33,222 nucleotides of DNA from Euzebya sp. (lineage in GTDB: Bacteria > Actinomycetota > Nitriliruptoria > Euzebyales > Euzebyaceae): positions 1-33,222 of the forward strand of contig NZ_CAXQBR010000037.1 in the NCBI RefSeq assembly GCF_964222135.1, in the 5' to 3' direction. Shown one piece after another: positions 1-33,222 of the stretch; positions within the stretch are counted from its first letter, which is position 1; every line of letters begins with the position of its first letter. A program made the position numbers and the translations under genes. The notes under the pieces are model-generated. The model was not told the origin of the DNA and ran no database searches. It saw nothing but the letters and a program-made list of their open reading frames with translations.

Positions 1-1095
1 CAGGCGGGACCCCGGGGGGGGCTGTGGGCCGACGGCGACGCGAGGCCCCCGCCCCCGCCGCACGCCCCGACCCCTGGCACCCCCCGGCCCGCCGCCGCCC
101 GACCCCATCCCGCACCGCCGGATGCCCCGCCCCCCGCGCCGTGGGACCAGCCCCCCGCCGCGCCGTCCCCCCTCACCGAGGAGGTGGTGCTCCGACCGCG
201 GGTCGACCACCCGACCGAGGGGTGGCGCGCCTGGCTGTACCGGCTGACCGGCGGGGCGGTGAACCTCGGTCCCGGCCGCAGCGAGATGGCGTGGCAGGCC
301 ACGGTCGACCGCTGCCGCCGGCCGTGCCCGCAGGGACGCCGGATCGCGGTCATCTCCCGCAAGGGCGGGGTCGGCAAGACCACGACCACCCTGATGATCG
401 GGCACACCCTGGCCGCGGTCCGCCCGGACCGCGTCATCGCGATAGACGGCAACCCCGACGCCGGCACGCTCGGGCACCGGGTGACCCGGCAGACCGGCGC
501 CACGGTCACCGACGCCCTGGCGCGGCTCGACACCATCGTCGGCTACCCCGACGCCCGGTCGCTGACGTCGCAGTCCTCCACCCGCCTCGAGGTCCTGGCC
601 TCCCCCGAGGACCCCCACGCCTCGCGGGCGCTGCGCGGGTCGGACTACCAGGCGGTGATGGACGAGCTCGACAAGCACTACAACGTCATGCTCTGCGACA
701 CGGGCACCGGGATCATGGACGACGCCAACACCGGCATCCTGGCGGCCGTCGACCAGATCGTCCTGGTGACCGGGTCGGCGCTCGACTCCGCCCGCGCCGC
801 CGGCCTGACCCTCGACTGGCTCGACACCCACGGCCACGCCCACCTGGTCCGCGACGCGGTGGTGGTCGTCAACGCGGTGTCAGAGCTCGGCCGCGTCGAC
901 CTCGACCAGGTCGTCGCCCACTTCGCCGCCCGCTGCCGGGCGGTCCACCGCATCCCCCTCGACCGCCACCTCGAGGCCGGGGGCGTCACGAACCCCGACC
1001 TGCTCGACCCCGACACCCAGGAGGCGTGGCTCGAGGTCGCCGCCTCCGTCGTCGAGGGCTTCGACCTGCCCTCGCCCAGGGGGACGGCCGCGTGA
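1..1095 (+). CDS. MinD/ParA-like ATPase of the ESX/Tad-associated type, 5' end beyond the window
   Basis: This reading frame is open from the first base, so the gene starts upstream; 364 residues are visible. Residues 1-60 are Pro/Ala-rich. Next comes a segment beginning EVVLRPRVDHPTEGWRAWLY, then a MinD/ParA-type ATPase domain with a deviant Walker A (KGGVGKTTTT, signature Lys near visible residue 121), IAIDGNPDAGTL and a CDTGTGI switch-like segment. A Pro-rich head, a GWR..(L/V)YRLTGG segment and this ATPase are what I know from actinobacterial ATPases near ESX (type VII) loci, including EspI-like proteins. The stop overlaps the next start (GTGA), so the gene is coupled to the Tad operon. 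A role in positioning or regulating an envelope machine is inferred. An internal GTG at 184 would give 303 aa but would discard the conserved pre-ATPase region. Confidence 0.85.
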   Translation, partial: QAGPRGGLWADGDARPPPPPHAPTPGTPRPAAARPHPAPPDAPPPAPWDQPPAAPSPLTEEVVLRPRVDHPTEGWRAWLYRLTGGAVNLGPGRSEMAWQATVDRCRRPCPQGRRIAVISRKGGVGKTTTTLMIGHTLAAVRPDRVIAIDGNPDAGTLGHRVTRQTGATVTDALARLDTIVGYPDARSLTSQSSTRLEVLASPEDPHASRALRGSDYQAVMDELDKHYNVMLCDTGTGIMDDANTGILAAVDQIVLVTGSALDSARAAGLTLDWLDTHGHAHLVRDAVVVVNAVSELGRVDLDQVVAHFAARCRAVHRIPLDRHLEAGGVTNPDLLDPDTQEAWLEVAASVVEGFDLPSPRGTAA

Positions 1096-2015
1096 ACGGC
1101 GTGGTCGCCCTCGGCCGGCACGCGGGGCCGTTCCTCGACGAGCCGGTGCACGTCGTCCACGTCGACCCCGATGCGGTCCTCGACGACCTCGCCGCCCTGC
1201 ACGAGGTGGTCGCCGAGCAGCTGGCCCTGCAGCCCTCGATCGTGGTCGTCTACCCCGACCGCCTCGGCGATGCGCCCGCGCGGGCGCTGTCGACGGTGCG
1301 GACGGCGCTCGGCGCGGCTCCGGTCCTGTGGCACGCGACCCGCCTGCCGCAGCTGGCCGCAGACGTGCTGGTCACGCTGGCCGGCGCCCTCCACGGGCCG
1401 CTCGGCGGCGTGGCCGAGGTCGCCGCAGCCCTGCCCGTCCTCGAGAGCCAGCTCGTGCACCTCACCTGGTTGCCCACCGTGTCCGGGCTGACCGAGCCCT
1501 CCCCGTCGGTCGTCCAGCACGCGCGGTCGGCGCTGCCGGGCGCGTCGTGGCTGGTGACCTCCTGGCCCGACCCCGCCGTCCGGCGCTTGACGGCGGACGA
1601 TCCGCCCCCGCTCCCGCGGCCGGCCCAGCCCATCGGCGTGGCCCTCGCGGACCTGGACGGCGAGCGCCGGTGGGTGGTCGACCTCGTCGGCCCGCAGCTC
1701 CCGGACGCGGCGGGGGTCGAGGTCGATCCGCCGGCGGACAGCGCCCGGTGGTGGGGCGCGAAGCGCGTCACCCAGGTGGTCCTGTACCCGCGGTCGATCG
1801 AGGCCCTGGCGCAGGCGCTGCGCCCCCACATCGACCCGGGTCCCTGCGCCTGGTGCCGCCGGTGGGTGGGCAGCGCCGAGTGCCCCTGGTGCGCCCTGCC
1901 GCGCAGCGGCGCCCCCCGGCAGGAGGTGGCGGGTGGGACGTCGGACGGCGTGGTCTTCGCCGGCGCAGAGGGCACGGGCGGCGCCGCCGGAGGAGAGGAG
2001 GCGGTGACCCGATGA
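1092..2015 (+). CDS. Uncharacterised Tad-operon protein with C-terminal zinc ribbon
   Basis: 307 aa, starting at the GTG that overlaps the previous stop. I do not recognise a named family. The body is rich in Leu, Ala and Val, with alternating hydrophobic strands and Asp (VVHVDPDAVLDDL, IVVVYPDRLGDAPARAL), which resembles a Rossmann-like or receiver-like fold without obvious catalytic residues. Near the C-terminus, CAWC and CPWC lie eight residues apart, a probable four-Cys zinc knuckle, followed by a Gly/Ala-rich tail. There is no signal peptide or membrane helix, so it should be cytoplasmic. Lying between a MinD-like ATPase and CpaB, with stop/start overlaps on both sides, it is probably an accessory or regulatory part of the pilus machine. 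That role is inferred from position only. Confidence 0.7.
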   Translation: MNGVVALGRHAGPFLDEPVHVVHVDPDAVLDDLAALHEVVAEQLALQPSIVVVYPDRLGDAPARALSTVRTALGAAPVLWHATRLPQLAADVLVTLAGALHGPLGGVAEVAAALPVLESQLVHLTWLPTVSGLTEPSPSVVQHARSALPGASWLVTSWPDPAVRRLTADDPPPLPRPAQPIGVALADLDGERRWVVDLVGPQLPDAAGVEVDPPADSARWWGAKRVTQVVLYPRSIEALAQALRPHIDPGPCAWCRRWVGSAECPWCALPRSGAPRQEVAGGTSDGVVFAGAEGTGGAAGGEEAVTR

Positions 2016-2725
2016 ACCCGAGACAGCGACGGGGCGTGCTGCTCATCGTCCTGAGCGTGGTCGGCGCGGTGGCGGTCGTCCTCGCGGTGTCCGGCTACGT
2101 GGCCGACGTCGGCCGCCAGGTCGGGCCGATGGAGCCGGTCGTGCGGCTGACGGTGGACGTCCGCGCCTTCGAGGCGATCCCCGCCGAGGCGGTCGAGGTC
2201 GTCGAGATGCCGGCGCGCTGGAAGCCCCCGCTCGCGCTGACGTCCGCCGCGGACCTGCAGGGCCGCGTCCCCGCCACCGACCTGCCGGCCGGGACCCTCC
2301 TCGAGGCCGGCGACGTGACCGCGCCACCCGAGATCGGGGAGGGGCAGCGCCAGATCGCCATCCTCGTCGACGCCGAGACCGGGGTGGCCGGCAACATCGG
2401 CGTCGGTGACGTCGTCGACGTCGTCGCCACCCGTGCGGGGTTCGACGGCGAGCCGGCCCGCTCGGAGATCACCATCCAGGGGGCCCGGATCCTGTCGATC
2501 GGCACGCCGCAGGTGGAGGAGGGGGTCGACCCCGCGACGGGCGCGTTCGCCGCGAACGAGGTCGTCCCGATCACGTTCGTGCTCGACACCGCGGACGTCC
2601 TGCGGCTCGCCTACGTCGAGAGCTTCGCCTCCACGGTCCGCCTGGCGCTGCGGGCGCCGGACGACGACTCGTCGCTGGACCCGCCCGAGCGGATCTACGC
2701 CCCGACCGGCGCCGGAGGTGCATGA
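2012..2725 (+). CDS. cpaB: CpaB/RcpC-like Flp pilus assembly protein
   Basis: 237 aa, ATG overlapping the previous stop (ATGA). One N-terminal membrane helix (residues about 8-30, LLIVLSVVGAVAVVLAVSGYV) is followed by an extracytoplasmic SAF-type segment with the family's hallmark (RVPATDLPAGTLLEAGDV), then a C-terminal beta-rich RcpC/CpaB domain (VGNIGVGDVVDVVAT-like region, ITFVLDTADVLRLAYVESF). CpaB proteins are periplasmic or extracytoplasmic parts of Tad systems; in diderms they work with the secretin, which a monoderm lacks. The length and the position before the CpaE gene match actinobacterial Tad clusters. Confidence 0.85.
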   Translation: MNPRQRRGVLLIVLSVVGAVAVVLAVSGYVADVGRQVGPMEPVVRLTVDVRAFEAIPAEAVEVVEMPARWKPPLALTSAADLQGRVPATDLPAGTLLEAGDVTAPPEIGEGQRQIAILVDAETGVAGNIGVGDVVDVVATRAGFDGEPARSEITIQGARILSIGTPQVEEGVDPATGAFAANEVVPITFVLDTADVLRLAYVESFASTVRLALRAPDDDSSLDPPERIYAPTGAGGA

Positions 2726-2726
2726 G

Positions 2727-4241
2727 ATGATCACCGTCCTCCTCGCCACGCCGTCCGACGAGCTCGCCGCGGAGCTAGAGGACCTGTCCGCCGAGGCGGG
2801 CACGTTCGTCATCGCCCCGCGGGTCGGGGACACGGTCGCGCTCAACTCGACGCTCGAGCTGACCGAGGTCGACGTCGTCCTGCTCGACTCCGGCATCGGG
2901 CCGCTGTCGGCGCTCGACGTCGCCCAGGACCTGACCACCCGCTACCCCGACACCGCCCTCGTCCTGCTGTCCGCGAGCGCGGATCCCGACGTGCTCGAGC
3001 GGGCGCTGCACGCCGGGTTCCGGGGGGTGATCTCGAGCCCCCTGTCCCTCGAGGCCGTGTCCACCAAGGTGGAGGCGGCGGGCGTGTGGTCCCAGCGGCT
3101 GCGCCACCGCCTGACCGAGCGGCCGGAGGACCGTCGGGGTCGGATGATGGTGGTCGCGGGCGCCAAGGGGGGTGTCGGCACCACGACGGTCGCGACCCAC
3201 CTGGCCCTCGAGGCGCAGCTGGCCAACCCCGAGCGGCGGGTCTGCCTGATCGACTTCGACCTGCAGTCCGGCGACGTGCGGACCCTGCTCGACCTGACCC
3301 ACCACCGCAGCGTCGACGACCTGGTCGAGGTGGCCGCCGAGGTCGGGTCCCGCCACCTGAACGACGCCCTGTACGCCCACCGGTCGGGTCTCCGGATCCT
3401 GCTGCCGCCGCCGCAGGGCGAGCACGAGGCCGACATCACCCCGGAGGTCGCCCGCGGGATCCTCGGCGCGATCCGCACCCGCTTCGACCTGGTGGTCGCC
3501 GACGTCGGGACGGTGGTGACGGACGGCGGGTCGATGGCGACCGAGCTGGCCGACGAGGTCCTCCTGGTCGTGACCCCGGACGTCCTCGCGATGCGCTCGG
3601 CCGCGCGGCTGGTCCAGCTGTGGGAGCGCCGCCGCTACCGCAAGGACGGCATCACCGTGCTGGTGAACCGCGCCAGCCGGGACACCGAGGTGCAGCCCGA
3701 CCTGATCGGACGGGTCCTGAAGCTGCCGGTGATGCGGGCGAACGTGCCGGCGGCGTTCCGCGACCTCGAGGCGGCGGTCAACACCGGCGTGCCCGACCGC
3801 CTGGAGGACGGCCCCGTCCGCCAGGGCATCCTCGCGGTCAGTCGTGAGCTCCAGCTCGTCAGGCCCCAGAAGCGCCGGTCGCTGTTCAGCCGCGGCGACG
3901 ACTCGGGGTCGGCGATCGTCGAGCTCCTGGGCATGGCCCCCTTCGCGCTGGCCCTGCTGCTGGTTCTGTGGCAGGTCGTGATCATCGGCTGGACGTACAC
4001 GATGGGGGAGCACGCGGTGCGGGAGGGCGCGCGGGAGCTCGCCGTCGCCGGCCTGGTCGGCGAGCAGGTGGAGCAGGTCGTCCGCGACGAGCTCCCCGCG
4101 TCGATGCGGGACGGCGTGTCGATCTCGACCGGCGCGTCCACGGTCTCCGCCGACATCCGGGTGCCGCTCCTCGCCCCCCGCTGGATGACCCCCTGGACCA
4201 TCACCGTCCAGCAGGGGACGGTGCGGGAGGTCGGGCTGTGA
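2727..4241 (+). CDS. cpaE: CpaE-type ATPase fused to a TadE-like pseudopilin
   Basis: 504 aa, ATG with GGAGGTG upstream. Residues 1-125 form a receiver-like domain (VDVVLLDSGIG, LVLLSASADPDVLERALHAGFRG). Residues 140-380 are a MinD/CpaE ATPase with GAKGGVGTTT and LIDFDLQSGDVRTLLDL. In CpaE this ATPase helps localise the pilus machine at the inner face of the membrane. The frame then runs without a stop into a second protein type: from about residue 389, RGDDSGSAIVELLG and a 23-residue helix (FALALLLVLWQVVIIGWTY), then MGEHAVREGARELAV, a classic TadE domain. G394 followed by E399 at +5 is a textbook type IV prepilin peptidase site. No ATG or GTG lies in frame close to the junction; the nearest is a GTG inside the ATPase. 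TadE is normally a separate gene, so this is a real fusion or an undetected sequencing frameshift. Confidence 0.9.
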   Translation: MITVLLATPSDELAAELEDLSAEAGTFVIAPRVGDTVALNSTLELTEVDVVLLDSGIGPLSALDVAQDLTTRYPDTALVLLSASADPDVLERALHAGFRGVISSPLSLEAVSTKVEAAGVWSQRLRHRLTERPEDRRGRMMVVAGAKGGVGTTTVATHLALEAQLANPERRVCLIDFDLQSGDVRTLLDLTHHRSVDDLVEVAAEVGSRHLNDALYAHRSGLRILLPPPQGEHEADITPEVARGILGAIRTRFDLVVADVGTVVTDGGSMATELADEVLLVVTPDVLAMRSAARLVQLWERRRYRKDGITVLVNRASRDTEVQPDLIGRVLKLPVMRANVPAAFRDLEAAVNTGVPDRLEDGPVRQGILAVSRELQLVRPQKRRSLFSRGDDSGSAIVELLGMAPFALALLLVLWQVVIIGWTYTMGEHAVREGARELAVAGLVGEQVEQVVRDELPASMRDGVSISTGASTVSADIRVPLLAPRWMTPWTITVQQGTVREVGL

Positions 4242-4594
4242 GCCTCCACCGCGACGAGCGGGGCGTGTACACCGTCGAGCTGCTCGGCATCCTCCCCCTC
4301 TTCCTCATGGTCGCCCTCCTGGCGTTCCAGCTGGCGATGGTCGGCGGGGCCATGAACATGGCGGAGAACGCCGCCCGGACCGGCAGCCGCATGGCCGGCA
4401 TGGGCGGGGACGGGCACGCCGCCGCGATGTCCGCGGTCGACCCGGACGTGCGGGACCGCACGTCGGTCAGCGGCGGCGGCGAGACGATCACGGTCGCGAT
4501 CGACGTCCCCGTGGTCATCCCGTTCATCGACCTCGACGTCACCACCATCCGGCGCTCGGCGACCCTCCCGCGCACCACGACGGGGGGCTTCTGA
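4238..4594 (+). CDS. tadE: TadE-like minor pseudopilin
   Basis: 118 aa, GTG start overlapping the previous stop (GTGA). A short basic leader (SLHRDERG) precedes VYTVELLG. The Gly before Val with Glu at +5 marks a prepilin peptidase site, followed by a membrane helix (ILPLFLMVALLAFQLAMVGGAM) and the amphipathic AENAARTGSRMA helix typical of TadE/TadF. The C-terminal part is a small beta-domain. TadE and TadF are minor pseudopilins needed for Flp pilus biogenesis. It follows the TadE domain fused to CpaE, so the locus encodes a tandem TadE pair, probably the TadE/TadF equivalents. The stop overlaps the next ATG (TGATG). Confidence 0.85.
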   Translation: MSLHRDERGVYTVELLGILPLFLMVALLAFQLAMVGGAMNMAENAARTGSRMAGMGGDGHAAAMSAVDPDVRDRTSVSGGGETITVAIDVPVVIPFIDLDVTTIRRSATLPRTTTGGF

Positions 4595-5934
4595 TGCCCC
4601 TCACCCACCGGGGCGGGCTGGGGGTCCCCGAGTCGTCGGAGGACTCGGCGGACACCCACGACGTCCGCCGCTACCGCGAGATGCTCCTCAGCGAGGTCGA
4701 CCTCGACGAGCTCGACGCGCTGTCGGCCACCCAGCGGCGGGCCCGGCTGGAACGCGTCGTCGGGCACCTGATCAGCCGGGACGGCCCGATCCTGTCCTCG
4801 GGCGAGCGGGGGGAGCTGATCCGCCGGGTCGTCGACGAGGCGCTCGGCCTCGGCGTCCTCGAGCCGCTCCTCGCCGACCCCGAGGTCACCGAGATCATGG
4901 TGAACGGCCCCGACCAGATCTACGTGGAGCGCAACGGCCGCCTCACCCGCTCCGCGACCCGGTTCTCCTCCGCCGAGCAGCTGCTGCAGACCATCGACCG
5001 GATCGTCTCCAAGGTGAACCGGCGGGTCGACGAGTCCTCGCCGATGGTCGACGCCCGGCTGCCGACGGGCGAGCGGGTCAACGTCATCATCCCGCCGCTG
5101 TCCCTGACCGGGCCGGTCGTGACCATCCGCCGCTTCCCCCGCGCCTTCACGATGGACCAGCTCAGCGGCATGGGCTCGGTGGACGAGGCGATGAGCTGGC
5201 TGCTCCGCGCCATGGTCCGGGTCCGCTGCAACGTGATCATCGCCGGCGGGACCGGCACGGGGAAGACGACGTTCCTGAACGCGCTCAGCGGGTTCATCGG
5301 CGACACCGAGCGCATCGTCACGATCGAGGACTCCGCCGAGCTTCAGCTCCAGCAGCCCCACGTCGTGCGGCTCGAGTCGCGACCCCCGAACGTGGAGGGG
5401 CGGGGTGAGGTGACGATCCGCGACCTCGTCCGCAACAGCCTGCGGATGCGACCGGACCGCATCATCGTCGGTGAGGTCAGGGGCGGTGAGACCCTCGACA
5501 TGCTCCAGGCGATGAACACCGGTCACGAGGGGTCGCTGTGCACGGTGCACGCCAACTCCGTCGACGACGCGGTGCTGCGCCTCGAGACCCTCGCGTCGAT
5601 GAGCGACCTCGACATCGCGTTCGAGGCGCTGCGGGACCAGATCGAGGGGGCCGTCGACGTGATGGTCCACCTGCGCCGCTACCCGGACGGCTCCCGCCGC
5701 GTCGGGCAGGTCGCGGTCAAGCGGGGGAGGGAGCGCGACGACTTCGCCCTCGACCCCGTGTCGGCGTTCGAGACCGACCCGATCGGGCCGGACCTGTCGG
5801 TCACCGGCCGCTTCGTCCACGGTCGGCTGCCGACGTGGTTGCGGGAGCGGTTCCGCCTCGCCGGCGTCGACGTCCACCCCGCGTTCGCGGACGACGGTCC
5901 GGTGCCCGTGGCGGCGGGGGGAGGGGTGGCGTGA
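4594..5934 (+). CDS. tadA: TadA/CpaF pilus assembly ATPase
   Basis: 446 aa, the hexameric secretion ATPase that powers Flp pilus assembly at the cytoplasmic membrane. The N-terminal domain contains the family signature [26 protein letters not shown]. The core has Walker [10 protein letters not shown] (K224), [12 protein letters not shown] (Asp box), [26 protein letters not shown] (Walker B region) and [12 protein letters not shown] (His box). All expected motifs are intact and the length is normal for TadA/CpaF. The last 60 residues are divergent and linker-like. It overlaps tadB by four bases (GTGA). Confidence 0.97.
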
Positions 5935-6860
5935 CGCCGACGACGGCGCTGTGGCTGCTGGTCGTGACGCTGGTGCTCGGCGTGCTCGGGATCATCAACC
6001 TCTCCCGGGGCCGCAGCCAGGAGCAGATCGCCCGTCGCCGGGCGCTGCTCACCCTCCGCAGCGAGCGGGTGCCGCCGTGGCGCCGGGGCGCGCACGCCGC
6101 GGTGCTGCGCACCCCGTTCGGCCGCTCGGTCGACGAGCGGTTGCGGCGTGCCGGCCACGAGGAGGTGCTGGCCGGCGACGCGGTCCTGAGCGTCCTCTGC
6201 GTCGGCGGGCTGATCCTGCTCGGCGCCCTGCAGCTGGTCGCAGCCGGCGCTGCGGTCGTGCTGGTCGTCGTCTGGCTGGTCAGCGCGAACGCCTACCTCG
6301 ACCGGTTGGTCCGCAAGCGCGCCGACCGCTTCGCCGACCAGCTCCCCGACATCGCGCGGGTCATGTCGAACGCCGCCGGCGCCGGCATGGCCATCCCGAA
6401 CGCGCTGGCGCTGACGGCCCGGGAGATGGAGGAGCCCGCCCGCACCCTCCTCGGCGACGCGGTCCGTCGCCTCGAGGTCGGCCAGAGCCTCGCGGGCGCG
6501 ATGGAGGAGCTCGCCCTGCGCGCCCCGTCCCGAGAGATGGCGGTGCTGGTCAGCACGCTCGTGATCCAGCAGCGCGCCGGCGGTGACGTGATCGAGGCGC
6601 TGCGCGAGATGTCGGTCAACCTCGAGCGCCGCCGCGACCTCCGCAGGGAGGTCGAGACCACCATGGCGGGCGTGCGGTTCACCGCGTTCGCGGTGATGGG
6701 CCTCGGCGTGGCCATGCTGTTCGTGATCGAGACGATCTCCGCCGGGACCCTGCGGCGCATGACCGAGCAGACCGCCGGCCAGATCATCCTGCTGATCGCC
6801 GCCGGCCTCTACGCCGCCGGCTACGCCGCGATGCGCCGGCTGTCGAAGGTCGAGGTGTAG
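5931..6860 (+). CDS. tadB: TadB inner-membrane platform protein (T2SSF domain)
   Basis: 309 aa, GTG start overlapping the tadA stop. A membrane helix at residues 5-24 is followed by a basic segment, two helices near residues 85-122 (VLSVLCVGGLILLGALQLV, AAVVLVVVWLVSANAYL), the T2SSF cytoplasmic domain with FADQLPDIARVMSNAAGAGMAIPNALALTARE, and two C-terminal helices (FAVMGLGVAMLFVIETIS, IILLIAAGLYAAGYAAM). The T2SSF family corresponds to GspF/PilC; in Tad systems TadB and TadC form the membrane platform on which the TadA ATPase works. Two bases separate it from tadC. Confidence 0.95.
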   Translation: MTPTTALWLLVVTLVLGVLGIINLSRGRSQEQIARRRALLTLRSERVPPWRRGAHAAVLRTPFGRSVDERLRRAGHEEVLAGDAVLSVLCVGGLILLGALQLVAAGAAVVLVVVWLVSANAYLDRLVRKRADRFADQLPDIARVMSNAAGAGMAIPNALALTAREMEEPARTLLGDAVRRLEVGQSLAGAMEELALRAPSREMAVLVSTLVIQQRAGGDVIEALREMSVNLERRRDLRREVETTMAGVRFTAFAVMGLGVAMLFVIETISAGTLRRMTEQTAGQIILLIAAGLYAAGYAAMRRLSKVEV

Positions 6861-6862
6861 CG

Positions 6863-7747
6863 GTGACCCCCGGGCTGATCGGGCTGGCGGCGCTCGGCGT
6901 GTACGCCGTCGCCCTGGTCGGGTTGCGGCTGGTGCGCACCCCCTCCGCAGGCCTCGTCGGCGTCGACGGCGGCGGGCCCGTCCGGGCCCAGCGGTCGCTC
7001 GTCGGCGCGCTCCACGCCGCCCTCGGGCGCCGCCTGGAGCCGCTCATCCGCCGCACGATGACCGAGGGGTCGCGACGCCGGCTCGAGCACTGGCTCGACG
7101 CGGCCGGCCGTCCGGACCGCTGGGGCATCGCCGACGTGATCCGGGCGAAGGGCGGCGACACCGGCATCTGCGTCCTCCTCGGGATCGGGGCGATGACCCT
7201 GCACCCGCTGCTCGGACCGGTCATGGTGGTCTACGGCTACCTCCGCCGGGACCTGCAGCTCCGCTCGGCCGCAAGGCGGCGGCAGGCGCAGATCGAGCGG
7301 GACCTGCCCGACTACCTCGACATCCTCGGCGTCACCGTCCAGGCCGGTCTGAAGTTCCGCGGGGCGCTGCGGCGGGTGGGGGAGCAGTTCGACTCACCGG
7401 TCGCCGAGGAGTTCCGCATCGCCCTGCAGCAGCTCGACGTCGGCGCGTCGCGGCGCGCGGCCTTCGAGGGCCTGCGCGACCGCAACGACAGCCCGTCGCT
7501 GAACCGCTTCGTCGGTGCCCTGCTGCAGTCCGAGGAGCTGGGCGCACCGCTCACCGACGCGATGGCGTCGATCGCGCGGGACATGCGGAAGGTGTTCAGC
7601 CAGAACGTCCGCCGGGACGCGGCGAAGGCGGCGCCGAAGGTCACGCTGGTCGCCACGGTCCTGCTGATGCCGGGTGCGGCGCTGCTGCTCATCGGCGGGC
7701 TGCTGATCGGCGGCGACATCCAGCTCGGGGGGCTGTTCGGTGGCTGA
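6863..7747 (+). CDS. tadC: TadC inner-membrane platform protein (T2SSF domain)
   Basis: 294 aa, GTG start two bases after the tadB stop. An N-terminal helix (LIGLAALGVYAVALVGLRLV) is followed by a basic region, a helix pair around GICVLLGIGAMTLHPLLGPVMVVYGYL, the T2SSF domain (ERDLPDYLDILGVTVQAGLKFRGALRRV), and a C-terminal helix (VTLVATVLLMPGAALLLIGGLLIGG). It pairs with TadB to form the platform. The 3' end overlaps the following sensor kinase gene by eight bases, which ties regulation to the pilus operon. Confidence 0.95.
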   Translation: MTPGLIGLAALGVYAVALVGLRLVRTPSAGLVGVDGGGPVRAQRSLVGALHAALGRRLEPLIRRTMTEGSRRRLEHWLDAAGRPDRWGIADVIRAKGGDTGICVLLGIGAMTLHPLLGPVMVVYGYLRRDLQLRSAARRRQAQIERDLPDYLDILGVTVQAGLKFRGALRRVGEQFDSPVAEEFRIALQQLDVGASRRAAFEGLRDRNDSPSLNRFVGALLQSEELGAPLTDAMASIARDMRKVFSQNVRRDAAKAAPKVTLVATVLLMPGAALLLIGGLLIGGDIQLGGLFGG

Positions 7748-8936
7748 TCGCACCTCCACCACGGCGGAGTCCCTGAGCGGCCTGGTCAAGCTGGCGGTCG
7801 ACCTCCGCCTGATCCTGCTCCTCATCGCCGGCGTGGTCGCCCTGGTCCAGGGCGCCGACCGCCGCGTGCTGATCCTCGTGCTGCTCGCCAGCTACGCCGG
7901 GGTCGGCGTGCTCCTGTGGTGGGACCGGCTGGCCGACGCGCTGCTGCGCCACCCGACGCTGTTCCTCCTCGACGTGGCCATCACCATCGGGATCCTCGTC
8001 GCGACCGGCGTCGACGGGCCGTTCGTGCTCTACACCATCTCGACGGCCTTCCTCGCCGGCGCGCTGTACGGCTACGCGGGCGGCGGGGTCTTCGGCGTCG
8101 GGATCGCCGTCGTCCACGTCGTCCTGGCCCTCCGCCTGTCGACGGCCGACATGACCTTCACCGCGCTCGTGTCCATCCCCGTCCTGGTCGTGGTGGCCGG
8201 ACTTGGGGCGTCGGCGCTCCGCGGGCTGCTGCTGCACGCCTCCGGCGTCGAGTCCGACCTCGAGCAGGCCGTCGCGCGGGGGGCGGCGTCGGAGGAGCGG
8301 GCGCGGCTCGCCCGGGAGATGCACGACTCCCTCGGCAAGACGCTGCACGGCATCGCCCTGGCGGCCACCGCCCTGCCGCAGTGGGTCGAGAAGCGGCCCG
8401 AGAAGGCTGCCGAGCAGGCCGCCCTGGTCGCCACGGCCGCGGAGACCGCGGCCCTGGAGGCCCGCCAGCTGATCAGCGACCTGCGCAGCGACAACCTCGA
8501 CGCGCCGCTGCACACCGCGATCGCCGACTGGGGGCGGGAGTGGGCCGCGCAGTCGGGCATCCAGCTGTCGCTCGCGGTCACCCCGGTCGGCGCGATCAGC
8601 GCGTCGTCGCGCTACGAGCTCTTCACCGTCCTGAGGGAGTCGCTGCGGAACGTCGCGGCCCACTCCGGCGCCTCCCGCGCATCGGTCTACCTGGCACGCG
8701 ACTCCGAGCTCGCGGTCCTCGAGGTCGCCGACGACGGCCACGGGGTCCCCTCGACTGACCTCGAGCAGCTCGCCGCCGAGGGCCACTACGGCCTGCTGGG
8801 CATGCGCGAGCGCGCGCGGCGCGCCGGCGGCGACCTGGTGATCCTCGACCGCGGGCGGGGCACCACCATCCGGGCCGAGGTGCCCGTGACGTCGGCGCAC
8901 GACATGGTGCGGCCGCCCGAGGAGGTCCCCACGTGA
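7740..8936 (+). CDS. NarL-type membrane sensor histidine kinase
   Basis: 398 aa, GTG start inside the end of tadC. About six membrane helices occupy residues 20-165 with no sizeable extracytoplasmic loop, so the signal is probably sensed in or at the membrane. Next comes a HisKA_3 dimerisation and phosphoacceptor helix (ERARLAREMHDSLGKTLHGIA, H195), then an HATPase domain with the N box (LRESLRNVAAHSGAS), DDGHGV and the GLLGMRERARRAGG loop. All catalytic motifs are intact. It overlaps the response regulator gene by four bases, forming a cognate pair. The location between tadC and flp, with pilin promoters sharing an operator, makes this pair the leading candidate regulator of pilin expression (inferred). 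Confidence 0.93.
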   Translation: MADRTSTTAESLSGLVKLAVDLRLILLLIAGVVALVQGADRRVLILVLLASYAGVGVLLWWDRLADALLRHPTLFLLDVAITIGILVATGVDGPFVLYTISTAFLAGALYGYAGGGVFGVGIAVVHVVLALRLSTADMTFTALVSIPVLVVVAGLGASALRGLLLHASGVESDLEQAVARGAASEERARLAREMHDSLGKTLHGIALAATALPQWVEKRPEKAAEQAALVATAAETAALEARQLISDLRSDNLDAPLHTAIADWGREWAAQSGIQLSLAVTPVGAISASSRYELFTVLRESLRNVAAHSGASRASVYLARDSELAVLEVADDGHGVPSTDLEQLAAEGHYGLLGMRERARRAGGDLVILDRGRGTTIRAEVPVTSAHDMVRPPEEVPT

Positions 8937-9571
8937 TCAGAGTCCTCATCGCCGACGACAACCCGGTGATCCGCGGCGGTCTCAGCGGCCTGCTCGACCT
9001 GCGCGACGACGTGTCGGTGGTCGGGGAGGCCGGCAACGGCAAGGAGGCGGTCGCGAAGGTCCGCGACCTCCGGCCCGACGTGACCCTGATGGACGTCCGG
9101 ATGCCGATCATGGACGGCATCGAGGCCACGTCGCAGGTGGCCGAGCAGACGGCCGTGCTGATGCTGACCTACGCCGAGGACGTCGAGATCGTGGGACGTG
9201 CCATCCAGGCGGGCGCCCGGGCGTACATCGTCCACGGGCGCTTCACGCCGGACGAGCTCGGCGACGCGATCCGCGAGGTCCACGCCGGGGGGACCCACGT
9301 CAGCCCCACCGTCGCACCCGCCCTGTTCGAGCTGGTGCGCACCGGCGCGACGACCGGCGGTCCGGGCAGCGCCGACGGGTTGACCGAGCGCGAGATCGAC
9401 GTGGTCAACCTCATCGCGCAGGGCCGCTCGAACGCCGAGATCGCCGAGGCGCTCTTCGTCTCGGAGAAGACCGTCAAGAACCACATCAACCGCGCCTACG
9501 CGAAGCTGGGGGTGAGCAACCGTGCCGAGGCGATCGCCAAGTGGCTGGGCACCAGCGGCCACCACCGGTGA
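8933..9571 (+). CDS. NarL/LuxR-type response regulator with a His in place of the conserved receiver Lys
   Basis: 212 aa, GTG start overlapping the kinase stop. The receiver domain (residues 1-118) has the acidic pair D8/D9, phosphoacceptor D54 (VTLMDVRMP) and the switch Thr (VLMLTYAED). Where most receivers have a conserved Lys (..YLLKD..), this one reads GARAYIVHGRF, with His in place of Lys and one extra residue. The C-terminal LuxR helix-turn-helix is canonical (LTEREIDVVNLIAQGRSNAEIA, VSEKTVKNHINRAYAKLGV). It is the last gene before the flp promoter. Phosphorylation by the adjacent kinase and binding to the shared pilin operator are inferred. Confidence 0.93.
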   Translation: MIRVLIADDNPVIRGGLSGLLDLRDDVSVVGEAGNGKEAVAKVRDLRPDVTLMDVRMPIMDGIEATSQVAEQTAVLMLTYAEDVEIVGRAIQAGARAYIVHGRFTPDELGDAIREVHAGGTHVSPTVAPALFELVRTGATTGGPGSADGLTEREIDVVNLIAQGRSNAEIAEALFVSEKTVKNHINRAYAKLGVSNRAEAIAKWLGTSGHHR

Positions 9572-9580
9572 GCACCGGCG

Positions 9581-9643
9581 GGCCCAGGGGGGCCCAGGTG
9601 ATCTGGGCCCCGCGGGGCGCCCCGATTTGGGTCCTGGGGCCCT
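9581..9643 (+). promoter_or_regulatory. Operator A: repeated GGGCCCA/TGGGTCC boxes upstream of flp
   Basis: The intergenic region before flp holds GGGCCCA boxes near 9581 and 9591, a palindromic unit GGCCCAGG-TGAT-CTGGGCC (9591-9609), and a second TGGGTC at 9628 within TGGGTCCTGGGGCCCT (9628-9643). Distal and proximal TGGG boxes are 24 bp apart, about two helical turns. The same arrangement occurs before the toxin gene (17652-17727) and the second pilin fusion (22331-22382). The base of the -10 element lies 38 bp after the proximal box, as at the other two sites, so this looks like an activator site ending near -40. Confidence 0.75.
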
Positions 9644-9665
9644 GTCCAGGTCCCGCGTCGATCCG

Positions 9666-9671
9666 TACCGT
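9666..9671 (+). promoter_or_regulatory. -10 element of the flp promoter
   Basis: TACCGT fits the actinobacterial TANNNT -10 pattern. It lies exactly 38 bp after the start of the proximal TGGGTC box, the same distance as GAGCCT at 17750 and TACGGT at 22405. The predicted transcript would have a 5' leader of about 35-40 bases containing an AGGGGA ribosome site before the flp ATG. Confidence 0.6.
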
Positions 9672-9714
9672 GACCTGTGTCATCGACGAGCAGACTTCGC
9701 ACAGGGGATCACAC

Positions 9715-9945
9715 ATGAGCTCGATCATCGCGCTGTACACCACCGCCCAGATGCTGGCCGAGCGCGGCCGCGACCGCCTGCGGGCGGAGGAGGGCCAGAC
9801 CTCGGTGGAGTGGCTCGGCATCGCCGCGGTCATCGTGGCCATCGTCGTCTTCATCGCGGGGGATCTGTCAGAGGGGATCGCCGGCACGATCCGCGACGCC
9901 TTCGAGGGCCTCATCGGCCGGGCCTCGGGCGCGGACGGCGGCTGA
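9715..9945 (+). CDS. flp: Flp-type major pilin
   Basis: 76 aa, the expected size for a Flp pilin. ATG at 9715 is chosen because AGGGGA sits 7-12 bases upstream and the promoter -10 lies at 9666, which rules out more upstream starts. A 27-residue charged leader ends in EEG, then QTSVEWLGIAAVIVAIVVFIAG. Gly at -1 and Glu at +5 form a prepilin peptidase site leading directly into the single hydrophobic pilin helix, followed by a short C-terminal tail (GTIRDAFEGLIGRASGADGG). The mature chain would be about 49 residues. It probably forms the pilus fibre. No prepilin peptidase gene is visible in the window, so processing must rely on an enzyme encoded elsewhere. Confidence 0.93.
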   Translation: MSSIIALYTTAQMLAERGRDRLRAEEGQTSVEWLGIAAVIVAIVVFIAGDLSEGIAGTIRDAFEGLIGRASGADGG

Positions 9946-9970
9946 TCGCCCACGCGGTACACGTCCTGAG

Positions 9971-9994
9971 GGCCGCCCCCGACCGGGGGCGGCC
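9971..9994 (+). terminator. Strong GC hairpin after flp
   Basis: A perfect 10-bp inverted repeat GGCCGCCCCC / GGGGGCGGCC with a four-base GACC loop lies 26 bp after the flp stop. There is no T-tract, which is common in very GC-rich genomes. It could terminate most flp transcripts, or attenuate read-through into the vWA genes so that pilin mRNA is more abundant. Confidence 0.7.
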
Positions 9995-10041
9995 GCTCGT
10001 GTTCCCACGAGGAGGTCGCTGATGGTGCGGAGGTCGTCAGG

Positions 10042-11451
10042 GTGAGGGGGTCGTCCGGGGTGCGCAGGTCCTTCGCGGTGGTGTGCGCGCTGCTGCTCGT
10101 CGCGGGCTGCAGCGGCGGGAGCGACCCGGAGGTCGCCGGCCCGACCACCGTGCCCCCGCCGGACGCGGGCGCCTCCGCGACCGCGTCGCCGACCGAGGCG
10201 CCCACGACCGAGGCGGCCACCGAGCCCGAGCCGACCGAGGAGGAGGACGACGAGGACGTCGCCTACCCCTCCACCTCGCGGTTGCGGGACCTCGGGGCCG
10301 CGGCGACCTGCGACCTGATCGGCGACGAGTACTGCGACGACGCGAACGGCAACCTGTGGCCGGACTTCGTCGAGTCCGAGCTCGGCCAGGACCCCGCGGC
10401 GGACGAGTGCACCCAGGACGACTGCGGCGGCGCCACCACCCAGGAGATCCTGGTCGAGACCCAGGACAACACCCTGTTCATCCTGGACGCCTCCGGCTCG
10501 ATGGCCGGCGACGCCGGCGGCGTCTCGAAGATGGACGCCGCGAAGCAGGCGCTGGTGGACTACGTGTCGGTGACCCCCGACTTCGCCGACCTCGGCCTGA
10601 TGGTCTACGGGCACCGGGGTGACAACTCCGACGCGGGCCGGGCCGAGTCCTGCGCCGGCATCGAGACCTTCGCCCAGATCGGCGACCTGACCCCGGAGAA
10701 CGCGGCCGACGTCGTCGGCCAGTTCAGCGCGACGGGCTGGACGCCGATCGGCGCGTCCCTCGACGCCGCCGGACCGGTGCTGCAGGCCGCGGCCGACGCG
10801 GACGCCGCCGAGGGCCTCGAGGGGGCGACGAACCGGATCATCCTCATCTCCGACGGCATCGAGACCTGCGACGGGGACCCGGTCGCCTCGGCGCAGGCCC
10901 TCGTCGACCTGGGCATCCAGGTGGTCGTGGACGTGATCGGCTTCGACCTGGCCGAGGCCGACCGCGCGGCGCTGCAGCAGGTGGCGGACGCCACCGGCGG
11001 CATCTACCGGGACGCCGCGAACGCCCAGGGGCTGCGCGACGCCCTGCGGGAGTACATCGCCCAGCGCGCCCAGGTGCAGGAGGTCATCAACTGCCGCATC
11101 CGCGCCGACGCCGCCAACGGCAGCTGCCGGGTCAACTTCGCCGCCGACGCGCTCAGCGTGCTGCTCGCGGAGGGGGAGGAGGCCCGTCGTTCCGACGACC
11201 TCGCCGAGCGCGAGCGGGGCCGGTTCATCGGGCGGTGGGCGCTCCAGGTGGACGACGAGTACGAGGACGTCCGCCAGCAGATGCAGTCCGACGCGACCGC
11301 CAGCCTGGAGGAGCTGCAGGCAGAGATCGCCGAGTCGCTCGAGCGCTCCGAGGAGATCCTCGGGCAGTTCCAGAAGGTCGCCCTCCGGCCGACGTTCACC
11401 TGCCCCTACGACGACGACGTCGGCGGCGACCAGGGGGTCCAGCTGGCATGA
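10042..11451 (+). CDS. vWA-domain lipoprotein, Tad-associated
   Basis: 469 aa, GTG start with GGAGG upstream. A signal peptide ends in lipobox LLVAGC, then a Pro/Thr/Glu-rich linker and a Ca-binding-like stretch (DDANGNLWPDFVESELG, flanked by Cys) reminiscent of thrombospondin type 3 repeats. The von Willebrand A domain (residues about 140-340) has a complete metal site: D149-x-S151-x-S153 (DASGSM), T234 (WTPIGAS) and D271 (SDGIETC). The C-terminal 130 residues form a probable coiled helix with further Cys (NCRIRADAANGSC, FTCPYDDD). It should be anchored outside the membrane. vWA proteins accompany Tad pili as adhesins or assembly factors; its ligand is unknown. It overlaps the TadG-like gene by four bases. 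Confidence 0.85.
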   Translation: MRGSSGVRRSFAVVCALLLVAGCSGGSDPEVAGPTTVPPPDAGASATASPTEAPTTEAATEPEPTEEEDDEDVAYPSTSRLRDLGAAATCDLIGDEYCDDANGNLWPDFVESELGQDPAADECTQDDCGGATTQEILVETQDNTLFILDASGSMAGDAGGVSKMDAAKQALVDYVSVTPDFADLGLMVYGHRGDNSDAGRAESCAGIETFAQIGDLTPENAADVVGQFSATGWTPIGASLDAAGPVLQAAADADAAEGLEGATNRIILISDGIETCDGDPVASAQALVDLGIQVVVDVIGFDLAEADRAALQQVADATGGIYRDAANAQGLRDALREYIAQRAQVQEVINCRIRADAANGSCRVNFAADALSVLLAEGEEARRSDDLAERERGRFIGRWALQVDDEYEDVRQQMQSDATASLEELQAEIAESLERSEEILGQFQKVALRPTFTCPYDDDVGGDQGVQLA

Positions 11452-12563
11452 GGCGGCTGCGCGGCGGGGTGGACGGCGAGCGCGGCTCGGTGATCCCGAG
11501 CTTCCTGGTGCTCACGCTGGTGACGGTCGTGATGGGGGTGTTCTTCTTCCAGACCGGCCGCGCCACCGACCTCGGTGCAGAGGCGCAGACGGGCAGCGAC
11601 GCGGCGTCGCTGGCGGCCGCAGCTGACATCCGCCAGCAGATCCTCGAGTGGATCTACTCGGGCGCCTGGAACTACAGCCCCTTCGTCGTCAACGTGCTGC
11701 GCGCCCGCGGCGCCGCCCAGATGTACGCCGCCCGCAACGACGTGACGATCGAGGACTTCTCCATCACCACCGTCGGCTACCTCACCTACGACGTGCACGT
11801 GCAGTCCGCCACCCGGCGCGGTCTGACCGCCGAGGGCTACGTCGACGACGACCCCGAGGGCGGCACCGGGGAGTTCACCGTCGGCGACGGCGAGGTGGGT
11901 CGCCAGGAGGCCACCGCCCGCGTCGGCCCCGGCGCGGCGAGCTTCCTCGCGGAGGGCTACTGGAGCACCGGCAGCGGCGGGTTCGGGCCCGGCTCCGGCG
12001 GGTCGGCCACCACGTCCGCGGGGACCTGCGCGACCAGCCGTGCCGAGGTGCTCGACCTCGCCCAGCGCGCGGGGGTGAGCCCGCCGCCGGAGGGGACGTC
12101 GTTCCTCGAGCGGTACAGCGCCTGCGACGGCGCCTACGGCCGGGTGGCGGTGCGCCCGCTGGCGGAGGAGATGAAGATCTCGCTGCTGAAGCTCGAGGCG
12201 GCGATGGGCGAACCGCTGCAGATCAACTCCGCCTACCGGTCGCCGCAGGCGCAGGCGATCGTCTGCGCCCAGGTGACCGGGCCGTGCGCGGCACCGGGCC
12301 GCTCGATGCACCAGTCGGGGCTGGCCGTCGACGTGCAGAACTACCAGCGCGCCGCGGCGGTGGCGAACGCCGACCCGTCGATCGGCTTGTGCCAGCCGCT
12401 GCCGCGGAACGACGCGGTGCACCTCTCCCACCGGACCGGGCGGGAGTGCGGCGGCAACACGGGCACCGCCGGCGGGGGCGCGGGCGGCGGCGGGTTCATG
12501 CCCTTCGGCGGGTTCGCCAGCCTCTCCGCCCAGGCCGGCATCACCGTCCGGCTGGTGGAATGA
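11448..12563 (+). CDS. TadG-like protein fused to an M15-type D,D/L,D-carboxypeptidase domain
   Basis: 371 aa, ATG overlapping the previous stop. The N-terminus (DGERGSVIPSFLVLTLVTVVMGVFFFQTGRATDLGAEAQTGSDAASLAA in outline) is the TadG/TadE-like membrane segment of Tad loci. After a Gly/Ser linker near residues 170-195 comes a peptidase M15 domain: INSAYRSPQAQAIVCAQ, then SMHQSGLAVDVQ (zinc ligands H288 and D295) and VHLSH (H325, third ligand, with H328 nearby). M15B enzymes such as VanY trim the C-terminal D-Ala of peptidoglycan stems. The enzyme would be held outside the membrane by the TadG helix, suggesting local wall remodelling for pilus passage (inferred). A Gly-rich tail follows. The fusion is unusual, since TadG is normally linked to a vWA-like domain. 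Confidence 0.8.
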   Translation: MRRLRGGVDGERGSVIPSFLVLTLVTVVMGVFFFQTGRATDLGAEAQTGSDAASLAAAADIRQQILEWIYSGAWNYSPFVVNVLRARGAAQMYAARNDVTIEDFSITTVGYLTYDVHVQSATRRGLTAEGYVDDDPEGGTGEFTVGDGEVGRQEATARVGPGAASFLAEGYWSTGSGGFGPGSGGSATTSAGTCATSRAEVLDLAQRAGVSPPPEGTSFLERYSACDGAYGRVAVRPLAEEMKISLLKLEAAMGEPLQINSAYRSPQAQAIVCAQVTGPCAAPGRSMHQSGLAVDVQNYQRAAAVANADPSIGLCQPLPRNDAVHLSHRTGRECGGNTGTAGGGAGGGGFMPFGGFASLSAQAGITVRLVE

Positions 12564-13855
12564 GGCTGCGCCCCCTCCTGTGCGTGACCGCGCTGCTCCT
12601 GGCCCTGTGCGCCGGCCCGGCGGTCGCGCAGTCGCCGACGCCGACCCCCGGCCCGACGGCGGCGCCGCTGGGGGACGCGCCGGTGCTGTTGATCCTCGAC
12701 GCGTCCGGGTCGATGACCGCTGACGACGGGACCGGCCGCCCGAAGATCGATGCGGCCAAGGAGGCGCTGACCGAGCTGATCAGCGGTCTCGGACCCGAGG
12801 CGGCGGTCGGGCTGCGCGCCTACGGGCACCGCACCCCGAACACCGACCGCGAGGCCGGGTGCGCGGACACCGAGCTGCTCGTGCCGGTGGGGACCGGCAA
12901 CGCGGCGGCGCTGCAGCAGGCCGTCGACGGGCTGTCGGCCAGCGGGTTCACGCCGATCGGCGCGTCGCTGCGGGCGGCGCTCGAGGACCTGCCCGACGGC
13001 GCGGCGCGGACCGTGGTGCTGGTCAGCGACGGGATCGACACCTGCGCCCCGCCCGCCGCCTGCGACGTGGCGCGCGACATCGTCTCCGAGGGCGTGCAGC
13101 TGCGGGTCGAGACCGTCGGCTTCCAGGTCGACGCCGTGGCGGCGGAGGAGCTGCGCTGCATCGCCGAGGTCACCGGCGGCACCTACCGGCCGGCGGACTC
13201 TGCGGAGGACCTCGCCCGCGAGCTGCGGGCCTACCTGCCCACCGGCACCCCGATCCGCGGCGGCCCGACGCCGGAGCAGGCCACGACGATCGGGCCCGGC
13301 CAGTACGTCGACGTCCTCGCCCACCCCGAGGAGCGGTGGTACGCCGTCGACCTCGAGGCCGGTGACCGCGTCCGCGCGGTCGCCTCCATCATCGGCGACG
13401 CCGAGACGCCGGACATGCCGACCGCGACCGTCGAGATGTCGCTCGGGTTCGCCGACGTGATCGGGCTGGCCGGCTGCGACGACGACGCGGTCACCGGGCT
13501 CGGCCCGTTCACCCAGACCCTGGCGGTCGACGGGCTGCGGGTCAGGGGCGGCACGGTCTGCTCCGACCCCGGCCGCTACGTCATCGGGCTGCGCACCCCC
13601 GAGCCGGCCGAGCGCGACGACCGCCGCGCCCTCGAGGGGGTCGAGCTGCCCATCGAGCTGTTCGTCGCGGTCACCAGCGACCCGGTGGCCCCCGAGGCGA
13701 CCCCGATCGCCCAGCGGCCGGCGCTCGACGAGCCGCCACCGGTCGATCCCGGCCGGCGCCCGACGCCGACCAGCTACTACCTGGCCGCGGCCGGCGCCTT
13801 CGCGATCATCGGCGCGGTCGGCGGGATCGTCATCTCGCGGAGGCTGGGGCCGTGA
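12560..13855 (+). CDS. Secreted membrane-anchored vWA protein
   Basis: 431 aa, ATG overlapping the previous stop. A Sec signal peptide (LLCVTALLLALCAGPAVA, probable cleavage after residue 23) leads to a Pro/Thr linker and a vWA domain with an intact metal site (DASGSM at D47/S49/S51, FTPIGAS, SDGIDTC). Residues about 240-390 form a beta-rich domain beginning GQYVDVLAHPEERWYAVDLEAGDRV, and a C-terminal helix (YLAAAGAFAIIGAVGGIVIS) with a basic tail anchors it. The beta-domain is paralogous to the whole next protein (13852-14607). Binding partner unknown. The GTGA overlap with the next gene implies one operon. Confidence 0.85.
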   Translation: MRLRPLLCVTALLLALCAGPAVAQSPTPTPGPTAAPLGDAPVLLILDASGSMTADDGTGRPKIDAAKEALTELISGLGPEAAVGLRAYGHRTPNTDREAGCADTELLVPVGTGNAAALQQAVDGLSASGFTPIGASLRAALEDLPDGAARTVVLVSDGIDTCAPPAACDVARDIVSEGVQLRVETVGFQVDAVAAEELRCIAEVTGGTYRPADSAEDLARELRAYLPTGTPIRGGPTPEQATTIGPGQYVDVLAHPEERWYAVDLEAGDRVRAVASIIGDAETPDMPTATVEMSLGFADVIGLAGCDDDAVTGLGPFTQTLAVDGLRVRGGTVCSDPGRYVIGLRTPEPAERDDRRALEGVELPIELFVAVTSDPVAPEATPIAQRPALDEPPPVDPGRRPTPTSYYLAAAGAFAIIGAVGGIVISRRLGP

Positions 13856-14607
13856 CGCGGGACGTGCGCGGTGCCGTCGTCGTCGTGTGGACGGCGATCC
13901 TCGTCCTGCTCGCGGGCGGCGCGGTGGGCACCGTGGCCGCAGGGGCCCAGACGGCCGCGCCGTCGGCGCCGTCGGTGCCGGCCACGCCGTCGACGCAGGA
14001 GGTGCCGAGCGTCACCGGCGCGGCGAACCCCGCGGAGGCACCGGTCGTGCCCGCCGGGTCGGTGGTCGACACGGTCCTGCTCACCGAGGTCCTGTGGTAC
14101 GCCGTCGACGCCGCACCGGGGCAGCGGGTCGGTGCGACCGTCGTCGTGGTCGGGCGACCCGACGGGCCGACCAGCGAGGCGGCCGCGGTGGAGGTGACCC
14201 TGACCGACCCGCAGCGCCAACCCCTCCAGTCGCGCGAGGTCGGGTTCACCGGCACCGCGGACGGGGTCGTCGAGATGCCGACGGCCGAGATCCCCGCGGT
14301 CGGCGGCGAACGCCCCCTGCTGTCGGTCGCGCTGCGCTCGGACGACGGCGAGGACCCGCTGGCGGGGACCGGCTACCGCCTGCAGCTGACCGTGGTGGTC
14401 GAGGGCAACCCCGCACCCGTCGAGGTCGAGACCGCCGCGGCGACCCCCGGCGGCGCGGCGCCGCCCGCCCCCGACGTGACGGTCACCGCGGCGCCCGTGC
14501 CGCCGCCCGGGGACCCTGACGTGGTGCGCGACCTGGCGCCCGTGGCGCTGGTCGCCCTCGCCCTCGGCGGGGTCGCCGGCTTCGAGCTCTCACGGAGGGG
14601 GTTGTGA
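13852..14607 (+). CDS. Membrane-anchored beta-domain protein, paralogue of the C-terminal half of the preceding vWA protein
   Basis: 251 aa, GTG start. A signal or anchor helix (VVVVWTAILVLLAGGAVGTVAAGA), an Ala/Pro/Ser linker, then a beta-rich domain containing VVDTVLLTEVLWYAVDAAPGQRV, closely matching GQYVDVLAHPEERWYAVDLEAGDRV in the upstream protein. A second Pro-rich linker and a C-terminal membrane helix ending ELSRRG give the same topology as its paralogue without the vWA domain. No catalytic residues recognised. Probably an extracytoplasmic structural partner of the vWA proteins. It overlaps the following lipoprotein gene by four bases. Confidence 0.7.
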   Translation: MTRDVRGAVVVVWTAILVLLAGGAVGTVAAGAQTAAPSAPSVPATPSTQEVPSVTGAANPAEAPVVPAGSVVDTVLLTEVLWYAVDAAPGQRVGATVVVVGRPDGPTSEAAAVEVTLTDPQRQPLQSREVGFTGTADGVVEMPTAEIPAVGGERPLLSVALRSDDGEDPLAGTGYRLQLTVVVEGNPAPVEVETAAATPGGAAPPAPDVTVTAAPVPPPGDPDVVRDLAPVALVALALGGVAGFELSRRGL

Positions 14608-15704
14608 CCACCCGCCGGCGACGCCGCCGCGCGGCCGCCGTCGGGGTGCTGCTGCTCGCCGTCGCGGGGTGCGCCCCGGTGGGCCGGGTGCTGGGCGGCG
14701 ACCAGCCCACCCCCGGCCTCGACCCCGTCGCGGTGCTGCCCACCGGACAGCCGTCGCCGCCACCCGACGCGGGGACCGGCGGAGCGGCATCCAGCCCGCC
14801 GGTCGAACCGACCGCCACCACGCCCCCGACCACCACCGCACCGGCACCGGTGACGACGCCGTCCGCGGACGACGTCCCGCCCGATGACGAGCACGCGACC
14901 GGCGACCAGGACCCGTCGGGCGACGCGGCGGTGGAGGCGGCGCTGGTCGCCGCCCGGGTCCCCCAGCTGATCGCCGTCGACGGATCGGCCGCGATGGCGG
15001 AGCGGTTCGGCGCGGGCACCCGGCAGGCGGCCGCGGCCACCGCGGTCGAGCGCCTGTCCCTCGCCGCCCCCGACTTCGTCCCCCTCGGGCTCGCCAGCTT
15101 CGGCGATGCCGGCGGCGCGGACACCGCCGGTCGTCTCGAGTCGTGCTCGAGCGTCACGACCCACGCCTCTCCCGGCGAGGTGGAGGTGGGTGCCGCTGAC
15201 GTCGCCGGCCGACCTGGGGCGGTCGGGTGGCGTCCGCTCGCGGCGATGCTCGACCTGGCCGCACCGGCGCTCGCCGCCGCCGGCCAGCGGACCGGCGACC
15301 ACGGCGCGCCGCCCGGTCGGCTGATCGTGATCACGAGCGGGGCGGACAGCTGCGGGGAGGACGTGCTCGGCGTGCTCGATCGGCTCGGCGACGACGCGCC
15401 GGTCGTCGACGTCATCGCCCTGGCCGCCCCACCGGACGACCTGGCGTTCCTGGCTGACCTCGCCGGACGCAGCGGCGGGACGGTCGCGGCTGCCGACGGA
15501 CCCGAGGGGCTCTCGGCCGCCGTCGACCGGCTCGCGGCGCGACCCGCCGACCTGGTCCGCACCGCCGCCTGCGGCGGTGACCGACGTGAGCCGGGCGCGC
15601 AGTCGCCCCTCGCCGCCGCGCTGGCCAGCGTCGACGCCGCCGCCGAGCGGGTGCCCGAGGCGCACGCCCCCGCACCGACGAGCTGTCGGGACGGAGGGTC
15701 GTGA
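14604..15704 (+). CDS. Lipoprotein with a metal-site-degenerate vWA domain
   Basis: 366 aa, GTG start. Arg-rich n-region, lipobox LAVAGC, a long Pro/Thr linker to about residue 105, then a vWA-like domain. Compared with the two vWA proteins upstream, all metal-site elements are damaged: VDGSAAM replaces DASGSM (second Ser lost), GWRPLAAML replaces G(F/W)TPIGASL (Thr to Arg) and ITSGADSC replaces ISDGIETC (Asp to Gly). It therefore probably does not bind a divalent ion and may be a structural or decoy subunit. It sits in the same operon, overlapping genes on both sides by four bases. Confidence 0.75.
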   Translation: MTTRRRRRRAAAVGVLLLAVAGCAPVGRVLGGDQPTPGLDPVAVLPTGQPSPPPDAGTGGAASSPPVEPTATTPPTTTAPAPVTTPSADDVPPDDEHATGDQDPSGDAAVEAALVAARVPQLIAVDGSAAMAERFGAGTRQAAAATAVERLSLAAPDFVPLGLASFGDAGGADTAGRLESCSSVTTHASPGEVEVGAADVAGRPGAVGWRPLAAMLDLAAPALAAAGQRTGDHGAPPGRLIVITSGADSCGEDVLGVLDRLGDDAPVVDVIALAAPPDDLAFLADLAGRSGGTVAAADGPEGLSAAVDRLAARPADLVRTAACGGDRREPGAQSPLAAALASVDAAAERVPEAHAPAPTSCRDGGS

Positions 15705-16039
15705 CCGACCGGCTGGTGGTCGACGGCCGTGACGTCGCAGCGCTCGAGGTGGCCCGGACGGCCCGGACCCGCAGCCGCGGGCTGCTCGGCCGCGACGGCA
15801 TCGACGGCGCGATGTGGCTCGCACCGGCCAAGCACGTCCACAGCCTGGGCATGCGCTTCGACCTCGACGTGGCGTTCGTCGACGTCGACGGGCTGGTCCT
15901 GCACACCCAGCGGCTGCGCCGCAACCGCAGCTCGCGGCTGGTCTGGCGGGCCAGGGCGGTCATCGAGGCCGAGGCGGGCGCCTTCGAGGGGTGGGGGCTC
16001 ACCCCCGGCGTGACCGTCGCGGTCCCGCCCCGCCAGTGA
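15701..16039 (+). CDS. DUF192 family protein
   Basis: 112 aa, GTG start overlapping the previous stop. The sequence carries the DUF192 hallmarks: ARTRSRGLLGRDGIDGAMWL, the HVHSLGMRFDLDVAFVD strand pair, and VIEAEAGAFEGWGLTPG near the C-terminus. No signal peptide. The molecular function of DUF192 is not established; its small beta-domain often lies near type II secretion or Tad genes, as here at the end of the vWA operon. Confidence 0.85.
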   Translation: MTDRLVVDGRDVAALEVARTARTRSRGLLGRDGIDGAMWLAPAKHVHSLGMRFDLDVAFVDVDGLVLHTQRLRRNRSSRLVWRARAVIEAEAGAFEGWGLTPGVTVAVPPRQ

Positions 16040-16048
16040 GCCCGCTGG

Positions 16049-16054
16049 TACCGT
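16049..16054 (+). promoter_or_regulatory. -10 element of a near-leaderless era promoter
   Basis: TACCGT (TANNNT) ends six bases before the era GTG, so transcription would begin at or next to the start codon. No ribosome site is visible upstream of the GTG, which agrees with a leaderless mRNA. Confidence 0.55.
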
Positions 16055-16060
16055 CGTCGG

Positions 16061-16999
16061 GTGCCAGACCACGTCGAGCCCCCCACCGGCACCGCCCCCG
16101 ACGAGGCTGACCAGCCCGCGCACCGCTCCGGCATCTGCGCCATCGTCGGCCGACCCAACGTCGGCAAGTCGACCCTCCTGAACGCCATCCTCGGCGAGAA
16201 GGTCGCCATCACCACCCCGGTCCCCCAGACGACCCGCCACGCGATCCGCGGGATCCTCACACGACCGGGCAGCCAGATCGTCTTCGTCGACACCCCCGGC
16301 GTCCACAAGCCGAAGACCCTGCTCGGGTCGCGGTTGAACGACGTCGCCCAGAACGCCCTCGACGGCGTCGACGTCGCGGTGCTCGTGACCGACGGCGCGA
16401 AGGGCGTGGGCCGCGGCGACGCCTACCTGGCCGAGCTGCTCGCGGCATCGGGGCTGCCGCTCGTCGGCGTCGTCAACAAGGTGGACCGGATCGGGCGGAA
16501 CGCCCAGCTGCCGGAGCTCGCCGCGCTGGCGGAGCTCGCCGAGTTCGACGAGATCGTGCCGATCAGCGCCCGTCGCGGCGAGCAGGTCGACGTCCTGGTC
16601 GACCTCATCACCGCCCGCGTGTCCGAGGGCCCACCGCTGTACCCGCCGGCGATGGTCACCGACGTGGACCTCGCCCACCGCGTGGCCGAGCTGGTCCGCG
16701 AGAAGGCGATGGTGGCGATGCGGGAGGAGGTGCCGCACTCGATCGCGGTCGTGGTGGAGGAGATGGGGCCCGGCCGCAGCGACGGCGTGACCGCGGTGTA
16801 CGCGACGATCTACGTCGAACGGGACTCCCAGAAGGGCATCGTCATCGGCCGCCAGGGGGCGGTCCTGGCCCAGATCGGCACCGACGCCCGACCGGAGGTC
16901 GAGGCCCTGATCGGCACGAAGGTCTACCTGGACCTGCGGGTGAAGCTGGCCAAGGAGTGGCAGCGGGACCCGAAGAAGCTCACCGAGCTGGGCTACTGA
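16061..16999 (+). CDS. era: GTPase Era
   Basis: 312 aa, GTG start set by the promoter at 16049. Era is an essential GTPase that binds the 3' end of 16S rRNA during 30S maturation. G1 GRPNVGKST, G2 region TTPVPQTTRHAIRG, G3 DTPG, G4 NKVD and G5 SARRG are all present. The C-terminal KH domain contains QKGIVIGRQGAVLAQIG. The N-terminal 25 residues (Pro/Asp/Glu-rich) are an extension before the GTPase core. In actinobacteria era usually precedes recO and uppS; here a divergent gene, a pilin-toxin gene and its immunity gene lie between era and recO. Confidence 0.97.
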   Translation: MPDHVEPPTGTAPDEADQPAHRSGICAIVGRPNVGKSTLLNAILGEKVAITTPVPQTTRHAIRGILTRPGSQIVFVDTPGVHKPKTLLGSRLNDVAQNALDGVDVAVLVTDGAKGVGRGDAYLAELLAASGLPLVGVVNKVDRIGRNAQLPELAALAELAEFDEIVPISARRGEQVDVLVDLITARVSEGPPLYPPAMVTDVDLAHRVAELVREKAMVAMREEVPHSIAVVVEEMGPGRSDGVTAVYATIYVERDSQKGIVIGRQGAVLAQIGTDARPEVEALIGTKVYLDLRVKLAKEWQRDPKKLTELGY

Positions 17000-17014
17000 G
17001 GCACCGGACCCGGA

Positions 17015-17599
17015 TCAGCTGAGCCACTGCCAGCTGTCCAGCACCTGGTCGGTGAGGACGCCGAGCCACGCCTGCTCGTCGGCGGCCGGCACGGCCATCG
17101 CGACGACGTACCGCTCGCCGTCGCGGTCGGCGACCACGGTGCGGACCACGTAGGGCTCGCCATCCTCGTCCCGCGTGGTGAACGCCCAGGCCGGCTGTCC
17201 CGCCAGGTCGACGGACTCCGGCTCGGCCGCCAGCGATCGCTCGTCGCCGTACGCCGGCAGTCGCGCCGCGAGTTCGCCCGCGTCCACGACGTCGTCGAGC
17301 GGTGACTCGGCGGCGACCACATCCACCACCACGCTCCACCCCGTCGGCGCGGCCGCGGTGGGGCCGGCGACCAGCCGGTCGTCCTCCGCGGTGGGGTCGG
17401 TGCCCTCGGGCAGCACGAACCGGTAGGTGTCCCGTCCCCCGGCGGTCCCGGTCACGACCTGCCGGTCGGTCTCGCTCTGCCGCTCGACGGTGAAGGGGAC
17501 CGGTTCCTCGCGGGCGCCGACGGCCGCCAGCGCCGCCAGCACCACCACGGCGCCGAGCACGGCGGCGACCACCACGCGACGTCGTCCGGGCCGAGCCAT
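17015..17599 (-). CDS. Membrane-anchored extracytoplasmic protein, PsbP/LpqN-like character
   Basis: 194 aa from the ATG at 17599; an upstream in-frame GTG at 17659 would lie inside the operator region and is less likely. A basic N-terminus and one membrane helix (VVVAAVLGAVVVLAALAAVGA) precede a single extracytoplasmic alpha/beta domain. Its pattern (AGQPAWAFTTRDEDGEPYVVRTVV, DGERYVVAMAVPAADE, ending VLDSWQWLS) resembles the PsbP/LpqN-like fold, and it shares this outline with the lipoprotein at 23772-24335. No catalytic site is evident. It converges with era and diverges from the pilin-toxin gene, sharing the 17600-17778 control region. A role in protection from, or assembly of, the pilin-linked effector is possible but unproven. 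Confidence 0.65.
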   Translation of the reverse strand: MARPGRRRVVVAAVLGAVVVLAALAAVGAREEPVPFTVERQSETDRQVVTGTAGGRDTYRFVLPEGTDPTAEDDRLVAGPTAAAPTGWSVVVDVVAAESPLDDVVDAGELAARLPAYGDERSLAAEPESVDLAGQPAWAFTTRDEDGEPYVVRTVVADRDGERYVVAMAVPAADEQAWLGVLTDQVLDSWQWLS

Positions 17600-17651
17600 C
17601 GACGGCCATCCTCGCCGAGCGGCCGGTGGTGCGAGGTCGGACGGCTGGCCG

Positions 17652-17727
17652 GGGCCCACGCGCCGTGGGCCGGGGACCCAGGCGCACTGGGCCGTCCAGG
17701 ACCCCGCCGAATGGGTCCGGGGACCCT
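17652..17727 (+). promoter_or_regulatory. Operator B: three GGGCCCA/TGGGTCC units upstream of the pilin-toxin gene
   Basis: Three successive units are visible: GGCCCACGCGCCGTGGGCC (17653-17671), GACCCAGG-CGCA-CTGGGCC (17675-17693), and the proximal TGGGTCCGGGGACCCT (17712-17727). TGGG boxes start at 17666, 17688 and 17712, spacings of 22 and 24 bp. The proximal 16-mer differs from that at flp (9628) by two bases. The site lies between two divergent genes, so it could control both. Confidence 0.75.
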
Positions 17728-17749
17728 CGCGCAGGGGCGCGATCTGGAC

Positions 17750-17755
17750 GAGCCT
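17750..17755 (+). promoter_or_regulatory. -10 element of the pilin-toxin promoter
   Basis: GAGCCT keeps the key A2 and T6 of TANNNT and lies exactly 38 bp after the proximal TGGGTC. It is weaker than TACCGT/TACGGT at the two other pilin promoters, suggesting lower basal expression of the toxin. A GAGGAGG ribosome site follows at 17764. Confidence 0.5.
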
Positions 17756-17778
17756 GATGTCGTGAGGAGGCTGCTGAC

Positions 17779-19578
17779 GTGAGGACGGTCGCCAGGGCGT
17801 GCCGTGGCGACCGCGGCCAGACCACCGTTGAGTGGCTGGGCGTCGCCGCGGTGTCGGTGGCGATCATCGTCGCGCTCATCGCGATCGCCGGCCGTCTGGG
17901 CGAGCAGATCCAGTCCGCCTCCGAGGCGGAGATCTGCCGCGCGGCGACCGACGACGACTGCGGGGGAGGGGCGGGCGGCGGTGCCGCGGACCAGGTGGCT
18001 GACGTCGACGGCTCGGGCACGGCCGGCGACGCCGTGGGCGGGGACGCCGACGGGGGCGACGCCGCGGCGGGTGCGGGGGCTGACGGCGGGTCGGCGGCGG
18101 ACGGGGGTGCGGCCGCGTCCGGCGGTGGGGGCGGGGGCGACGCCGGCGGGGACGACGGTGGCGGCGGGATCGGTGGGCTGATCAGCGACATCGGCGGCGG
18201 GATCGCCGACGGGGTCGGGGCGATCGGCGGGGGCATCGCCGACGGGGTCGGGGCGATCGGTGGCGGCATCGCCGACGGCGTCGGTGCCGTGGGCGGCGTC
18301 GTGGCGGACGCCGGGTCGGCCGTGCTGGGGGTCGGCGAGGCCGCGGTCGACGGCCTCGGGACCGTCGTGGGCGGGGTGGTCGACGGCACGGGCGCCCTGC
18401 TGAACGGCTTCGTCCTCGGCGACTACGGCGGCAGCGAGGACAGCGGGGTGCTCGAGACGATCCGCGTCGGGGGGCAGATCCTCTCCGGGATCCTGATCGT
18501 CGGCGACGTCCGCGACGGGGTGCGGGCCGTGCAGCACGGCGACGAGGTCACCCTCGGCCTCATCGCCGTCGGGCTCATCCCCGGCTACGGCGACGTCATC
18601 CGCGGCGGCAGCACCGCGGCGGAGGCCGCCATCGACGGGGCCCGCGCGGTCGACGACGTCGCCGACGCGGCTGCGGACGCGGGCCGTGCCGGTGACGACG
18701 CGGTCCGGGCCGGCGACGACGCAGGCGACGCGGTCGCCGACGGGCGACGCGGCGACTTCTGCAGCTTCGGGGCGGGCACGCGGGTCGTGATGGCCGACGG
18801 CACCTCGAGGCCGATCGTGGACGTCCGCGTCGGCGACCGGGTGCTCGCCGCAGACCCGGCGGTGGACCGGTGGTCCATCCGCACGGTCACGGCCACGTGG
18901 GTCCACCACGACGTGCTCGTGGAGCTCCGGACGGACCGCGGGACGGTCGTCACGACTGCCGACCACCCGTTCTGGGACGACGTCGACGGCGACTGGGAGG
19001 CGGCGGGGACACTCGACGCCGGAGACCGGCTCCGGACGACCGGGGGCGATTCGATCGCGATCGTGGGCGTCGACGCGAGTGACCCGACGACCGCCCCCGC
19101 CCACAACCTCACCGTCTCCGGTCCGCACACCTACGCGATCGACGTCGGCGGCGCGGCGGTGCTGGTCCACAACCAGAACGGGTGCGACGCCCCGCCGGGA
19201 GGCGGTCTCGAAGGGCACGAGGGCCCCAACCCCGGGCAGGGGCACACCATCGAGCGCCACGTCGGGCGGACCGACCAGCAGCTGATCGACCGGGCGAACG
19301 GCCCGAACGCCCCGACGGCCGCCTCGACGTTCCCCGACCTCGACACCGCCAACCGGGCGGTGGGGACTGTGATCACCGAGAACCCCGACGTCGTCGCCGA
19401 CATCCTGGCGTCGGGGCAGCGCCAGGCGATCGAGGCGCACCTCCCCACCACCACCGGCAGGGTCGTGCAGCGGGGCAGCGACGTCGTCGAGGAGGTCAAC
19501 GGCGTGCGGGTCGTCATCCAACCCGACCCGAGCGCGCCGGCCGGCTACACGATCATCACGTCCTACCCTGTGCCGTGA
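17779..19578 (+). CDS. Flp-pilin-headed polymorphic toxin: pilin helix, stalk, Hint domain, RNase A-like toxin
   Basis: 599 aa, GTG with GAGGAGG eight bases upstream. Residues 1-13 are a basic leader ending in Gly; QTTVEWLGVAAVSVAIIVALIAIAG follows with Glu18 at +5, a complete prepilin site and pilin helix. Residues 50-215 form a Gly/Asp/Ala-rich stalk with three exact-frame GGGIADGVGAI repeats. Residues 225-325 look like a pretoxin segment (VGLIPGYGDVIRGG). A Hint domain spans C328 (CSFGAGTRVVMADGT) to H464-N465 (LVHN), with HPFWDDVDGDW and NLTVSGPHTYAIDVG, and all self-cleavage residues present. The C-terminus (about 470-599: HEGPNPGQGHTIERHVG, ASTFPDLDTANRAV, GVRVVIQPD, IITSYP) matches the RNase A-like CdiA-CT toxin family, keeping the His and Thr-x-Tyr residues. 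Contact-dependent RNase delivery on or by the Tad pilus is inferred. The stop overlaps the immunity gene. Confidence 0.88.
   Translation: MRTVARACRGDRGQTTVEWLGVAAVSVAIIVALIAIAGRLGEQIQSASEAEICRAATDDDCGGGAGGGAADQVADVDGSGTAGDAVGGDADGGDAAAGAGADGGSAADGGAAASGGGGGGDAGGDDGGGGIGGLISDIGGGIADGVGAIGGGIADGVGAIGGGIADGVGAVGGVVADAGSAVLGVGEAAVDGLGTVVGGVVDGTGALLNGFVLGDYGGSEDSGVLETIRVGGQILSGILIVGDVRDGVRAVQHGDEVTLGLIAVGLIPGYGDVIRGGSTAAEAAIDGARAVDDVADAAADAGRAGDDAVRAGDDAGDAVADGRRGDFCSFGAGTRVVMADGTSRPIVDVRVGDRVLAADPAVDRWSIRTVTATWVHHDVLVELRTDRGTVVTTADHPFWDDVDGDWEAAGTLDAGDRLRTTGGDSIAIVGVDASDPTTAPAHNLTVSGPHTYAIDVGGAAVLVHNQNGCDAPPGGGLEGHEGPNPGQGHTIERHVGRTDQQLIDRANGPNAPTAASTFPDLDTANRAVGTVITENPDVVADILASGQRQAIEAHLPTTTGRVVQRGSDVVEEVNGVRVVIQPDPSAPAGYTIITSYPVP
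18193..18291 (+). repeat. Three tandem 33-bp units in the toxin stalk
   Basis: Units at 18193, 18226 and 18259 each encode GGGIADGVGA(I/V), 11 residues, in frame. The copies differ mostly at third codon positions. Such a repeat allows length changes of the stalk by slippage or recombination. Confidence 0.85.
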
Positions 19579-19862
19579 TCCTGCACCCCGAGCTCAGCCG
19601 CTACCTCGTCGCCTACCTCCACCCGGACTGGGACGCGGAGTTCTCGACCGTCGACGCCGCGTTCGACGCGTTCCTCGACGACATCGGCCCCGAGGAGCGG
19701 GCCGCGGTGGCCGGCTCCCTGGACGACGCCGTCGCCGCGGGCGACGAGGCGATCGCCGAGGAGGTGCGCGACCTCGGGTGTGGGTGGTGGCCCGGCGACG
19801 ACGCCGGCGCGCACGTCCGGTGGTTCGTGCGGATGCGGGACGCCGCCCGGGCGCGCAGCTGA
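19575..19862 (+). CDS. CdiI-like immunity protein for the RNase A-type toxin
   Basis: 95 aa, GTG overlapping the toxin stop (GTGA). The sequence (ELSRYLVAYLHPDWDAEF, AAFDAFLDDIGPEERAAV, an acidic EAIAEEVRDLG helix, then WWPGDDAGAHVRWFVRMRDAA) has the Y-x-x-x-DWD head and compact acidic helical build of the CdiI_2 family, known immunity partners of CdiA RNase toxins. The net negative charge suits binding to a basic RNase surface. No signal peptide, so it acts in the cytoplasm and protects the producer and its kin. Position directly after the toxin supports the pairing. Neutralisation is inferred from family and context. Confidence 0.8.
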   Translation: MILHPELSRYLVAYLHPDWDAEFSTVDAAFDAFLDDIGPEERAAVAGSLDDAVAAGDEAIAEEVRDLGCGWWPGDDAGAHVRWFVRMRDAARARS

Positions 19863-19912
19863 CGGCCGTTCGCCGGGCGCCAGCCCTGCACGGCGCCGCC
19901 GCGCCCCGCACG

Positions 19913-19918
19913 TAGCCT
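19913..19918 (+). promoter_or_regulatory. -10 element of a near-leaderless recO promoter
   Basis: TAGCCT (TANNNT) ends seven bases before the recO GTG. The 63-bp gap after the immunity gene otherwise holds no ribosome site, so recO is probably transcribed separately as a leaderless message. Confidence 0.5.
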
Positions 19919-19925
19919 TCGGGAC

Positions 19926-20660
19926 GTGGCCCACTACCTGTCCGACGGGATCGTGCTGCGCACCTACAAGCTGGGTGAGACCGACCGGATCCTGCACGTC
20001 CTCGACCCCAACCGCGGCAAGGTCCGCTGCGTCGCGAAGGGGGTCCGCAAGCCCGGGTCGCGCTTCGGCGGGCGCCTCGAGCCCTACGGCCACGTGCACC
20101 TCCAGCTCTACGAGGGCCGGTCCCTCGACACCATCACCGCCGCGGAGCTGATCGAGGCGCACGAGGGGGTCCGGGCGGACTGGGTCGCCTCCGCCTGCGC
20201 GGCCACGATGGCCGAGGCGTGCGACCACCTCGCGCAGGAGGGGGAGCGGGCGACGGCGATGTTCCTCCTGCTCAAGGACGCCCTCGGCGTGCTGGCCGCG
20301 GGACCGGAACGGCCCGCCGCCGTCCTCGACGCCTTCCTCATGCGCCTGGCGGTCCTCGAGGGCTTCCGCCCCTCCCTCGACGCCTGCACCACCTGCGGGT
20401 CGACCGACGACATCGCGTCCTTCGCGGTCGGCTCCGGCGGGGTGCTGTGCAGCCGGGACACCCCCGCGGGTCTGCAGCGCCTGGCCCCCGACGTCCACGC
20501 CGGGTTGCGGCTGGTCACCGAGGGCAGCTGGGCCGAGGTCGCGCGCGGCACCGAGCCGCTGCCGCGCAGCGTCGGCGCCCTCGTCCGGGCGTACCTGACC
20601 TACCACCTCGCCACCGACCTGAGGGCCTGGGCCGCGGTGCCGCGAGGTGCCGGGACATGA
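19926..20660 (+). CDS. recO: DNA repair protein RecO
   Basis: 244 aa, GTG start set by the promoter at 19913. RecO mediates RecA loading onto SSB-coated DNA in the RecFOR pathway. The OB-fold N-terminus (YLSDGIVLRTYKLGETDRILHVLDPNRGKVRCVAKGVRK in outline) is typical, as is the helical C-terminal domain (FLMRLAVLEGFRPSLDACTTCG). The zinc site keeps CTTC, but the second pair (normally CxxC) is reduced to one Cys (GGVLCSRD), a variation seen in some RecO proteins. The stop overlaps the uppS ATG (ATGA). Confidence 0.95.
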   Translation: MAHYLSDGIVLRTYKLGETDRILHVLDPNRGKVRCVAKGVRKPGSRFGGRLEPYGHVHLQLYEGRSLDTITAAELIEAHEGVRADWVASACAATMAEACDHLAQEGERATAMFLLLKDALGVLAAGPERPAAVLDAFLMRLAVLEGFRPSLDACTTCGSTDDIASFAVGSGGVLCSRDTPAGLQRLAPDVHAGLRLVTEGSWAEVARGTEPLPRSVGALVRAYLTYHLATDLRAWAAVPRGAGT

Positions 20661-21430
20661 CCGGGGCGGCGATCCCGGATCCGGCGATCCCGGATCCGAC
20701 GGCCCCGGATCCGTCGGTCCTGGCCGAGCGCGGCGTCCCCGCGCACGTCGGTGTGATCATGGACGGCAACGGCCGCTGGGCGAAGCAGCGCGGCCTGCCT
20801 CGCACCGAAGGCCACACCAAGGGGGAGGAGGCGCTGTTCGACGCCGTCGAGGGCGCCCTCGAGGTCGGGTTGCGCTGGCTGACGGTGTACGCGTTCTCGA
20901 CGGAGAACTGGCGGCGCCCCCAGCCCGAGGTCCGGTTCATCATGTGGTTCAACCGGGACCTGCTGACCCGGCGGGCCGACGAGCTGCACGAGCGCGGCGT
21001 GCGGGTGCGCTTCATCGGCCGGAAGGTCGCGCCGATCCCCAGGAGCCTCCTGCGGATCATGGACCGGACCGAGCAGCTGACGGCGCAGAACACCCGCATG
21101 ACCCTGCAGATCGCGTTCAACTACGGCGGGCGGGCCGAGCTGGTCGACGCCGCACGGGCCCTGGCCGCCGACGTGGCGGCCGGCCGGGTCGACCCCGACG
21201 ACGTCGACGAGGCCGCCCTCGGGGCGCGCCTCTACGGACCGGACGCCCCCGACGTCGACCTGATGGTCCGCACGTCCGGTGAGCGCCGCCTCAGCAACTT
21301 CCTCCTGTGGGAGGCCGCCTACGCCGAGCTGGTCTTCGACCCGGTGCTGTGGCCGGACTTCCGGCGGACGCACCTGTTCGCCGCGATCGACGAGTTCCAA
21401 CGGCGCACCCGCCGCTTCGGCGCCGTCTGA
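20657..21430 (+). CDS. uppS: Isoprenyl transferase (undecaprenyl diphosphate synthase family)
   Basis: 257 aa, ATG overlapping the recO stop. This cis-prenyltransferase makes the long polyprenyl diphosphate lipid carrier for wall synthesis. Motifs intact: HVGVIMDGNGRWAKQRGLPR (catalytic Asp), LTVYAFSTENWRRP, IAFNYGGRAELVDA, LMVRTSGERRLSNFLLW and the C-terminal AYAELVFDPVLWPDF. The first 25 residues are a low-complexity IPDPAIPDPTAPDP leader encoded by three 15-bp repeats. The family includes both short- and long-chain enzymes, so exact product length cannot be read from sequence alone. Confidence 0.95.
   Translation: MTGAAIPDPAIPDPTAPDPSVLAERGVPAHVGVIMDGNGRWAKQRGLPRTEGHTKGEEALFDAVEGALEVGLRWLTVYAFSTENWRRPQPEVRFIMWFNRDLLTRRADELHERGVRVRFIGRKVAPIPRSLLRIMDRTEQLTAQNTRMTLQIAFNYGGRAELVDAARALAADVAAGRVDPDDVDEAALGARLYGPDAPDVDLMVRTSGERRLSNFLLWEAAYAELVFDPVLWPDFRRTHLFAAIDEFQRRTRRFGAV
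20668..20712 (+). repeat. Three 15-bp repeats at the 5' end of uppS
   Basis: GGCGATCCCGGATCC at 20668 and 20683, and the variant GACGGCCCCGGATCC at 20698, encode the A-I-P-D-P type leader. Copies 1 and 2 are identical, indicating recent slippage. Confidence 0.85.
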
Positions 21431-21461
21431 CGCGCGCGGTCAGTCCAGCCTCCCCCCACAG

Positions 21462-21578
21462 ATCGACTCCACGATCCCACCGATCGACTCCGCGTGCGTG
21501 CGCTCCACGGCCCTGAGCTGGGACGACGCCCACGGATCTGCCTGCACCGGGGGCTCCAGGCCGGTCTGCGGAGTCGAT
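21462..21578. repeat. ATCGACTCC boxes and distant inverted repeat between uppS and the next gene
   Basis: The 166-bp convergent gap after uppS holds ATCGACTCC at 21462 and 21483 in direct order and its inverse within GCGGAGTCGAT at 21568. ATCGACTCCGC (21483-21493) pairs perfectly over 11 bp with 21568-21578 across a 74-base interval. It could form a long-loop hairpin that ends both convergent transcripts, or be the remnant of a repeat. No open frame of note lies within. Confidence 0.5.
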
Positions 21579-21596
21579 TCGTGGGCGGCGTGGGGG

Positions 21597-22280
21597 TCAG
21601 CCCAGCAGCGCGGCGGCGGACACGCCGAGGAGGCCGAGCCCGATCAGGCCGGCGATGACCGAGATCGCCCCTGCCCCCGCCCGCCGGCCCGCGTGGCCGG
21701 CGGTGTTGATCCCGACGACGCCGTCGGGTGCGGCGGTCAGCCACGTCTCGCCGCCCCGGCGCTGCAGCACCCCGCGGACCCACACCTGGTCCCCCGGCAC
21801 CAGGACGCCCTCGCTGACGACCCGCGACCCGAACGCCTGCGGCCGCAGCTGCTGCGACCGGCCGTCGAGCACCAGCTCGCGCGCCGTGCTGGCCTGGTCG
21901 CGCGCGACCACGTCCAGGCCGCTCTGCATGCGCGCGGCGGCGACGTCGACGAGGACGGGCCCGTCGGCGGTGCGGATCGTGATGGGCGCGGCCGACGGCT
22001 GGTCGACATCGACCTCGCGCCGCAGGAACGGATGGGTCGGCGAGCGGCGCACCCGCACCACCCGGACGTGCCAGAACGCCGCCGGCCGCTGCTGCAGCGG
22101 GCTGGACAGCCGCTGGCCGTCGACGACGGTCCCCTCGACCTCCACGACCCCACCGTCCGCCGTGGCGGTCAGGGGGCGGGCCTCGCCCCCGGCCCGGACG
22201 ATGCCGACCAGCCCCCGGACGGCGAACACCACCAGGTAGAGGCCGACCGCGCCGGCGAGGGCTGCCGACAGCTCGCTCAC
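21597..22280 (-). CDS. Membrane protein with GIDE-like domain
   Basis: 227 aa, GTG start with GGGGAG seven bases upstream. N-terminal helix (LAGAVGLYLVVFAVRGLVGIV) and C-terminal helix (AISVIAGLIGLGLLGVSAAALL) flank a beta-rich domain: VEVEGTVVDGQRLSSPLQQRPAAFWHVRVVRV, ITIRTADGPVLVDV and VLVPGDQVWVRGVLQR. This order resembles the GIDE domain of the MULAN family, present without the RING finger in bacterial membrane proteins of unknown function. Divergent from the second pilin-fusion gene, with a 137-bp control region between them. Confidence 0.7.
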   Translation of the reverse strand: MSELSAALAGAVGLYLVVFAVRGLVGIVRAGGEARPLTATADGGVVEVEGTVVDGQRLSSPLQQRPAAFWHVRVVRVRRSPTHPFLRREVDVDQPSAAPITIRTADGPVLVDVAAARMQSGLDVVARDQASTARELVLDGRSQQLRPQAFGSRVVSEGVLVPGDQVWVRGVLQRRGGETWLTAAPDGVVGINTAGHAGRRAGAGAISVIAGLIGLGLLGVSAAALLG

Positions 22281-22308
22281 GGTCTGCTCCCCGATGCCAT
22301 CGCCGGAG

Positions 22309-22314
22309 ACCGTA
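22309..22314 (-). promoter_or_regulatory. -10 element for the divergent GIDE-like gene
   Basis: On the minus strand this reads TACGGT, the same as the -10 at 22405 on the plus strand. The operator at 22331-22382 lies between the two, covering the expected -35 region of this promoter. The predicted leader is about 20 bases with GGGGAG before the GTG at 22280. Confidence 0.45.
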
Positions 22315-22330
22315 CCGCCACACCCCCGGG

Positions 22331-22382
22331 GGCCCAGGCGGATTGGGTCCCCCGGGGCCGCCGAATTGGGTCCGCGGGCCCT
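22331..22382 (+). promoter_or_regulatory. Operator C: paired GGGCCCA/TGGGTCC unit upstream of the second pilin-fusion gene
   Basis: The distal unit GGCCCAGG-CGGA-TTGGGTC (22331-22349) is followed 23 bp on by TGGGTCCGCGGGCCCT (22367-22382). ATTGGGTCC occurs twice as a direct repeat (22342 and 22365). The site matches those before flp and the toxin gene in box order and spacing. Confidence 0.75.
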
Positions 22383-22404
22383 TCCGGCCGCTCCCGCCGC
22401 TCCA

Positions 22405-22410
22405 TACGGT
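22405..22410 (+). promoter_or_regulatory. -10 element of the second pilin-fusion promoter, leaderless
   Basis: TACGGT starts 38 bp after the proximal TGGGTC box and ends seven bases before the ATG at 22418, so the transcript probably begins at the A of the start codon. This decides the start: longer in-frame starts upstream lie inside the operator. Confidence 0.6.
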
Positions 22411-22417
22411 CAGGCGC

Positions 22418-23782
22418 ATGGGACACCCACCGCGCGGGATCGCCCGGTTCCGCCTCGGCCGGGACGAGGGCCAGTCGACGATCGAGTGGCTTGGCATCGC
22501 CGCGGTCGTGGTGGGGATCGTGGTGGCCCTGGCGCTGCTGGCACCCACATCCGGCGGGCGGATCGGCCAGGCGCTCGAGTGCCTGGTCGTGCAGGTCACC
22601 GGCGACGGGGCGTGCGAGGGCGGCGTCGCCCGGGGTGCGCCCGAGCGCGCGTGCACGACCTCGGTGGCGTCCGGCGAGATCTCGGGTGACGTCCGCGTCA
22701 CGTTCATCAACGCCGGCGCCGGCAAGCTGGTCCGGATCCGCCACACCTCAGACGGCGAGATCCACGTGACGTTCGTCGACTCGGGGTCGCTCGGGGTGTC
22801 GGCGGAGGCCGGCGCCGAGGGATCGGTGACGGTGGGGGACAACGAGGTCGGGCTGGGGGCGAACGCCTCGATCGGCGGGTCCCTCGACGGGGAGGTCGGC
22901 GACACCGTCAGCTTCGACGACCCCGACGACGCGCGGGAGTACATCATCGACCGGGTCGCCGACGAGGCGATCGAGTCCCTCCCACCGGGCGTCGAGCAGG
23001 TGGCCGGCATCGGCAAGGACCTGATCGGCGGGATCCTCGGCCACGACGCCCCCGACGGCACGCCGGAGTCGACCCACGGCGCGATCGACATCGGCATCGA
23101 CGGCGAGGCCAGCGCCACGGCGGGACCCGCCAGCGCCGGGATCGAGGCGGCGATCGGGGCGGGCGCGCGGGTCGAGCAGAAGGCCGACGGCAGCCGCACC
23201 GTGCGCATCAGCGCGTCGGCGGAGGCCGCGGCGGCGCTCGGCATCCCGGTCGCGCTCGACGTCGGCGCGTCCGGCAGGACCGAGGTCCGCCTCGAGCTCG
23301 ACATCGCCGCGGACGGCACGCCGACGACCGGGCGGGTGGTCGCCATCACCGAGGGCGGCGTGGACGACCAGATCCTCCCCGACGTCGACAGCTTCGGCGA
23401 CCTGGTCAACCAGGTCACCACCGACATCCCGGGAGGGGAGGGGCAGCGGACCGTGATCACCGGCGAGCTCGACCTGACCGATCCCGCCCTGGCCGAGGCG
23501 TTCGGCGACGTGCTGGCAGCCGCCGGCGACGTCGACGTGGACGGGGTGGTCGAGGCGGGGGAGGAGGTGGTCGACGCCGTGGCGGACGCCGGCACGCTGT
23601 CGGTCGAGACCTACGACATCACCCGCAACTCCCTCGAGGCGGGCGCCGAGGTCAACCTCGGCATCGGCCTGGGCGCGAGCGGCGGCGGCACGCTCGAGAC
23701 CGCCACGCTCACCGAAGCGCTGTACCTCGACCCGCTGACTGGGCAGCTGGTCCCGTGGGAAGGGTGCCTCGGTGGCTCCTGA
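22418..23782 (+). CDS. Flp-pilin-headed large surface protein of unknown function
   Basis: 454 aa, ATG start fixed by the -10 at 22405. The leader (18 residues, GRDEG) and QSTIEWLGIAAVVVGIVVALALLA form a standard prepilin site with Glu23 at +5. After the helix comes a large domain unlike a pilin: CLVVQVTGDGACEGG (two Cys), a beta-rich acidic region (IHVTFVDSGSLGVSAEAGAEGS), a DDPDDAREYIIDRVADEAIESLPPGVEQVAGIGKDLIGGI helical stretch in outline, then alternating Gly/Ala-rich strands (GPASAGIEAAIGAGARVEQ; SASAEAAAALGIPVALDVG), ending LDPLTGQLVPWEGCLGG. No Hint domain and no toxin family recognised. It may be an adhesin, a tip pilin or a membrane-active effector. It overlaps the following lipoprotein gene by 11 bases. 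Confidence 0.8.
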   Translation: MGHPPRGIARFRLGRDEGQSTIEWLGIAAVVVGIVVALALLAPTSGGRIGQALECLVVQVTGDGACEGGVARGAPERACTTSVASGEISGDVRVTFINAGAGKLVRIRHTSDGEIHVTFVDSGSLGVSAEAGAEGSVTVGDNEVGLGANASIGGSLDGEVGDTVSFDDPDDAREYIIDRVADEAIESLPPGVEQVAGIGKDLIGGILGHDAPDGTPESTHGAIDIGIDGEASATAGPASAGIEAAIGAGARVEQKADGSRTVRISASAEAAAALGIPVALDVGASGRTEVRLELDIAADGTPTTGRVVAITEGGVDDQILPDVDSFGDLVNQVTTDIPGGEGQRTVITGELDLTDPALAEAFGDVLAAAGDVDVDGVVEAGEEVVDAVADAGTLSVETYDITRNSLEAGAEVNLGIGLGASGGGTLETATLTEALYLDPLTGQLVPWEGCLGGS

Positions 23783-24335
23783 TCCCCGTCGTCCCGCCCG
23801 CCGCGTCCCGCTGACCGCCGTGCTGGTCCTCGTCGTCCTGGTGACCGCCCTCGCCGGGTGCACCGGTGACGACGGAGCCGCCGCAGCCGACCTGACCGCG
23901 CACGAGCGCGACGAGTTCACGTTCGGCACCCCATCGGGGTGGGAGGTGCGGACCGACGAGCCGGAGGAGATCGAGGTCGTCGGCACCGACCAGGTCGGCG
24001 ACTCGATCGAGGCCGTCACGGGCAAGGTCGGGAACTACGAGGGCGACGGCGTCCGCCTGGCCGCTCAGGGCGCCCTCGACGTGTTCCGCGTCGCCGTCGA
24101 CGACCACGAGTTCACCGACGAGCGCGACGTCGACGTCACCGGGGCGGACGAGGGGATCCTGTTCGAGTCGACCTACGCCTCGGCCACCCTCGACGAGCGG
24201 ATCCGGCAGTGGGACGTCTTCGCGACCGCCGAGGGGTCGAGCCGCGTCGTGTACCTGTCGCTCAAGGCGCCCGAGTCGATCTTCGACGAGACCGAGATGA
24301 CCGCCGTGCTCGACTCGCTCGAGGTGACCCTGTGA
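23772..24335 (+). CDS. Lipoprotein of PsbP/LpqN-like character following the pilin fusion
   Basis: 187 aa, GTG start inside the previous gene. Basic n-region, hydrophobic core and lipobox VTALAGC. The exported domain starts ERDEFTFGTPSGWEV, a pattern common to PsbP/LpqN-like proteins, and ends IFDETEMTAVLDSLEVTL, matching the closing VLDSWQWLS of the membrane protein at 17015-17599. Translational coupling to the pilin-fusion protein suggests a chaperone, anchor or immunity partner on the outer face of the membrane. The choice between these is not possible from sequence. Confidence 0.7.
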   Translation: MAPDPRRPARRVPLTAVLVLVVLVTALAGCTGDDGAAAADLTAHERDEFTFGTPSGWEVRTDEPEEIEVVGTDQVGDSIEAVTGKVGNYEGDGVRLAAQGALDVFRVAVDDHEFTDERDVDVTGADEGILFESTYASATLDERIRQWDVFATAEGSSRVVYLSLKAPESIFDETEMTAVLDSLEVTL

Positions 24336-24754
24336 CCGCGAGCTCGCGCGGGGGCAGGCAGCTCTCCGCAGACGGGCGGTCGGCGCTCGTGGCCGTCGGC
24401 GTCGGGGCGGCTGTGACCGTCGGCGCGCTGGTGGTGGCCGGCCTGGTGATCGGCGTCGTCGCCGTCGTCGGGTCGCCGGGGGCGGTGCGGCTGGTGTCGC
24501 TGCTGCTGATGGCGCTGGTACCGGCCGCCGGGGTGCTGGTCGCCAGCCGGATCGCGGCGCGCGCGGTCGGCCACGGGGTGCCGGCCGCGGCGGTCGGCTT
24601 CGTCGGCCCCATGGCCGTCGTGGTCGTCATCGCCCTGCTCGGGCTCCTCGCGGACGACACCGCAGCATCCACCGCCGTCGCCAGCCCGGTGGTCGGCACG
24701 CTCCTCGCCGCCGCTGTGGCCGCACTCCGCCGACCGGACCGCACCCCGGCGTAG
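24332..24754 (+). CDS. Small four-helix integral membrane protein
   Basis: 140 aa, GTG overlapping the previous stop. Four hydrophobic segments: AVGVGAAVTVGALVVAGLVIGVV, LVSLLLMALVPAAGVLVAS, AAAVGFVGPMAVVVVIALLGLL and VASPVVGTLLAAAVAAL. The N-terminus is hydrophilic and the C-terminus basic (RRPDRTPA). I do not recognise a family. As third gene of the pilin-fusion module it may be an integral-membrane partner of the fusion protein or an immunity factor; this is inferred from coupling alone. Confidence 0.6.
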   Translation: MTASSRGGRQLSADGRSALVAVGVGAAVTVGALVVAGLVIGVVAVVGSPGAVRLVSLLLMALVPAAGVLVASRIAARAVGHGVPAAAVGFVGPMAVVVVIALLGLLADDTAASTAVASPVVGTLLAAAVAALRRPDRTPA

Positions 24755-24775
24755 GGGCCGCCCGGAGGGTCCGCC

Positions 24776-24906
24776 CGTCGTTCGCCCGTGGGGCGATGGC
24801 GCGCGTCTCAGGATCGGCTTCGGCCCCGTCGTTCGCCCGCGGGGCGATGGCGGGGACGTCGCCGGCCGTTGCCAACCCCGCGAGGCGCCCGTGGTGCGAT
24901 GGCGGG
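24776..24906. repeat. Mini-array of three palindromic repeats
   Basis: In the 177-bp convergent gap, CGTCGTTCGCCCGTGGGGCG-ATGGCG (24776) recurs at 24827 with one change in the loop (GCG for GTG), and a more diverged copy lies at 24885. The shared GCGATGGC cores start at 24793, 24844 and 24896, spacings of 51 and 52 bp. Each core contains TCGCCC-N3-GGGCGA, a six-bp hairpin in copies 1 and 2. It looks like a REP-type element or bidirectional terminator; spacers are unrelated. Confidence 0.7.
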
Positions 24907-24931
24907 CACTCCGGGACCCGCCCTGCCGCCC

Positions 24932-26410
24932 CTACGTCAGCGGCGTCAGCAGCTGGTCGACCGGGGCGTGGTCGTCGGTCAGCACCTCGGCGCCGTCGAT
25001 GAACGCCGCGACCTCGTCTGGAGCGGTGATCACGACGTCGTCGTCGCCGCGCTCGACGGCGCGGGACCGGATGTCCTCGGCCGGGATCGGGGCGTCCGAG
25101 CCCACCATCACGAAGTTCCCGCCCTCCTGGCCGCTGATCCGCTCGGGCGGCGCGATCACCGCCACGTGCGCGAACACGTCCCGCAACGTCGCCGCCTCCG
25201 CCCGGGCGAACCCGAGGTCCCCGTAGTCGATCAGGTTGATGGCGTAGACGCCGTCGTCGACCATCACCCGTCGGACGTCGGCGACCAGCTCGCGGGTGGT
25301 CAGGTGCCAGGGCACCGCCTGCCCGCCGAAGGCGTCGCCGATCACGAGGTCGTAGGCGCCGTCGGGCTCGTCGGCCACCGCGATGCGGGCGTCGCCGGTC
25401 CGGACCTCGAGGTCATCGGACAGCTCGAGGCCCAGCTCGTCGACGGCGAGGTCGACGAGGGCGGGGTCGAGCTCGAGCACCTTCGAGTACGTCCCCGGCC
25501 GGGTCGCCTCCAGGTACTGCGGCAGGCTGAACCCGCCGCCGCCGATGTGCAGCACGTCGAGCGGCGCACCCGCCGGCGCGACGGCCTCGAGCACGTCCGA
25601 CAGCGCCTGGGCGTAGGTGAACTCGAGGTGCGTGGGGTCCTCGAGGTCCACGTAGGAGTGCCGCAGCGTGTCGAGGATCAGGAGCCGCCCTGACGGCCGG
25701 TCCGGATCGACCTCGACACGGGCGCAGAAGTACGCGCTCTCGAGCTCGCACCGGCCCGGCAACACCGCTCCGAGCGCTCCCGTCGCCAGGGCCAGGACCA
25801 CGGCGGCGGCGACCACCGACCGGCTGTCCGGCGTCCGCGGGAACCAGAGCCACGCGACGATGCCGGCGACGATCATGAGCCCGCCGACCCCGTAGATGAT
25901 CGCCGGCGACGGCAGCGCCGCGACGAAGAGGAAGCCCGCGGCGAAGGTGCCGAAGAGCCCGCCCGCGGTGCCGAGGGCGGACAGCCAACCGACGACCGAC
26001 CCCGTCTCGTCCAGGCTCGAGAGCTGGATCTTCACGACCATGGGCGTCACGGCGGACAGCACCGCGGAGGGCAGGAAGAACCCGATGGCGGTCAACACGA
26101 CGATGGCGATCGGCCCCGCCCCGAGCCCGGCGGAGCCGACCAGCCGGATGAGGGGGAGGGACGCGACGGCGAGCGCCCCGCCGAGCACCATCGTCGGTCC
26201 GAGCAGCTTCCGCGGGTTCACCCGGTCGGCCAGCCGGCCGCCGTACCAGGTGCCGAACGCGATGCCGGCCAGGACCACGCCGATGATCCCGGTGAAGGTC
26301 TCGAGGGTCACGCCGACGTAGGGGGCCAGCAGGCGCCCGGCGACGATCTCGAGGACCAGGACGGCGGCGGACGTGGTGAAGACCAGGGCGCTGGCGATCA
26401 GGGGCGGCAT
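24932..26410 (-). CDS. Spermidine-synthase-like protein with N-terminal membrane domain
   Basis: 492 aa, ATG at 26410. Residues 1-215 contain about seven membrane helices (LIASALVFTTSAAVLVLEIVAG; VVLTAIGFFLPSAVLSAV; AAAVVLALATGALGAVL) in the pattern of fused MFS/spermidine synthase proteins. Residues 220-492 form an aminopropyltransferase/methyltransferase-like fold: VLHIGGGGFSLPQYLE, VLELDPALVDLAVDELG, VRTGDARIAV and YDLVIGDAFGG. In true SpeE the acidic residue in the last motif is catalytic; here GDAFGG keeps the Asp. Substrate unknown; members include polyamine synthases and uncharacterised enzymes. The C-terminus ends near the repeat array; the gene diverges from the c-di-GMP gene. Confidence 0.9.
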   Translation of the reverse strand: MPPLIASALVFTTSAAVLVLEIVAGRLLAPYVGVTLETFTGIIGVVLAGIAFGTWYGGRLADRVNPRKLLGPTMVLGGALAVASLPLIRLVGSAGLGAGPIAIVVLTAIGFFLPSAVLSAVTPMVVKIQLSSLDETGSVVGWLSALGTAGGLFGTFAAGFLFVAALPSPAIIYGVGGLMIVAGIVAWLWFPRTPDSRSVVAAAVVLALATGALGAVLPGRCELESAYFCARVEVDPDRPSGRLLILDTLRHSYVDLEDPTHLEFTYAQALSDVLEAVAPAGAPLDVLHIGGGGFSLPQYLEATRPGTYSKVLELDPALVDLAVDELGLELSDDLEVRTGDARIAVADEPDGAYDLVIGDAFGGQAVPWHLTTRELVADVRRVMVDDGVYAINLIDYGDLGFARAEAATLRDVFAHVAVIAPPERISGQEGGNFVMVGSDAPIPAEDIRSRAVERGDDDVVITAPDEVAAFIDGAEVLTDDHAPVDQLLTPLT

Positions 26411-26418
26411 CCGGCGAG

Positions 26419-26424
26419 ATGGTA
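26419..26424 (-). promoter_or_regulatory. -10 element for the spermidine-synthase-like gene
   Basis: On the minus strand this is TACCAT, eight bases before the ATG, giving a message with almost no leader. No ribosome site is visible in those eight bases. Confidence 0.45.
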
Positions 26425-26462
26425 CGGAGACCTGCGCGGGACGGCAGAGACGTGGGAGCCTG

Positions 26463-26490
26463 GTGGCGATGCACGCAGTCACATCGCCAC
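26463..26490. promoter_or_regulatory. Perfect 9-bp inverted repeat in the divergent control region
   Basis: GTGGCGATG (26463-26471) pairs with CATCGCCAC (26482-26490) across ten bases, centre 54 bp upstream of the GGDEF-EAL start. Symmetry and position suit a dimeric regulator site for either divergent gene, or a 5' leader hairpin. No regulator gene is adjacent. Confidence 0.45.
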
Positions 26491-26530
26491 GCCCCGGGCC
26501 TGCCCTGGCACCCGGGTCGGAGCCGACCCG

Positions 26531-28459
26531 ATGACCGGACCGACGCCCGACGGGACCGCCGACGCGGACCGTCGCTCCCGCCTGCCCCTCCGACTCGCCG
26601 TCGCCGTCGGCGTCCTCCTCGTCGTCTGCGGCCTCGGCAGCCTGGCCATCACCGCGGTCACGACCGGGACGACCGCGGGGGAGTGGTGGCTGCGCGCCGG
26701 GTTCGCGATCGCGCTGGCCGGCGCCGGGACCCTCGCGGCCTACCTGGCGACCCGCCCGGCCGCGGAGCGGATCCGTCGCCTGTCGGTCCAGGCCGCCGGG
26801 GCCGACGCGCGCCTGCGCGCCGGCTTCCAGGGCAGTCCCGCGGCGATGGCGATCACCGACGCGGACGGGACCATCGTCGAGGCCAACGACGCCTACGCCG
26901 CCCTCGTCGGGGTCGAGGACACCGCGCTGGTGGTCGGGGCGCGTTGGCTCGACCACATCCACCCCGACGACCAGCCGCGCTGCCAGGCCGCCCTCACCGC
27001 GTCGGGGCCGGTCGAGCCCGAGACGGTGCGCTACGTGCGGGTCACCGGTGAGGTGGCCCACGTCATGCAGACGTGGGTGGCGGTGACCGGCGACGGTGGG
27101 CAGCGGCTGTGCTTCCTGCAGGGCACCGACGTCTCCGAGGCCCGGCGGGCCACCGAGACCCTCCAGCGCCTGGCGTTCACCGACCTGCTGACCGGGTTGC
27201 CGAACCGAGCGGCGCTCGAGGAGCGGCTGGCGGAGATCGCCGAGCGCGTGGATCCGACCCGGATGGCGGGCATGGCGGTCCTCGACCTCGACCGGTTCAA
27301 GCTGATCAACGACAGCCTCGGCCACCACGAGGGCGACCGGGTCCTGCGAGCGGTCGGCAAGCGGTTGCGCGGGGCGGTGCCCGACGGCGCGCTCGTGTCG
27401 CGCACCGGCGGGGACGAGTTCGCCGTCGTGGTGCCCGACATCCCGGACCGCGAAGCCCTCGGCGTGCTGGCCGAGCGTCTGATCGCCGTGCTGGAGGAGC
27501 CCATCGCGAGGGGCGGTCGCCGGTTCTACGTCAGCGCCAGCATCGGCCTCGCCGTCGCGGAGGTGCCCCACGCCGTCGACTCCCTGGGCGCCCACGCCGA
27601 CGCCGCCGCCTACGCGGCCAAGGCCAGCGGCCGGCGGCGCTGGATGATGTTCGACGCGACCATGGCGCAGGCGGCCAACGAGCGGCTCGAGCTCGAGAAC
27701 GACCTCCGCGACGCCCTCGGGACCGGTCAGCTCGAGGTGCACTACCAGCCGATCGTGGACAGCGGCGCGCGGCGCCTGTCCGGTCTGGAGGCCCTCGTCC
27801 GCTGGCGCCACCCCCGCCGCGGCCTGCTCGGACCCGACGCGTTCATCGGGCTGGCCGAGGACACCGGTCTGATCGGGCTGCTCGGCGGCGAGGTCCTCGA
27901 CACCGCGCTGGCCGACCTGACGCGGCTGGCCGAGATCGACTCCGTCGAGCACGGCTGGACGGTCTCGGTGAACGTCAGCGTCGCCCAGCTGCGCCACCCC
28001 GAGTTCGTCGCCGAGGTCGACCAGCGCCTCCGCCGCCAGGGCGTCGAGCCCGGGCGGCTCGTCCTCGAGGTGACCGAGTCGATGCTGGTCGAGGACGACG
28101 TGATCGGGCGCCTCCAGGACCTGCGCCACCTCGGGGTCCAGATCGCCCTCGACGACTTCGGGACCGGGTACACGGGTGTCGCCTACCTCTCACGGGTCGG
28201 CGTCGACGTCCTGAAGGTGGACCGCGAGATCGTCCGGCGCGCCCACGACCCGCGCGGCTACGCGGTCCTCCGGGCGATCAGCCAGCTCGGCCGGGCGCTC
28301 GGCATGCGGGTCGTCGCCGAGGGGATCGAGGACGAGCGCGACGCCGGCGTGGCCGCCGAGTCCGGGTGCGACCGGCTCCAGGGCTTCGCGATCGCCCGGC
28401 CCGTGCCCGTGGCGGACGTGGCGACCCGGATCCTCCCGGAGCTCGCACCGCCCCGCTGA
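26531..28459 (+). CDS. Membrane PAS-GGDEF-EAL c-di-GMP turnover protein
   Basis: 642 aa, ATG with GGAG about 9 bases upstream. Two N-terminal helices (residues about 18-40 and 50-70) precede a PAS domain (AMAITDADGTIVEANDAY, WLDHIHPDD). The GGDEF domain has the intact signature RTGGDEFAVVV (293-297), with NDSLGHHEGDRVL upstream; the inhibitory RxxD site is absent (PDGA at that position), so feedback control is unlikely. The EAL domain has EALVRWRHP (E420), NVSVAQL, EVTESMLVEDD, DDFGTGYTG, KVDREIV and VAEGIED, so the phosphodiesterase residues look complete. It may be bifunctional. c-di-GMP often controls pili and biofilm, but a link to the Tad locus here is only by proximity. Confidence 0.95.
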   Translation: MTGPTPDGTADADRRSRLPLRLAVAVGVLLVVCGLGSLAITAVTTGTTAGEWWLRAGFAIALAGAGTLAAYLATRPAAERIRRLSVQAAGADARLRAGFQGSPAAMAITDADGTIVEANDAYAALVGVEDTALVVGARWLDHIHPDDQPRCQAALTASGPVEPETVRYVRVTGEVAHVMQTWVAVTGDGGQRLCFLQGTDVSEARRATETLQRLAFTDLLTGLPNRAALEERLAEIAERVDPTRMAGMAVLDLDRFKLINDSLGHHEGDRVLRAVGKRLRGAVPDGALVSRTGGDEFAVVVPDIPDREALGVLAERLIAVLEEPIARGGRRFYVSASIGLAVAEVPHAVDSLGAHADAAAYAAKASGRRRWMMFDATMAQAANERLELENDLRDALGTGQLEVHYQPIVDSGARRLSGLEALVRWRHPRRGLLGPDAFIGLAEDTGLIGLLGGEVLDTALADLTRLAEIDSVEHGWTVSVNVSVAQLRHPEFVAEVDQRLRRQGVEPGRLVLEVTESMLVEDDVIGRLQDLRHLGVQIALDDFGTGYTGVAYLSRVGVDVLKVDREIVRRAHDPRGYAVLRAISQLGRALGMRVVAEGIEDERDAGVAAESGCDRLQGFAIARPVPVADVATRILPELAPPR

Positions 28460-28484
28460 GCAGCCCCCGCCGGGCACCCGCGGG

Positions 28485-28490
28485 TAGAGT
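28485..28490 (+). promoter_or_regulatory. -10 element of the deoC promoter
   Basis: TAGAGT (TANNNT) ends ten bases before the deoC ATG. An alternative in-frame GTG at 28489 overlaps this element, which supports the ATG at 28501 and a leader of only a few bases. Confidence 0.5.
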
Positions 28491-28500
28491 GCGGTGGGCG

Positions 28501-29472
28501 ATGCGCACCGATGTCACGACCCGACCGCCCGGCCTGGAGGACATGCCCGGCCCGGGGGCGAGCGATGCCACCCTGACCCGCTTCCTCCACGGCCTCCCCG
28601 GCGTCGACCAGGTCGGTGCCGAGGGCCGCGCCGCCCAGCTCGCGACCCGGTCCATCAAGGACGGGTCGAAGGACTGGGCCCTCGACACGATCGTCCGGAT
28701 GACGGACCTCACGACCCTCGAGGGCGCCGACACCCCCGGCAAGGTCCGCGCCCTCGCGCGGAAGGGCATCACGCCCGACCCCGACGACCCGACCTGCCCG
28801 CCGGTCGCCGCGATCTGCGTCTACCCGGACATGGTCGCCGACGTCGCGGCGGTCACCGCCGGCACCGGCGTCGCGGTCGCCGCAGTCGCCACCGCGTTCC
28901 CGGCGGGCCGGGCGGCGCTCGACGTGAAGCTGTCCGACACCCGCCAGGCGGTCGCCGACGGCGCCGACGAGATCGACATGGTCATCGACCGCGGGGCGTT
29001 CCTGTCAGGCCGGTACGCGAAGGTCCTCGACGAGGTCGTCGCGGTGAAGGAGGCATGCGGCCCCTCCGCCCACCTCAAGGTCATCCTCGAGACCGGCGAG
29101 CTCGCGACCCTCGACAACGTCCGCCGGGCCAGCGTCCTCGCCATGATCGGCGGGGCGGACTTCATCAAGACCTCCACCGGCAAGGTGAACCCCGCGTCGA
29201 CGCGACCGGTCACGTTGGTCATGCTGCAGGCCGTCGTCGACTTCCACGCGGCCACCGGGCGGGCGGTCGGCGTCAAGTCCGCCGGCGGCATCCGCACCTC
29301 GAAGGACGCGATCCGGTACCTCGTCATGGTCAACGAGACCGCGGGGGAGGGGTGGCTCACGCCCGACCGGTTCCGCTTCGGCGCCTCGAGCCTCCTCAAC
29401 GACGTCCTGCTGCAGCGCCGCCGTCGCCGCTCCGGCGTCTACGAGGGTCCCGACTACGTCACCATCGACTGA
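28501..29472 (+). CDS. deoC: Deoxyribose-phosphate aldolase
   Basis: 323 aa, ATG as set by the promoter. DeoC cleaves 2-deoxyribose 5-phosphate to acetaldehyde and glyceraldehyde 3-phosphate. Present are AAICVYPDMV, VATAFPAGRAALDVKLSDT, DEIDMVIDRG, the Schiff-base Lys in FIKTSTGK (K223) and the second Lys in GVKSAGGIRT (K259). The N-terminal 60 residues extend beyond the compact E. coli form, as in other long actinobacterial DeoC proteins. Followed 10 bp on by an aldehyde dehydrogenase that could oxidise the released acetaldehyde. Confidence 0.95.
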   Translation: MRTDVTTRPPGLEDMPGPGASDATLTRFLHGLPGVDQVGAEGRAAQLATRSIKDGSKDWALDTIVRMTDLTTLEGADTPGKVRALARKGITPDPDDPTCPPVAAICVYPDMVADVAAVTAGTGVAVAAVATAFPAGRAALDVKLSDTRQAVADGADEIDMVIDRGAFLSGRYAKVLDEVVAVKEACGPSAHLKVILETGELATLDNVRRASVLAMIGGADFIKTSTGKVNPASTRPVTLVMLQAVVDFHAATGRAVGVKSAGGIRTSKDAIRYLVMVNETAGEGWLTPDRFRFGASSLLNDVLLQRRRRRSGVYEGPDYVTID

Positions 29473-29482
29473 GGAGCGGACC

Positions 29483-30919
29483 ATGCCCGCCTTCGACTAC
29501 GCCCCCGCGCCGCAGGCCGCCGACGTCGTGCAGATCAGGTCGTCCTACGGCCTGTTCATCGACGGCGAGTTCACCGAGGCCACCGGAGGCGCCCGGAAGA
29601 CCGTCAACCCAGCCACCGAGGAGGTGCTCGCCGAGGTCGGCGACGCGTCCCCGGCTGACGTCGATCGTGCCGTCGCCGCGGCGCGACGCGCCCAGCAGCG
29701 GGTGTGGGGGCCGATGCCCGGTGCCGAGCGGGCCAAGTACCTGTACCGGATCGCCCGGCTGATCGCCGAGCGCAGCCGCGAGCTGGCCGTGCTCGAGACC
29801 CTCGACAACGGCAAGCCGATCCGCGAGTCGCGGGACTCCGACCTGCCCACGGTCGCCGCGCACGTCTTCTACTACGCCGGCTGGGCCGACAAGCTCGGCT
29901 ACGCCGGCTACGGCCCCGACCCGAAGCCCCTCGGCGTCGCCGGCCAGATCATCCCCTGGAACTTCCCGCTGCTCATGGCCGCGTGGAAGATCGCCCCGGC
30001 TCTCGCCACCGGCAACACCGTCGTCCTCAAGCCCGCCGAGACGACCCCGCTGACCGCTCTCCACCTGGCCGAGATCCTGCAGCAGGCCGACCTGCCGCCG
30101 GGCGTGGTGAACATCGTCACCGGGGCCGGCGAGACCGGCGCCGCGCTGGTGGACGCCGACGTCGACAAGATCGCCTTCACCGGCTCGACCGAGGTCGGCA
30201 AGGCGATCCAGCGCCAGGTCGCCGGCAGCGGCAAGGCCCTCACCCTCGAGCTCGGCGGCAAGGCGGCCAACATCGTCTTCGACGACGCCCCCCTCGACCA
30301 GGCGGTGGAGGGGATCGTCAACGGCATCTTCTTCAACCAGGGCCACGTGTGCTGCGCCGGCAGCCGCCTGCTCGTCCAGGAGACCGTCGCCGACGCGCTG
30401 CTCGAGCGGCTGAAGGCCCGCATGGCGACGATGCGCCTGGGGGACCCGCTCGACAAGAACACCGACATCGGGGCGGTGAACTCCGCGGAGCAGCTCGAGC
30501 GGATCACCACCCTGGCCGCCGCCGGCGACGCCGAGGGGGCCGAGCGCTGGTCACCCGCCTGCGACCTGCCCGACCGCGGGTTCTGGTTCCCGCCGACGGT
30601 CTTCTCCGGCGCCAGCCAGGCCATGCGGATCGCCCGGGAGGAGATCTTCGGGCCGGTCCTGACCACCCTCACCTTCCGGACCCCCGACGAGGCGGTCGCC
30701 AAGGCCAACAACACGCCCTACGGCCTGTCCGCCGGCGTGTGGACCGAGAAGGGCAGCCGGATCCTGTGGATGGCCCAGCGCCTCCGCGCCGGCGTCGTGT
30801 GGTCCAACACCTTCAACCGGTTCGACCCGACCAGCCCCTTCGGCGGCTACAAGGAGTCCGGCTTCGGGCGTGAGGGCGGCCGCCAGGGGCTCGCCCCCTA
30901 CCTGCGAGGAGCGCACTGA
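29483..30919 (+). CDS. NAD(P)-dependent aldehyde dehydrogenase
   Basis: 478 aa, ATG with GAGGAG nine bases upstream. Canonical ALDH fold: IIPWNFPLLMAAWKIAPALATGNTVVLKPAE, FTGSTEVGKAIQ, LELGGKAANIVFDDA (catalytic base E256), FFNQGHVCCAGSRL (nucleophile C290), EEIFGPVL and PFGGYKESGFGREGG. Complete and normal in length. Coupling with deoC suggests removal of acetaldehyde from deoxyribose breakdown, giving acetate; the substrate is inferred. The stop overlaps the next ATG (TGATG). Confidence 0.95.
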   Translation: MPAFDYAPAPQAADVVQIRSSYGLFIDGEFTEATGGARKTVNPATEEVLAEVGDASPADVDRAVAAARRAQQRVWGPMPGAERAKYLYRIARLIAERSRELAVLETLDNGKPIRESRDSDLPTVAAHVFYYAGWADKLGYAGYGPDPKPLGVAGQIIPWNFPLLMAAWKIAPALATGNTVVLKPAETTPLTALHLAEILQQADLPPGVVNIVTGAGETGAALVDADVDKIAFTGSTEVGKAIQRQVAGSGKALTLELGGKAANIVFDDAPLDQAVEGIVNGIFFNQGHVCCAGSRLLVQETVADALLERLKARMATMRLGDPLDKNTDIGAVNSAEQLERITTLAAAGDAEGAERWSPACDLPDRGFWFPPTVFSGASQAMRIAREEIFGPVLTTLTFRTPDEAVAKANNTPYGLSAGVWTEKGSRILWMAQRLRAGVVWSNTFNRFDPTSPFGGYKESGFGREGGRQGLAPYLRGAH

Positions 30920-31785
30920 TGGCCGGCCGGCTGGACGTCAAGAAGACCTACAAGCTCTACGTGGGCGGGGCGTTCCCTCGGTCGGAGTCCGGGCGGACCT
31001 ACGTCGTCACCGACACCGCCGGCGGGTTCCTCGCCAACGCGGCGCAGGCCAGCCGGAAGGACGTGCGCGACGCGGTCGTGGCCGCCCGGGGCGCGTTCGG
31101 CGGGTGGTCCGCGCGGACCGCGTACAACCGCGGGCAGATCCTCTACCGGGTCGCCGAGGTCCTCGAGGGCCGCCGAGACCAGCTCGCCGCCGAGGTGGCG
31201 GCGGGGGAGGGGCTGACGCCGAAGAAGGCGATGGCCGAGGTCGAGGCCGCCGTGGACCGCTGGGTCTGGTACGCGGGGTGGACCGACAAGATCGCCCAGG
31301 TCATGGGATCGGCGAACCCCGTCGCCGGCCCGTACTTCAACCTCTCCACCCCCGAGCCCACCGGCGTGGTCGCCGTCATCGCGCCGCAGGACTCGAGCCT
31401 CCTCGGCCTCGTCAGCACGCTCGCCCCCGCCCTGGCGGGCGGGAACACCGTCGTGGCCGTCGCGAGCGAGGCCCGTCCGCTGCCCGCCGTCACCCTCACC
31501 GAGGTGCTCCACACCTCCGACGTGCCGGGTGGCGTGGTCAACCTGCTCACGGGCCGGACGGCGGAGCTGGCGCCGGTCCTCGCCAGCCACATGGACGTCA
31601 ACGCCATCGACCTGGTCGGCGCGGACCCGGCGGCGGCTGCGGACCTCGAGATCGCGGCCGCCGGAAGCACCAAGCGGATCGTGTGCCGCGCGGGCGCCGC
31701 GGAGACGTGGCATGATGCGCCGACGCTCCAGCGGGTGGAGTCGGTCATGGAGATCAAGACCGTGTGGCACCCCATGGGTGTGTAG
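30919..31785 (+). CDS. Truncated aldehyde dehydrogenase homologue lacking the catalytic half
   Basis: 288 aa, ATG overlapping the previous stop. It aligns with the N-terminal two thirds of ALDH (KLYVGGAFPRSESGRTY, ALAGGNTVVAVASEARPL, VPGGVVNLLTGR), but in the nucleotide and active-site motifs it reads VIAPQDSSLLGL for IxPWNFP and lacks the catalytic Cys and Glu and the C-terminal domain. The frame is clean and ends in a conserved-looking VESVMEIKTVWHPMGV, so it is more likely a maintained pseudo-enzyme partner of the active ALDH than decay. A deoC-ALDH-ALDH-like order recurs in actinobacteria as I remember it. Confidence 0.85.
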   Translation: MAGRLDVKKTYKLYVGGAFPRSESGRTYVVTDTAGGFLANAAQASRKDVRDAVVAARGAFGGWSARTAYNRGQILYRVAEVLEGRRDQLAAEVAAGEGLTPKKAMAEVEAAVDRWVWYAGWTDKIAQVMGSANPVAGPYFNLSTPEPTGVVAVIAPQDSSLLGLVSTLAPALAGGNTVVAVASEARPLPAVTLTEVLHTSDVPGGVVNLLTGRTAELAPVLASHMDVNAIDLVGADPAAAADLEIAAAGSTKRIVCRAGAAETWHDAPTLQRVESVMEIKTVWHPMGV

Positions 31786-31827
31786 CCAGCGGCTGGTACC
31801 ACCTCGCAACGGAGCCGTAACCGAGAC

Positions 31828-31874
31828 CCACTACAACGGTAGTGGACATCGAAGTGGCCGGAGCTTACGCTCCG
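31828..31874. promoter_or_regulatory. Two small hairpins/palindromes upstream of the amino-acid binding protein gene
   Basis: CCACTAC-AACG-GTAGTGG (31828-31845) and CGGAGC-TTAC-GCTCCG (31859-31874) are perfect inverted repeats with four-base loops, in a 189-bp gap that is the most AT-rich part of the window. They could end the aldehyde dehydrogenase transcript or be operators for the transporter. The long gap before the transporter start leaves room for a regulated leader. Confidence 0.5.
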
Positions 31875-31974
31875 CTGATCTGGTCCGGGCGGTGACCTGT
31901 CTGACGTTCTCACGTCGGTCGTGGTGGCGTTCCCATCGATCAGACAACCCATACCGCAATCCGAAGGGAACGAA

Positions 31975-33114
31975 GTGCGCATCAAGACCTGGATGGTTCT
32001 GCTGCTCGCCCTGGCGCTGTTCGGCGCCGCGTGCACGTCCGGTGACGACGAGGGGTCCGACGACGCGACGGAGAGCTCTGACAGCGGCGACGAGGCGACG
32101 CCCGACGACGAGGCCGCCGCGGCCGACGAGGGGTCGGAGGAGGACGTCGCCGCCGCCACGGGCGCGGAGGGCTCCACCCTCCAGGCAGTCCAGGACGCCG
32201 GCGTCCTGCGCTGCGGGGTCAACGGACAGTTGAACGGCTTCAGCCTCAACGAGGGCGGCGAGTACAGCGGCCTCGACGTGGACTACTGCCGCGGCGTCGC
32301 CGCCGCGATCCTGGGTGACCCGGACGCGGTCGAGTACGTCGACCTGACCGCGGAGACCCGCTTCACCGCCCTGCAGTCCGGCGAGGTCGACGTCCTGATC
32401 CGCAACGGCACCTGGTCCGCCGCCCGCGACGGCGAGCTCGGCCTGGACTGGACCGTCACGGCCTACTACGACGGCCAGGGCATGCTCGTGAACGACGACG
32501 ACCCGGCCCAGTCGGTCGCCGACATGGACGGCTACCTGATCTGCGTCCAGACCGGTACCACCACCGAGCTGAACCTGGAGACCTACTTCGCCAACCTCGG
32601 CATCTCCTACGAGCCGGTCAACGTCGTCGACGAGGCCGCGGTCACCGAGAACTTCTCCTCCGGCGCCTGCGACGCCTACACCACGGACCGCTCCGGCCTC
32701 GCGTCCTTCGCCGCCACCTACACCGGCGGTGAGATCCGGATCCTCGAGGACGTCATGTCCAAGGAGCCGCTCGGCCCGGCCACCCGCGAAGGCGACGAGG
32801 ACTTCTTCGACGTCGTGCAGTGGGTCGTCTTCGCCACCTTCCAGGCGGAGGAGTTCGGCATCGACTCGACGAACGTCGCGTCCTTCGACGCCGGCGACAA
32901 CGCCGACATCGCGCGCTTCCTCGGCCAGGAGGAGGGCCAGACGGTCGGCACCGGCCTCGGCTTCCCGGACGAGGAGTGGGCCGTCCGCGTCATCGAGGCG
33001 ATCGGCAACTACCAGGAGATCTTCGACCGCAACATCGTCCCGATCGGGCTCGACGAGGGTCTCAACCAGCTGTGGACCGAGGGCGGTCTGCACTACCCGC
33101 CGCCCTACCGCTAG
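31975..33114 (+). CDS. aapJ: AapJ-type general L-amino-acid ABC transporter substrate-binding lipoprotein
   Basis: 379 aa, GTG with GAAGGGA eight bases upstream; an upstream in-frame GTG at 31921 would add 18 residues before the signal peptide. Signal peptide with lipobox LFGAAC, then a 45-residue acidic Asp/Glu/Ser/Ala linker. The binding domain shows the AapJ/BztA pattern: VLRCGVNGQLNGFSL, SGLDVDYCRGVAAAILGD, ETRFTALQSGEVDVLIRNGTWSAARD and AYYDGQGMLVN. This family captures a broad range of L-amino acids for a two-permease ABC importer. Permease genes are expected downstream; a GTG at 33216 with CCGGAG before it may begin the next one at the window edge. Confidence 0.92.
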   Translation: MRIKTWMVLLLALALFGAACTSGDDEGSDDATESSDSGDEATPDDEAAAADEGSEEDVAAATGAEGSTLQAVQDAGVLRCGVNGQLNGFSLNEGGEYSGLDVDYCRGVAAAILGDPDAVEYVDLTAETRFTALQSGEVDVLIRNGTWSAARDGELGLDWTVTAYYDGQGMLVNDDDPAQSVADMDGYLICVQTGTTTELNLETYFANLGISYEPVNVVDEAAVTENFSSGACDAYTTDRSGLASFAATYTGGEIRILEDVMSKEPLGPATREGDEDFFDVVQWVVFATFQAEEFGIDSTNVASFDAGDNADIARFLGQEEGQTVGTGLGFPDEEWAVRVIEAIGNYQEIFDRNIVPIGLDEGLNQLWTEGGLHYPPPYR

Positions 33115-33125
33115 GAGAGGCTCCG

Positions 33126-33157
33126 GTCCGGGGCGGCCGGTGACGTCCGCCCCGGAC
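33126..33157 (+). terminator. GC hairpin after the binding-protein gene
   Basis: An 11-bp perfect inverted repeat, GTCCGGGGCGG / CCGCCCCGGAC with a ten-base loop, begins 12 bp after the stop. It resembles the intercistronic hairpins that keep binding-protein mRNA in excess over permease mRNA. No T-tract follows, so full termination is uncertain. Confidence 0.65.
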
Positions 33158-33222
33158 GCGGCTGGGGCGGGTTGACGCAGGCGCCACACCGCCGCCCCAC
33201 CCACCCGGAGCGCCCGTGGCAA

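What the first reader, a model, noticed from the sequence alone, without database searches (positions are those of the whole stretch)
11448..12563. TadG-like anchor joined to an M15 peptidoglycan carboxypeptidase
The N-terminal TadG/TadE-like helix leads to a zinc peptidase domain with SMHQSGLAVDV and VHLSH ligands in place of the usual adhesive domain. A thick wall has to be opened for a pilus to pass in a monoderm; a membrane-held D,D/L,D-carboxypeptidase in the pilus operon offers a direct solution.
Basis: partly seen in the sequence, partly recalled or inferred. Interest (0 to 1): 0.65.

Follow-up and report, generated by a model that had tools for sequence, protein, structure and literature searches.

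The report
Pilus tip protein with wall-cutting domain
In this bacterium (Actinomycetota, class Nitriliruptoria) a component of a Tad hair-like pilus carries a built-in enzyme domain of the kind that cuts the cell wall, and relatives across the phylum swap in other wall-cutting domains at the same place, which suggests how a pilus gets through a thick wall, a step for which no enzyme has been reported in this pilus type.

Summary
The gene at 11448-12563 (371 aa) joins a Tad/TadG-type helix (PF13400) and pilin-like region to a zinc M15-fold peptidase domain. Best fold matches are phage L-Ala-D-Glu endopeptidases (Ply500, LysB4), VanXY, VanY and LdcB. H288, D295 and H325 are invariant. The catalytic acid is Asp322, as in ChiX and Ply500, not the Glu of VanX and LdcB, so "carboxypeptidase" is not supported; specificity is open.

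It is not a one-off. In the class, TadG genes of this type occur in 10 genomes, all among the 11 of 66 with this TadA type (p = 5e-11). Of 11 such TadG genes five carry intact M15, one degenerate M15, one an M15A/LAS-like and one a weakly NlpC-like domain, three none. Elsewhere in Actinomycetota, 20 of 396 genomes carry Tad-helix+M15+lytic-transglycosylase fusions and about 17 compact Tad-helix+M15 fusions, mostly beside TadA. Long forms keep a conserved C-terminal strand after the enzyme, as if it were inserted into the TadG head.

Best reading: a minor pilin that brings a wall cutter to the pilus exit or tip. A 2025 paper states that no peptidoglycan hydrolase was known for Tad pili. Activity and site of action are inferred.

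The parts
11448..12563 (+). TadG-like minor pilin with inserted M15 peptidase domain (371 aa)
   Evidence: PF13400 Tad 13-60, VanY 244-301; homologues at the same operon position
11448..11921 (+). N-terminal Tad helix and pilin-like alpha-beta region (about residues 1-158)
   Evidence: PF13400; AF2 helices 16-45, 49-70, 83-96 and strands 99-110, 113-122, 152-159 (low confidence overall)
12033..12482 (+). M15 zinc peptidase domain (residues 196-345); ligands H288 (12309-12311), D295 (12330-12332), H325 (12420-12422), catalytic Asp322 (12411-12413), R264
   Evidence: A9 alignment, AF2 pLDDT 85, M15-fold PDB matches
12540..12560 (+). conserved C-terminal strand motif (ITVRLVE) after the enzyme domain, shared with enzyme-less TadG proteins
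   Evidence: motif in 29 of 32 family C-termini against 46 of 586 other ORFs
10042..11451 (+). VWA-domain gene upstream with lipoprotein-like signal, ATGA overlap
   Evidence: PF00092/PF13519; overlap; homologues beside Tad operons
12560..13855 (+). exported VWA-domain protein with C-terminal hydrophobic segment downstream, ATGA overlap
   Evidence: PF13519 1.6e-10; overlap
9781..9942 (+). Flp-type pilin (GQTSVEWLG... leader and helix)
   Evidence: motif scan; same place in homologous operons
4594..5934 (+). TadA/CpaF-type ATPase
   Evidence: 64-80% identical copies in homologous operons
5931..7747 (+). TadB- and TadC-type platform proteins
   Evidence: homologous pairs in the complete operons
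4070..4591 (+). TadE minor pilin
   Evidence: PF07811 7.3e-8
2021..4055 (+). CpaB/RcpC-like and TadZ-like genes (approximate limits)
   Evidence: syntenic homologues; names from operon position and my own knowledge
7740..9571 (+). sensor kinase and response regulator within the operon
   Evidence: ORFs; conserved in homologous operons

Best explanation
The gene encodes a TadG-type minor pilin of a monoderm (actinobacterial) Tad pilus in which a zinc M15 peptidase domain is inserted in the extracytoplasmic head, between the pilin-like region and the last conserved strand. Proposed mechanism: the protein sits in the membrane by its N-terminal helix, outside-facing. It joins TadE and other minor pilins to prime pilus assembly and brings the peptidase to the growing tip or exit site. 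There the enzyme cuts peptide stems or cross-links of the cell's own peptidoglycan and lets the pilus through. Other lineages use other hydrolase modules on the same scaffold. Shown here: domains, fold, ligand conservation, operon linkage, variety of modules. Inferred: tip location (from published TadG models), hydrolysis, own wall as substrate. Activity and specificity (endopeptidase or carboxypeptidase) are untested.
For: Domains and ligands. Fold: domain model pLDDT 85, pTM 0.82; PDB matches Ply500, VanXYc, LdcB (E 4.5e-4 to 9.5e-4, prob 1.00); VIA Z 9.2 to LysB4 and Ply500, 9.1 to VanXYg. Linkage: this TadA type in 11 of 66 class genomes, this TadG type in 10 of the same 11 and in none of the others, p = 5e-11; same operon order. 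Variety of hydrolase modules: M15 in 6 of 11 TadG loci (one degenerate), M15A/LAS-like, NlpC-like; Tad+M15+SLT in 20 of 396 genomes; compact Tad+M15 in about 17 of 396, with TadA within a few kb in 7 loci, not seen in 2, contig too short in 1. Conserved C-terminal strand after the insert. Literature: TadG/KilN/CpaL as tip protein with modular C-terminal domain (PMC12075869, PMC12607857); hydrolase LytF helps pilus extrusion in S. sanguinis (PMC13192262); ChiX Asp120 needed for activity and secretion (PMC5778951).
Against: No activity or localisation data. Three of 11 class TadG loci, and 11 TadG proteins of one large-genome genus (g57, by my guess Streptomyces), have no enzyme domain, so the domain is not needed for every Tad pilus. 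One homologue (G058) has a degenerate site, which would fit a binding role. The M15-SLT fusions lie beside TadE-like genes near uvrC/rapZ, not in a full Tad operon. The canonical prepilin Glu5 is absent (G13-SVIPS). The full-length model is poor (pLDDT 62) and does not show the C-terminal strand.
Confidence: 0.56

Rival explanations
1. The enzyme acts on other cells: the pilus tip carries a wall cutter, as in phage tails, to breach the wall of a target cell, perhaps with delivery of the prepilin-leader toxins coded nearby.
For: HINT+RNase A toxin with Flp-type leader and CdiI_2 immunity gene just downstream; Rhs protein with Flp-type leader beside the NlpC-like TadG in G015; the M15A-like module matches phage tape-measure proteins at 2.5e-21; the Myxococcus Tad pilus kills by contact with exchangeable tips (PMC12075869).
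Against: Toxin linkage seen at only two of the Tad loci scanned; related fusions also occur in small genomes (1.5-2 Mb), where such toxins were not looked for; no delivery evidence.
Confidence: 0.13
2. The domain is a peptidoglycan-binding anchor rather than an enzyme: it holds the pilus base or tip in the wall.
For: The G058 homologue has lost the motif (LLNWGLALETS) yet keeps the region; hydrolase-dead domains can still bind (EndoT5 D130A binds substrate, PMC10487532).
Against: Ligands and catalytic acid are kept in all other class homologues with M15, in the 10 aligned M15-SLT homologues and in the compact forms whose domain is complete; use of other hydrolase families at the same place suggests catalysis.
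Confidence: 0.14
3. A stem-peptide trimming carboxypeptidase (VanY/LdcB-like) for wall maturation or glycopeptide tolerance that happens to use a Tad helix as anchor.
For: VanY is the best Pfam match; VanXY, LdcB and VanY are among the best fold matches.
Against: Asp322 instead of Glu; strict co-occurrence with TadA; lytic transglycosylase and other modules on related scaffolds; conserved C-terminal TadG strand.
Confidence: 0.08

Closest known systems
TadG / CpaL / KilN minor pilins of Tad pili (PF13400)
   Same: N-terminal Tad helix, pilin-like head, extra module, gene in the Tad operon
   Different: known modules are VWA or prey-recognition domains; here a peptidoglycan hydrolase domain, apparently inserted before the last strand, and the VWA domains are separate neighbouring genes
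M15C L-Ala-D-Glu endopeptidases (Ply500, LysB4, ChiX)
   Same: fold; H-x6-D...H zinc site; Asp catalytic acid
   Different: fused to a pilin-type anchor; lacks the M15C conserved Trp near the site; specificity unknown
M15B carboxypeptidases (VanY, LdcB/DacB, VanXY)
   Same: fold; SxHxxGxAxD motif; SGYRS-type arginine motif
   Different: Asp322 in place of the catalytic Glu; VanY profile matched only in part
LytF in the Streptococcus sanguinis competence pilus
   Same: peptidoglycan hydrolase that promotes extrusion of a type IV pilus through a thick wall
   Different: LytF is a separate secreted protein acting for the Com pilus, not fused to a pilin
Phage tape-measure and endolysin muralytic domains
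   Same: same kinds of modules used to pierce walls (PHROG matches)
   Different: here carried by a cellular pilus protein

Membership tests
TadG-type minor pilin (PF13400) | N-terminal Tad hydrophobic helix with DAAALA-type motif | tested here: met
   PF13400 23.3 bits over cut-off 22.3; DAASLA; DAA and LA invariant in A1
TadG-type minor pilin (PF13400) | gene in Tad operon with TadA/B/C/E/Flp | tested here: met
   co-occurrence p = 5e-11
TadG-type minor pilin (PF13400) | pilin-like fold | tested here: inconclusive
   AF2 gives a long helix plus strands 99-110, 113-122, 152-159 but pLDDT 62
TadG-type minor pilin (PF13400) | location at the pilus tip | not testable with these tools
   needs localisation in cells; published for relatives only as models
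M15/LAS zinc peptidases | fold and H-x6-D...H zinc ligands | tested here: met
M15/LAS zinc peptidases | zinc-dependent peptidase activity | not testable with these tools
   needs purified protein
M15B VanY/LdcB carboxypeptidases | Glu catalytic base three residues before the last His ligand (E-x-x-H) | tested here: not met
   D322-A-V-H325; Glu181 in VanX and Glu204 in LdcB per PMC5778951
M15C L-Ala-D-Glu endopeptidases | Asp catalytic acid before the last His | tested here: met
   D322; compare ChiX Asp120 and Ply500 Asp130 (PMC5778951)
M15C L-Ala-D-Glu endopeptidases | conserved Trp near the active site (W114/W109) | tested here: not met
   no Trp between residues 300 and 345; feature from PMC10487532

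The most novel reading that the evidence does not exclude
Tad pili of Actinomycetota carry wall-cutting enzymes at the tip and use them, phage-tail like, also against other cells, to deliver polymorphic toxins that bear prepilin-type leaders (HINT-RNase A in this window, Rhs in a relative).
Probability: 0.09. Interest if true: 0.93.

Novelty: new variant of a known kind. Interest (0 to 1): 0.72.

Why it matters
[quoted passage not shown] A minor pilin with the hydrolase built in, with M15, M15+transglycosylase, M15A-like and perhaps NlpC-like variants, gives a direct and testable answer for Actinomycetota, and named genes in which to test it. It also extends the idea of exchangeable Tad tips from recognition to catalysis.

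Tried and rejected
Frame artefact or chance motif: rejected (homologues, fold, ligands). Single odd fusion: rejected by the census. First AF2 job with five sequences on the full length gave pLDDT 62, and Foldseek found only noise; its VIA comparison did place residues 214-342 on M15 folds (Ply500, Z 8.2). That comparison also listed pantothenate synthetases for residues 44-164 at Z 6-7.6; I take these as a common alpha-beta arrangement. phmmer of P0001 against the PDB gave only unrelated weak hits. Single-protein scans of genome contigs and viral contigs found nothing. A8 was too diverged for a scan. Plasmid searches gave no fusion. The tree of N-terminal regions does not resolve the order of module swaps: at least five changes of module on the best tree, but strongly supported branches do not exclude one origin of each, and two rows are very long. 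The NlpC/P60 call for G015 rests on a motif and weak scores (Pfam 0.02; CwlO 0.32). I looked in the window for known RNA families: none.

Full report
What is there. The ORF 11448-12563 encodes 371 aa. It begins with a short positively charged stretch, a hydrophobic helix and the DAASLA motif typical of Tad/TadG proteins (PF13400, 23.3 bits over the cut-off of 22.3), and ends with an M15-type region (VanY 23 bits, just below the cut-off of 25; M15_3 and M15_4 weaker). The genome-wide VanY scan scores it 25.4 with its neighbouring pieces and finds two other M15 genes in the genome, neither with a Tad helix. The gene overlaps its neighbours by ATGA at both ends, and the following genes are chained by GTGA overlaps. 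The immediate neighbours are two VWA proteins with export signals. Upstream lie CpaB-, TadZ-, TadE-, TadA-, TadB- and TadC-like genes, a kinase/regulator pair and an Flp pilin. A prepilin peptidase gene was not looked for.

Where it comes from. Two relatives retrieved with names, Egibacteraceae bacterium YX2bin43 and Nitriliruptorales bacterium Dino_bin24, share contig lengths and places with genomes G018 and G023 of the window's order. So the window is an actinomycetote of that group (class Nitriliruptoria by my reading); the genus is not named by the tools.

The domain. AlphaFold2 on residues 196-345 with 3 cellular and 19 viral-contig M15 sequences reached pLDDT 85 and pTM 0.82. The best PDB matches are Ply500, VanXYc and LdcB (E 4.5e-4 to 9.5e-4), followed by VanY, LysB4, LysECD7, ChiX, the zinc DD-peptidase, VanX and the hedgehog fold. 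VIA gives Z 9.2 for LysB4 and Ply500 and 9.1 for VanXYg, which are ties. H288, D295, H325, R264, Q269 and S286 are invariant in that alignment. Coordinates are not exposed, so metal geometry was not measured. The acid before the last histidine is Asp322. In ChiX this position is Asp120, needed for peptidoglycan cleavage and for secretion; in Ply500 it is Asp130; in VanX and LdcB it is Glu (PMC5778951). The Trp conserved in M15C enzymes (PMC10487532) is absent.

It goes with the Tad machine. Among 66 genomes of the class, this type of TadA is found in 11 and this type of TadG in 10, all among the 11 (Fisher p = 5e-11, species counted as independent); the eleventh genome is only 53% complete. 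In the loci examined the gene lies near TadA-B-C, the kinase pair and often VWA genes. Of 11 TadG loci in the class, five have intact M15 (G000, G002, G018, G023, G039), one degenerate M15 (G058), one an M15A/LAS-like domain (G017), one a possible NlpC/P60 domain (G015) and three nothing (a second locus of G018, G034, G059).

Related scaffolds carry other hydrolases. In a sample of 396 Actinomycetota genomes: (a) 20 genomes have a Tad helix + VanY/M15 + SLT lytic transglycosylase in one protein (for example SLT 4.7e-19, VanY 9.5e-16, Tad 2.9e-4). In the examples viewed these lie beside TadE-like genes near uvrC or rapZ and not in a full Tad operon, though all ten genomes of this type tested also encode a TadA-like ATPase elsewhere. 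(b) About 17 genomes have a compact Tad helix + M15 protein, one of which matches the Rv3654c family of TadE-like proteins (TIGR03816), with intact ligands except where the match is cut off. A TadA-like gene lies within a few kilobases in seven of ten loci viewed; L093 and L030 lack one and L229 is cut by the contig end. (c) Three genomes in the sample, and Solirubrobacter soli, have an M15A/LAS-like module ('SWHY..GAxDVN...GHFDHLHVD'). This module matches phage tape-measure proteins at 2.5e-21, while Pfam has no match and the PDB only weak hedgehog hits. Long forms with and without enzyme share a last-strand motif at the C-terminus: 29 of 32 family members against 46 of 586 other ORFs (rows are related, so the p-value is nominal, and the motif was read off the family first). 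I read this as insertion of the enzyme into the TadG head. The full-length model is too weak to test it. A tree of the N-terminal regions suggests module changes but does not settle their number.

How it most likely works. Published work models TadG, CpaL and KilN as minor pilins at the tip that expose a modular domain (PMC12075869, PMC12607857), and A. actinomycetemcomitans TadG was found in pilus preparations (cited in PMC12607857). In Streptococcus sanguinis a separate peptidoglycan hydrolase, LytF, promotes pilus extrusion (PMC13192262). By analogy, this protein brings the cutter to the place where the pilus must leave. Shown: domain, fold, ligand conservation, operon linkage, variety of modules. 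Inferred: catalysis, tip or base position, own wall as substrate. Rivals are target-cell attack, wall binding, and stem-peptide trimming.

Known or new. [quoted passage not shown] The library lacks most subscription papers, so priority is not proven. Modular pilins are a known kind (PMC6916266, PMC10191384); a hydrolase as the module is a new variant.

Noticed in passing
window 17779-19578 and 19575-19862: Protein with Flp-type leader and helix followed by Pretoxin HINT and bacterial RNase A (CdiA-CT) domains, with a CdiI_2 immunity gene overlapping its end, just downstream of the Tad operon.
   Followed up: partly
L026 3-3689 (G015): Protein of more than 1200 aa, cut by the contig end, with an Flp-type leader and 26 RHS repeats, next to the NlpC-like TadG gene: a second prepilin-leader polymorphic toxin-like protein at a Tad locus.
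   Followed up: partly
window 22460-23779: 440-aa protein with Flp-type leader and no Pfam family; similar-sized proteins at L019 15880-17220, L021 6779-8098 and L023 5259-6557 have a similar leader, and most end in a similar YLD...VPW..C motif.
   Followed up: partly
window 15701-16039: DUF192 protein (PF02643) at the end of the Tad operon; homologues recur beside other Tad loci, weakly similar ORFs beside the compact ones.
   Followed up: no
L023 8323-9264 (G058): TadG-M15 homologue whose active-site motif is degenerate (LLNWGLALETS, no VHF), a possible pseudoenzyme.
   Followed up: no
L031 7839-9359 (Solirubrobacter soli): TadG with M15A-like module plus a further C-terminal domain that matches phage tape-measure and endolysin families, divergent from a Tad operon.
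   Followed up: partly
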